From contig KN834769.1 in assembly GCA_000827265.1 (NCBI GenBank), positions 127,823-191,822 on the forward strand: a DNA stretch of 64,000 nucleotides. Reading direction: 5' to 3'. Below the pieces are notes generated by a model. It saw only the letters and a list, made by a program, of their open reading frames with translations. It had not been told where the DNA came from and did not search any database. This document shows, one piece after another, positions 1 to 64,000 of the stretch. Every line of letters begins with the position of its first letter. Position 1 is the stretch's first letter. This stretch comes from Collybiopsis luxurians FD-317 M1 (Eukaryota; Basidiomycota; Agaricomycetes; Agaricales; Omphalotaceae). Both the position numbers and the translations under genes were made by a program.

Positions 1-921
1 TACACTCCCTCATTCGATACTGTTTCCAAAGCCGTTAACCGACTTTCATTCTATGGTATACAGGCGGAGACATATATCATTGCAAAGACACCTTTGCATA
101 GCCTCATTCTTTCCTTTGCGCCAATCTTACCCATCGAGGTTTACATTCTCGCCGCAAAGCATAATCTTCTTGACTTGGCAATTCCGGCCTCTCCCCATCT
201 GCTCTCATTTGATCTCTCTACGCTCACCGAGGAGAAGGCAGAGGCCATGGGAGCAAAATACCTTCGCAAGTTGTTCTTTCTGCTTAATGGTCGTTCTAAT
301 GCTCTAAAAAAGGTGCGAGAGACTCAGAGTTTGTTCCTTCTCCCTTCACTGATATTGAATAGCTTTTACTAAAACCGCCTCTTCCTCATCCTCCTACTGC
401 TTCATGCAGTTTCGATGATCAAAAATGTTTGACCCGTGCTTGGGCACTAGCTTCGGCCTATCTTGTTTTGGACGCTCGACCAGGTGTGTATTCAAGACTT
501 GATCTGCATCAACAAGCTCTCACTTCTCTCGGATTTTGAAGATCTTTCCATCGGAGCCTTGGAATCATGTCTAAATCCTTTAGCCCAAAACCTGGCATGC
601 CACGAATGCAGAGCTGGTTTGCATGCTTGTGTCAAAAATGTCATTGTGAATTGGTCACAAGTGAAGGTACGTACGCGATATTTGACTAAAATTAAGTCGG
701 GAAGATTGATCCATGGTCCACGTACAGAACACCATTTATTGAACTTTCCTCGGCTGGGAAGGATACAGTATAAAATTACAACAGAAGGTGGCATTTCTGC
801 AAACACGACGGCCAGTTGTAGCGTTGTAATATATTTTGTATCATCAAGTCCCGCATTTGTGTGTATAATAGTTTATACCATGCCGCTGTATATATTTCTG
901 CATGTTCGTATCACCTCATAA
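1..921 (+). CDS. BTB/POZ domain protein, copy 1 (5' end outside window)
   Basis: Three exons are visible: 1-312, 363-483 and 542-921 (813 nt, in frame). The window begins inside the BTB fold, just before the motif SKAVNRLSFYGI. The exon pattern (a 121-nt third exon, donors after LKK and ARP) matches the five other copies in the window. The helical region after the BTB core (LAAKHNLLDLAIPASPHL) and the C-terminal W-A-L-A-S-A-Y segment are preserved. BTB domains dimerise and often serve as Cul3 E3-ligase adaptors or chromatin factors; what this family does in mushrooms is not known to me. Closest in sequence to copy 2 (5509-6845), with which it shares a long C-terminal extension after NWSQVK. 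No stop or frameshift is seen in the visible part. Confidence 0.75.
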
Positions 922-1350
922 CTGTGCATTCGTACTAGCAAGCAACTCTTCAGCGGTTTCAACCGGGTGCATCATGTGACGTACCCGAAAATACAACTTA
1001 GTCTTACTCCCCCTCCGATTTTTTATACGAAAGCTTTTAAAAGCCATTTGAGACACTGTCAAAGAAATAATGGATTGAGAATTGTTGTTTGTACATAATT
1101 TACAGCACGTTGTTAATCTTCTTCATTCTAATCTAGGTCTGTATTACTCTGGTATTCCGTTCGACAACAAGCCCGCTTACTCCTCAAGGCCTCATTGCCC
1201 ATTTCCTTCTATTTATAAGGGGCTTTCTGGTGACTCCGATGTAGTACCACAGCACAGTCTCGCCGGTCTGTCAATTACAGCTAACGGCCACTGTGATACT
1301 ATTTCTTGGCTTGCCTAGAAGTCCCTGATCAGCTCATTTGGTTTATTTAC

Positions 1351-1365
1351 ACTTCAATGCTATGA
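1351..1365. repeat. Left target-site duplication of the minus-strand LINE
   Basis: The 15-mer ACTTCAATGCTATGA here is repeated exactly at 3470-3484. The two copies flank the LINE remnant and its nested insertion. Confidence 0.75.
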
Positions 1366-1533
1366 GAGAGAGAGAGAGAGAGAGATTTAATTATACGGCT
1401 GCAGGCCACCATGTGGAGCCAAGAGCCGGGAATCTACATACTGAGTGTACATGGATTACCAAAGCGACATAGTAATAATCTGGTATCGTAGACGGTGTTC
1501 GTAAGTCGCTGCATTGTAACTGGGTAAGTAGAA

Positions 1534-1547
1534 GTGTAAGTGTAAGA
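1534..1547. repeat. Left target-site duplication of the nested plus-strand LINE
   Basis: GTGTAAGTGTAAGA is repeated exactly at 2901-2914, immediately after the poly-A tail of the inner LINE. Confidence 0.8.
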
Positions 1548-2549
1548 GCCATACTTGGCCTAGAAACGGATTCCATGCATGTCATTAATACAATTAAAAA
1601 AGCACGAGCCATTGAGGATGGAGGATATGAAAACCTACCCAATGGACAACTGGTTAGAGCAGTAATTGCCAGCTTCAGAGAAAGGATGGCACCAGTATAT
1701 GTGAAGTGGGTCAAAGGACACACAGGGCACCCAAGAAATGAGGGAGCAGATGAAATGGCAAAAATTGCACTTACAAAAGGAAAAGCCAGCTTCATCAACC
1801 TTCGCCCATGCAGCACCCTCACAGTGACAGGTTCCAAACTATCAGCACTAACCCAGTCACAAGCCTATAAAGCAATAATGAACCTGAGAGACAGGAATCG
1901 GAAAAAACGCAGGAGAGCTGAGATCAACATCATGAGGGCCCAGAACTGCACTGAGGATCGATTTGAGTACATACCAACAGAGGAACGGATCTGGGAGTCC
2001 ATGCGGAGCAAGGAATATGATCAGAAAATACGAGACTTCCTATGGAAGATAACACATGATGCATACTGGACAGGAACACACTGGCTTAGGGAAAACATGC
2101 CAAGCAGTATGAAAGAAAGAGCAATCTGTAAATTCTGCAATGAGATAGAGGACATGGACCACATCCTAACAAAATGTGATGCACCAGGACAAACCCAACT
2201 ATGGAACCTGACGAGAAATCTCTGGGAAATTAAAAAGTCAGACCTGGAATGGTTTAAACCAACCCTCGGAGATATAATAGGGTGCGGAATGGCTAGAATA
2301 TATGGTCACCATAAGGATAAACCACACCCTGGACACAGCCGCCTCTGGAGAATCATCATTGCAGAAACTGCCTACCTAATATGGACCTTACGATGCAGGA
2401 GAGTCATTGAGTTTGAGGGAGCCCGACACTTCACCGAAGAAGAGCTAATAGGTCACTGGAAGAAAGCAATCAACAGTAGGCTGGAGCTTGACTGCAATAT
2501 GACAAAAAGCGATACGGAACTAAAGCAATCTCCAACGCACTTGTGCTAA
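1548..2549 (+). pseudogene. LINE ORF2 fragment: RNase H domain and zf-RVT zinc knuckle
   Basis: The frame is open from the truncation point (GCC at 1548) to a stop at 2549. An RNase H C-terminal half is visible: an acidic ETDS motif, then KWVKGHTGHPRNEGADEMA, the usual WVKGHxGxxGNExAD signature. About 130 residues on is CKFCNEIEDMDHILTKC, the C-x2-C-x7-H-x4-C zinc knuckle that ends many fungal LINE ORF2 proteins. Near 2510 the frame shifts: the expected continuation (KKRYGTKAISNALVLTTW) lies in another frame and runs on toward 2700. The reverse-transcriptase fingers and palm are missing because of 5' truncation, so the copy cannot retrotranspose autonomously. Confidence 0.85.
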
Positions 2550-2900
2550 CAACATGGAGAGGCACCCTCCTCAATGAAGACTCCCTGCCAAAGGATTGGA
2601 CCACGAAACACGGGGTTTTAGTGGGTATACCCAGTGCGACCACACAACACACAAATGGAATTGGATGTTTCCATCCCCTGGGGACCCCCACACTCAGTGC
2701 GTAAATGCATTTCCTCGTCGAGGCGTGGCACCGATCACACATGCAAATATGCCATATGGTTATGAACAGGTTTTGAAATTTTCTCCTACTGACACTACTG
2801 CGTAAGGACAAGCTACCTTACATCAACTAGCGTGGACTCAAAAGTTGGCGTCGCCGACTGTTTGATATCCTAAAATGCCCCTCCAAAAAAAAAAAAAAAA
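1548..2900 (+). mobile_element. 5'-truncated LINE with poly-A tail, nested in another LINE
   Basis: Flanked by a perfect 14-bp direct repeat (1534-1547 and 2901-2914) and ending in sixteen A residues (2885-2900). The coding part starts in frame at the truncation point and encodes the RNase H and zinc-knuckle end of a LINE ORF2. Truncation at the 5' end, a poly-A tail and a TSD of this length are the signature of target-primed reverse transcription. Confidence 0.88.
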
Positions 2901-2914
2901 GTGTAAGTGTAAGA
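2901..2914. repeat. Right target-site duplication of the nested LINE
   Basis: Exact match to 1534-1547, directly following the poly-A run. Confidence 0.8.
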
Positions 2915-3106
2915 TGGACGCAAAGAAGATAAAACGTAGGGCTGCAGGTATGAGTGACTAATGAGTTAGCGAACGGATCGAATGGAGAGAGAGAAACATA
3001 GAGTAGAGAAACATAGGAATGAAGCATATAGGCATGGAGTCAGTTTGTAACCTGATGAGCCCGAGTTAGGTGGTGCGTAGTGGCGCTGTAATGCGCATGA
3101 GGTTGG

Positions 3107-3463
3107 TTAGTCGTCGCTGTCGCTGGCTTCTGCCGCGATTCTGTCGTCGTCATCGTCTTCTTCCCCTTCCGTCTCCATCTGTGCCCTTTCCTCCTCTTCC
3201 TTTCTTGGTTCTTCCATTTCCTTTCGATTCTTTCCCGTTTTGCTGAACGCTCCACTGGTCTGAATGAATTCCGCCGTTGCCTCAATTCCTTCCTCTTCTC
3301 CTAACAGTTCAGCCAGGTCGAGGTCTTCTGATGCTTCCCATAGAATGTGTCGGTATTCGCTATAGAGTTTGCATGATTGAATTATATGTTCCCATGTCTG
3401 GAGGCGATATCTGCACGGGCATTGGATGTTTTCAGTCGGTACAAATTTGGCATAGTATTCGCC
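3107..3463 (-). pseudogene. LINE reverse transcriptase C-terminal fragment
   Basis: Reading minus from 3463, one open frame runs to a TAA at 3107-3109. It contains CPCRYRLQTWEHIIQSCKLY followed by LLGEEEGIEATAEFIQTSGA and FSKTG, the characteristic zinc-binding end and tail of basidiomycete LINE reverse transcriptases (form CPCG-LQTREHIL-CP-Y then LLGT--GI-AL--FI--SGAFTKTG). An acidic and basic low-complexity tail (EEDDDDD) follows. All upstream catalytic parts are gone, cut off exactly at the target duplication at 3470. Start-truncated, so not a functional gene. Confidence 0.75.
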
Positions 3464-3469
3464 TATAAA

Positions 3470-3484
3470 ACTTCAATGCTATGA
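3470..3484. repeat. Right target-site duplication of the minus-strand LINE
   Basis: Exact repeat of 1351-1365. Confidence 0.75.
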
Positions 3485-3502
3485 ACATATACTACAAATC
3501 TA

Positions 3503-4604
3503 CTATTTTCGTCGAACTCGTGCACTACCAATACTCGGGTGTTTACAAACACCTTTGTAGCACTTCTCGCGCCTACCTCTTCCACTGCATGTTGCGGCTC
3601 GAGGACATTGATAGAAACTACAGACTGCACATTTGCATTCTCGCTTCTTGCCCAGTCTGTTGTTCGAGCTTTCGGTCCGCTGTTTTTTGGTGGTAGGCTG
3701 CTCAGCGGAACTGGATCCGAATGCCAGTGTTGTCTGAAAGTGGGCCATACCCTGTCCCCGAATCTCACCGCCAGAACAGGTATTTGTACCCGACGATGCA
3801 CCGGACTCGTCAACCACTTCAGGTCTGGACTTTTCCAATGTGAGCTGTGATGGATGGACTCAGGCGTTCACGCTTGATTCCTCATCTTCCGGATGAGAAT
3901 CTTGCTGGAGTTATCCTGGGCCAAGGCTGCTATGAAATGGGCATTGGAAAGTGTCCTGCCATTAGCATCAAACTGGGTAAGGACCATGGGGTTGAATGAT
4001 GATAGATCGAGGCCACATATGCCTAGATCAAAGAGCATGATGAGTGCATCTAGCAAGAGTCATTGGATTGCTTACCATTGACAGCTGGGTCAGGTTGTGT
4101 ATCAAGATCTTCGAGTGGGACTGTGGGCAGCACACAGGCTACTTGTTCTGGATCCTGGAGAAGATTCAAGTGGTCCTGAATCATGGCCGCATTTGAGCCA
4201 TTGAGCATAGTTGCCCGAGATGCCTGCCATTCAAGTATCTTCTTGTGGTGCCGCAGAAGCTGCTCAGGGAGTTTATAATACAACCTCTTGCTGGGGTCAG
4301 TCACTGCAGACTCTGCATATTGACTAGTGTATTCCTCAAATTCAACATAGTTGATACCCTTCCAACCTACTCGACTGGTAGACTTTTTTATTCTTTATTA
4401 CAGTAAAGGAACAAGTTCATATAATCTCCAATATGCAAAGAACAATGCGCGACCGCGCAACACAGAAGCTTCACAATAAGCGCACAGCGTGTTACTACTT
4501 TTGACGTCGGGATCGGGCGATAAGCTTCCACGGACATAGTGATTTTCAAACTCCGAGCTCTTGCCGACTGGAGGCCGGGCCTCTGACTCACTGTCAGGCT
4601 TCAC
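3503..4604 (-). pseudogene. Decayed minus-strand gene with a Cys-rich tail, family not recognised
   Basis: Several short minus-strand frames look like exons of one broken gene. At 4604-4398 an exon ends in LCAYCEASV, possibly the start of a zinc finger. At 4304-4062 and 4045-3870 two exons join across a plausible 26-nt GT..AG intron (AVNG | DALIMLFDLG). At 3838-3503 the last part ends in a cluster KKRECKCAVCSFYQCPRAA then CSGRGRREKC, a zinc-binding pattern often found at the C-terminus of fungal transposon-derived proteins. The splice between the last two parts does not hold frame, and no conserved catalytic domain can be named. Probably a transposon-derived remnant; the family is uncertain. 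Confidence 0.3.
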
Positions 4605-4649
4605 GTGAGGTGGCGTAGTGCGCGTTTTCGCGTCATTGACTTGTTTCTT

Positions 4650-5420
4650 CGCTGCTTTCTACCGCGTTATTTATTGAATGCAGGGCCCTTCCGCTGAGTT
4701 TTTCTCAGGATTAAAAACCAATTGTAGTAATTTGACTGGGAGCCTGTTTGGATGACTAAGGTTTGGAATGTGCAGGAGAACGAGTCTAGGGCTGAGACTT
4801 GCCATACAGCAGTGGAGCAGCAGGTGTTGGAGTCTGTGGAGGCAGGGATGGAGGGAGAAAGTAGTAGTAGCCTACCAATCCTGAGGGCGGATAAGCTAAG
4901 GGACAGCCGCAGGGACATTCGTAGCTGTGACTGGGCTGTTAGAGCTTTCCTCAGTTTGATTAAGTCCTCAGAACTCATGAACACGGAAGAAATAGTAAAT
5001 TCAATCTAATGGCGTATTTTGTACGTATTCGTTATCATCTTATTAGTTTTGCGGCCAAGTCACAGCGATGCCTAGACCAGCAGCGTGTCGGAGTTCGAAA
5101 ACCGTGAGAATGAGGGCCGCACTCTTGCCACCAGGCTTTACTCACGAACGAATTATTCTTCGTGAACTACAAGACGGCTAGCCAGGCTAAGTAAATGCAA
5201 AGAAAAAGTATCAATAATTCAGCCCTTTTGATGTGCAGTGGTTTATCGCCGAATCGGTAAGCCTCCACGGACATACGACATGAACCTGAAATTTCAGGTC
5301 CGAAAATCTTATGACCCACAGCCTCGATTCTCTCTACTATGTAGGACTTCCAAAGTAAAGGAGTGACACGCAGCTTCTAACAATACTTTTCCTTGTTTTG
5401 GCGAACCCGTGGTATGAGAT
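4650..5420. other. Intergenic stretch, no supported gene
   Basis: A short plus-strand frame (4752-5009, acidic, Glu/Ser-rich) is open but shows no motif, repeat or splice support. Nothing else is recognised. Confidence 0.5.
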
Positions 5421-5508
5421 AACGTACGGTTTTCACTATTATAAAGGGAACGCGATCGCGGTACTACGGGGAATATTCTTTCTCTATCTTCTGTCAAAGG
5501 GGCCAAGA

Positions 5509-6845
5509 ATGGAAGCTGTCAACTGGGATTCAATTCTTCAGTTTCCTGACTCGCAGGATAACGTTTCAGAGTTTATGAGCGATTTGAACGTCACCGCTCC
5601 TGTTATACAAGTTCCAACTCCCCCGGTAAGATAATTGCTTGCTCTCTTGTTTTCTGCGTCTTACGGTAGGTCCAGATTGAAAACGAGAGCGTTTCAATTT
5701 CGACTGCATTCGGTGTTCATGCAAAATGCCACGCTCTTCCTCCCGACCTAGTGTTTGTAACGTCCGATTCCGTTATGTTCTTCGTTCACTCTCATATTGT
5801 CCTGGCCGCATCAGACAATCAATTCCACTCGTTAGTCCCAAAACCCTCGACAAATCAATCACCCAATCCAATGATTCATGTCCCAGACACATCCGAAACG
5901 TTCAACATAATCCTTCATCTCATATATAACCTACCTTCAAGCCAGTACACTCCCTCATTCGATACTATTTCCAAAGCCGTTAACCGACTTTCATTCTATG
6001 GTATACAGGCGGAGACATATATCATTGCAAAGACACCTTTGCATAACCTTATTCTTTCCTTTGCGCCAATCTTACCCATTGAGGTTTACATTCTCGCCGC
6101 AAAGCATAATCTTCTTGACTTGGCAATTCCGGCCTCTTCCCATCTGCTCTCATTTGATCTCTCTACGCTCACCGAGGAGAAGGCAGAGGCCATGGGAGCA
6201 AAATACCTTCGCAAGTTGTTCTTTCTGCACATTGGTCGTTCTAATGCTCTAAAAAGGGTACGAGAGACTCAGAGTTTGCTCTTTCTCCCTTCACTGATGT
6301 TGAATAGCTTTTACTAAAGCCGCCTCTTCCTCATCCTCCCACTGCTTCATGCAGTTTCGATGATCAAAAATGTTTGACCCGTGCTTGGGCACTAGCTTCG
6401 GCATATCTTGTTTTGGACGCTCGACCAGGTGTGTATTCAAGACCTGATCTCTGTCAACAAGCTCTCACTTCTCTCGGATTCTGAAGATCTTTCCATCGGA
6501 GCCTTGGAATCATGTCTAAATCCTTTAGCCCAAAAGCTGGCGTGCGACGAATGCAGAGCTAGTTTGCATGCTTGTGTCAAAAATGTCATTGTGAATTGGT
6601 CACAAGTGAAGGTACGTACGCGATATTTGACTAAAATTAAGTCGGGAAGATTGATCCATGGTCCACGTACAGAACACCACTTATTGAACTTTCCTCGGCT
6701 GGGAAGGATACAGTATAAAATTACAACAGACAGTTGTAGCGTTGTAATATATATATATTTTATATCATCAAGTCCCGCATTTGTATGTATAATAGTTTAT
6801 ACCATGGCGCTGTATATATATATGCATGTTCGTATCGCCTCGTAA
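5509..6845 (+). CDS. BTB/POZ domain protein, copy 2 (intact)
   Basis: Four exons: 5509-5625, 5670-6257, 6308-6428 and 6487-6845, summing to 1185 nt (394 aa) in frame. The N-terminal exon reads MEAVNWDSILQFPD, the conserved start of the family. The BTB core starts at HALPPDLVFVTSDSVMFFVH (about residue 60) and runs through HLIYNLPSSQY; a helical segment (LAAKHNLLDLAIPASSHL) and a C-terminal block (SIGALESCLNPLAQKLACDE) follow. Unlike copies 3-5, the frame reads on past NWSQVK for about 80 residues, or an extra intron is present there. No lesion is visible. Cul3-adaptor or nuclear roles are typical of BTB proteins, but the role here is unknown. Confidence 0.8.
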
Positions 6846-7540
6846 CTGTGGATTCGTTTCAGCAAACAACTCTTCAGCGGTTTCCCGAATTCCCTCTTAC
6901 CGTAAGTGAAGAGCAAAACCAGTGTGGCCGTTGTACACATCTTAATTCATTAACTGCGACCTGAAGATGCTGCCACATCAGACGCTCCACTGGCAGCAGA
7001 TGAGCTCTGAACTTGGGAATAAACACGTCACACTGCTGTTCAGTAGCCAATACTGGAAGAGAGACGAGTCGCAAGCAAGTGCTCTTGCACGATACGCAAA
7101 TAGCCTTGGTCAACTATCATTCGGAAAGCGGATGGGTTTACATTTACTGATTATCCATCGTCATGCTTCTATTGAGTGGTCTTTTCACGCTTAAAAATCA
7201 AGACAGGGAAACCTTGGGGAAGCCCTTCTCTCCCTGGCCTAAAGGCATAACCGTGTCAGAGACAAGCTTAATCAATAGGTGCGCTGTGGACCTCAAAGTA
7301 ATCACAGGTCTCATAAAAAGTATAGAACACCGATAGCATGCAGTCTGGGACAAGGAGAAGTGGGAGACACTGGCAGAACTTAATTTAGACCTTGACCGAG
7401 TCAGAAGTTCAAGGCTGCTCACGGGATTCAAATTTGGCATAATATTAATAGGGCACATCTTGAAGAAAGGTTTTACGTCGAATTGGAGTAATAATCTGAA
7501 CAGAACATCCCAATAAGTCGCCTTAACTATCTGTCCTGCA
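6846..7540. other. Intergenic stretch, no supported gene
   Basis: Only short frames in both strands, without family motifs or splice support. Confidence 0.5.
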
Positions 7541-7544
7541 CGTT

Positions 7545-7737
7545 AATGGTGCATTAACCTTAGGCTCAAAGGCGTATCAAAACTGATGACAAAAATTCAT
7601 CAGACTGACATAGGCGTGAGAGAAATCTGACCCTCAGACATGGCTCGGTAAAGGTAGTTAGTGACGCGCGCATTATCTCACAATACTTATCCCTGTATCG
7701 GCGGGCCGGGAGTATGATTTTAAAGCGAACAGACTTA
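7545..7737 (+). promoter_or_regulatory. Displaced 5' flank (putative promoter) of BTB copy 3
   Basis: This stretch matches the DNA upstream of BTB copies 4 and 6: a block with CAGACTGACATAGGCGTGAG (compare 40880-40900), then GCGCATTATCTCACAAT (compare 31640-31660) and TGATTTTAAAGCGAACAGAC (compare 31705-31720 and 41295-41310). In copies 4 and 6 these lie 50-500 bp before the ATG; here the transposon separates them from BTB copy 3 by 11.85 kb. The TTTTAAAG box may be the TATA-like element; that is inference. Confidence 0.55.
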
Positions 7738-7743
7738 CGGCTC
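7738..7743. repeat. Left 6-bp target-site duplication of the integrase-type transposon
   Basis: CGGCTC, repeated at 19595-19600. The unoccupied paralogous site before BTB copy 6 (about 41315) reads TTACAGCTCCACTGGG, matching the join TTA + CGGCTC + CTCTGGG. Confidence 0.85.
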
Positions 7744-7770
7744 TATGAAGACATTTTTCGTTCAAAATTC
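7744..7770 (+). repeat. Left terminal inverted repeat of the transposon
   Basis: Starts TATGAAGACATTTTTCG and pairs with the reverse complement of 19568-19594 at 24 of 27 positions (mismatches at positions 7, 8 and 18). Confidence 0.85.
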
Positions 7771-7958
7771 CAGACCTTCTGTCGATGGTTTATGATGGGT
7801 TTGACATGAGTTCACTACTGCTTTGTCAAGCGTCTCGAAGGGTTTGCTTCACTCTCCATTGGTTGATTGACATTCTTGGTCCTTCGCTTGACAAGCTAAT
7901 TCGCTCCGTTTGCAAAGCCATTGTTCGGCTACCACTTATTTTCTATAGCTTACCGATC

Positions 7959-8030
7959 ACTCACCTATGCTTTCAAATCACTCACCTATGCTTTTTAAAT
8001 AACTCACCTGCATTTTCGAACAACTCACCT
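7959..8030 (+). promoter_or_regulatory. Left subterminal iteron array (4 x ACTCACCT, 21-22 bp apart)
   Basis: Exact ACTCACCT octamers begin at 7959, 7980, 8002 and 8023, with spacings of 21, 22 and 21 bp, about two helical turns. Sequence between them is only loosely conserved (ATGCTTT-like). The array starts 215 bp from the left end. The same octamer, inverted, is iterated near the right end, so this is likely a transposase-binding array. Confidence 0.75.
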
Positions 8031-8260
8031 ACTGCTTACGAAGAGCTTCATGATTGCTCTATAGCACCTCACCGACGGCTTCATGATGGTATATCGATGG
8101 TCCTGTAAAGCGAATAATGAACTCACTACTAGTATGTGCCTCCATAGCCCGATTACAGGACAGCAAAACTTGTATGTTATCTGTATATATAAAGTTGGCA
8201 AAATGGCGAAACTGATTCTTTTTCACCCACTGTTTAGTCACTCTTTTCTTTCATTATACG

Positions 8261-11200
8261 ATGAGCCTCGGCTCTGGAAACGCTGGCAACACCGGCAACA
8301 CAGACAATATTGGTAATACTGGGGGCGAGGGCAATATCACGCAGCTTCTTCGATCTTTCATGGCTACGCCTAATGCTCAAATGCTGGAAATGTGGAGTCA
8401 AATGACACAGCAGGCTCCTCCTGGACTTCTTCAAGTACGCTTCCTCATATTCTGATTTTTTTCTCCAATGCTAAGTTGTTCAAAAACAGACAGTTCTTCT
8501 CGGTCAACTCATGCAAGGACAGAACAATTCCTCACAAGCATCGTATGTTGCCCAGACTCCGCAGGGGCAGCTTAACTCCTTGCATCAGCAGGTTTTATCA
8601 CAGCCGCAGGCACAGTCACCGCCTGAGCCTCAGCAGTCTCAGCCCCAGTCTCCCCATGTATCTTCACAACTTCAGGCCCAGGCTCCTCCCCAATCTTTGC
8701 AGTTACAGGCCCACTCTCTTCCACAATCCTCGCAGCTGCAGGCTCAGCCTCTTACTCAATCTTCGCAGTTGCAAGCCCAGCCTCTTGCCCAATCTTTGCA
8801 GTTACAGGCCCAGCCTCTTGAGGGTTCTCTGCACCTGCAGCCTGACTCTACCACCACCTCGCAGCTGCAGCCTCAGCCTCAGGGGTTTTCAGCCATGTTT
8901 CCTCCAGGCGGATTGCAGCCGCTTCAGTTGAGCTCCCAGTTTCCACAGCTATCTCAGCTGCAGGCTCTGTCTTTTCCATTATCCTCGGAGGGTCAGAGTT
9001 CCATGTCCAGATACCAACAAACGCCCTCGACTCTTGCAGAACTCAGTCAATCTTTTCGGCCTCCTCTACTGTGTTGTTCCTACAGCAGCATGCAGACGGC
9101 AGGGCCATCAGGAGCCACCAATGGCTATGGCAGTCCAGTTGGTATGCAGGGGCGCGATCGAGTCACCACTGAGCCAGGTTTTGCTGGCCTCACAATGCTC
9201 CAACGAGTAAATCACACTTGGTTGGAGCATGCGAACTCGTCTCTCCCTCAGAAATGTAGGCCTCGAGGCAAGGCAATACGACCTCCTGCCCTTGCATGTC
9301 AAGAAAGAGACCCCAGCGTCGAGGATATCATCATGGTTGCTTCTGGGGGAGAACAGGTTGTGAACCTCGATGTACTTGTGTATCCACCAATGCCATCACA
9401 ATCTGATATCAAGGTATGATATATAGTTTCTACTGCTGTATGTATTCTGATCTTGCGTCTAATCAGTACCTTGATCTTCCCAATTGTGCCACTTTCTATG
9501 ATATCAACAAAGATAGTTTTCGCATGGTTCTCTCTGCGTTGGATCTGTATCACCAATACAAAGCCCTTCCTATCTCTACTACTGTCTTCAACCTTCTCTC
9601 CGACATTACAACCAAACTTAGGGTCACTTATAATCTTCCCTCTGTCTCGTCTCCATTGTGTCTTGCTTCCCATGAGGCTCTCCCCATCCAACTCCTGGGT
9701 TTTAGTAATCGGGGTCAAATTAACGGGGCCCATAGGTCGGTCAAGATGAAGCCGATGCATTTTGAATTGAATATGACTGTCCAAGATCTTCTTGGTAATA
9801 GAGCTGAATATGCCCCACCGAAACTCACCATTACCCGCGATCAACATTTTCAGCTCCACGTTGGTAAGTAAAAAGTTTTTCGCACACTCTATCTTCTCAG
9901 GCTAATGTCCAAATCCCAGTCATTCGTCAGTACCCACTGAAGGCTAATGTCAGTCTTTCTGAAGTCTATTTGGGGACGGACCATGTAGTCAGGCCTCATC
10001 AATGCCTTTCCAAATGCATTTACAAAATATTTTCTCATGATACTGATGCAAATCTTAACGTCCATGCTCTGGATGAGGAGTTAATGGAGGATGAGTGTGA
10101 GGAGGGGAGCGATAATACACAGGACGAACAGGTACTCATTATCATGATGGTATGGCCTTTTGATTGATTTTCTTTAGGATACAGCGATTGTGGCACAGTC
10201 TCTCCTCTCTTCACATTCTATGTCGCCTCCGGTAAGTCAATTGATTCATCTGTCATAGTTTTACTCAGACGCTAATATACTTCTGCAGGTTTCAACTTCG
10301 ATTGTACATAGTTCTGAGAGCCCTGTATGTCAATCGTCTAGTCTATATCCCTTTCTGACTGATATCATGAAAAGGCTACCTCTGGAAATAGTGCCAATGT
10401 CACTCTGCAGCAAGAGGAGTCTGTTACTCCCTCTGTGCCTGTACGTCAAAGCAAACAGTTCCTGTACTTGCAGTACTCATATTTTCTTTGTAGGTACAAG
10501 GAAATGAAGTACAAAAGCTTTGGCAGGATCCCTGGTCTCCACATACTCGCTCCTCTGTTGTACCGATATTCAACCACAATGAATGGACTGAACGTATCTT
10601 TGAATTGATTGCCACTCTCCATGATGTTCCGCATCTGGAAGTACATGGGGCAAATCAAAAGGAGCTTGCAGAAAACTTCATCAAGCAAATGCGAGAGTGT
10701 GCACAGAGCGGAGACTGGAGAAGGATATTAACTCTGCATCGACATTTCATGCGGTAAGTGTTAACCACCTGTTGTGCATGGGGTTGCTCACACTATTTGT
10801 TGCAGCATAAACCCTCATACAAGGGCATATGTCTCATTGGGGCCGGGTATTGAACAAGAAACAATGACAGCTGTCTTTGATCATTTCTTTAGCAGTTGAA
10901 AGGATGAGTTTTGTACCCCTCTATATGAAGGTTATGACACTCTTCATTCATCGGCTTCACAAATCACCTCTGAGAAACAGGAAGATCTGATTCTCTTCAG
11001 TGCAGCTACATCACTGGCCCTCATCTATGGCCAATACCCGGGCAATATCAATCCCCTTCTGCTTGTGTATCTTTTCAACAACTGTAATCTTGCAAGTTTG
11101 CAATGTGATTTAGTCATTTTATATACTCCTTCTCTGGCGCAAACCTTGAATCGTTGGTTAGAATTCGGGCATACAGATAATGTCGATGAGTTTGCAGTGC

Positions 11201-12172
11201 ATTTTGCTTCGTACCACAATTTACAGGTTCATCTTTTTTTAGCTATTCCAGATATATCCATGAACTCTATACAGGTTTCGGCCCTCAATGGACGTTCAGA
11301 AGCTGGGCACTCTTTGCTTGCTTGGGAGATGCTCCACAATGCGGTTGTAGGTCCAGCAGATGTTGAAAAGTCAGTGCATTTCCAGGCTTTCATCAAAGGC
11401 CTTCGCCTTCCATGTGAAAACATTGACTTGTTTGATGTGAGTTTCACATGCTCTTGATGTTTGTGGAAGCACTAAACTATTGTATCCAGGTATCTTCCAG
11501 TTTCTCAGGTGGTGTTGAGGCATTCATTGATACCGCTTTGAGTTCAGAAATCACCAGCTTTGGTGATCTCAATATAAGCTTCAGGAGCAATCTCTCGGAT
11601 GAGGAAGAAGAGGCCTTTGATGACGCCATGGCAGAAGCTGGTCAACCCTTTGCTGGAAATACCTTTTCGGGTTTCATTCAAGACTTTCTTGCCAATGTTG
11701 GAGCACCATGTCCACAGCTGCTGGGCTCTATTCAAGGTTCTTTCAGCCCAGAAGCCAGAGCCGCTTTGTCGGCAATCCAGTCCCCAACTTTTAGGATGCG
11801 GATGCTATGCTGGGCTGTAACAGGTGCTACGCAAGTCTTACAGGAAGGTGAACCTATAAAGGTGAGTCCATCGTACTCCATGTAACTGCCAGTTTATCCT
11901 CATGCTGCCTTCAGATTTACTTGGTCAGCGACAGGGACCCTTCCTATGTGCCTCAAGGTCTTGCAGAGGAGCAACATTGTGCGTATATCAATTCAGGTGT
12001 CTGCTCATTCAAGACATGTGTCCGCACTATGCGAATACCTGCTTCATTTCTCATCTGGCTTCTGAAGGCTGACTACGATCCAAACTCAGAGCCTCAGGAT
12101 GTCAAATCAGCGGTCCACCACTGGTTGCTCGTACAGATATTAGAATCCATTGGGTCATATACTCTTGCTTGA
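8261..12172 (+). pseudogene. Transposon-borne HECT-like protein gene (12 exons, one in-frame TGA)
   Basis: Twelve exons: 8261-8434, 8490-9413, 9467-9863, 9920-10131, 10178-10231, 10289-10324, 10375-10440, 10494-10753, 10806-11226, 11275-11436, 11490-11861 and 11915-12172. They total 3336 nt (1111 aa), an exact multiple of three with all GT..AG introns. The N-terminus is Gly/Asn then Gln/Pro-rich with an 11-residue repeat (QLQAQPLTQSS type). The last 430 residues resemble a HECT E3 domain: an N-lobe-like block (SLGPGIEQETMTAVFDHFF then LILFSAATSLALIYGQYPGN) and a C-terminal VCSFKTCVRTMRIPASFL, like the HECT hTCFNxLxLPxY active-site loop, with the candidate catalytic Cys at 12017-12019. A TGA at 10897-10899 breaks the frame. 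The HECT assignment is inference from spacing and motif; a HECT-derived non-catalytic protein is possible. Confidence 0.6.
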
Positions 12173-12479
12173 ATTGGACTTGACTGTGTCCTCCATTCGT
12201 TGTGTTTTCCACTCCTTTCCCCCTTTACATATGTTCATTTTAATTTTCTTGTGCGGTTATATTATTACACACAGAGTTATTACAGTAGGATCTGATATTA
12301 GTGAATTATATCCACTTGATCTCTAGTCAGTGTGCTTGCATTCGGAAGTTGTGGTGGTTGTGCATGAAATCAACCACCAGTTTCATCGGCGAATGCTGAC
12401 ACATCCTCCTCTCCCTCTTCATCCACTGGGGCAAAGTCTCATTCCAATCTGTTTATCAGCCATCCTCATTGCTCAAGTC

Positions 12480-14651
12480 ACCCTCCCTCTACTCTGTTTC
12501 TTCTGATTATCTTTCTCCTTTGGATCCCACCCTCCTGCAGAAGCGGTCAGACCTCATTCATTCGGCGGCCGTACTCCTCAAAGAAGTGTAATTGGTGAAG
12601 TATAACTGGACAATGGGAGCAATTTAGTTCACTAACTGGCATACAGACTAACTGCTCAAGTCCAATCCATCACCTGCTCCCTCCTCCGGATTGAACTCTC
12701 CATAACTTCCAACTTCTGCCGGGACAAAAAGATTCACTCTTCCTCCGAATCGTTCCATATTCTCATCGAAGATGTTGATGGCGAAGTCATCCTCTACCAC
12801 AATACCTTCCTCCTGCTCCAATGGTACGCTGAAGACAAGCATACCATCACTTTCAGTGTCCCGATGTTCAACTCCCCTGTTCCGCCGAACTACTACATCT
12901 CCGTTATCTCAGATAGATGGTTACATGCCGAGATGAGACTGCCTATCAGCTTTACACATCTGATTCTGCCAGAGAAATTCCCCTCGCCAACTCCCTTGCT
13001 GGACTTGCAGCCTCTGCCATTGAGCGCCCTGCCCAATAAAGAGTTTGAGAGGATCTATGAGGATGAGGAGAGCGGGTATAGGATCGAGATGTTCAATAAA
13101 AACCAAACACAGGTGTTCCAGGCCCTGTATACCTCCAATGAAAACATCTTCATTGGTGCTCCTATGGACTCAGGCAAAACTATCTGCGTGGAATTTGCTC
13201 TCCTCCATCTCTGGTCAAAATGCACTCGTGGCCAAGCAGTGTGCATTAAACTGTTCCAAGAGATGGTAGATATGCGAGTGCAGGAATGGAAGGCAAAGTT
13301 TGGTTCGGTACAAGGTGGCAGACGGGTGAAACTATGGCCAACTTGCAGCTGTTAGAAAAAGGCGACATTATAATTTGTACACCATCTCAATGGGACGTGC
13401 TCTCGCGCCATTGGCACCAATGCAAAAATGTGCAAACTGTTGCACTACTGATCGCTGATGAAGTGCACCTCATAGGAGGCGAAGTAGGTCCCACATACGA
13501 GGTCATCCTTTCCCGTACATGATACGTTTCTGCGCAAACAGAATTGAAAACACAAATCGTTGCACTGGGTGTTAGTTTGGCCAATGCGGGGGATCTAGGG
13601 GAGTGGATAGGCATTCCTTCTCATGCGATATTCAACTTTTTACCCAGTGCGAGACTGCTGGATATGGACATCCACCTCCAGTCCTTCTCTATAACCCATT
13701 TCCCCTCACTCATGCTCGCAATGTCCAAGCCTGCATATCTTGCTATCTCAGAATATGCTCCTTCCAGACTGTCACCATATTTGTCCTGTCGAAAAAGCAG
13801 TGTCAGCTGATGGAGGATGATTTACTTTTACATGCAGCGGCCGAGGAGAAGGCAGATAGGCTTTTGTATGTAGATGTTGACGATTTGGAGGTACATTTGG
13901 AACGTTTGGCAGATGAAGGCTTAAAAGAGATGTTGAGACATGGAGTGGGGTATTTTCATGAGGCTCTGAGTAAGCAAGATAAAAGGATTGTGCGAAGGTT
14001 ATTCGAAAGTAGTGCTGCGCAGGTTCTGGTTGCATTGAAGGTATTGAAACTTCCCCTTTCTCCCTGATAGCTAGCCCATACTTCTGATCCCTTCAGGACA
14101 CAGCCTGGTCCCTCCCTGTCTCCTCCTATGTGACCATTATCATGGGTGTTCAATACTATGAAGGCAAAGAACATCGATACATAGATTATCCTGTTATGGA
14201 TGTCTTGCTCTCAAAGCACTTATTGGAGCTCGTCAAAACTACTTTAACTGATTTGATGAACTCGAAGTGTATCGCTATTGGTATGATCTCTCCCATTCTA
14301 ACCTGCGCAAATGTTTCTAATTCTCTCTGTAGAGGACAAGTCAGATGAAGTCAGCCCTCTCAACCTGGGTATGATTGCAGCATATTATGACATTTCCTGT
14401 ACGAGCTTTTGTTTTCTAATGTCGGATGTACCCTAATAGATTGCGCAGATGTCACTGTCGAGGTCTACATGCTCTCTCTCAAAGAGCACACTAAACTCCG
14501 AGGCCTCCTTGAGGTCGTCTCTTCTGTCGAATTCGAAATTGTCCCCATCTGTCAACACGAAGACATCCTTCTTTGTCGACTTCACAAATCATGCCTCAAA
14601 TTGGAAAAATTGGTGCATTCTGTGTTCTTAGATATCATAATTGCCAGTTAA
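12480..14651 (+). pseudogene. BRR2-like: Captured fragment of the spliceosomal RNA helicase gene BRR2
   Basis: Conceptual pieces follow BRR2 in order. First, end of cassette 1 (YSV-DY, LLQKRSDLIHSAAVLLKE, about 12500-12588). After a jump, the cassette-1 Sec63 end and linker (LIEDVDGEVILYHNTFLLLQ; PNYYISVISDRWLHAEMRLP; LPLSALPNKEFERIY). Then cassette 2 with a degenerate Walker A (APMDSGKT), [50 protein letters not shown] and YYEGKEHRYIDYPVMDVL, and a piece of the second Sec63 region (VTVEVYMLSLKEHTKLRGLL). Introns persist (about 14041-14097, 14281-14332 and 14400-14449), so capture was at the DNA level. Lesions: frameshifts near 13315 and 13770, TGA at 13520-13522, and internal deletions (for example after YPVMDVL). 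A host locus for full BRR2 must exist elsewhere. Confidence 0.85.
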
Positions 14652-15235
14652 TCTAGTCATAACTCTTTATTAGGGTATCTGAGTATGATTGGTAATTGCA
14701 ATGATAGCTTGGAAGATAGGCAAAGAGCAATGGAGAATGAGAGTTATTAGGGTCAAGAGGTGGTATACCAAAGGATTTGAACATTTATTAGTACCTATGG
14801 AAGACGAGCAAAGAGCGATGGAGAACAAGAGGTCAATATATGATTATTTACAATGGTGGTTTGGAAAGCGAGCAAAGAATGACAGAGAAAGTGATTAAAG
14901 TAGAGCTATAAGATAGCGTTGAATCTCAGTGCAACTTTGTAACATGAGAGTTTGCGAGAGTTGGGCTGCCTGTCACTCAACCAACGGAGCATCAGCAGAA
15001 TCTATGGGACAACAAGGGGGATCCGAAACAAAATAACCACCATGTCCGAATAAAAAGGTAATTCTAATCCAGACATTATAAAGATCATGTTGATCAAGGT
15101 CTAAAATATTGTCTATGGTAAGCTTCAACAACAGTAGTCGTAAAAACAAGGCGAACCTTTAGTAATACCTTGTACAGGAATACAAGATTGATCCCAGATG
15201 TGTGTCTTTGTGACACATTCAGCCCACTCATACAG
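14652..15235. other. Transposon interior, no supported gene
   Basis: AT-rich DNA with a degenerate internal repeat (CAAAGAGCAATGGAGAA near 14717 and CAAAGAGCGATGGAGAA near 14809). No frame with family motifs. Confidence 0.5.
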
Positions 15236-16159
15236 TCAGGCCTTCTCTTCGAAAGATGTCAAATTCCATTTCAGGTGCTTGTTGATAATTGTGCGAAGCG
15301 TCTCCATTCGATTGCCACGATACAAGATTGAATATCTGCTGAGACGAAGGCCACCCTTGTAACCCATAGTCTTCACCAGGATATCACGGGCGCACTTCCA
15401 ATTGACATAAATCTCGAACGTACAATTAGTTGTACCTTTGTAGTTGTAGATGGCAGGATTTGGATCAATGTTTAGGGAGCGGCAGTAATCAAAGAAATCC
15501 AAGCTGTCCATTCGAATCCTGGTTTGGGATGTTTGAACTACTGGTGAGAATGGACCTGACCAGGGTTTACTCGAAACCACAGGCAGCGAGGGATGAGAAT
15601 AGATATTTGGTGGGCTTAGAGATGATAAAGAATGTGAGAAGGATCCCATTTCGGAGGCCATAACTGAAGATAGGTCAAAGCTACTGCCCACGAACTGCGG
15701 TAGATTGTCAGGTAACGGCAAGTTGCAGTGCTGGCGCTGGCACTGCGAAAAGCTTGGGTTGTAAGGGTGGAAGCGCTGTCGGGAAGGAGGGCCTAAGTTC
15801 AACACTTCCATTTGTGAATGACCATAGGGAGAAAAAATATTGTTACTGTTATCTGTAAAATACAGTTCAAGTCAATTGTAGCACTAAACTTGTTCGAGGC
15901 ACAAACCAAGTACTGGATCAAAACCTATAGTCAATGGTATATTATACAGCAACAGTCCTTCCGACGGAAATGAAGATGCATGCAGTAGCGAGGGCATGGG
16001 TAACCATCCAGTATTGCTCACAGCATTCAACCTTGGTGTGGGACAAAGCTGCTGAGGATTTGATTCAGCCTGTACTTGAGATACTTCAGCGAGTAAATCC
16101 TGAAATTGGACATCAGAAAATCCTTCAAAAAATAAAGGTATTTCAGCGTCCTGCTCCAT
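15236..16159 (-). CDS. Transposon accessory protein of unknown family (divergent gene)
   Basis: Two exons on the minus strand, 16159-15907 and 15852-15236, joined by a 54-nt intron (donor GTTTGT, acceptor TTTTACAG). They total 870 nt (289 aa) in frame without lesions, the only intact cargo gene. The N-terminus is acidic (MEQDAEIPLFFEGFSDVQFQ), the middle is Ser/Pro/Asn-rich and probably disordered, and the C-terminal 100 residues look folded, with hydrophobic and basic alternation (DFFDYCRSLNIDPNPAIYNY, NWKCARDILVKTMGYKGGLR, ETLRTIINKHLKWNL). I recognise no family. It is transcribed away from the transposase across a gap of about 400 bp. A DNA-binding or transcription-factor-like role would fit the acidic N-terminus and basic C-terminus, but that is speculation. 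Confidence 0.65.
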
Positions 16160-16564
16160 TGAAGCATGAAATAAAAGGAGGAAAAGAACGAAAGAGAGAG
16201 AGGCGACGATCCCTTGTATTTATACATGAATGCTGTCCCCAGTAAGTAAGTATTTACAAGCCGAAACCATTTTTTTGCCACTGATTAGCGACATTACCAA
16301 GTTCGGTAGATGGATTTCGATTGTTATTGCTGATTATGCTTAAAGGCTAACTTTACTTTTTGGATGTAAGTAACTATCTGAAGCCTTCAGTTTCAGGAAA
16401 ACACTATATATAAATCAACCACATACTGCTCGTCTTGCTTGGGGAATCGAAAACATGGTGGTTGACCAATGAAGCCATGTTCGGATCAATTTAAGTCAAG
16501 TATGTGATCGGAGAAGGTGAATGTAACGCGTGCCACATTTTAACTTTCTGCTCAAACCAAAGCA

Positions 16565-18565
16565 ATGCTGGCCTATCTTAAATTCCACATTAGTCTTTGT
16601 CTGATTCTAGGCTTCATATCTTCCTGTATTGCCCCTACTCCATCCAATTCTTCCTCCACCAGCACAAATGGCCTGAGTTCTTCAGGTGGACTCTTGGACA
16701 CCTTCAGGTCCTACTATGAACAGTTTTACACTGTCGTAAATCAGGTTCATACTGAACCTACCGATTCTTTTCAGCTGCAAATGCTTGGTGAGAATCTAGA
16801 GTCCTTTTCTCAAATTGTAGATCAGGTATACCTCAGAAGTGTCATTTCCCCAGTTTATCGGTTTACTTATAACGGTTTTCATACATTGCTTCTAGCATCA
16901 AACTATCTTTGACCCTGAGGAGGCACATATCATAGTTAACGGAGTCCAAACAATGCTACTTGACGTTAGGACTCTGTACGAACAAAGCGTTGAGGCATCA
17001 CATCACGGGCAACCAGAAGTTGTGTTTCAAGAGCACACAGGGTGCCGGGGACGTCCTCGTACTGTTGTCAATCCAGATTTTCTTCGATTTGCATATCATC
17101 ACCGCACGACCTCAGGCATCAGTCATTTTCTGGATGTTTCCCGTTCAACTATTCGTCGATGTCTTCTAGAAAACAATATTGCTCTTCCTGGCGCTGATCC
17201 ATTCACATGCTCTTCTGAAAGCAGTGATACCCAGGAAGATGTCTTCGAGGGAGTGTTTGATAATGGACCTATTCCAGAGTCATCTGAACTGCCTGAAATT
17301 GTTCAAAATGAAGCTGCATCTATACCCTCATCTTCTTGTTCATACTTGAGCTCTATTGAGGATCAGCAGTTGGACTCCATGTTAGGTCACTTGCAGGTTC
17401 ATTTTCCTCAAGCGGGCATTAGAATGCTGGAAGGAATGCTTCGCAGCCTTGAGATCATTGTTCCACGGGAGCGTATTCAACAGTCACTCATTCGTATCGA
17501 CCCTATCCATAGGATCTTTGATCACATCCGAATTGAACGCCGGAGATATAGTATTCCTGGTCCCAATTCTTTGTGGCACCACGACGGACATCATCGTATG
17601 CATTTTTATTTTCTTACTAACTTGGATTGACCGATTTTCATAGGACTTATCTGATGGGGTATAGTAATCCATGGATTCATCGATGGATACTCTCGCATGA
17701 TAACTGGGTTGCGAGCAAGCAACAATAACCAAGGTCAAACTGTCCTCTCTCTGTTTATATCAGCAGCTGATCAGCATGGTATCCCTTCTCGGGTACAAGG
17801 AGATCATGGGATTGAAAATATTTGGGTTGCCGCATTCATGGATTACATTCGAGGAGAAGGCCGTGGTTCGTACATTTGGGGAAGGTATATTGATTCATAT
17901 ATCACATTTACTCTATTTTGACGGAGATAATGTTACCTTTTAGGTCTGTCCACAATGTTCGTATTGAGCGGTTATGGGTGGATGTCAGTCATTACTGCAG
18001 CCAGACATGGCATGATATGCTTACCCTCCTGGAGTTGCATCATGGACTTCAGGTTTCGAGCCCTAATCACATCTGGCTTCTCCAGCACCTTTTCCTTCCC
18101 GTGATCAATGCCCAACTTCAATTTTTTTCTGATTCATGGAATTATCACTGAATTACCCAGCGCCGTCAGCATGGTCCCGCTCAGAGCCCAATAGAGATGT
18201 TTGTATTCGATTCTTTAGTTCATGGTGTTCGAGGAGATTCACTTGCTCAAGCTGCTATGACTGACGAAGAGCTCGAGATGTTTGGTGTGGATTGGGAAGG
18301 ACTGCAGGATGAGGTGCTGCTGCGTACCCTTCGGCAGAACTATGCGCATGATGGGGCAGGTTCTTGGCTCAGCCGGAGAGGTCCTCCTCCAGATCTCAAT
18401 GAAGTTGTTGTTGATCCCCCATCCGGTCTATTGACGCAAGAGCAGGTTTTAGTCCTTGATGCGCAACTACAGGATCATCATCGTCTACCTTGGGAGGCAG
18501 AAGTTGTTTGTTTATGGGTAGATGCCCTTGCAATGGTTAAAGTCATGTACCCCGATGATTTCTGA
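16565..18565 (+). pseudogene. HTH + DDE integrase (rve-like) transposase, two in-frame TGA stops
   Basis: Four exons, 16565-16825, 16896-17595, 17644-17884 and 17944-18565, sum to 1824 nt (607 aa) in frame. A GRPRTVVNPDFL segment leads into a helix-turn-helix (ISHFLDVSRSTIRRCLLENN). The catalytic core follows: first Asp in LWHHDGHH, the strand VIHGFIDGYSRMITGL, second Asp in RVQGDHGIEN, and the Glu in SVHNVRIERLWVDV. This is an integrase (rve/IS3-like) DDE fold, common in mushroom and invertebrate transposons. Stops at 17652-17654 (ATC TGA TGG, expected LIRW) and 18149-18151 (CAC TGA ATT ACC CAG, expected Arg) both look like CGA to TGA changes. The C-terminal region (SPIEMFVFDSLVHGVRGDSL) is otherwise well kept, so decay is recent. 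Confidence 0.85.
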
Positions 18566-19190
18566 TTTTAATTATCACTTAGATGATCTTTTATTCGAGC
18601 GATATTTATTCTCACAAATGTGAATTATGTGTATAGAAAAATCACCTTCAGAGATTCCATCACAGAAAAAGAATACTTTCCCAGCCTATTATTCTCGAGA
18701 GATGGAGCACTCCCCCTGCTGGATCAAAGTATGTGGCGGCCTTCTCTGGAACTCCTGTATTTTGCTGGAGCCCATGAAGCCTATCAGATTGAGTATTATC
18801 ACATACGAGAAAAGAAAGGTAGCTAGAGTTCTTCTCATCGCATCCGACATTCCAGGTTACTGGGGCTTCAGTAACACGAGTAGAAACAAAATCTGGGTGA
18901 GTTACCCTACCTGGGAACTCTTTCTCTGACTTCTGTAGCCCATAAGAGATCAATGAGGAAGGAAGGACTATGACCTTCGGCTACGGGAGGCAGATGACAT
19001 TGTGCGCCAGTCAAAAACTAAATTCCAAAACTTGCCACTCGGCAGGTGGATGATATTTAATCGTTCTCCGGAATTCAGGAAATGAAATACTGTAGTACTT
19101 CCCAAGCCTGCTCTGGTTGTAGCCTCGACTAGAAGTATGATATAAACGGGCCCAGATGTCCCAATAGTCTGTAAGCGAATTACTGGACAG
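18566..19190. other. Right internal non-coding part of the transposon
   Basis: No gene is supported. Short frames lack motifs; the stretch precedes the right iteron array. Confidence 0.5.
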
Positions 19191-19194
19191 CCCT

Positions 19195-19289
19195 AGGTGA
19201 ATGCCGGACAACCGTAGGTGAGCTGCCGGACAACCGTGGGTGAGTTGACAGACAACCTTAGGCGAGTTGACAGACAACCCTAGGTGAGT
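19195..19289 (-). promoter_or_regulatory. Right subterminal iteron array (5 x ACTCACCT-like, inverted)
   Basis: On the plus strand AGGTGAAT, AGGTGAGC, GGGTGAGT, AGGCGAGT and AGGTGAGT begin at 19195, 19216, 19238, 19260 and 19282, spaced 21, 22, 22 and 22 bp. They are the reverse complement of the left octamer. The extended unit (minus strand, ACTCACCTAGGGTTGTC) is better conserved here than on the left. The array ends 305 bp from the right terminus. Confidence 0.75.
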
Positions 19290-19567
19290 TACCAGAGTGC
19301 AGTCGGTAAGCAACTGGATGCCGAACAGGAGCAACTTAAAAGTGATGCACACACCACTCGAGATCCAAGCACATAACTCTGCACCGTATTTACATTTAAA
19401 CTCAATTGCAAAGGTCATGATTCGAGTGAAGTACTCATTTCTCAAAGCAATTAAGTATCCGGTGGACAACCGAGAGCAGAGGGCAATCAATTTCTGATAG
19501 GCCAGGGTGGTGCTCAAGGTTTTCATTGTGCCAGAAGACAGAGGCAAACGAATTCATGGAGGTCACA

Positions 19568-19594
19568 GAATTTTGACCGAAAAATGCGTTCATA
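19568..19594 (-). repeat. Right terminal inverted repeat of the transposon
   Basis: The reverse complement begins TATGAACGCATTTTTCGG and matches the left end at 24/27 positions. It is followed directly by the CGGCTC duplication. Confidence 0.85.
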
Positions 19595-19600
19595 CGGCTC
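19595..19600. repeat. Right 6-bp target-site duplication of the transposon
   Basis: CGGCTC, identical to 7738-7743, continuing into the BTB copy 3 leader (CTCTGGGAAAGCCC). Confidence 0.85.
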
Positions 19601-19642
19601 CTCTGGGAAAGCCCTTTCGCTCTTCAGTCAGGGAGGTCAACA

Positions 19643-20771
19643 ATGGAATGGGATTCGATTCTTCAGTTTCCCGATTTCCAAGATAATGATTCACAGTTCA
19701 TGTACAGTTATGCTGCGCCCATCATGCAAATGCCAACCCCTCCGGTAAGGCAAATCCTTGCTCTTTTTTTTATCGGCATCTCAGATCAGATGTAGATGGA
19801 GAACTCGCAGAATAGTGATGTTGCTTCTGATAGCATTGAGCGTGTCATGATTTCGACTACATTCTCTGCTCATGCAAAATGGCACGCTCTTCCTCCTGAC
19901 CTTGTGTTTGCGACGTCCGATTCTGTTCGGTTCTACGTCCACTCTCATATCATCTTGGCAGCATCAGATAATCGATTCCACTCCTTAATTCCGACCCTCT
20001 TGATAGATCAATCATCCAATCCTGAGATTTATGTCCCCGAGTCTTCCGAAACATTTAATATAATCCTTCATCTCATATACAACATACCTTCACACCAGTA
20101 TTCTCCTTCATTCGATACCGTATCCAAGGCCGTTGACCGACTTTCGTTCTACGGGATAATCGCAAAGGCACACATCAGTGCCAAAACACCTTTGCATAAC
20201 CTCATTCTTTCCTTCGCACCCATCTTACCCATTCAGGTCTACACCCTTGCCGCCAAGCATGATCTTCTCGATTTAGCAATCCCAGCCTCTCCTCACCTGC
20301 TCTCACTCAATTTCTCTACAATCGACCAGGAGATGGCAGAGGCCATGGGACCAATTTATCTTCGCAAGTTGTTTTTCCTACATATTGGTCGTTCCGGTGC
20401 TCTTAAAAGGGTCAGAGAGAGACTCACAGTGTCGGTTCTGCCTTCGCTGATGTTTGAACAGCTTTTGCTGGAACCACCCCATCCTCACGCTCCTACTGCT
20501 AAGTGTAGCTTCAACGATCAAAAATCCTTGACTCGTGCTTGGGCATTGGCTTCAGCCTATCTTGCTTGGGACGCTCGACCAGGTGTGTATTCAAGACTCA
20601 AATCGTGACTAATGAGCTCTCATCTCGGATCCTAAAGATCTATCCATAGGAGCCTTGGAATCGTGTCTTAAACCTTTGGCTGATCATCTAGCGTGCGACG
20701 AGTGTAAAGGAAGCTTGCAGGTCTGCGTCGAAAATCTCGTTATAAATTGGTCACAAGTGAAGGTATTGTGA
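19643..20771 (+). CDS. BTB/POZ domain protein, copy 3 (ORF intact, promoter displaced)
   Basis: Exons 19643-19744, 19796-20410, 20462-20582 and 20638-20771 sum to 972 nt (323 aa). It starts MEWDSILQFPDFQDND like copies 4 and 6. BTB core from about residue 60 (HALPPDLVFATSDSVRFYVH) to HLIYNIPSHQY at about 125, then LAAKHDLLDLAIPASPHLLS. It ends in NWSQVKVL at a TGA just after a potential donor. All splice sites are canonical and the frame is clean. The start codon lies 43 bp from the right TSD of the 11.85-kb transposon, so its original promoter is now at 7.5-7.7 kb. Unless the element supplies a promoter, expression should be lost or altered. Confidence 0.82.
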
Positions 20772-21824
20772 TGTTTGACCACTTATAAGTTATGTTAACT
20801 GGGGATGATTGATCCATAGTCCCCGACAGCGCACCATTTGATCATCAATATCTCCACCTATGCATTGGTAGGCATTACTCAGGTCTCTGCGCAAACACGG
20901 CAGCAATGATGAGACATGGGTGTGAGCCACAAAAAAAACCTGGCGATGTCTGTCAGGTGTAGCATTGCAGTCTTTCCTGTATTACTCTATATTTGATTTG
21001 AGCACTACATTTGTATGTGTATCTATAGCTAACCAGTGTAAGGACGTGTTCATCAATTCCTCTTTGACCTCACCGCTCATACTTATCTCTGCCTCCCTTT
21101 TACATGAGATTTCAATGCTGTCTAGCTTCAGAGTTTACAACTTCATTTCGAGCAGTTTCGAGCCCACTACTTTAGCCCAGGTGATTCTTTGAAGGAGGAC
21201 CGCTTCGACCAGCGCGCTCGGCTCGGCTAGCTGTGGCTCAGCTATGGCGGCTTACACTCCGACGAGTCAGTAGTAATCAGCTTGGCGCGCGATGGCTCAA
21301 GCCGCATGTCGCACCCCTGCTTGGCCTCAAGCCAAAATCGCGCTATTCGGTCCTAAAACCGACGGTCGGCACATGAAGGTGGCGTACCTGTGAACCAGAC
21401 CCACAACTCCCGGGCCCGAGCTGATTAGTAGCGTTTGTTCTTCTTTTTCGCACTGTGATACCTTCTGATCCCATTACAAAGCCAGCGAGGTTAATCTAAT
21501 TTTGAACGGCAAGATGTTCAAGGAATTCATTTGGCCAAACAGTTCCCTCCTACTTCATGTTGGCTTAGCAGCTAGTGAACAATGGCTGAAAGACACTATG
21601 TAGGGGAATCCTTGTCATTAATATAGCAGTTATCAATAGGGCCTGTCCTGTAGCGGAAAATGATCCGACTTTCTCGAAAATCTATTGCCTAACAAGTAAC
21701 CCTTTTTTTGAGTGACAACGAGTGACATTCCTCCCTGGGATATCGATACAACAACATTCATTTCTTGTTCAACTTAGCATGGTATTAGACAAGATCCATG
21801 AATCTCCAGTATTTAACATGTGCT
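20772..21824. repeat. Segmental duplication block A, copy 1 (matches 42473-43520)
   Basis: Runs colinear with the DNA after BTB copy 6, for example GTCTGTCAGGTGTAGCATTG at 20950 and 42645, and AACAGTTCCCTCCTACTTC at 21538 and 43285. The block has no coding potential I can support. It includes a GC-rich stretch near 21200-21400 with GCTCGGCTC-type direct repeats. Confidence 0.7.
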
Positions 21825-21829
21825 TCTAG

Positions 21830-22201
21830 TGTTAGAATTCTCAAGTCCACGAGCACGTGATAGTCAGGTGGTTGCGTGGTGTCCTGTGGCTGTCGGATTA
21901 AGTCTGGATGTATGGTTTTCTACTCTCTCTTTTGCCTCCATGCGGGTATCTCTCCACAGTTGTTTCACTGCTCATCTTTATTCCCTCTCTTTTACTTTAT
22001 TCCCTGTCCTCATATGTATGTTATTTTATATTAACCCTCAGAACTCCTTCTTCGTTCTGAGGGTACATCTCTTATTCCTTCTATTTGTTGCTAGTTACTT
22101 ACCTTACCTACAGTTTTGTGTACTTACATAGGACTTAGGTATGCAGAAAACTCCTTCTTTGTTCTGAGGTTTTGTGTACTTACGTAGGACTTAGCTTAAC
22201 A
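21830..22201. mobile_element. Solo LTR (372 bp) with 5-bp target duplication
   Basis: Starts TGTTAG and ends CTTAACA, giving TG..CA termini with a perfect TGTTA/TAACA inverted pair. Flanks are TCTAG (21825-21829) and TCTAA (22202-22206), a 5-bp TSD with one G to A change. The duplicated locus at about 44513 has the empty site (CTTCTAGAACTCCAAC). No internal retrotransposon sequence remains, so it arose by LTR-LTR recombination. Confidence 0.8.
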
Positions 22202-22393
22202 TCTAAAACTCCAATGATCAACTGATAGACTACGGTGAAGTAGATTGCTGATACTTTACTTATTCTATGTTGTAATAACAGTTGACATACATTACGAGGG
22301 GACAATGATCGATGACCCCTGGAATACATATTGTATGACCTGGAGGCTGGAAAGCATTCATATATTTTCTGTCTGCATTTTTGGTTCTGCAGT

Positions 22394-22680
22394 ATGAGTT
22401 CTTCTGGTACCATAAACACTGAATACCCTGCCTACGATGAACAGATTGACCCTGGTGCTGCTGAACATGAAGCTCTTCTGCCGACTTCCAACCAGCCTGG
22501 GCTGATCCACAGGAGATCCAAGCGTCTAACCAAGAAATTGTTATGCACCCAGCCTAAATTTTCATTCCTTCATTTTGCTTTCAGCGTTTGCAATTGGAAT
22601 ACTCGGCTGTCTACTTGTCCAGTATGCTTTTCATGATCCAACAGGCGGCATCTCAGTCTGTCAGACTGATGTAAAAACTG
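22394..22680 (+). pseudogene. Truncated, frameshifted copy of the histidine acid phosphatase gene
   Basis: Begins MSSSGTINTEYPAYDEQIDP, nearly identical to the intact gene at 44773. One extra T near 22575 shifts the frame within the membrane-anchor region (PKFSFLHFAFS instead of PKFSFLHLLSA). Similarity stops at about 22680 (after CAGACTGATGT), where duplication block C begins. The catalytic RHGARYP region is absent, so no phosphatase can be made. Confidence 0.85.
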
Positions 22681-23819
22681 ATCCGGATTACCAGAATTCA
22701 ATTGCAGCAACACTCATTGGCATAATTTGTGGTGGATAGGTTCACCTTGGGCTGTATCCCCCATATTGATTATGCATGGTTGAAAGCTGTGATTCGGCAT
22801 AATGAAGACGAGGAGAGAAGGTTGGCGAAGAGGCGAATGACAATGATGAGAACGTTCAGTGTTCCAGGGGGTAATGAGAGGTATGTATCTTGTACAAGGA
22901 AATTCAGTATTTTGTCTTGAACACAGTGGAATGGACGAGCTTGAAGCCCTGAGTTTCCAGCAATTGTCACAAGAACTCTTGAGCAATTTCAGAGGATCTT
23001 CATATCCATCAATGGGTTTGCGATGAGCCAGCTCTCCAAATTGCCAGTGTCTGGCCTGGACATACCATTAGTGGTTCAACCTGGACTTGACTTGGGATCT
23101 CCCTGGCAAGAGCTGTGACCTCCATGAAACCTCCTGAATTCTTCCTTCGCTTTGAAATTCTACCCATACGCTGGGATGACAGTTGGCCATGTCCAAGTCA
23201 AAAACATGTGTGAAGCTCACGCTCACTCACTTTGGATCCTTGGGATGTCAAGCAGAGATAACAAGGGGATTTGGGTACAGTACCCTTTTGCCCTTCTTCA
23301 GAGGCCAGCCCGTCCAATGCCACCAAACCGTGATCTAACACGAGCTGCTCAACCTGTAAGTTTTACTGGAATCTGAAAGACAAGAATGGAACGTCTGCAT
23401 GCGTTGACTCTTGACCTGCACTGCAAGGAGACTTTTCATTGGAGCATCCATCTCTGTAAAGCCAACCTAAGCATTCATACGTAAACCTTTGAAAGCTTTA
23501 GAAGAAAGGGCAAAAACTTTCTATTATACCATCAAGCAGAGCGATACAGCCTCTCAATCAAGTCCCCGATCTGCCCGAGAGTATGTCATATTTGGAGAGC
23601 ATAGTCGTCAGTCCTGTCAATTTTTTTGTGGCAATATCCAAGCCATTATGCCTCCCTTAATTTTTGTAATACACAATTTTTTCTCCTTGTTTTATGCCTT
23701 CTATGCGTCATCGAGTAGGTCCACAGACGTATATAAACACAGAAGAAAAAGTCGACTACGCAACACAAAAGAACCCTTCCAACACTTACTACTCATATTC
23801 GAGCTACCACTCTTGAACG

Positions 23820-24274
23820 ATGACGAAACAAGCCAGCGCCGACAACACCAGCGCCACTTACGAAGTACGTATATCTAAAGAACCCTGCCTTTTCTTGGCT
23901 CACTACTGAGAATTTGTAGGTTGGAGACCACGTTCAGTACCAAGCTGTTGGTGGTAGCAATGTCCCAAACTCCACTACTCAAGGAGAGGTTACTGAGGTT
24001 ATTACTGGCAAGGAATCTGCTGGTGAGACTGGTGTTCAAGTCAACGTATGTCCAATTTTGCATTTTCCGCTTTCTTACAGTTCTGATTCAGTTATTTAGG
24101 CCTCTACTGATGATCCTTGATATGTTATCCGCAACGATAAGGTTAATTGTCATTCTTTGGCTGAGTGGCTCTACTCCGCAACGAGACCAATAGAATGCTG
24201 ACTCTGAAAGCTCTTGATAGACCGGGAAGGAGACTGCTTACAAGGAGAAGAATATCGAAGGAACAACCAAGTAG
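23820..24274 (+). pseudogene. HVA1/TUDOR (DUF2945-type) small protein, copy 1, TGA-disrupted
   Basis: Same four-exon layout as copy 3: MTKQASADNTSATYE, then VGDHVQYQAVGGSNVPNSTT with GEVTEVITGKE, then a short exon and TGKETAYKEKNIEG. The family (hypervirulence-associated TUDOR-domain, DUF2945) comprises about 70-residue proteins with a G-D-x-V start and a DDPRYVI-NDKTGKEA end. Here the Arg codon of DDPRYVI is TGA (24118-24120), whereas copy 3 has CGA at the same place, a single C to T change. The other exons are intact. Confidence 0.78.
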
Positions 24275-25122
24275 AAGTTTAATTGAATCAGAGCAAAGAA
24301 TTTTTTCATATCGTACATAGTTGTAATTGCAGCTAGCTACTTTGAAGTTATACGCAGCAGCTGCTATATGCGCAGAGAGAATCTTGTATCGAAAGGTGGA
24401 TGCTAAGGCCTAAGGCATTGGCCTGTTAACGAGTGTCATTGAAGGAGCTTGGCGGACGTGCCGGACGGCGGTCAATTTCAAGTCCTAAATAAGGAAAGTA
24501 CTCCGAGTTGATCACACGACCACCTCAAAGGCCAAAAGATAGATCTCTGACACACTCAGAAGACCTCCGTTCCATTCAACTTTAAAAGCACCAAGTACTA
24601 AATTCTGGAAGCGAGGTCAAAGTTGGTTGAGTATTGGTACATGTCTAGAAATAGCTCGTAATGCGAGTATTTTACTACATTTTTGTAGACGTATCAAGAC
24701 CTGCCATTAGGGTATCTTCATATCTACTATTGCTAGATTGGGTGCAAGATAATCATGAACTGCACAGACCTGCACTCTCATATTTTCTAACCAAGTTTAT
24801 TCTGTGAAAATTGTTCGAGCTCTCGAGCTGGATTTTGGTGCACCGGCTTTCGCCGTCGGAGTGGGCCAAACACTGCCAGGGAATCAAGTCGTCCTTCCAT
24901 ATGGTATCAACTTGTATTTTCCCCCTTGCGGTCTGCGAACCTCGGAACTGCGATAAAAATTCGATTTAGTGATAGACAGCCAATTCGCGGACATCGTATT
25001 GATAAATTTTGTGCAATGGCTACAGGTGTGCCAGATGCCTGGTCAACACCATTCCCTAAAGCTTGTTAATTTCTCATATGATATAAAATTAAAAAAAGAG
25101 GAAGGGGGCCATGTCTAGCCTT

Positions 25123-25235
25123 TACTGACGACAGGACTTGAACCCACAACCTTACCTATGACCTCTTTATCAATAGCTCGCTATTGTCTAGGAACTCACT
25201 GGAAAGCTACACAGTTACTCTTCTACCACACCAGT
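25123..25235 (-). tRNA. tRNA(Trp)-like gene with intron, CpG-decayed copy
   Basis: Minus strand. The acceptor stem starts ACTGGTG, the B box is GGTTCAAGTCC and the anticodon region TTCCAG (CCA) is followed by an intron of about 41 nt. Relative to the copy at 39293, several C/G positions of CpG have become T/A (CGTGGC to TGTGGT, GGGTAACTGCG to GAGTAACTGTG), which weakens the stems. Probably a pseudo-tRNA. Confidence 0.6.
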
Positions 25236-26032
25236 AAACCAAAAACTTGAGATACTGTTAATTAGATCCCACCCTAGCATAGACCAGCAGGCAACAGGAA
25301 AGAGAAACGCTACAGTTTTATTGGGGGAAGGTGGAAAAAATAATTGAAAAGCTGGAAGAAAATTTTTTTTGAATGAGGGGATGCGGATGCGAATGAGAAT
25401 TTACTTCCTGACTATCCTGGATCAGCGCTCAGCGTCGTTGTCCACTTCTTGGTGTACCTTGGAAGAACCCCAGAAAACTCAATGCAGATTTGAGCTTTTA
25501 TTCGGATTTGACAGCCCATTTGTGTTCCCCTCTTCCAAGTAACAAGCCCAGATTGTTTGCCTCTGCTGGCAGTTCCTTGAAGTCCATGCTGCCGTTAGAA
25601 TTTTTTCCAAGATAGCAGAAGGAGCACATCAGAGAGTCGAAAAGTTGGCAACCAGGTGAGTGCAGGTCTGCTTCTACAGTCAAAGCTTTTGGAACTGAGT
25701 GTCAACTCCTTGACCAGTTCTGGCCTCTGTGACACCTCTACCGCCACCTAGACACTGTCAACACTCCCTAGCTCATCGGATCTCGTTCTGCCAGCACTCT
25801 CCTCAGTAGGAACTCGTAGAACTCATGCTCTTCACTCTTTGCAGCCCATAATACCACCCAGCTCCTCATATCAATCTCCTTTACAGACTCGGCGCTCTCA
25901 GGGCTCACAGACACCAAAGATTTTTTTATATGTTGTGTTAACTAAGTATCTTTATCTCTAGTATTGCCGGATTTAGTGTGAGATAGGCATAGTCTGTACG
26001 GTCTGCGTTCTGTCCTATGTAACCAAGTCTAA

Positions 26033-26275
26033 TACAGTCGTTTGCATAAAGGTTTGCAGTTCCGATTTTTTCGATGCTTGTTTGATTGTATTGGCTTGCT
26101 CTATACATTTCGGGGCCCAGGCCCACCAAATCGTACGGAACCGGCATCTGACGACACCATCTATGAGTCAATCTTAATCGAAATCAACGGTTTGCTCGTC
26201 CTTTAGGCGTCGGCTCTGTGTCCGGCTCTTTAAAATACCAAATACAAATAAATACGACGAAAAAGCATGCGAACT
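26033..26275. mobile_element. Degenerate MITE-1 copy, inverted relative to the next
   Basis: One end resembles the MITE-1 terminus (ACAGTCGTTTGCATAAAGG near 26034). The interior (CCCAGGCCCACCAAATCGTA near 26120) is the reverse complement of the interior of 26290-26529 (TACGATTTGGTGGGCCTGGG near 26437). Its far end is unclear. Confidence 0.45.
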
Positions 26276-26289
26276 ATCGCGATCCGGTA

Positions 26290-26529
26290 CAGCCGTTTGC
26301 AAAAAGTTTTGCCCCCTCGAGTTTTCTACCCGTGTTTATTTGTATTTAGTATTTTGATAGGATTCCTATATAATTCAAGTGCCGGTATGCCCGAAGATAG
26401 TGATGGACCCATCGTCGATGGTGGTTCCGTACGATTTGGTGGGCCTGGGCCTCGAAATGTATAGGATGAGTAAATACAGATAAACAGCTGTTGAAAACTC
26501 GAGTGGGCAAAACTTTTTGCAAACGGCTG
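26290..26529. mobile_element. MITE-1 (240 bp, TIR CAGCCGTTTGCAAAAAG, TA target)
   Basis: The ends are inverted repeats of about 40 bp, CAGCCGTTTGCAAAAAGTTT onward with isolated mismatches, flanked by TA on both sides (26288-26289 and 26530-26531). The ends and TA target fit a Tc1/mariner-type non-autonomous element. No coding capacity. Confidence 0.8.
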
Positions 26530-26531
26530 TA

Positions 26532-27405
26532 CAATTTCGCAATCGGCTGTAACTGATTGATCGCGATGAACATTTCGGAGGACATCATCGATTGCGTCAG
26601 CTTACCTAAGCCATCCAACTGAGACGGAACATCCACTGTTCTTCAGCTCAGTGGACTCCGACCAAGGCAGGAAGAATTTTTCTTGTGAAACGCTCTGTCT
26701 CCGCGGCTGAATGCTCCCCATAACTGTCGGTATTTGAACAGCCACTCAACTGAGCGAAAAAGCAAAACAAGAGCGACTACTGACTCCAGGAAACTTTGCC
26801 CTACTGTGCACTTACGCCGTCATGTCACCGTGCTAAATCGATCCTCGATGGCATACCAGACGGATAATACAACATAAACCATCACATTTACAGCCCTAAC
26901 ACCTTGAACCGAGCACACTAAAATCTGCAACAGTGAAGGGGTCCAAGAAGAAGTTATACTGTCGCAATTAACCATATGTTTCCATGTCTTGCAGACGAGC
27001 TCCGGCCCCTCGTTTAGTCGTCCATTCCAAAGTTGTTGAACATGGATACAGCATGAGCTTGATATCTGCTTTCCATGATTCTGCGTCAACAGTTACGAGC
27101 TTCCTCGCCGATGCCGGCGGTTTTGAGATTTTGATTTCATTTCTCGGTTTATAGGCACTTCTAACGTATCAATTTTGTTTCTCCTTCCTCGAAGGCTTTA
27201 TATCTCGTATGCGGCACAGGTACTCTACAGCTCAGCACTCTGCCGTTGGGATTTCATTCTCAGCGTACTGCCCACAACTTTTCACACGTTAATACTTGCA
27301 GGCCTGTTGGGAGATAGCGCTCAGAAACCTCCGACCAGTGGGGAATCTCTACAGGAAGTCGTTTCGAGTCTAGCTGAGTCGCACCTCAACAGGTTCGAGT
27401 AAAAG
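26532..27405. other. Unassigned sequence before the assembly gap
   Basis: A plus-strand frame at 27175-27402 (75 aa, hydrophobic start) and a minus-strand frame at 27089-26820 are open, but neither has recognisable motifs or splice support. Confidence 0.4.
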
Positions 27406-27425
27406 NNNNNNNNNNNNNNNNNNNN
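27406..27425. other. Assembly gap (20 N)
   Basis: Twenty N bases. The right flank begins inside a MITE-1 end, so the gap probably marks a collapsed or unresolved repeat. Confidence 0.95.
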
Positions 27426-27455
27426 CGAGTGGGCAAAACTTTTTGCAAACGGCTG
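27426..27455. mobile_element. Right end of another MITE-1 copy, left part lost in the gap
   Basis: CGAGTGGGCAAAACTTTTTG and the following AAACGGCTG equal the right TIR of 26290-26529. TA follows at 27456-27457, into which MITE-2 is inserted. Confidence 0.7.
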
Positions 27456-27457
27456 TA

Positions 27458-28013
27458 GCGCTGGGGTAGAAATTGCAATGTTAATAACCAATAATAAATA
27501 GCCACGTTAATAACTGCTAATAACATATCTAGCAAGGACTTACTAAAAAGTCGGTGCTATAAATTGCTATAAATTGCAAAATTGCTCTACGTTTTACCCA
27601 GCAGACTGGAGCACACTTGAGCGCTTGAGCTTGAGCTCGGCAGGAGTGACATAAGATGACTCAAATTACATGAGTCAGATTGGCTTCACATCGGGCCGAC
27701 ACCTGAAAATTTTGACACGGTCAATCATTGAATCAACCGCGACGCGACCTAACAGCGTAGATGCTCTCTGTTGAAGCTCTTTGTGCACTTCAGTTCTGCT
27801 AAGTAATGACATAGAGGAAGATGAGATTGACAATAGTGATCTAGCGTTATAGTTATTAACATACTAGCATGCTAGAAATTCAAGCTAGCATATTTTTTAC
27901 AGTTTTTAGCATTCATGCCATTTAGCTGATAATAACATATGCTAAATTTACCTCTCCGAGTATCAGAATTCCTAGCATATCTAGCAACATGAAAATAATT
28001 TCTACCCCAGCGC
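27458..28013. mobile_element. MITE-2 (556 bp, TIR GCGCTGGGGTAGAAATT, TA target)
   Basis: The first 17 bp, GCGCTGGGGTAGAAATT, are the exact reverse complement of the last 17, and TA occurs on both sides (27456-27457, 28014-28015). The interior is AT-rich with repeated TTAATAAC / CTAATAAC and CTAGCA motifs. It sits in the terminal TA of a MITE-1 copy. Confidence 0.82.
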
Positions 28014-28029
28014 TACGATCCGGATTTTT

Positions 28030-28299
28030 GTGCACCGGCTCCAGCAGCTTTCACCGAAAATGTCGGAGGAGACTGCCGACATCCCATCAAAGGAAATTGA
28101 TTCGTTTTGCCACTTAATAGGTGGAAAGCAATGGTATCGGTCCGCCTTTGCTCTGCGAACCTCGGAAGTGCGACGAGATGCAGTTCAGTGGCAGGCAGAC
28201 ATTTCGCTGACTCATATTAATGAAAATTTTAGCCGGTATTTCAAGGGGTACATACCTTTACCTTCGGTGAAGGAGAGACTTGATAAGCTGGCGTCGTAA
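28030..28299 (+). CDS. Small ORF of unknown family in block D (79-89 aa)
   Basis: Open from 28030; a second ATG at 28060 gives MSEETADIPSKEIDSFCHLI. A clean 79-residue frame ends in PSVKERLDKLAS. The equivalent region in the other duplicated units (for example 50958) starts similarly but is broken by insertions and stops. No motif is recognised. It may be the 5' exon of the gene that the units carry. Confidence 0.35.
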   Translation: MHRLQQLSPKMSEETADIPSKEIDSFCHLIGGKQWYRSAFALRTSEVRRDAVQWQADISLTHINENFSRYFKGYIPLPSVKERLDKLAS

Positions 28300-28445
28300 C
28301 TGAATCCATAGTTGAAGTGCAATTCTGATTTCATGCAGCGGCTTCAGACGCACCGGCAGCCCAGTCAATAGCTTTAACGTACACCTTGCTGAATTCGAAT
28401 AGAGAAAAAAAAAAGAGGAGGGAGAAAGAAAAATACAACGCTACA

Positions 28446-28559
28446 TACTGACGACGGGACTTGAACCCGCAGCCTTAGCTATGACCAATTTGAACAATAG
28501 TTCTCTATTGTCAAGGAGGTCATTTAATAGCTACGCAATTACCCTTCTGCCACGCCAGT
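28446..28559 (-). tRNA. tRNA(Trp)-like gene with altered anticodon loop
   Basis: Minus strand, 114 nt including an intron of about 42 nt. Acceptor ACTGGCG pairs with CGTCAGT; A box TGGCAGAAGGG and B box GGTTCAAGTCC are intact, and a T-rich run (complement of the A-run at 28406) follows as a Pol III terminator. The anticodon loop reads ATTAAA where the sister copies have TTCCAG/A, giving TAA instead of CCA on a Trp-type body with a short variable loop. It is therefore probably a pseudo-tRNA or an identity-altered copy. Confidence 0.6.
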
Positions 28560-29639
28560 ATACCAAAAGTTTGGGAAACCGTTTATTTGACCCCCACATC
28601 CTGGCGTAGGCCGGCGGGCAGTGGGAATAGAAAGCACCAGAATTTATGGAGGGAGAAAGTTCAAGAAAGCTTCATTGAGAATCCGAGAGATTTTTTGAAC
28701 GAGGCAATGGGGGGATGATTGTGAATTGACTTTGGACTGTGAATTTCTTGACTATTACTCTCCCCGTTTGCTTGTACCGATCAGCATCTAATCTGTCGTC
28801 GACCGCCCCTCAACGTACCTTGTCCGACTTTTCGTCCAACATGGAAGAGCGCCCTAGAAAACTTGGGTGCAAATTTAAGCTTTTATTCGTCGACGGCCCT
28901 TCTCTGACTCGCTCTTTGAAATGACAAGCTCGAGTCCATGCTTCTGCCTGCAGTCTCAAATTCCACGTAGCCGTAAAAGAACAGAAGAAGAACCAAGGCG
29001 AATATTCGAGGGTCTAGACTTTGGGAACTAGGTGCGCACAGCCTTGCATTTGCCGTTCAGCTTTTGGAACTGATCGTCAACTCCTTGACCAGTCCCGGCC
29101 TCTGCAACACCTCTACCGCCACTCAAACAGTGTCGAAACTGGCCTCCTGGATCTCGTCTCGCCAGCGCTCCCCTCGATAGGAACTCGCATAACTCATCAT
29201 CACTATCCGCTGTTCATTCACACCCATTGGGGAAATACTTCTCTGCTCCTCACGCTAATCTCGTTTAAATATCTCAACGATCAAGGCTCACATAGACAAA
29301 AAAAAACTTTCTTGAACCTCACGGAGGCAGTGGCCAACCTTTAAAAAAAAAGTTCCCCGCGTGTATTCCATCGTTTTGAAGCCTAATCGTTCAATTTCCA
29401 AAAGAAAAAACAAAAGAAAGATATTTCTGCCGACTCGACCGACGTTCAGACTTAACTTGGTCCTCACATGCTACTACGGCGAATACTGGTTCTACGCAGG
29501 CTACAGGCAGGAGCACGTACGTCCAACACTCGCTCCCGACACATATATCTCCAGCGGTAGGAATTCCGGGCTGGAAAAGAAAGGCACAGCGACCGGATCC
29601 TACTAGAAAAGCTCAGCCAAGGTTTCAAGGAAAATTTCG

Positions 29640-31200
29640 AAGGGTTCTACGAAACAAAAGTTGGATAATTTCCGGGGTGCACTTCTATCGTGGTGAGCTG
29701 AGTCCATCGACGCTCCTTGTTCAATCCTCTGAGCAATCAAACCTTAGGGCCACTTGCGATGAGTTCGCCAGGGACAGCTCGCAAGGGCAGAGGACTGGAC
29801 GAAATGCGAACTGGCAAAATGCAAGTTGACACAAGTGGTTGACCAAGTGACATCATTTGCTGGTCAGTACTCATCTTCGGCTATGCTAGCAATAAATGTT
29901 GACTATAATTTATGCAGAAATAGCGAAGAATGAACAGAGACTCAAAGTCAGAGAGGAAGGAAGACGGCGTTAGACGAGTCTAAGTTTAGATCATGTCCTT
30001 CACACCACTCAATCCAAGTCAATGGGCCCTAAAATCGACTCAATTACAACAAGACTAAATGAAGAATGAGCACGATGTTAGAAATCTCATTTACCTTGCT
30101 ACGGCCTTGCATGTGCGCGGTACCATACGCTATGCAGACCGAGAAGGGTAAGTCTGCATCGCATCGCCGTCTGCTGTGGTAGGTATGTAGAATGGACTAT
30201 GTAATGTTTTACTTGCTTGCTGGAATGTGGAGTACAAAGTTTGATCCTCGCGTTAGCCCAGGTCCTAAGGAGGACTCTTGACCAGCTGAAACAAGTCCAG
30301 GTATTCAGCGGTTTGTGGTCAAGGATGCTCAAGACATACCGAAACTGACCCGATATCCCAAAACCACTCAGACGAGTTGTCCTCCTTCCAGAGTCTCTGT
30401 CACTCTTAACACTCCTGATATGAAATTGGTAGACTGTGACGCTATCCGAAAATTTAGTGCAGGATAGAGTAGCTTAGATGGTACATAACAATCAAACCCA
30501 GTCAAGAGTTCACTTTCCGAATCCCCCTTCTCTCTGCAACTACATTTCGAGAAGACACCAGAACCAGTTTGATTCGTACTCCGCAATGAAAGTTGGCTGT
30601 GTCCGGGGGCAATCCTGTTGGCCAATTCTGGATGAACTGGTGGGCGTGGCGCCAACGAGTTTTGAAGAAGGTTGGACTCATCCAGCGTGGCCATTTCGCT
30701 TTTGAAGCATAAAGGTTAAATGACTGGGGAGGGCTTTCTGTGTCTCGAATGATCCCCTAGTCCTAGACTTCCTCAGCTTCAATGCCTTGACGCAAAACAA
30801 CGTATTCCACAGCAAGTCATGTGCAGACAGGTCCAGGTCCAGTTTGAAAGGGAAGGATTTTCGCCAAGGTAATGGAGGAATGATGGAGGAAGAGACGCTC
30901 AGTGGAATTCAAAAAAGAGTTTGGGCGCCAAAAATGAAAGCGCCAGGCGGCAATCCGATTCGGAAGAGTGTTGATCTACCGACTCAGAGCAATACTCATA
31001 CTTGAGCTACTGTCGAGAAGTTTTTCATTATGACCAGACACACCAGTGGGTATAGTTTCTTCCTACTCATACAGTTTAACAGTGGACGTTTGCGAGAAGC
31101 CCTCCAAAACTGGCCATAACTGCGAAAAAGGAACTGGTACAACTACTCCATAAATCCTTTCGATTTTTATGCCTATTTGGTATATTAACAATGACATCTG
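29640..31200. other. Intergenic region with a dispersed repeat, no supported gene
   Basis: 30090-30370 resembles 53665-53890 (shared CTTGCATGTGCG and ATATCCCAAAACCACTCAGA). Minus-strand frames there (30694-30368, 30332-30099) show no family motif. Nothing else is recognised. Confidence 0.45.
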
Positions 31201-31234
31201 AATAGCACACATTCACTATACATGCAACTTGTAT

Positions 31235-31554
31235 ATGTTACTCAAATCCAGCTTGAGCAACGCAATTGCTAAGGCTGCTGTCATTCAGAACCTTACTCGG
31301 AATGGTGCCAAGGTTATCTCATATGACACTAAGGTATTGCACCATTTTATGGCTTATTCAAGTGTAACTCTGAATCTTTCATATAGAGATTTGCCTTGAA
31401 TAGGCTTGGTTCAAACAGACAGGAGGTATCTGTCTGGGAGTATCCGGGCATCACCCAAGGCAAGCGCCTCACTACTGGATCAAACTGTCTTCGCTGGGAA
31501 AACTCTGAAGTTATGACTTCATCTGATCTAGTTCAGTATAACGTTCTATTCTGA
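31235..31554 (+). CDS. Small two-exon gene or fragment, family unknown
   Basis: Exons 31235-31333 and 31387-31554 join in phase 0 (33 + 55 residues). The protein starts MLLKSSLSNAIAKAAVIQNL, then NGAKVISYDTK, RFALNRLGSNRQEVSVWEYP and GSNCLRWENSEVM. The intron has a GTATTG donor and an ATATAG acceptor. No stop or lesion. It may be the tail of a larger gene; no upstream exon could be supported. Function unknown. Confidence 0.4.
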
Positions 31555-31770
31555 AATTGCCGACTTCTTCGAATACCTCTCGTTACATTGGTCTCCACTT
31601 CCAATATGAAGTTACGTGAAGGTAGTCTTCAGTCTCAGTGACGCGCATTATCTCACAATGCCATACCGACCATTGTATCGGATCTCAACGTGTTCGCATC
31701 TATTTTAAAGCGAACAGGCTCACAGCTTCACTGGGAAATCCCTTTTGCTCTCCAGTCAAGGAGGTCAAGA

Positions 31771-32929
31771 ATGGAATGGGATTCGATTCTTCAGTTTCCC
31801 GACTTCCAAGATAATGATTCACCATTCATGTACGGTAATGATGCGCCCATCATGCAAATGCCAACCCCTCCGGTAAAGCACATTCTTGCACTTTTTTTAT
31901 CGGCTGGCATCTCAGATTAGATATAGACGGAGAAGTCGCAGAATAGTGATATTGCTTCCGATAGCGTTGAGCTTGTCTTGATATCGACTACATTCTCCGC
32001 TCATGCAAAATGGCACGCTCTTCCTCCTGACCTTGTGTTTGCGACGTCCGATTCTGTTCTTTTCTACGTCCACTCTCATATCGTCTTGGCAGCATCAGAC
32101 AATCAATTTCACTCATTAATCCCGACTCCCTACGTAGATCAATCATCCAACTCCGTGATTTATGTCCTCGAGTCTTCCGAAGCGTTTAATATAATCCTTC
32201 ATCTCGTATACAACATACCTTCAAGCCAGTATTCTCCTTCGTTTGATACCGTATCCGAGGCCATTGACCGACTTTCATTCTATGGGATAAACGCGAAGGC
32301 ATACATCGCTGCCAAAACACATTTACATAACCTCGTTCTTTCCTTTGCGCCAACCTTACCCATTCAGGTCTACACGCTCGCCGCGAAACATGATCTTCTT
32401 GACTTGGCAATTCCCGCCTCTCCCCATCTGCTCTCATTCAATCTCGCTGCAATCAACCAGGAGATGGCAGAGGTCATGGGACCAATTTATCTTCGCAAGT
32501 TGTTTTTCCTTCATATTGGTCGTTCCGATGCTCTTAAAAGAGTGCGTGAGACTGATCATATTGTTCCGCCTTCGCTGATATTTGAATAGCTTCTACTAGA
32601 ACCGCCCCATCCTCATCATCCCACTGCGGAATGCAGTTTTGAAGATCAAAAAAGATTGACCCGTGCTTGGGCATTGGCTTCAGCCTACCTTGCTTGGGAC
32701 GCTCGACCAGGTTTGTATTTAAGACTCAACTCGCTATCGATGAACTCTCATCTCGGATCCTAAAGACCTATCGGCAGGAGCCTTGGAGTCGTGTTTTAAA
32801 CCTTTGGCCAGTGGTCTAGTGTGCGACAATTGTAAAGAAGGTTTGCAGGCTTGCGTCAAAAATCTCCTCGTAAATTGGTCACAAGTGAAGGTATGTGATA
32901 GTCGACTAAAATTAACTCGGGGAGATTGA
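31771..32929 (+). CDS. BTB/POZ domain protein, copy 4 (intact)
   Basis: Exons 31771-31872, 31927-32541, 32590-32710 and 32766-32929 give 1002 nt (333 aa) in frame. It starts MEWDSILQFPDFQDNDSPFM. The BTB core (HALPPDLVFATSDSVLFYVH to HLVYNIPSSQYSPS) and following helices (LAAKHDLLDLAIPASPHLLS) are complete. The fourth exon reads through a possible donor after NWSQVK for 13 more codons. It retains its own 5' flank (31630-31770) with the ATCTATTTTAAAGCGAACAG block that the transposon moved away from copy 3. No lesion is seen. Confidence 0.82.
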
Positions 32930-33595
32930 CCCATAGTCCCCGACAGAACACTATTTGATCATAAATATCTTCATCCAAGGGTCATTAGGCATTATTTCGC
33001 AGTTATCGATATAAATAGGTAATTGGCCCTCTTTCCTTACCAGGTATCGAGGCTTGAGTTTGATAGCGGAAAAATATGGAATGAAAAATACAAACGGTCA
33101 AAGCTGATCATGTCGAGGGGCCGACTCGGAGGATCCAGAGATCAGGAAAAAGCTCAAAGCTCGTAGGATCATTTTTAGTTACTAGACACGCTCTAAAGCT
33201 GTGTCCGAAATCAAGGCTTCTATCGCCGCCGATTAGTTATTTGTACCCTAGTGTTTAGCTACAAACAAACTCTTAATTCATTGCTCCACAGTTATTCTCG
33301 GTACGTTTGTTCGGCCGTAAACACCATCATTGAGGTATGTTTTTCGAAAATTATGCCACACATAACTAATTAGCTGTAGGGACACGCATATTATCACAAT
33401 GTACCTAAGTACTACCTGTAGCTCTACAGCTAACTCTTGTTACGGATCCCCGTTCCTCAAGACTTAGTACTTAGACTTGCGGTAAGTAATGAAAAGTCGG
33501 AAAAAATAAAAATTCTCACAATGTCTCTGCCGGTATGCCGCGGGCTATGTTAAAGGGTAAAGAGTTTTCTTTCTCTTCTGTCACGGAGGTCAGTA

Positions 33596-34671
33596 ATGGA
33601 AGCTATTGACCGTGATCCAGCTCACTCTGCCCTTCCTGCCAAACAAGTTCAGACTCCTCTGGTGAGACGAATCGTTAAACTCTTTTTTGCTGCGTCTTAC
33701 AATAGGTCTAGATTGAACACTCTTGTGCCGAGCGGGTTCTGATTTCGACTACATTTTCTGCTCATGCAAAATGGCACGTTCTTCCTCCTGACCTTGTGTT
33801 TGCGACCTGCGATTCCGTTCTGTTCTACGTACACTCTCATATTGTCGTGGCCACATCAGATAACCAATTCCACTCGTTAATCCCGACTCCCTCCATGAAT
33901 CAATCGTCCAATCCCATAATTCATGTCCCCGAGTCCTCCGAGGTGTTTAACATAATCCTTCATCTCATATACAACATACCTTCACACCAGTACATTCCTT
34001 CGTTCGATACCCTATCCAAGGCCGTTGACCGACTTCCATTCTATGGTATAAACCCAGAGTCGCATATCGTTACCAAAACACCTTTGTATAATCTCATTCT
34101 TTCCTTCGCGCCAATCTTACCCATTCGGGTCTACACCCTCGCCGCGAAGTATAACCTTCTCGACTTGGCAATCTCAGTCTCTCCTCACCTGCTCTCATTC
34201 AACCTCTCTACAGTCGACCAGGAGATGGCAGAGGCCTTGGGGCCAATTTATCTTCGCAAGTTGTTTTTCCTACATCTTGGTCGTTCTGATGCTCTTAAAA
34301 GGGTGGGGGAGACTCATAATGTCGGTTCTGCCTTCGCTGATGTTTAGATAGCTTTTATTAACACCGCCCCATCCTCATCCTCCCACTGCTGAATGCAGTT
34401 TCGATGATCAAAAATGTTTGACCCGTGCTTGGACATTGGCTTCAGGCTATCTTGTTTGGGACGCTCGACCAGGTGTGTGTTCAAGACTTAATTCGCTGTC
34501 AACGAGCTCTCACCTCTCTCGGATCCTAAAGATCTATCCATAGGGGACTTGGAATCGTGTTTCAAACCTTTGGCCGATAGTCTGGCGTGCAACGAATGTA
34601 AAGAAGGTTTGCAGGCTCGTGTTAAAGATCTTGTCGTGAATTGGTCACAAGTGAAGGTATGCGATAACTGA
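33596..34671 (+). CDS. BTB/POZ domain protein, copy 5 (intact, shorter N-terminus)
   Basis: Exons 33596-33661, 33712-34302, 34352-34472 and 34532-34671 give 918 nt (305 aa). The first exon is divergent and short (MEAIDRDPAHSALPAKQVQT), with an MEA start like copy 2. The BTB core is intact (LPPDLVFATCDSVLFYVHSH through HLIYNIPSHQYIPS). It ends at a TGA after NWSQVKVCDN. Together with copy 4 it forms the closest tandem pair in the window (about 670 bp apart). Confidence 0.82.
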
Positions 34672-35620
34672 CTAAAATTCAGTAACTCGGGAAGATTGAT
34701 CTATCGTCAGAACACTATCTGATCCTGAATTCCTTTGTGGTTCAACTATCCGCTCAGACGCAGTTTCCAAGGATATAAAATCAGAAAAGATGATCTTTCG
34801 GCGATGACGGGAGCCAGTCGTAGTGTTGTATTTTTTCTTGTATAACAAAGCTCTGTATTTCTATGTACAATAGGTATGCGCTATGGCACTGTATATATCA
34901 TGTTCATGTCAACTCCATAACCGTGCATCTGTACTAGCGATCCTTCAACTACTTCTCAAATCAACCTTTGGTTCATTCTGAGAGGACTAAGAGGAAGACC
35001 AGTATGGCCTGTACTCGTCTCGATTCATCCCGAGGACGTTGGGCGCTCATTTCGGCGAACAATTCAGCACGGTAAACAAAAGCCATTCGTGAACAAATTA
35101 CGTACTTAGAAGAATCACAGAAGCGTTCGTAGAACATCCGAGGAGAATCCATCATTGTGAGCTGAAGCAATTGCCACTAGAACGGATACATAAATTCGTC
35201 ATCACAGAAAAGGCTCTTTTGGAAAATAGACCACAGCCGATGGGCTGAAGGAACTAACAACGACGCCATTTCGATGAATTTGCCGCAGGAAGGTTAACCG
35301 ATGTTAGGAGGAGGGAGTTTCGGAGGAAAGTCGAACATACCAATATTGCTAGAAATATAACTCGAACTCGAATCATCACTAGCCAAGAAGACACAACACG
35401 TCGCTACTTTAAGTAATTGACCAGCTCTACTCATCAGGATGTCATTGCTATCGGTGACAAAGCCCTCACTCCTGGACTTGGAAAAGGTCGACGGAATGAG
35501 CGGGCTCCGAATAGGATCGGGACAAATGGCTGCGTATAGTCGTAATCAGTACAAAGGTCAGAATAATATGCATCTTACTAACACTGACGCGAATTCCCTT
35601 CTCTCCAACAATTCTGTTAA
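34672..35620. other. Intergenic region, no supported gene
   Basis: Short frames on both strands (for example 35170-34973 minus, 35439-35750 plus) lack motifs or splice support. Confidence 0.45.
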
Positions 35621-37779
35621 GTTGGGCAAAGTGGAAAGATATTTGGTGAACATTTCGGCGGGATATCCGAGTGAATGTGAAGACGACATGGTAAATTGTG
35701 ATTCACTAAAAAAAACCTGCTCCAAGAACGGCTTTTCCCAATGTACATGATATCAAAATCCACGTCGAAAATGAGATCGGCAGCGAATTAGTGCTCATCC
35801 GGTGACGAGATAGCCATATAAAGCTATGATGTACCTCAAAGGATCTGAGTCGGATGTAATAGATAACGTTATTTCACCTTCAGCGACCAGTCATTTCTGT
35901 CATTGGAAAAATGAGGGCAGGGCCTGGACCTATTGAGAAGGATATATCAAATGAGACTATCAAAGCATGAATCGATGAGTCTGTGAAGTGGGCAGGTACG
36001 CGTATGACTCCACGAATCCAGTATTCATTACAGCAAGACTCAATAGTACCACAGGCTGGTGCAATATCTCGAGCGTGACACTCCTTGATCTCACCGCTCT
36101 GGGTTGTCCAAAACGGAGGCAGAGGCAAAGAGGAAGTGAAAAGATGGAAGGCAGAGATTGATCGGCTGGCCTGAAGTCTGAAGCGCAGGACAACACCCGA
36201 CTCTCACACTACCAGACCCGGATCCGGATTACCAGAATTTAATTGCAGCAAGACTCATTGGTGTAATTTGCGGCGACTAGGTTCACTTCGGGCTACATCC
36301 CCCATGTTGATTATGCATGATTGAAAGCTGTGATTCTGCATAATGAAGGCGAGGAGAGAAGGTTGGCGAAGAGTCGAATGACGATGATGTGAACGTTCAG
36401 CGTTCCAGGGGGTAATGAGAGGTTTGTATCTTGTACAAGAAATTCAGTATTTTGTCTTGAACACAGTGGAACGGACGAGTTTAAGGCCCTGAGTCTCCAG
36501 CAATTGTCACGAAAACCCTTAAGCGGTTTCAGAGGATTTTCACGTCCATGAATGGGTTTGCGATGAACCAGCTCCCCAAATTGCCAGCGTCTGACCTGGA
36601 CATACCGTTAATGGTTTAACCTGGACTCGACTTGGGATCTCCCTCGCAAGAGCTGTGACCTCCATGAAACCTCCCGGACTCTTCCTTCACTTTGAAATTC
36701 CACCCATACGCTGGGATGACAATTGGCCATGTCCAAGTCTAGATAAAAACACGCCTGAAGCTCACGCTCACTCACTATGGATCCTTGAGATGTCGGGCAG
36801 AGATAACAAGGGGATTTGGGTACAGTACCCTTTCGCCCTTCTTCAGAGGCTAACTCGACGCTTGTCTGCAGCACAAGGCCACTACGAAGAGGATAGGAAG
36901 GGGGTTCACCGTTGAGATGATAGAGAATGGTGGAAATGAAAAAGGTACGTACTTACATTAGCACGAATCGCGACGTTCTTTGTTGGCAAAGAAGTGTGCT
37001 CATTCGTTAGGTTGTTCCAGGTTATTCGTAAGGTTGTTTGGGCGCTAAATCCAAAAGTGCCGGGCGGCTCTAGTTCAAGAGTAATTTCGTGGATCGTTAC
37101 TAGCTAAGGCTTCCGATTTTGTCGTCACAGATCACTCAGCAGCTCGTCCAGTGCCACCTAATCGTGCTCTAACACGAACTACTCAACCTGTAAGTTTTAC
37201 TGAAATCTGAAAGACAAGAATGGAATACCTGCATGCGTTGACTCTTGGCCTGCACTGCAAGACTTTTCATTCAATGGAGTATCCATCTCCGTAAAGCCAG
37301 CCTGAGCATTCATAGGTAAACCTTTGAATGCTTTTAGAAAAAAGGGCGAAAACGGAATGAAAAAAAAAATACAAAAATAGTCATCTTGTCTAGTGATGAC
37401 GACTCGGACAGTTAACCTTTGTACCATCAAGGAAAGCGATACAGTCTCGCAGTCAAGTCCCCGATCTGCCCGAGAGTATGTCATATTTGGAGAGCATACG
37501 CGTCAGTCCTATCAATTTTTTTGTGGCACAGGCCATTACGCTTCGCTTATTTTTTTCAATACCCATGTCGCTTGACGATCGGTACGATGATGCCAGTATA
37601 TACATCACTGGAGTTCTTTCTCTCTTTGTTTTACGCCTTCTGTGCGTCATGGATTAGGTCCAAAGACATATATAAACACAGAAGAAAAAGACGTCTACTA
37701 CGCAATACAAAAGCACTCTTCTAACACTCATACTACTCACTCGTATTCAAGCTACCACTCTTGAAAGAAAGCCTTCACC

Positions 37780-38485
37780 ATGACGAAACAAACTAGTGCC
37801 GACAACACCAACGCCACTTACGAAGTACGTATATCTAAAGGACTGCATTTTCTTTGTTCACTACTGACTCAATATTTAGGCTGGAGACCATGTTCAGTAC
37901 CAAGCTGTCGGTGGCAATGTCCCCAACTCTACTACTCAAGGAGAGGTTACTGAGGTCATCACTGGCAAGGAACCTGCTGGTGAGACTGGCATTCAAGTCA
38001 ATGTACTGTTGCATTTTGAGCACTTCGTAAGGGGTGGGACAGTGGGACAAATCATATGAAATTTATTTTTTGTAAGTGCCTGTTGGACACTGGGACATGA
38101 AGGAATTTACGAAATTCAACTACTATAAAAGGTTAAGTGCCCACAGGTGCCTGGGAAAATTTTTGTAAGAGCTTGATTGGACACTGGACAGGGCGGGACA
38201 TTTTGTTTTGTAAGATGCCCTTCGGACACAGGACATACGAAGTGCTTAAAATGGGACAGTATGTTCCAATTTTGCATTTTTTTTTCTGCTTTTTTTATGG
38301 TTCTGATTCAATTATTTACTAGGCCTCTTCTGACAATCCTCATTATGTTATCTGCAACGATAAGGTTTAGTTCTCATTCTTTGGCTGAGTGGCTCTACCG
38401 ATAGAATGCTGACTCTGAATACTCTTGATAGACCGGGAAAGAGACCGCTTACAAGGAGAAGAATATCGAAGGAACGACCGAGTAG
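37780..38485 (+). CDS. HVA1/TUDOR (DUF2945-type) small protein, copy 2, with MITE in intron 2
   Basis: Four exons encode MTKQTSADNTNATYE, AGDHVQYQAVGGNVPNSTTQ with GEVTEVITGKEPAGETG, ASSDNPHYVICNDK and TGKETAYKEKNIEGTTE. A TUDOR-type barrel is expected from family knowledge; members are small, often stress-related proteins. No stop is present. Relative to copy 3, the conserved DDPRYVI has become DNPHYVI. A 254-bp MITE lies in the second intron, directly behind the splice donor, changing GTATGT to GTACTG; splicing of this copy may be impaired. Confidence 0.72.
38006..38259. mobile_element. 254-bp MITE with 24-bp TIR inserted in a TA at a 5' splice site
   Basis: Left end CTGTTGCATTTTGAGCACTT and the reverse complement of the right end CTGTCCCATTTTAAGCACTT, then CGTA in both: 21 of 24 positions match. 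TA is present at 38004-38005 and 38260-38261. HVA1 copies 1 and 3 give the empty site. The interior has several GGACACTGG/GGACA repeats. Confidence 0.85.
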
Positions 38486-39292
38486 ATGTCTAATTGAACC
38501 TAAGCAAAGAATATATTCATATTGTATACATAGTTTGTAATTGCAGCGTTTCAGAAAATTGACATGTCTTTCGTGCTAGCTACTTTGAAGTTATTAAACA
38601 CAGCAGCTGCTATATGCGCAGAGAGAATCCTGCATCAAAGAGCAGATCCTAAGGCTAAGGAGCTTGGCGGACGTGCCGGACGGCGGTCAATTTTCAAGTC
38701 CTAAATAAGGAAAATATTCGAACACGGCCGCTTCGAAGGCCAAAAGATAGATCTCTGATGCACCGAGAGGATCTCTCTGTCCCATTCCCAAAGTCCGGAT
38801 GCGGAGTCAAATTTGGTTGAGTGGTACTTGGTACATGCCTAAAAATAACAATTTACATCTCGTAATACCACTATTTCACTACATTTTCGTAGACTTATCA
38901 AGACCCGCCATTTGGGTATTGCTAGATAGGGTGCGAGATAAGCATGAACTGCACAGACCTGCGCTCTAGCTTCTAATCGGGTTTTATTCTGTGAAAATTG
39001 TTCGAGCGATTTTCGCGCACCGGCTTTCGCCGTCGGAGATGGAGCGGGCCGAACGCTGCCAGGGAATCAAGTCGTGTATCAACTTGTATTTTCCCCCTTG
39101 CGGTCTGCGAACGGAACTGCGATGGAAATTCGATTTAGTGACAGACAGCCAATTCGCGGACATCGTATTGATAAATTATGTAACGGCTTCAGGTGTGCTG
39201 GACGCCCGGTCAATACCATTCCCTAAAGCTCGTTAATTTCTCATATGATAGAAAGAAAAAAAAAAAAGAGGAAGGGGACCATGTCCAGCCTC

Positions 39293-39406
39293 TACTGACG
39301 ACGGGACTTGAACCCGCAACCTTAGCTATGACCATTTTATCAATAGCTATGCTATTGTCAAGGAGGTCACTGGAAAGCTACGCAGTTACCCTTCTGCCAC
39401 GCCAGT
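39293..39406 (-). tRNA. tRNA-Trp (CCA), intron-containing
   Basis: Minus strand, 114 nt. ACTGGCG/CGTCAGT acceptor with discriminator A; A box TGGCAGAAGGG; anticodon stem TAGCT/AGCTA with loop TTCCAG (anticodon CCA); an intron of about 42 nt after position 37; five-base variable loop; T arm GCGGG-TTCAAGT-CCCGT. A run of T follows about 35 nt downstream (complement of the A-run at 39256-39268), fitting Pol III termination. Best-preserved copy together with 51278-51391. Confidence 0.75.
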
Positions 39407-39941
39407 ATTCCAAAAACTTGAGATACCGTTAATTAGATCCTACCCTAGCATAGATCAGCAGGCAATAGGAAAGAGAAACGCTACAGTTTTAGTGGGAGGA
39501 GGAATAAATGATTGAAAAGCTGATAAAAAAATAGGGCATGCGGACGCGAATGAGAATTTACTTCCTGACTATCACGGTTCAGCGCTCAGCGCTCAGCGTG
39601 CAACCTATCGTCGTCCACTTCTCGGCGTACCTTGTCCTACTCCTCCAATGATGTGGAAGAACCCCAGAGAACTCGACGCAGATTTGAGCTTTTATCCGGA
39701 TTCGACCGTCCCTTTGTGTTCCCCTCTTCCAAGCAACAAGCCCAATCGTCTGCCTCTGCTGGCAGTTCTTTGAAGTCCATGCCGCCTTTAGAAATTTTTC
39801 CGAGACAGCAGAAGGAGGACATCGGAGAGTCGAAATTGGGAACCAGGTGCGTGCAGGCCTGCTTCTGCAGTCAAAGCTTTTGGAACTGAGTGCCAACTCC
39901 TTGACCAGTTCTTACCTCTGCGACACCTCTACCGCCACCTA

Positions 39942-40049
39942 GACACTGTCAACACTCTCTGGCTCGTAGACACTGTCAATACTCCCTGGCTCGTGGACAC
40001 TGTCAACACTCCCTGGCTCGTAGACACTGTCAACACTCTCTGGCTCGTC
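39942..40049. repeat. 27-bp minisatellite, 4 units
   Basis: Unit GACACTGTCAACACTCCCTG followed by GCTCGTA starts at 39942, 39969, 39996 and 40023. The same four-unit array is at 51940-52047; block C copy 1 has one unit (about 25751). Confidence 0.85.
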
Positions 40050-40664
40050 GGATCTCGTTCTGCCAGCGCTCTCCTCGGCACGAACTCGTAGAACTTATGC
40101 CCTTCGCTCTTCGCAGCCCATAATACCACCCAGCTCCTCATACCATTCTCTTTTACAGACTCGGGGCTTTCAGGGCTCACAGACGCAAAAGATTTTCTGA
40201 ACCTCACGAACGTAGTGGCCAATCTTTTTTTTAAAAAAAATTCAAAAAAAAAAACATGATTTCCGCGTATAATCCTTGCTTTGAAAGTCTGTTCATTCAG
40301 TATACAAAGAAAAAGTCTCGACCAACATTTAGATCCAACTCGGGTCCTCACTCGCCGCTACAGCGGATATCGGTGCAACCATACAGGCTGCAAGCAGGAC
40401 CACGTACATTCAAAACTCGTCCAGACGTACAGATCTCCGGCGGTAAGGGGGCTCCGGTTTGAGGCAAAAGCACAGCGACCGGACCCTACTAGAAAAGCTT
40501 AGCTGAGGTTTCAAGAATTTTCGAGACCCATTTCTACCGAAAAAAAAAATAATTCAAGCTCAACCAAAAATAGCAGAAAAAATTCCTGGATGCGCTTCTA
40601 GCATGATAAGTACAACTCTTTAACATTCCTTGTTCAGCCCTTTGAGCCTAAAGTACCTAGGGAC

Positions 40665-40823
40665 CATCTGTAATTTGTCAACTCAGTCAGTGGACAGATA
40701 CCTCATCCCCAAGCCTATCATTCCCGGTAACACCAGCACGAAGATTCCCTTGGTTCTCTTGGTCTGCCGAGTCTTCTCATCGTGGTCAGGTTGCCTACGT
40801 CGGTTGGATGTTGGTGTATCTAT
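40665..40823 (+). pseudogene. Short chitin synthase C-terminal fragment
   Basis: Matches 52625-52740 (CAACTCAGTCAGT, GACAGATACCTCATC and GGTTGGATGTTGGTGTATCT) but is interrupted by about 30 extra bases and ends abruptly at the junction with the BTB copy 6 flank. It is too short to function. Confidence 0.6.
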
Positions 40824-40933
40824 AATGGTGCATCAACCTTAGGCTCAACGGCGTAACAAAACTGATGTCAAAAATTCATCAGACTGACATAGACGTGAGA
40901 GAATTCTGACCCACAGCCTTCCAATGTGGAAAA

Positions 40934-41229
40934 CCCGCCCGCACAAAGTTTATGTAAGCTCTCACGCTGATAACGATAGGCGCTCGGGAGGTTTGGTTAG
41001 GTTAGTTAGGGTTTTTGCACGCCGCAGGCGTGCCCGGCTAGCTGGTTAGGGTTTGGTTAGGGTTGGTTAGCGGTTAGGACGGGGGTTTGGGGGCGGAGCC
41101 CCTATGGTTAGGGTTCGGGGTTGAGGATATCGAAAAAAAAATTTAAGTTCATATTCACATGCTATGGTAGATAAGCCTAAAATGGTTAAGATAAGATTGA
41201 TAAGCTTATGTAACGTTTGTGCGGGCAGG
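40934..41229. mobile_element. TIR element with GGTTAG-rich interior in the BTB copy 6 upstream region
   Basis: The left end CCCGCCCGCACAAAGTTTAT continues GTAAGCT; the reverse complement of the right end is CCTGCCCGCACAAACGTTAC then ATAAGCT, a good inverted repeat of about 27 bp. The interior has many GGTTAG/TTAGGG-like units (40990-41110) and two strong hairpins (GCACGCC-GCA-GGCGTGC and GGGGC-GGA-GCCCC). The TSD was not determined. Confidence 0.65.
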
Positions 41230-41354
41230 ATACTCTCCAATGTTCTCTCTGTATCGGCGGACCGGGAGTATGGCACGTTCAGTTTTTGGGCTGGATTTTA
41301 AAGCGGACAGACTTACAGCTCCACTGGGAAAACCCTTTCGCTCTTCAGTCAAGG

Positions 41355-42472
41355 ATGGAATGGGGTCCGATTCTTCAGTTCCCTGACTTCCAAGATAATG
41401 ATTCACAGTTCATGTACGATTATGCTGCTCCCATTATGCAAATGCCAACTCCCCCGGTAAGGCAAATGCTTGCTCTTTTTTATCGGCATCTCAGACATGG
41501 GGTACTCGCAGAAAAGCGATGTTACTTCTGACAGCGTTGAGCGAGTCCTGATTTCGACTACATTCTCTGCTCATGCAAAATGGCACGCTCTTCCTCCTGA
41601 CCTTGTGTTTGCGACGTCCGATTCCGTTCGGTTCTATGTCCACTCTCATATCGTCCTGGCCGCATCAGATAATCGATTCCACTCCTTAATTCCGATTCCT
41701 CCGATAGGTCAATCATCCAATCCCGAGATTCATGTCCCCGAGTCTTCTGAGGTGTTTAATATAATCCTTCATCTCATATACAACATACCTTCAAGCCAGT
41801 ATTCTCCTTCGTTCGATACCGTATCCAAGGCCGCTGACTGACTTTCGTTCTACGGGATAAACGCAAAGGCACACATCAGTGCCAAAACACCCTTGCATAA
41901 CCTCATTCTTTCCTTCGCGCCAATCTTACCCATTCGGGTCTACACCCTCGCCGCGAAGCATGATCTTCTCGACTTGGCAATCTCAGCTTCTCCTAACCTG
42001 CTCTCATTCAATCTCTCTACAATTGATCAGGAAATGGCAGAGGCTATGGGACCAATTTATCTTCGCAAGTTGTTTTTCCTTCATATTGGTCGTTCCGATG
42101 CTCTTAAAAGGGTGAGAGAGAAGCTCATAGTGTCGGTTCTGCCTTCGCTGATGTTTGAACAGCATTTACTGGAGCTACCCCATCCTCACGCTCCTACTGC
42201 TGAGTGTAGCTTCAACGATCAAAAATCCTTGACTCGTGCTTGGGCATTGGCTTCAGCCTATTTCGCTTGGGACGCTCGACCAGGTGTGTATTCAAGACTC
42301 GATTCGCTACCAACGAGCTCTCATCTCGGATCCTAAAGATATATCCATAGGGGCCTTGGAATCGTGTCTTAAACCTTTGGCCGATCATTTAACGTGCGAC
42401 GAGTGTAAAGGAAGCTTGCAGGCCCACATCAAAAATCTCGTCATAAATTGGTCACAAGTGAAGGTATTGTGA
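41355..42472 (+). pseudogene. BTB/POZ domain protein, copy 6 (TGA and lost acceptor)
   Basis: Same layout as copy 3: exon 1 at 41355-41456 (MEWGPILQFPDFQDNDSQFM), then BTB core and helices to 42472. Two lesions. The codon for Arg in AVDRLSFYGI is TGA at 41839-41841 (GAC TGA CTT; GAC CGA CTT in copies 3-5), a C to T change. The acceptor region of intron 1 is shortened, so any AG used at 41494 leaves exon 2 out of frame by two bases. The remaining 3' part (41893-42336 and on) is well preserved, so loss is recent. Confidence 0.8.
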
Positions 42473-43520
42473 TATTTGACCACTTATAAGTTATATTAAC
42501 TGGGGAAGATTGATCCATAGTCCCCGACAGAGCACCATTTGATCTTCAATATCTCCACCTATGCGTCGGTAGGCATTATTCAGGTCTCTGCGCAAACACG
42601 ACAGCAACGATGAGACATGGGTGTGAGCCACGAACGCCGGGGTCTGTCAGGTGTAGCATTGCAGTCTTTCTTGTATTACTCTATATTTGACTTGAGCACT
42701 TTGTATATGTATCTATAGCTGACCAGTGTAAGGATGCGTTCATCGATTCCTCTTTGACCTAACCGCTTATACTTATTTCTGCTTCTCTTTTACATGAGAT
42801 GTTAATACTGTCTAGCTTCGGAGCTTACAACTTCATTTCGAGCAGTTTCGAGCCCACTACCTTAGCCCATGTTATTCTTTGGAGGGAGTTCCATCACCGC
42901 TTCGACCAACGCTCGGCTCGGCTAGCTGCGGCTCGGCTACAACGGCTTTTGCCCAGTAGGCTCCGACGACTCGGCTTAGCTCGGCGGGACATGGGCTCTA
43001 TGTCAGTAGTAATCGGCTTAGCGCGCCATGGCTCAAGCATATACCCACACTTCTAGACGCTTGAGAGTCATTTGGTTTTCTCTGCCCTGCTTGGCCTCAA
43101 GCCAAAACTGACCATCGGCGCATGAAGGCGGAGTACCCGTGAACCAGACCCACAACTCCCGGGCCCGAGCTGATCAGTAGTGTTTGTTCTTCTTCGCACT
43201 GTGATACCTTCTGATCCCATTGCAAAGTGAGCGAGGTTAATCTAATCTCGAACAGAAAGATGTTCAAGGAATTCATTTGGCCAAACAGTTCCCTCCTACT
43301 TCATGTTGGCTTAGCATTTAGTGAACAATGGCCGAAAAATACTAGGGGAATCCTTGTCATTAATATAGCAGAAAATGATGCAGCTTTCTTGAAAATCTAT
43401 TGCATAACAAGTAACCCTTTTTTTGAGTGACAACAATTGCCATTCCTCCTGAGGATATCGATATGACTTGAGTCTTGAACATTCATTCCTTGTTCAAATT
43501 AGCATGGTATAAGATGGGAT
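42473..43520. repeat. Segmental duplication block A, copy 2
   Basis: Colinear with 20772-21790 downstream of BTB copy 3, with small indels (for example around 42900-43060). The duplication therefore includes the BTB gene plus at least 1 kb of 3' flank and, after a unique interval, the phosphatase 5' end. Confidence 0.7.
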
Positions 43521-44510
43521 CTGTGAATTTGCAGTATTTTACCACTTGCAAGTGTGGACTGCTGCAATTAATTGTGCAGTAAATATGAACCCAGAAAAGT
43601 TGGATGATGCAAGTAGTGCATGTACTAATTTGCATGCACCTGGAGAATAAATTCAAATTCATTTGAGCTTCAGAGGCAAGTAATTATATCCACATAATGT
43701 TTATGTCAATTTCCAGGTCTTATTAGTATCTTCAAATCCCATAACTTTTTGTGGCTCCAACATTATTCTTCTTGACAATACCGTTCCAGCCCCCCTGCTT
43801 CTTTCTTTCCTTCTATTTCCCTACTTGAACCCTCTTCCAGCGAGTCAATACAATTGACCAATCAAATGGAGTGGAAGTAGTGTTTAACAAGCAATGAGAG
43901 CGGAGAGCGAACAGCGAGCAGACTGGCAACCTCATAATGGATGAATCGGATTTGGCTAAGTTGCGCTTCTTCGCCTACTTGACAGTATTTGATGGGACAG
44001 GGAAAAGAACAATGAGTACCATGAATAGAACCTATCTTGGAGGGCAAAGTCTGTGCGGATGACCTTGCTGAGAAGGATTCACATAGGTCCGAGCATCTCC
44101 GGCTTTGATGGGATCTTACAAGTTGGCTCAAGCTCAAGAAAGTTGAAAGAAGTTGACGAAAGAATTATTATTTCCATGAATTTGAAGTTGGTCAGCATTA
44201 CTACAAGGACACCAAATGTTTCGTGATGTCAGAAGCTGCGGCTGCGCCATATCTAGCATATGACGTTCTCTATCGGGATGCCGGCATTAGTGGATGTCTT
44301 TCCTGTCTTTCCTGTCTTTCCTATCTTTCCTGTTGGGTATGAGGAACCCCAGCAGTATCTATACCTCTTTTCTTCTCTTCTCTTCTCTTCTTCTCTTCTC
44401 TTTTTCCCCTGTGTCGCAACTGAATATGGCAAAACTACGTCATATTCACCCCATTAAGGAGAAAATATGTCATTGTTCCCGCCAAGGACGAATCCTTCTC
44501 TTCAATCCGG
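43521..44510. other. Unique spacer upstream of the phosphatase gene
   Basis: No gene supported. It holds a CTTTCCTGT tandem run (44297-44335) and a pyrimidine-rich TCTTC run (44369-44405), about 370-480 bp before the phosphatase ATG. The equivalent position in the truncated copy has a solo LTR instead. Confidence 0.5.
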
Positions 44511-44772
44511 ATCTTCTAGAACTCCAACAATCAATTGATAGGCTATGGTGAAGCAGACTGCTAATACTTTACTTATTCTATCTAGAACTCCAACAATCAA
44601 TCGATAGGCTATGGAGAAGTAGATTGCTAATACTTTTCTTATTCTATGTTGTAATAACAGTTGATATATATTACGAGGGGACGATGATCGATGACCCCCG
44701 GAATACGTATTATATGACCTGGAGGCCGGAAAGCATTCGTATATTATCTGCCTGCGTTTTTGGTTCTGCAGT

Positions 44773-47145
44773 ATGAGTTCCTCTGGTACCATAAACGCTG
44801 AATACCCTGCCTACAATGAACAGATTGACCCTGGTGCTGCTGAACGTGAAGCTCTTCTGCCGACTTCCAACCAGCCCGGGCTGATCCATAGGAGATCCAA
44901 GCGTCTAACCAAGAAATCGTTTTGCACCCAGCCTAAATTTTCATTCCTTCATTTGCTTTCAGCGTTTGCAGCTGGAATACTTGGCTGTCTATTTGTCCAG
45001 TATGCTTTTCGTGATCCAACAGGCAGTATCTCAGTCTGTCAGACTGATGTGAAAGCCGCAGCCAGGCCGCCGCATGCGGCGGACTCTGGCACCTGGAGTA
45101 CAACAGTTCAACCCTTCCCTCCATCTTCACCTATAAATGCTGTTCCGTCCCTGTTCCCGACAGATATTGGGTACGCTGGAGGTACACCAACAGGCGCAGA
45201 GCCAGCACTCATAGCAACTGCACCAGAGTACCCTGTACATACGGATGCTGCTCAGCTGATCGGGCCCTCGAGCTTGGATGGGGGAAGGAAAGGGAAGGGC
45301 AAGAAGGAGGATTGGGATTTTTTCAAGCATTTAGGCAATATTTCGCCGTGGTATAGTAACGAACGAGGGACATTCGGATTAGATTCAGATCCAGAGACGC
45401 CGAAAACTTGTCGAGTGACCGGTTTGCATCTTTTGCATAGGCACGGTGCAAGATATCCTAAAGAAAACCGTGGGTTCCTGTATCTCCATTACATTATTCA
45501 ATTGGTTGTTTAAATTTTTACGCGACAAAGATTCTTACGGTAATCCGGCGAAATTTGCTAGAAGATTGCACGAGGCTGCAAAGAAATGGACTGCAAAGGG
45601 AGATTTGGAGTTTATGAATGATTGGTATGTTATATTCCTCTCTTCTCCGTATTCTTATTCTTATCCTTGTTGTTATATGTAGGACTTACAAGCTGGGTGA
45701 AAACACTCTCACAACGTTTGGAAGGCAGCAGTTATACGATCTCGGAATCTCGATGAGACTCAAGTACGGCTTCCTTCTCAACAATTTCACTGAAGCAAAC
45801 ATGATTCCTGTGTTCCGTACTGAATCTCAGTATGTCATCAACGTGTCTTTCTCCCAGTCAAAGAATGCAGGTTGATCATTTTAACAGGCACCGTATGCTT
45901 CATTCAGCGTTAAACTTTGCGATAGGCTTTTTCGGATACCCACTCGAAGGCCAGTATCAGCAGAGTACAATAATTCAAGAGGACGGGGTATGTCTGTTTC
46001 ATTGGCTTTATTGGGTTGGTCAAGTCTTGAGTTACCTCAGTTCAACAACACCTTAGCGCCTGACAGCACCTGCAAAAATGCGAACAAGGACTCTCTAGGT
46101 AGTCGTGGAGATTGGTATGTCAAGCGTTGGGCTGCGATATACCTGAAGCAAGCCCTCAAGAGGCTTCAATCTCAGCTTGACGGATACAAGCTGAGCTTTA
46201 ATGATGTGCATGCTATGCAACAGATGTGCGGATACGAGGTCAGTTACTCTTCTCAGCGTTCAATCTACCCCTCCCTGTGTGCATCTCGGGAATCCAAAAA
46301 AAAAATGGAAGAAAAAAAAAAACACGATATTAATTTTCCTCGTAACAGACGGTAGCAATCGGGTACTCCAAATTTTGCGAACTCTTCACCCAAGAGGAAT
46401 GGGAAGGTTTCGATTACTCAGTCGACTTGTCTTACTGGTATGACGATGCATTTGGTTCTCCCGTCGCTCGCGTTCAGGGTGCGGGTTGGGTCCAAGAACT
46501 TTTGGCACGCTTGGAACACAGGCGTATGGAGCCTCACGAACATCGGTTCTCGACGAATTCAACGTTGAATGATAATCCGATTACGTTCCCGCTGAATCAG
46601 AGCTTGTACGTGGATGCGACGCATGAAGGTGTTTTGTTGAATAGTATGTCGTCCGTTCCTTTTCTTGGGACCTTCAGGTGCTGATTCTGTTTTGTAGTTT
46701 TGACTGCGTTAAATATATCCACACTGGCAACAAACGGGCCACTTCCATATGATCATATGCCGAAGAAACAATCATTCAAAGTCTCGCAACTGGCTCCCTT
46801 TGCTTCGAATATTCAACTCCAACGTATGTCCCTTCGTTATGCTAACCTTCCTACGTTATCTGAATTCGTTAACTGCAAGTCCTGGAGTGTTCCTCCCCTT
46901 CAATCTTCCCGGGTCAACAAATCAGAATCATTGTCAATGACGCCCCGGTTCCTCTTACTGGTATTCGCGGATGTCCGGAACAAAAGGACGGTATGTGTCC
47001 GGTGGACACGTTCGTTAAGGCTCAGCGAGAGATTCTGGACCAGACGAGTTGGGAGTGGGGTTGCCTAGGTGACTATAAAGATCTTCTGGGGGAGGGACCG
47101 GAGTGGGAAACTGCTACGGGGGATCCGCCGAAACCACGGAAGTAG
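44773..47145 (+). CDS. Membrane-anchored histidine acid phosphatase (phytase-like), intact
   Basis: Eight exons: 44773-45469, 45531-45624, 45683-45829, 45888-45987, 46041-46238, 46349-46643, 46698-46823 and 46880-47145; 1923 nt, 640 aa, in frame. A basic stretch (HRRSKRLTKK) precedes one hydrophobic segment at about residues 58-78 (LLSAFAAGILGCLFVQYAF), so a type II membrane anchor is likely, then a Pro/Ser/Thr-rich linker and the catalytic domain. LHLLHRHGARYP is the RHGxRxP phosphohistidine motif; VDATHEGVLLN near the C-terminus supplies the second His (THE variant). Members hydrolyse phosphomonoesters such as phytate in wall or vacuole; the substrate here is unknown. Late Cys-rich part: IRGCPEQKDGMCPVDTFVKA. 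A truncated copy is at 22394. Confidence 0.88.
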
Positions 47146-47785
47146 AACACCCACCCATTGTTATCTTTTTGGCTTCCGATGGAGCCATGCGAGATGGAGG
47201 AGTTGATTGCAAAGGAAATGAATGAATGGCGTTTGGCTCGGTTTTTGGCTTGATTTTTGAGGATTTGGTCGTAGACGGCCTGGGCTTCGATGAGCCAGTT
47301 GAGATTGAAGAAGTTGGGTGCAAGAAGAAAGGATGATTTTTTTTTGTTTCTTGTCATGGAATCCTTGGCCTGCGACACGCCAGTGAGAATAATTGAAGTG
47401 CCCACCTCAGTCGACGCGTCGTCAGCTCGGCCGGAGGCCAATCTAGATGGAGCAGCAAAAAAACTACTCAGACTCAACGCAGGTACGGACGCCGATCCTA
47501 ACCCTAGTAGAACGAGACACTTGAGTTTCAAAACTGGTTGGTCATGATGTCAAGGTTACAGCGTCAGCTATCTTACGCTTTACGTTTGCATCTTTCTTGA
47601 CTGGCCGTAGGACTTCGTTCATCGACATCAACATTCCTTTTTGAAAGAGTTTATTTCGAAAGAAATAGCAGACTATCAAAGTGTAACAAATCGGAAAGAG
47701 AAGTACCTGAGCTCAAACCTGGGGGTCAAAAGAATCCATTGGCATGATGCTGTCTCATGACAGCTCTATGCTTCGATACGCACTT
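47146..47785. other. Intergenic region, no supported gene
   Basis: A minus-strand frame (47531-47073) starts with a hydrophobic, signal-like stretch (LVLLGLGSASVPALSLSSFF), but its C-terminus overlaps the phosphatase 3' end antisense. I do not support it as a gene. Confidence 0.4.
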
Positions 47786-49941
47786 CGGCAGCAAAGTGGA
47801 AAGATACTTAGTGAATATTCCGGCAGGATATCCGAGTGAATGTGAAGACTATCATGGTAAACTGTGATACACAAAAAAAAAAGCCTGCTCCAGGAACGGC
47901 TTTTCACTTGAATCCCAATGTACATGATATCAAAATGCACGGCGAAAATGAGACCGGCAGCGAATTAGTGCTCATCCGGTGACGAGATAGCCATATAATG
48001 GAAAGTATGTACCTCAAATTATCTGAGTGGAATATAATAGAAAACGTTATTTCACCTTCAACGACCAGTCATTTCTGTCATTGGAAAAATGCGGGCACTG
48101 CTGGGCCTATTAGGAAGTATCATACCAAGCGAGACGATCAAAACATAAATCGATGAATCCGTGAAGTGGGCAGGTACGCGTATGACTCCACGAACCCAGT
48201 ATTCATTACTGCAAGACTCAATAGTACTACAGCTGGTGTGATATCTCGAGCATGACATTCCTTGATCTCACCGCCCTGGGTTGTCCAAAAGGAGGAAGAG
48301 GCAAAGAGGAAGTGAAAAGATGGAAGGCAGAGATTGATTGGCTGGCCTGAAATCTGAAGCGTAGGACAACACCCGACTCTCACACTACCAGACCCGGATC
48401 CGGATTACCAGAATTCAACTGCAGCAAGACTAATTGGCGTAATTTGCAGCGGCTAGGTTCACCTTGGCCTGCATCCCCCATATTGATCATGCATGATTGA
48501 AAGCTGTGATTCGGCATAATGAAGGCGAAGAGAGAAGGTTGACGAAGAGTCGAATGACGATGATAACGTTCAGTGTTCCAGGGGGTAATGAGAGGTAAGG
48601 TATCTTGTACAAGGAATTCAGTATTTTGTCTTGAATACAGTGAAAGGGACGAGTTTGAAGCCCTGGGTCTCCAGCAATAGTCACGAGAACTCTTGAGCGG
48701 TTTCAGAGGATCTTCACGTCCGTGAATGGGTTTGCGATGAGCCAGCTCTCCAAATTGCCAGCGTCTGGCCTGGACATACCGTTAATGGTTCAACCTGGAC
48801 TCGACTTGGGATCTCCCTCGCAAGAGCTGTGACCTCCATGAAACCTCCCGGATTCTTCCTTCGCTTTGAAATTCCACCCATACGCTGGGATGACAATTGG
48901 CCATGTCCAAGTCTAGAAAAAAACACGCGTGAAGCTCACGCTCACTCACTTTGGATCCTTGAGATGTCGGGCAGAGATAACAAGGGGATTTGGGTACAGT
49001 ACGCTTTCACCCTTCTTCAGAGGCAAACTCGACGCTTGTCTGCAGCACAAGGCCACTACGAACAGGATAGGAAGGGGGTTCACCGTTGAGGTGATAGTGA
49101 ATGATAGAAATGAAAAAAAGTACGTACTTACATTAGCACGAGTCACGACGTTCTTTGTTGGCAAAGAAGTGTGCTCATTCGTTAGGTTGTTCCAGGCTGT
49201 TCGTAAGGTTGTTTGGGCGCTAAATCCAAAAGTGCCGGGGGCTCTAGTTCAACAACTTAGTAATTTCGTGGATCGTTACTAGCTATGGCTTCCAATTTTG
49301 TCGTCACAGATCACTCAGCAGCTCGTCCAATACGACCACATCGTGCTCTAACACGAGCTGCTCAACCTGTAAGCTTTACTGGAATCCGAAAGACAGGAAC
49401 GGAACGTCTGCATGCGTTGACTCTTGATCTGCACTGCAAGGAGACTTTTCATTGGAGCACCCATCTCCGTAAAGCCAACCTGAGCATTCATACGTAAATC
49501 TTTGAATGCTTTAGAAGAAAGGGTGAAAACGGAATTTTAAAAAAAAATTACGGAAATAGCCATCTTGTCTAGCGATGACGACTCGGACAATTAACCTCGA
49601 AATCTTTCTATTGTACCATCAAGGAGCCTCACAGTCAAGTCGCCGATCTGCCCGAGAGTATGTCATATTTGGAGAGCATACTCGTCAGTCCCATCAATTT
49701 TTTTGTGGCGATATCTAGGCCATTACGCCTCGCTTAACGATCGGTACGATGATGCTAGTATATGCATCACTGGAATCCTTTCTCACCTTGTTTTACGCCT
49801 TCTGTGCGTCATGGAGTAGGTCCACAGACGTATATAAACACAGAAGAAAAAGACGTTTACCACACAACACAGAAGAGCCCTTCCAACACTGATACTACTC
49901 ATTCGTATTCGAGCCACCACTCTTGAAAGAAAGCCCTCACC

Positions 49942-50389
49942 ATGACGAAACAAACCAGCGCCGACGATACCAACGCCACTTACGAAGTAAGTATATCTAA
50001 AGGACTCTGCTTCTTCTTTGTTCGCTACTAAGAATATTGTAGATCGGAGACCACGTTCAGTACCAAGCTGTCGGTGGCGGCAATGTCCCCAACTCTACTA
50101 CTCAAGGAGAAGTTACTGAGGTAATCACTGACAAGGAATCTGCCGATAAGAGTGGCGTTCGAAACACTGGCAATGTATGTTCAAATTTTGTTTTTTTTTC
50201 TTATGGTTCTTATTCAGTTATTTACTAGGCCTCTTCTGACGATCCTCGATATGTTATCCGCAACGATAAGGTTTAGTTCTCATTCTTTGGCTGAGTTGCT
50301 CTACCGATAGAATGCTGACTGAATGCTCTTGATAGACCGGGAAAGAGACCGCTTACAAGGAGAAGAATATCGAAGGAACGACCGAGTAG
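49942..50389 (+). CDS. HVA1/TUDOR (DUF2945-type) small protein, copy 3 (intact)
   Basis: Exons 49942-49986, 50043-50174, 50229-50270 and 50336-50389 (273 nt, 90 aa). Sequence: MTKQTSADDTNATYE, then IGDHVQYQAVGGGNVPNSTT with QGEVTEVITDKE, SSDDPRYVIRNDK, TGKETAYKEKNIEGTTE. It shows the family hallmarks G-D-x-V-x-Y near the start of the barrel and DDPRYVI-NDKTGKE at its end. Of the three copies in the window it is the only one with both the DDPRYVI motif and all splice donors intact. It lies in the repeated 5.2-kb unit, 150-200 bp downstream of a TATATAAA-like box (49832). Confidence 0.8.
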
Positions 50390-50991
50390 ATTGTCTAATT
50401 GAGCCGAAGCAAAGAATTTTCTCATATTGTACATACCAGTTTGTAGTTGCAGCGTTTCAGCAAATTGACATGTCTATCGTGCTAGCTACTTTGGAGTTAT
50501 TAAACACAACAGCTGCTATATGTGCAGAGATAATCCTGCATCAAAGACCGGATCCTAAGGCTTAAGCATTGGTCTGTTAACGAGTACCGTTGAAGGAGCT
50601 TGGCGGACGTGCCGGACGGCGGTCAATTTTAAAGTCCTAAATAAGGAAAATATTCGAACACAGCCGCCTCGAAGGCCAAAAGATAGATCTCTGATGCATC
50701 TCCGTTCCATTCCCAAAGTCCGGACGCGGAGTCCAATTTGGTTGAGTGATACTGGTACATGCCTAGAAATAGCGATTTACATCTCGTAGTGCGACTATGT
50801 CAGACTTATCAAGATCTGCCATTTGAGTATTGCTAGATCGGGTACGAGATAAGCATGAACTATACAGAACTACGCTCCAACTTCTAACCAGGTTTTATTC
50901 TGTAAAAATTGTTCGAGCTACTGGATTTTTGCGCACCGGCTTTGGCCGTCGGAGGAGATGGAGCGGGCCGAACGCTACCATAAAGAAGGTA

Positions 50992-51061
50992 TAGCGACCG
51001 CCAATTCTCACACCCCCCACCGCCAAACTGAATGGTTAATCAAGAGAATTGGCGGTCACTG
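50992..51061. mobile_element. 70-bp foldback MITE (TIR GACCGCCAATTCTC)
   Basis: GACCGCCAATTCTC (50997-51010) and its exact reverse complement (51045-51058) form a perfect 14-bp stem; with outer bases the inverted repeats match about 18/20. TA flanks both sides. It is absent from the sister units (compare 39060-39085). Confidence 0.72.
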
Positions 51062-51277
51062 TATCAACTTGTATTTCCACCTTAATTATCGGTCCGCCTT
51101 AGAACCTCAAAACTGCGATGGAGATTCGACAGACAGCCAATTCGTGGACATCGTATTGATAAATTTTATGCAACGGCTTCAGGTGTGCTGGACGCCGGTC
51201 ATTACCATTGCCTACAGCTTGTTAATTTCTCATATGATAGAAAGAAAAAGAAGAGGAAGGAGGCCATGTCGAGCCTT

Positions 51278-51391
51278 TACTGACGACGGGACTTGAACCC
51301 GCAACCTTAGCTATGACCATGTTATCAATAGCTATGCTATTGTCAAGGAGGTCATTGGAAAGCTACGCAGTTACCCTTCTGCCACGCCAGT
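51278..51391 (-). tRNA. tRNA-Trp (CCA), intron-containing
   Basis: Same structure as 39293-39406, with anticodon loop TTCCAA (CCA, A37 as usual for Trp). Stems are fully paired and the A and B boxes intact. The downstream T-run is interrupted (complement of AAAGAAAAAGAAG at 51241), so termination may be weaker. Confidence 0.75.
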
Positions 51392-51939
51392 ATCCTAAAA
51401 GCTTGAGATACTGTTGATTAGATCCCACCCTAGCATAGATCAGCAGGCAATAGGAAAGAGAAACGCTACAGTTTTAGTGGGAGGAGGAGGAAAAAATAAT
51501 TGAAAAGCTGGAAAAAATTTATTTTGAATGAGGGCATGCGGACGCGAATGAGAATTTACTTCCTTACTATCATGGTTCAGCGCTCGGCGCTCAGCGTGCA
51601 ACCTATCGTCGTCCACTTCTCGGCGTACCTTGTCCTACTCCTCCAATGATGTGGAAGAACCCCAGAGAACTCGACGCAGATTTGAGCTTTTATTCGGATT
51701 CGACCGTCCCTTTGTGTTCCCCTCTTCCAAGCAACAAACCCAATCGTTTGCCTCTGCTGGCAGTTCTTTGAAGTCCATGCCGCCTTTAGAAATTTTTCCG
51801 AGACAGCAGAAGGGGGACATCGGAGAGTCGAAATTGGGAACCAGGTGCGTGCAGGCCTGCTTCTGCAGTCAAAGCTTTTGGAACTGAGTGTCAACTCCTT
51901 GACCAGTTCTTGCCTCTGGGACTCCTCTACCGCCACCTA

Positions 51940-52047
51940 GACACTGTCAACACTCTCTGGCTTGTAGACACTGTCAATACTCCCTGGCTCGTGGACACTG
52001 TCAACACTCCCTGGCTCGTAGACACCGTCAGCACTCTCTGGCTCGTC
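51940..52047. repeat. 27-bp minisatellite, 4 units (second array)
   Basis: Same unit as 39942-40049, with a few substitutions (for example ACCGTCAGC in the last unit). Confidence 0.85.
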
Positions 52048-52624
52048 GGATCTCGTTCTGCCAGCGCTCTCATCGGCAGGAACTCGTAGAACTCATGCTC
52101 TTCGCTCTTCGCAGCCCATAACATCACCCAGCTCCTCATACCGATCTCCTTTACAGACTCGGCGCTCTCAGGGCTCACAGACGCAAAAGATATTTTGAAC
52201 CTCACGAAAGTAGTGGCCAATCTTTTTAAAAAAAAGAAATTCAAAAAAACAAAACATGCTTTCCGCGTATAATCCGTGCTTTGAAAGTCTATTCAGTATA
52301 CAGAAAAAAGGTCTCGACCAACGTTTAGATCCAACTCGGGTCCTCACTCGCCGCTACAGCGGATATCGGTGCAACTATACAGGCTGCAAGCAGGAGCACA
52401 TACGTCCAAAACTCGTCCAGACGCACGGATCTCTGGTTGCAGGGGGGTTCCGGTTTGAGGCAAAAACACAGCGACCGGAGCCTACTAGAAAAGCTTAGCT
52501 GAGGTTTCAAGAATTTTCGAGACCCATTTCTACCGAAAAAAAAAATAATAATTCAAGCTCAACCAACAATAGCAGAATAAATTCCTGGATGCGCTTCTAG
52601 CATAGTAAGTACTAGGGACCATCT

Positions 52625-52985
52625 GTAATTTGTCAACTCAGTCAGTAGACAGATACCTCATCATCAAGTCTATCATTCTCGGTCTGCCGGGTCTTCTCAT
52701 CGTCACCTCTCGCAAGGTTGATTACGTCGGTTGGATGTTGGTGTATCTCATCACGCTGCCAATATGGAACGGTCTCCTCCCCGCTTATGCTTTCTGGCAA
52801 TTTCATGACTTTTCGTGGGGTCAGACGCGGGTGGTCTCCGGGGTCAAGGTCGGTGGAAACCATGGTGATAAAGAGGGGAGAGTTTGATTCGACGTATATT
52901 ACGATGATGAAATAGGCAGAGTTTGAGCGTGAGAGGAGGTGAAAGAGCGGGATTTGACGTATAATTATGATGCTAAAAAGTATGT
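52625..52985 (+). pseudogene. Chitin synthase C-terminal fragment
   Basis: Encodes [20 protein letters not shown], then [35 protein letters not shown] and GNHGDKEG, the C-terminal transmembrane helices and the conserved FDDFSWGxTRxV-HGDKEG tail of fungal chitin synthases. One extra G near 52874 shifts frame before the expected EFDSTYITM. Stops follow at 52913-52915 (TAG) and 52940-52942 (TGA, probably from CGA). The catalytic QRRRW region is absent. It is the 3' passenger of the 5.2-kb unit. Confidence 0.8.
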
Positions 52986-52989
52986 ATTT

Positions 52990-54968
52990 TTTCTTGATTG
53001 TTCTTGGGATTTTTGGCTAACTAAGGATGGGCAGCCTGGAGGACCAAGCTTGACCAAGGACTACGCGAATTGCATGGCAAGCTGACGAAACGACGACGTC
53101 ATTGGGCGGGGTATATGATAGAATGGAACTTTGGCACCTTCGACATGCTTGCATCTAGTAAATGGGCATCCCACGCGGAGCAACATTGTACGCCGTTGTG
53201 ACTTGAGTGTGTACGTGCGTTCAACTTGTGTTGGATAAGTTTTTAAAAAAAAAAAAAAAATCTTGAAATATCTAAGAAACACAGAGCAGTACTACGTTTC
53301 GACAGCCAGCCCCTCACTCGACCCTGGGGAGGATCCAACGAGATAGGAAAAAAAAAACCAGCAGTTGGCCGTGGTGTACTGGAGCTTACTCCTAGTGTGT
53401 ACAGACAGCGAATTGAATCGAAACAGCGCAAGAAAACCCCCCAAAAAGAGAATGTTCCCGTAAGGGCTAAAAACAAAAATTTTCCGTGCGGGCATTTTGG
53501 GCGCGAGTCAAGTTCGTTATCGAAAGCGAAAGGAGCAGGAAAGAGGCTAGGGAGAGACGTCATTGGGCGGGTTATAGATAGAATGGAACTATGCTCCATC
53601 CGAACGATCTAGGCTTTGGCGGTCTCTCACACCAACTCGATGGGTCCCAGAGAAGGAGTTTGAGCACAACGCTAGAGTTACCTTGCATGTGCGTGATAAC
53701 ATGCGATACGCAGACCAGGGGATGAACCGAAGTTGGGTTGCCATCTTTTGGTGGGAGGTAATGCGCACGAATACAAAAGTTGATCCCCGCGTTGGGGTCC
53801 TGGCCCTGGGCTCTTTGAACGACTGAAAGGTAGTCCAATGGGTTTGTGGTAAAGGATGCTCGAGACTGACTGAATATCCCAAAACCACTCAGATACGGTT
53901 TGGTTCCGCGCGGACGGTCCTTTGGGCCTTTCGAGAAGTTCTCTGGGTGCAATTTATTTCCAAGGATAGATTCCATTGGGCCGCCCGTGTCCAGAGCTCA
54001 CTATGACCGCACATTGGATGACATCAGCTCCGAGTTTCAGGAAGAGAGGAGTGCATGTAGAACCAACGAATTGACCGTCACAAGTTGCCTCTCCAGTATT
54101 GCATGTATCACAGCCTTGAAAGGTTTAACAGCGCCAGCCGTCTTTTTGTGGTCGACCAAGGCGCCAAGGTCATCGAAAGACAGCCACAAATGACTTCAGT
54201 TTCTGCGGGTATCTGCCACTTTTCGGACTGGCCCAACTTCAAGTCTGTGCACCGCAATAGACGGTATGGCGGACGGAGGAGAAGCACGCTGGGAGATACG
54301 GTCACGTGTTGGGCAGACGTGTTCCCACAACTAGGATTGAGTAAGCGCCTGTCTGGCGCCTATGCTCCACGGGCCGCTTGCACTTGGCCTCATCCACAAA
54401 CTGAGCAAGGCTCACCCCATCCATGGCCATCGATGGCAGTGAATTCAGGACTGTCTATACGCTTGCGGGTTCTCACAAAGTTGTGCGTCTACATAGGAGC
54501 AGTGCGTGCAAATGAACATGAATCGTCGCTCAATGCTGCTCTCGGAGTTAATACTAAGAGCTCTTATTATTTCTAGGTCGGTATCGTGGACATGCCGAGC
54601 AGCATTGCATTGACGGCCAGTTCAATGGACTAGCAAATAATATCAAAATTGACTTTTTTTCTTCTGCAAACTGCGACGAATTCCCACTTCGCACAGGTGG
54701 ACAATATCCTTCGTCTTACAACTTTATGGTAGTTTGAGTACGTGCTTTCTTATGATTCTTCACCACTTGTGCCTCACCTTGTGCCTCAAGGTTGCGGTGA
54801 TTTCTAGCGATGAAGTCAACTTTCGTCGTGTCTTAGAAAGATTCATCTGCAATATCTTGAAAATACAGGAATAGAAAAGTAAATATGTTGCATTTATACC
54901 CGAGCACAATCATCATTTTCTTTTTAAACATAAGTATAGTAACTAAAACTCACATGGGTCCAGATATA
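52990..54968. other. Intergenic region with diverged repeats, no supported gene
   Basis: 53400-53560 resembles 58145-58300 (CGAAACAG, AAGAATGTTCC, GAGTTCGTTATCGAAAGCG), the 3' flank of the WC-2 gene. 53665-53890 resembles 30090-30370. Open frames on both strands (53976-53572 minus, 54085-54576 plus) lack recognisable domains. Confidence 0.45.
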
Positions 54969-57273
54969 TCAGAAAGTAATTTTCTTCGCCACAACCGATA
55001 TCAGAAGCGTATCGAAAAGCTTACGCGACGGTGACCCGATCACAATGGCTCGAGGATTGGGGAACGGTGATTCCTGCGCAATCTTTGAGAGATCGACGTA
55101 CTCGGTCGTAATGAAGAACTTGATGTACGACACGTCTACCTCATCTTTGTCACCCATCACGATCTCCAGCGGCCTCGCGCCGCCAGAGCCGTAACCAAGG
55201 GTTAGGTTCCCATACGTTAGGATGGAGGGATCGGCCTTATCAGGCTGTTTGCGTATGGTGGCCGGTAAAATTCCACTTTTGAATGCTCCGGATCAGTCTA
55301 GGGTTATGAAAAAGATACTTGATACACTTACCGACACTCAAGTCTGAGAGGTTAAACAAGAAGGCCCATACATAGAGCGGTTGGTCGAGACGACTGGAGA
55401 GTTTCAAGCCGTACTTGAGCTTCCTACCTTCTTCAACATCGGCACGAAGAACTCCGTCGCTATTGAGGTTCTTCGGTTTGCCGTCTATGAGCTTGGGCAA
55501 GAGCACAGGGTACTCGACTCCCTGAACTTCTCCTTCCTTAACCTCGAATACTTCGAGTGAGACGCTCCCCGAAATATCCGTCGACTTTCCAGCCTCTTGC
55601 GCCTTGCTCGAGCGGCGCAGGTTATAGAAAAAGTCGGCAGCGCAAGTGAAGACAGCGTACAGGCTATCGGGCTCGGCGAACGAAATCCTAAATGAGAGGT
55701 CCTTCAGTCCTTCCGCGACCCAAACCTTATCAGTAAGCTCAAACACCGCCTCCCCATTGTCGTTGCGCACGGCGATCTCGTGCTCAGGTGGAGTTTTAAT
55801 ATCGACAAAGCGCAAATTTCGTTTATCAGGGCGGCGTTGCTTCATTTCCCGAACCGCGAAATTGAGAGCAGGTAGGATCGCATCATCAACCGGCAGACCG
55901 ACTGCAATATCCATGCCGTCGCCGATGGATGTTTGAACTGCATACGCCGGCGACGTGAATGTTACACTTCCTTTCATCGTCGTCGAGCAAGCGGAGGGCT
56001 TATCGGCGGTTATGCTGCCCAGTATGCGTGCGTTCATGTTGGAGCTGTCGAGTACATTGAATGTCGCATTTTTTGTGATGCCTTGGGCCTCCCCCGCTTG
56101 GAGTGTAATAACGCCGCCTTGAGATGTGACGCGGTAAAGGGTGCGTCCTGCGCCCAGTGCCTTACCATTAAACATGATCCTGGAGGAGTGTATTCCGTCA
56201 CACTGAGGCGTTTGGCTTGAAGAAAAAGAAAAGAAAAAATGAATAATTCACAGCAAATGAGCCCCCGGGATGATACGTACTCGGGAAGATCATCCACACG
56301 AGAGATAACGTCTTGATAAGTCATGGTGTTAATGTCAGACTTGCGTAGCAGCGACATTAATGCAACGGTGAAGCGACCGCGACCTAGAATTTCCTTTGAT
56401 GTCTGATGAGAGGCACAACCGGCGAGGAGAACATGTGAGGCCGCGCCACTTTTCTCAAATTCCTTGCTAATGATGACTTTACGCTGTTGGTCTGGGAGAT
56501 CACGCAGAAGCTCCTGGTCAACGGTATCCAATATCTCGTAGTCTTTTGGGAGCTCTACTCCGCGAATGTTCGGGACGGGATCGCCCTCCCGAGTCCCAGA
56601 TCCGGAGTGGCAGCTGTCGAAGATGACGGTCTAAGGGGTCGGGGTAGCAAGTCAGAAGCAAACCAGAGAGCCGGTAAAAAAAAAGAAACATACAATATTG
56701 TCTCCTTTTGCCTTTGCGATTCGCGAGAGGAGAGCAGCCAGAGTAATATCGAGAATGCCTTGACCATCCTCAGTATCATTTTTAGCTCGCACAAAATCGT
56801 AGGCACAAAGCATCTGGATACGTGCATTATGTCCACCCGCATCCCACTTTGGCGGGGGACGAGCTTCGGCACCATGACCCGCGTACTGACAAGGTCAAAT
56901 TGTGAGAAGGACCCCATCCAACTTGCCGGTCAGGCACATACATAGATGATAATGGCATCTCCATTCTCGATACGATCATCTTGAGCTAATGCAGCAATGG
57001 AAGTGGTGATTGCCTGGCGCGTAGCTTCCTTTTCGCGCAAATTCTTAATATGATCGTTCGGGACATCCATCTGTACAGTCAAGAAGTCGACGAAATCGTC
57101 GGCATCGGCGACGGCTCCAGTGAGGTGTACCAGTTCCTTGTATTCGTTGACGCCAATAACGAGAGCCCATACAGACGATTTTCTAGGAAAAAGTCAATGA
57201 ACCTAGGACAAGATGAGGAATAAAAACTATGACTTGGTCTCGTTAGGCTTGATGACTTGAGGAGGGCTAGCAG
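54969..57273 (-). CDS. Caspase-domain (peptidase C14) protein, 5' end uncertain
   Basis: Exons on the minus strand: 57273-57234, 57182-56942, 56885-56694, 56630-56281, 56215-55332 and a last exon ending at 54969. Strand order of the p20-like domain: SSVWALVIGVNEYKELVHLT, ENGDAIIIYYAGHGAEARPP with catalytic His in GHG, VIFDSCHSGSGTRE with catalytic Cys, then HVLLAGCASHQTSKEILGRG. The C-terminal 370 residues (from RIMFNGKALGAGRTLYRV) form the extension common in mushroom caspase-domain proteins. It probably acts as a metacaspase-like Arg/Lys protease or a signalling scaffold. The last intron (about 55331-55290) has an ambiguous acceptor: the first AG puts a TGA in frame, a later AG avoids it. 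The upstream start exon was not found. Confidence 0.82.
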
Positions 57274-57299
57274 CTGTATTAGAAGGATAGTATGAAATG

Positions 57300-58436
57300 G
57301 AAGGAAACGCTGTGCCTGGGTGAGGTGTCAGGCTGCGGACTCGGAGTCGTTTGGGTGGGTGCTCGGTCAGACCTTCCAGGCAAAATTATCAGGAATTAGG
57401 GGAGAGCTCGAGCCCGAGCCTGTTTACAGATGTACGCACCATCCAATATGCCATAGGGCTTCCAGGATACTAGTGACTTCGGTCTTAATCCACGAAAGGA
57501 GCATTATGGCCGTATTGGATCCGGAACTAATGGTTTCATGGTTAGGCTTTTATATGCATGTCCCAACCTTCAGACATGAGTTGAAAGACGGAAAAGATTG
57601 GAATCCGATAACGATCCCAATATGGCTTCATTGGAAGAGCGCGGGGCTGCCATAGAAGAAGAAAAAAAGGTTTACGAAGCTGTCAGGGGATAAGACAAGT
57701 TACGAAATCATTAACCCGACTTGGTTCCAAGAGTGTTGTGCTGGTGATCTCGGTAACAGAAGAAGCGAAAACTTAGGAACAAGATAAGATTCAAGGAGAA
57801 GATGTGTCTGGAGATTGAACATCTGCAGAAGACTCAGGGAGATGTCGGACCAAGAGATAATCCCCATTAATCGAGTACTGTACCCATTCCAATATCGAAT
57901 TCGGACCAAATTCATACTCCAGACTGCCAAGACTGTAGTTTTGCCTAGTTGACATCAACAACTTTTTTTTTACTTGTGTTGTGGTGAGGCTTCAGGAAAA
58001 AAAATCCAACGAAACACTCGACACTCGAGCTTCAAGTTATTACCTAGTACTACTAGCGTATACAAAGACGAAAAACGGACCGACGTGTGTCAACTACTAT
58101 ACATGTACAGAATATAGAATATGGAATATAAAATATACGAGTTATGCAAACAATCGACAGCGAATTGGATCCGGAATTGGAATTGGAATCGGAATCGAAA
58201 CAGTGCAAGAAACAAACAAGAATGTTCCTGTGAGGGCATTTTATGCAAGTCAAATCGAGTTCGTTATCGAAAGCGGAAGGAGCAGGAAACAGGGAGAGAC
58301 AGAGAGAGAGAGAGACAGAGAGAGAGACAGAGAGAGAGACAGAGAGAGAGACAGAGAGAAAGAGATCCTAGAGAGAAAGAACTATCAGACAGGGGTTAAG
58401 GTTTTTGAAGAGTTGTTCGTAAGATACAGAACCTCA
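57300..58436. other. Intergenic region between caspase and WC-2 genes
   Basis: No gene supported. Contains a GAGAGA/GACAGAGA microsatellite (about 58288-58370). The plus-strand frame through it (RERDRERD repeats) is low complexity and overlaps the WC-2 3' end antisense. Confidence 0.5.
58288..58370. repeat. GA/GACA microsatellite downstream of WC-2
   Basis: Tandem GAGAGACA-type units, imperfect. Confidence 0.85.
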
Positions 58437-59886
58437 TCATCCCGTAGTACCTTCACCACCACCACCACCACCTCCACCTCCAACTTCCAGAGGATCATCC
58501 GTTTTCCGCATTTGCTTCGCCCATCGAAGTCCACATGCATTGCAGAGTGTTTTTGGCCCCATAGGTCCCTAACCGAAGATGTTAAAAAAAAGTGATCACA
58601 GTCAGCAAAAGACGCAGCAGGGCGGAGGACGAACGAGGGCCTCATAGAACGGAATAGTCTATATCTGTGTCAACTCACCTTGCGCCATTCCGGAGAATCC
58701 GTACGCCCGCATTGATTACACACGTATTGCTCGACGGGGTGAAGTTTCTTGAGCTAGCCATAAAAACCCCAGGATAAGAACAACTCTTATTATATTCACT
58801 CATGAACGGAGATAACCGCACCTTTTTCTTCTTCTGACCTTCCTCAGGATCGTCCTCTCCGCTCCCAACGCTCCCCCCAGCACCACCAGCACCACTTCCA
58901 AGAGACGACGCATCGAACGTGGTCCTAACCGGGGACGCCGCATCAGAGCCGCCTAGATAAAAAGCAGCACCCGACGACGACGCATCCTGCTGCTGTTGCG
59001 AATGCGAATGCGAGAAAAGTGCAGAAGACGTGGAATACAACGCAGAGGCCGAGGACGAGTTGGACGAAGGCGGAGGAATCTGATATTTCGACCTGAGACC
59101 GTTGAGTTTACTCTGCAAATGCTCGTTCTCCAATTTAAGTTCTAACAGGGTGTTTAACCTGGGTTGTAGCCCCCCCGCACCCAAGAAAAGAGAGAAAGGA
59201 GGTTTTGAGGGTTTCCGTTAGTTAATGAGCCCTAGAGAGGTATATAGACGCGATAAAACACGCACATGGTGATATTCCGACTAATCCAAGGCTTCGCCAT
59301 CGCAAGGAACCACTGACACCCCGAATTGGGACTGTTCTCCACTACAAACCTAGGATACCCTTTGATTTCAAAGAGGATTTCCTTCATAGGGAGGAACGGA
59401 TAGGATACCGCCGAAACGGGGGTACTGCATTTCATGCGGATGTAAGCCAAGAGTTCTGCTCGTCCGAGGAGACTTTCTTCGAAGGACGCTCGGAAAGAGG
59501 GTTGGTCTTCATCTGGAGAGAGAAAAAAAAAGGTTCGTTCAGCCAGCCAGACCCAGACCCATTCAACGAGTCGGTCGGTCGTGACACGTACTATTAACCA
59601 ACTCTGTAAAATCATGATCCAACACGTCCCCTTCCCTCCACCCCAACAGCTCATTCACAGCCGGGCTACAATAAAGTATCCTCATCTTGGGCGACAGCAC
59701 AAAAATACACGTATCGGCAAGTTCGGTAACGAGCAAATCCGCCCATCGTTTCCGCTTTGTGAATTCAAAGTGAGTCTGGGCTGCTGCTGCTGCTGCTGCC
59801 GCTGCCGCAGACGGTCCAGGTCCAGGTCCAGGTCCGGGCTGCTTCGAAGCTGAAGGAGACGTCGAAGAGGTCGTCGAAGACGCCAT
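58437..59886 (-). CDS. wc-2: White Collar 2 homologue (PAS + GATA zinc finger)
   Basis: Several exons on the minus strand. N-terminus [20 protein letters not shown], then a low-complexity Ala/Pro-Gly stretch. The PAS fold starts [35 protein letters not shown] and continues past introns (SVSY-like [15 protein letters not shown]). Then a coiled linker ([19 protein letters not shown]), a Ser/Gly-rich stretch, and the GATA finger split by an intron: [16 protein letters not shown] then [19 protein letters not shown]. It ends in a poly-Gly tail at a TGA (58437-58439). With WC-1 it forms the blue-light and clock transcription complex in fungi. An upstream in-frame start (59925) is possible; 59886 was chosen because it opens the conserved MASS start. 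Confidence 0.88.
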
Positions 59887-60242
59887 GCTGTTCTGGGTTT
59901 TTGGATGATGACGGTTTAGTAGCAAACCGGGAGCAGAGCAGGTCTCATAATCGGCTGTTCATCGGCTCCCCTAAATAAACTTTAAAGGACACTCTGTGTA
60001 TGATAATGGTTCAAACGGCGTGCAACGTGCATCCTTAAATTTCAAGCTACGTATACAACACTAATAAAAGAAAGATAATCCCAACAAAACGACGCTAATG
60101 GGCTACCTCTTGTGCGCGTAAAATACCTCTATATATCATGATGCGGAAACAAAAAGATAAGTAAACTGAAGGACGAACAAGTTCTTTTTCGCTGGCGTGT
60201 ATCGGATGGATGGGGTAACTTCCTCGATACAGAAGAGGGTCT

Positions 60243-61983
60243 TTTAGATGATAGTGTACCCTCCGTCGACGCGAATTTCAGAACCGGTCATGAATCTCGA
60301 GGCATCGCTCGCGAGGTATACTATGGCGCCCTATAATTCAAGGAATCAGTTTTTGGCGTGCTCAGCGCAAGGGAAAACGAGGACTTGCCGACAGGTCATC
60401 AGGCTCTCCAATCTACGCAAGCAGTATATGGTTAATCTTCGCTAGAGATAACGGTGATGATGACGACATACCCTTCCCATCGGAGTTAAACTCTCCCATG
60501 TTTTCTACAGAAGAAAAACGCGATCAGAGAAATTACTATATAGGGCCAACGCGTCAGCCTAGGCCGTCCCTTAAGCTTACCTTGAGCTCAGGATCGTGAT
60601 TGAGGATAGTCCTCGTCAATTTTGTAGCCATGTAACCAGGACTGGAGGAAGGAAAATAAGGATCCAAATCCGGACGTTCAGCCCAAAAACACATACCTAA
60701 GAACATTAACCCTAACATTCTTTTTCGCCCACTCTACGGCCAAACTAGAAGCCATATGCCTAACAGCTATAAATACGCAAAAAAAAAGAGAAACGACACG
60801 ATCAGGACATCACATCTACAAAACGCGAGTTTTGACGACTTGCCGGCTTTTGACGCGTTATAAGGCGTTTGGGGCTACAAGTGTCAAGACGAGTGTGTGA
60901 ATGATAATGCGGGGTTGAATAGAAACCAATATGAATTGAAATACCTGGGGAATGTTGATAATCTAAAGGGTCAAAATGACAGGTAAGCCAGACGCGACAA
61001 TAACGGAAAGCGGATGGAACCAAAAGCTCACATTGGCGCTCATACTGGCCACTAAAACGATGGACCCACCACCTTGAGGGATCATGTTCCGCGCTGCCTC
61101 ACGGGCAGTGAAGAAAGCTCCGTGAACATTGATGTCGTAGAGACGTTTTATACGGTCGAACGGGTAACTAATTAGAATTCGGAAACGGGAATGTCAGAAC
61201 GTTTCTAGATCCGAGTACTGAAACAACTCACTCGAAAGCTGCATAGTTCTCAACGATACCTGGGCACATCTGATCAATACCAGCCCCCATCGCAAATTGA
61301 CGGTCACAAGGACTATAGCGGTTTTACTCACCGGCAGAGGCAACGACAGAATCTACACGACCAAATGCCGTCAAGGTCTCCGCGTACGCGCGCTGTACAG
61401 ACAGCTCCGAAGACACATCGCACTCAATACCGATGATTCTAACATCTTCCTCCTTCAGATCGCTGTTAACTTAACGAGATTTTGTTCAGTAATATGTTCC
61501 ATCTCACAATACATTTTGAAACGGAAAAAAAAATGCGGGGTGGGAAAAAGAAGTGGGTGAATGGGACAATATTACTGACCGCAAGCTAATTCTGTGAGCT
61601 CTTTTGCAGCTTCTTTAGCCTCAGACTCTTTTAAATCAACAATGGCCATCGTCGTACACCCGCTGAAACATAAGACATGAACATCGTCAACCTAGAAGAA
61701 AAAAAAGAGATACGTACGACTGAACGAACGCCCGACAAAACTCATTGCCCAAACCACGGGCAGCACCAGTGACTAGACAGACCTAAGTATACAATGAGTA
61801 AATTTGACACGTCAATGGAAATGGAGCAGCACAAACTTTTCCCTCCATTGAAAAGGCAGGAAGCGTTTTAGGTGATCTTGTTGGAATATCACTTGAATAT
61901 CTGACATTGGAGAGACGGGGAACGACGACGCGAGGATTGGAACGAAGAAGAGCTGATGCTCGCAAGGAAAGTCGAGCAGCCAT
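60243..61983 (-). CDS. Short-chain dehydrogenase/reductase with mitochondrial presequence
   Basis: Minus strand, multi-exon. Exon 1 (61983-61837, 49 aa) is Arg/Ser-rich (MAARLSLRASALLRSNPRVV), a likely mitochondrial presequence. Then VCLVTGAARGLGNEFCRAFV with the TGxxxGxG NAD(P) motif, ECDVSSELSVQRAYAETL, DSVVASAG, DINVHGAFFTAREAARNMIP, the active-site TPYNASKAAVRHMASSLAVE (YxxxK), NVRVNVLSPGYMATKLT, and the end ASRFMTGSEIRVDGGYTII. This resembles fungal sorbose reductase or arabinitol/mannitol dehydrogenase-like SDRs; substrate unknown. One intron, within the YNASKA codons, has a GC donor (GCAAGT) and a TATAG acceptor, the only frame-consistent reading. Confidence 0.82.
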
Positions 61984-62530
61984 GAGATGAGAGTTGAGAG
62001 CAAAAAAAAAATTAAAATTTCCGAGGTCGCTTAAATGAGGGTAGGAAAACAAGGTTGAGGTCACTGCTTAGTTTTGGAGCGGGGTTTGATGATAATGCTC
62101 CGCCTCACCGGTCCGCTTTTAAGCGTCCAATTCCCCTACGCCAGTGACACGTCCACCTCGTTCACCGCGCTCAGTTCGTCACATTTTGCGTATTAATCCA
62201 CAATCCATTGAGATACGAAGCTATCTAACATATAATATAAATAACCTACATAAGATGATAAAGAAAAAAACAAGTTTCATAGGAACAAGGAAGGACCGCA
62301 AGGCATAATTTGGGCAAGTAAAATGAGGACGGGGTATAGATGTAGCTCTGGTAGACAAAAAAAATGCAACTATATGAAGGAACGCAGGTGAAAGGAACGA
62401 TGCGGCAAAGTGATGAAGCAGGGAAACGCGTGAATGAATGATTTGCCCATGATCGGGGAACTCGAGATAGAGAGGAGAGAGGTAAACGAGCGTGGCAAGA
62501 TGGAAAACAACAGACTGAAAAAGGAATAAA

Positions 62531-64000
62531 TTATAAACATGCAAACTTTGATTTCCGTTTCGACAGCTCTTCCATACGTGAATCGAGCTGTTGCCGTGCA
62601 CGTTCTTTTGCTTTCCTCTCCTCGTCTAGACGCTGCTCGTACGATTGTTTTTCTTCGACGATAGACTGTCGCACGTTCACGACTTCTCGCTTAGCATCAG
62701 TAAGCTCCTTCCGGAGTCCTTCAATCTCTGCATTCAGTCGATCCCTTTCACGCGCAAGTTCAGTAGCATGCATTCGGGCCTTCCGCACTGTCAACGATAA
62801 GAATACAGTGGTTAGTAAATTAAGGGACGACTCAAATGTCAACGGAGATAACGTACGGTTCTTTTCAGAGTCCCCCAACGAGGTCTCCAGAGTACTAACA
62901 AGATCCATATGCGTCTGGAGATCGCTTTCGCAGTGCGTTAGCTGTTTGTTGAGCGTCTTGATCATAGCCTCCTGCTCCTCCAGTTGCTTCGCTTGGGCTT
63001 GTAATTTTAGGTCAGGAACCGCGGATTGGGGAGTTGAATTCGCCAGAGAGTTATGACCCAGAGATGTCGGGGGCGTACCCGGTGAGTCCGAAACATTTTG
63101 AGAGTCACGGGATGAGGAAGAGAAGTTCGATGAGGTTGTCACGGACGATAAGCTCAAGCCAGGATCGTGTTGCACCATTCGAGGAGCAGGAGGTGGGGGA
63201 ACGGATGGTGGTGGGGTAGGAGGCGGTAGCTTGGACCCAGCGGCCCCCGGCACACGGTTGAACGATATGTTGCGCTCCGCAGTTGGTCGGCCGTTCGGTG
63301 GAGACGCGCTGCGCGCTATTTGTGCCTGCAGTTCACGTACAAGAGTATCTGAACGACCTTTCTCTGTCTGCAGCGTATCTTTCTCGTCCTTGACTTTTTG
63401 TAGATTTTCTTGCAATTCTGCCAAGACGGAACGATGACGTTCGAGCTCCACCACAAGAGATTCGCGTTTCGACGCTTCCTGAACGAGGGCCGACTGCTCT
63501 TTACGGGCTTGTTCGAATTCCGCCTTGAGTTGGGCCAACTGTGAAGCAAGATTGTCGCGCTCGCTCTCCACCCCTGCGAGTTGTCCTTGCATATCCCGTA
63601 TAGTGCTGTCTTTTTGCACAATCTGAGCTTCTTGCTCCTGTCGAGCTTGGTCGCGGAGTAAAAAGTCGTCCGCGGCAACCTTGTGAGCCTCCAGCTCCTG
63701 TACAAGAAGTTCGTTCTCCTTTCGAAGAGTTTCAGTCTCCTTCGAATGCTGAGTTTTCAAATCCTCGAGCGTAGCCTGAAGACCGTGTCTTGCCTCCGCC
63801 GCGGATTCCTCGCCCGATAACCGAACATCTTCTAAAGTTGCCTTGTGCTGCTCCTGAAGGGCGACGATGCTGTTATTCAGTTCTGTAATCTCCTGCTGGT
63901 GCTGGGACCTCAATTTCAAGGTCTCGGCAGTGTGAGTTTCCAGCAGAGACGCTATCTTTCCCTCCGAAGCGGCACGCACTTCATCGGTCACCTTGTCATG
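62531..64000 (-). CDS. Coiled-coil protein C-terminal part (possible kinesin tail), 5' end outside window
   Basis: Minus strand. Exon 1 enters from the window edge (64000) and ends at 62857; an intron at 62788-62856; the last exon 62787-62531. Long heptad-rich stretches (ELNNSIVALQEQHKATLEDV, VVELERHRSVLAELQENLQK) alternate with a Pro-rich low-complexity linker (KLPPPTPPPSVPPPPAP) and a Ser/Thr-rich region. A second coiled coil ends in a basic tail, RMEELSKRKSKFACL. The conserved last 100 residues (RKARMHATELARERDRLNAE) recall the tails of fungal kinesins of the KIF4/21 type, but the motor is not in the window, so a myosin- or other coiled-coil protein is equally possible. Confidence 0.7.
   Translation of the reverse strand, partial: HDKVTDEVRAASEGKIASLLETHTAETLKLRSQHQQEITELNNSIVALQEQHKATLEDVRLSGEESAAEARHGLQATLEDLKTQHSKETETLRKENELLVQELEAHKVAADDFLLRDQARQEQEAQIVQKDSTIRDMQGQLAGVESERDNLASQLAQLKAEFEQARKEQSALVQEASKRESLVVELERHRSVLAELQENLQKVKDEKDTLQTEKGRSDTLVRELQAQIARSASPPNGRPTAERNISFNRVPGAAGSKLPPPTPPPSVPPPPAPRMVQHDPGLSLSSVTTSSNFSSSSRDSQNVSDSPGTPPTSLGHNSLANSTPQSAVPDLKLQAQAKQLEEQEAMIKTLNKQLTHCESDLQTHMDLVSTLETSLGDSEKNRTLSPLTFESSLNLLTTVFLSLTVRKARMHATELARERDRLNAEIEGLRKELTDAKREVVNVRQSIVEEKQSYEQRLDEERKAKERARQQLDSRMEELSKRKSKFACL

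Follow-up and report, generated by a model that had tools for sequence, protein, structure and literature searches.

A probable IS3EU-type transposon copy with a predicted HECT-fold gene beside its transposase in the mushroom Collybiopsis luxurians

Transposons of the IS3EU/GingerRoot type are described, in the available passages of the source, as having TA..TA termini, a 6-bp target site duplication (TSD) and a DDE core without an HHCC finger (PMC10045372). Multi-gene members are already known: Styx of Zymoseptoria, 7.9 kb long, combines an IS3EU-like transposase, a 6-bp TSD and 36-bp terminal inverted repeats (TIRs) with several extra genes (GATA, CCHC and DUF3577), some of the extra genes being genus-restricted, and its stop-bearing copies can be mobilised in trans (PMC10853768); TET+ IS3EU elements of rusts carry extra enzyme genes in fixed order (alpha-kinase and TET/JBP dioxygenase), a 6-bp TSD, TIRs of more than 30 bp and the ends TAYGG..CCRTA (PMC12730594). 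IS3EU copies have been annotated in the mushrooms Phlebopus (PMC12411881) and Ganoderma (PMC8955403), the passages available giving repeat counts only. Proteases of the ubiquitin pathway, OTU and Ulp1, are known among integrase-type transposons; in Ginger1 they reside inside the transposase itself, and the same source suggests that the ubiquitin pathway takes part in transposition (PMC2836005).

The element considered here occupies positions 7744-19594 (11,851 bp) of the window, a 64,000-nucleotide stretch of C. luxurians FD-317 M1 (G000:C21:127823-191822; C numbers denote contigs, of which the 64.26-Mb assembly has 200). It shares with Styx an IS3EU-like transposase, a 6-bp TSD, TIRs and several extra genes, and with the rust elements a multi-gene make-up with enzyme genes in fixed order, a 6-bp TSD and TA-starting ends; unlike either, it carries a HECT-like gene, an orphan gene (gene 3) and part of host BRR2, and, in contrast to Ginger1, its link to the ubiquitin pathway takes the form of a separate ligase-fold gene. 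With a probability of about 0.78, it is an inserted IS3EU-type copy, likely a cut-and-paste element, in which the gene of predicted HECT fold is likely a regular gene of the lineage and no chance passenger. Among the titles and abstract openings listed in searches of the open literature (15 of 80 papers in one case, 10 of 19 in another), none reports a HECT gene in a transposon, and the word 'HECT' occurs 0 times in the available text of PMC12730594, PMC10045372 and PMC10853768.

Element ends and insertion site

The ends, the duplicated target and a paralogous site lacking the insertion are placed as follows.

7738-7743, no strand: left TSD, CGGCTC
7744-7770, + strand: left TIR, 27 bp, starting TAT
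19568-19594, - strand: right TIR, 27 bp, finishing ATA
19595-19600, no strand: right TSD, CGGCTC
41294-41551, + strand: paralogous empty site, with CAGCTC where the element has CGGCTC; a paralogue of the BTB-type gene at 19796 follows it

Both the 27-bp TIRs, matching at 24 of 27 positions, and the perfect CGGCTC duplication had been proposed in the initial annotation, and both are borne out: of the 266,680 exact 6-mer pairs that the window contains at distances of 300-16,000 bp, the one flanking these ends ranks best and the runner-up reaches 18/27, while the best inverted matches in five Markov-shuffled windows were 17, 18, 18, 18 and 19 of 27. When ten regions, the window included, were scanned for TA..TA ends with a TIR of at least 15/20, an exact 6-bp TSD and a length of at most 16 kb (a limit that blinds the scan to the 34.5-kb element on C26 described below), the 7744/19594 pair was the sole return. 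The empty site, previously suggested near 41315, aligns with the joined flanks in a gap-free block across the junction (28 bp to the left, ~30 bp to the right); homology on the right totals ~250 bp with five small gaps (3, 6, 2, 1 and 8 bp), and on the left the flank at 7657-7716 also resembles 41215-41272, beyond an indel of ~20 bp. Insertion took place just before a BTB-type gene at 19796 (Pfam match slightly under cut-off).

Inward of the TIRs, short repeats are arrayed in opposite orientations at the two ends, an arrangement common among transposase-binding sites, which these may be.

7959-8031, + strand: left subterminal array, four ACTCACCTR copies at 21-22 bp spacing
19194-19289, - strand: right subterminal array, five ACTCACCTR copies within one mismatch, at 21-22 bp spacing, in the opposite orientation

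In 300 shuffles of the element end the motif occurred 0.11 times on average and at most twice, a control that is somewhat flattering, the motif having been chosen by eye beforehand. Lone copies within one mismatch lie at 11859, 13596 and 18894, with five more in the remaining window, and the arrays are not kept at the ends of the related elements or copies on C26, C28, C74 or C23.

Gene content and captured host DNA

Four genes or gene pieces lie between the ends.

8261-12172, + strand: HECT-like gene, predicted to comprise 12 exons and 1,111 codons (terminal stop excluded), with a single in-frame stop (codon 739)
12461-14469, + strand: partial BRR2 copy in three aligned blocks, the right border unfixed since the native sequence compared stops there
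15236-16159, - strand: orphan gene 3, two predicted exons, ~283-289 amino acids, its start assigned manually
16565-18565, + strand: transposase gene, four predicted exons, ~607 codons, DD34E triad D317, D374 and E409, in-frame stops in two places (codons 324, 470)

The description of the element as complete thus holds for its ends but not for its genes, given the in-frame stops in the transposase and HECT-like genes. Because both large genes are interrupted, this copy is likely dead, or immobile by itself unless helped by an intact copy; by analogy with Styx, whose stop-bearing copies can be moved in trans (PMC10853768), it may still be movable by such a copy.

What had been annotated as a captured helicase is indeed a captured piece, although its identity is now corrected to a partial copy of the host gene BRR2. 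The three blocks are 91, 91 and 87% identical to native BRR2 on C17, and two native stretches, of ~1.0 kb and 0.34 kb, are absent between them; predicted intron sequence is kept, which suggests that genomic DNA rather than cDNA was taken up. Across 2,000 aligned BRR2 bases, CpG decay in the direction of the element affects 76 of 254 CpG bases; for the opposite direction the figure is 7 of 114, and divergence outside CpG stands at 5.4%. The CpG observed/expected ratio is 0.55 in the element and 0.88 in the rest of the window, where a further two 4-kb stretches likewise have reduced values (0.69 and 0.63). The element offers a clear example of a host gene taken up in genomic form, the decay of the piece being polarised by comparison with the native gene.

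Orphan gene 3 is 98% identical over its whole length to the public protein GYMLUDRAFT_58524 of C. luxurians FD-317 M1, an agaric of the Omphalotaceae, its own public record and the single protein returned by the database search; no Pfam or NCBIfam row was obtained for it.

The HECT-like gene and a likely second element

The reading of the first gene as HECT-like, made in the initial annotation, is upheld by the predicted fold of a relative but not by Pfam, whose HECT model gave no match at E <=1 in six of the nine relatives or in the window ORFs scanned. Pfam and NCBIfam yielded weak rows below cut-off for DUF433 (window ORF, E 0.0015), DAAF9 and PqqD_rel, and a PDB sequence search with the HECT-like profile gave one row (E 0.21). 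The nine relatives, drawn from 7,991 scored candidates sharing most words, belong to Lentinula, Marasmius and Paramarasmius, and three of them bear the UniRef name 'HECT domain-containing'; the gene model itself relies on splice sites picked by eye on GT..AG and frame, and at the in-frame stop of codon 739 eight of the nine relatives have Arg. For relative P0126, the predicted model has a pLDDT mostly of 70-94 over residues 205-660, with dips to 54 and a mean of 65; Foldseek with this model placed HECT ligases in all 33 best rows, and residues ~217-713 align across both HECT lobes by VIA, with low TM-scores over both lobes together. A bilobed HECT fold is accordingly predicted for the gene by way of this relative's model. 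A Thr-Cys motif is present in the window protein and in eight of the nine relatives, its Cys being a candidate counterpart of the known catalytic Cys in the C-lobe of HECT ligases.

A second element carrying the same pair of genes likely lies at C26:587256-621779. On that contig the right end of a transposase-bearing copy falls at 587256 with TTAAAG outside it, and C26:617-620 kb holds a HECT-like gene that shares its strand with the transposase; the prediction, set before the 1.5 kb concerned were inspected, was that, if both belong to one element, a left tip preceded by TTAAAG would lie just upstream of this gene. The tip was found at 621779, as TTAAAG followed by TATGAAGGCAATTGCCGGACAAAAACC, which would define an element of 34,524 bp with TA..TA tips and exact TTAAAG on both sides. 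In both elements the HECT-like gene lies between the left tip and the transposase, in the same order and orientation, and the two HECT-like proteins are 26-48% identical by segment. Since this likely second element has the same pair in the same order, the HECT-like gene is likely a regular part of such transposons. The earlier treatment of the HECT-like gene and the helicase as equals falls away here: the former recurs in a second element, and the parts read of the other copies gave no match to BRR2. A comparable pairing is seen in Marasmius tenuissimus, where the HECT-like protein PM082_023297 and the transposase PM082_023307 are both encoded on contigs of 484,332 bases, very likely one and the same contig.

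Chance capture of a host gene, as befell BRR2, with no role in the element, is an unlikely origin for the HECT-like gene. The same element did take up host DNA, and eight of the nine HECT-like relatives have no visible link to a transposase among the best 120 of 402 transposase relatives; against this, two elements with such diverged proteins share the gene in the same position and orientation between left tip and transposase, and no free host HECT-like gene was seen in the 64-Mb genome, one 185-amino-acid query having found no further copy. It is very unlikely that the C26 element is instead an accidental pairing, 30 kb apart, of a right half with the transposase and an unrelated left half with the HECT-like gene: its length is three times that of the window element and C26 was read over 584001-604000 and 617058-622000, with ~13 kb (C26:604-617 kb) outside this reading, but an exact TTAAAG has a chance of ~1 in 4,096 at a given place, and the tip was sought at that place.

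Returning to the HECT-like gene as a regular gene of these transposons, we put at slightly better than even the broader proposal of an IS3EU lineage in marasmioid mushrooms that has a HECT ligase as its second core gene and uses this E3 of its own to steer host silencing or repair. Were a ligase-fold gene indeed retained next to the transposase in both of these diverged elements, it would offer a way to study an E3 encoded by a transposon, together with the protein that this E3 targets.

Transposase, family placement and proposed mechanism

In the transposase, 56 residues separate D317 from D374 and 34 separate D374 from E409, and the triad is conserved in 14 aligned relatives save for two gaps at E; the stop at codon 324 sits where all 14 have Arg. 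The protein matches PF24764 (Pfam) and resembles IS481/IS3 models, and similarity to PF00665 (rve) is weak and under its cut-off both in the window ORF and in relative P0004. The search found 402 relatives, the nearest among the best 120 being from Lentinula edodes; the named relatives among these 120 we take to be Agaricomycetes. Across 26 relatives, no zinc-finger model matched at E <=0.01 and no OTU or Ulp1 model was found, and weak helix-turn-helix models appeared, each in one or two members. A PDB sequence search with the transposase profile gave no match at E <=0.01, the predicted structure is poor in the core, and synonymous sites were saturated in an attempt at dN/dS.

Polintons/Mavericks carry DNA polymerase B and capsid-type genes, and neither was found among ten element ORFs scanned with Pfam. 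Membership of that superfamily, of Ginger1/2 or of a new one is highly improbable, in spite of the rve similarity, the large size of the element and the OTU and Ulp1 domains of Ginger1 transposases, since Ginger elements, in the passages available, have TGTNR termini and TSDs of 4 bp (CCGG/CCGT, Ginger1) or 4-5 bp (Ginger2/Tdd), as against TAT..ATA, the 6-bp CGGCTC and the lack of a zinc-finger match here (PMC2836005). The window, C26 and C23 elements all have TA..TA termini, with 6-bp flanking repeats of CGGCTC (exact), TTAAAG (exact) and CCAGGT/CCGGGT (5/6), respectively. The transposase has a DDE core for which no HHCC finger was matched, and no undescribed superfamily is needed: ends, TSD and core agree with the IS3EU/GingerRoot description, as far as the available part of it extends (PMC10045372). 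Placed by description and not by a tree, the element fits an IS3EU type; of the family reading in the initial annotation, the integrase-type, multi-gene and IS3EU-like character is retained and the suggestion of an undescribed family is given up.

For the IS3EU-type element, transposition would begin with binding of the transposase to the TIRs, and perhaps also to the subterminal repeats spaced at 21-22 bp, followed by joining of the element to a target cut with a 6-bp stagger, gap filling then giving the 6-bp duplication. The role we consider likeliest for the HECT-like protein is to attach ubiquitin to a protein of the host or the element, whether one involved in silencing, one involved in repair or the transposase, by which it would aid the element; this accords with the suggestion that the ubiquitin pathway takes part in transposition (PMC2836005). 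The element also acquired its BRR2 piece as genomic DNA, and CpG mutation appears to account for most of the element's decay, a pattern that methylation would produce.

Searching the assembly with the transposase gave 13 matches including the window itself, the nearest being C28 (56% identity), C26 (51%) and C74 (48-58%); that further copies exist, and that two related elements have 6-bp flanking repeats, one exact and one at 5/6, speaks for the proposal in the refuting check that had been set for this locus. On C28, C26 and C74 a right tip, weaker on C74 with five mismatches, follows the matched exon at ~1.6 kb, the corresponding distance in the window being 2.0 kb, and no left tip was found for C28 or C74 in the 30 kb read. 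DNA of C28 and C26 is 77% alike, a similarity that takes in the TATA tip and stops there, which fixes the right boundary in relatives without recourse to the window. A 43-bp match to the left tip (91%), starting exactly at base 1 of the element, lies at C26:158786-158828; as a full copy this place was rejected, a left tip being present with no partner in the 20 kb read. C9 (~420861-421321) holds a deletion derivative with a right end of changed tip and inner pieces, and was likewise set aside as a full copy, the initial 271 bp on its left having no match. Tips on C98 and C103 (three mismatches) had no partner within 3 kb, and no convincing TIR and TSD could be assigned to the distant transposase copies on C20, C93, C131 and C89, although there are blocks common to C20 and C93 with 92-93% identity and a 3.26-kb block common to C131 and C96 with 96%. 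A weak, divergent copy of orphan gene 3 adjoins a transposase exon 1 at C26:576-578 kb.

The third element, at C23:108205-109880, is 1,676 bp long, with a TIR of 16/20 and TAT..ATA tips; a copy at C21:67175 is 89% like it from the tip inwards, the 600 bases read there showing no far end. Genome-wide, the tip pattern of the subfamily occurs at five places, C8:440400 and C40:21664 among them, the other tip at three, and the reversed control pattern at zero.

A possible further gene of the transposon

At C26:576186-577870 (locus L049, on another contig of the same assembly), a weak match (41% over 41 aa) to the C-terminus of gene 3, the orphan gene adjoining the transposase gene, and a match to transposase exon 1 (36% over 87 aa) are divergent neighbours, an arrangement also present in the window; gene 3 may thus be another gene belonging to the transposon.

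Distant relatives of the transposase

Contigs C20 (L034/L035) and C93 (L036/L037) hold two copies, 92-93% alike, of a region around a transposase that is more distantly related and has long open frames; element ends were looked for there and not found. Surrounding another distant transposase, a 3.26-kb block, its length being the full length of the locus compared, is 96% alike between C131:9106-12369 and C96 (L012).

In the predicted Ganoderma boninense protein P0062, the transposase domain PF24764 occurs together with PF12134 and PF10596, domains of the spliceosomal protein PRP8; this combination, possibly an annotation fusion, is curious beside the partial BRR2 copy in the window element.

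Surroundings of the insertion

The window contains a pair of BTB-type genes:

19796-20608, BTB-type gene, with the element directly upstream
~41497 onward, BTB-type gene, paralogue of the former

CpG observed/expected is also low outside the element, at 1-4000 (0.69) and 20001-24000 (0.63) of the window, which suggests more decayed repeats there.
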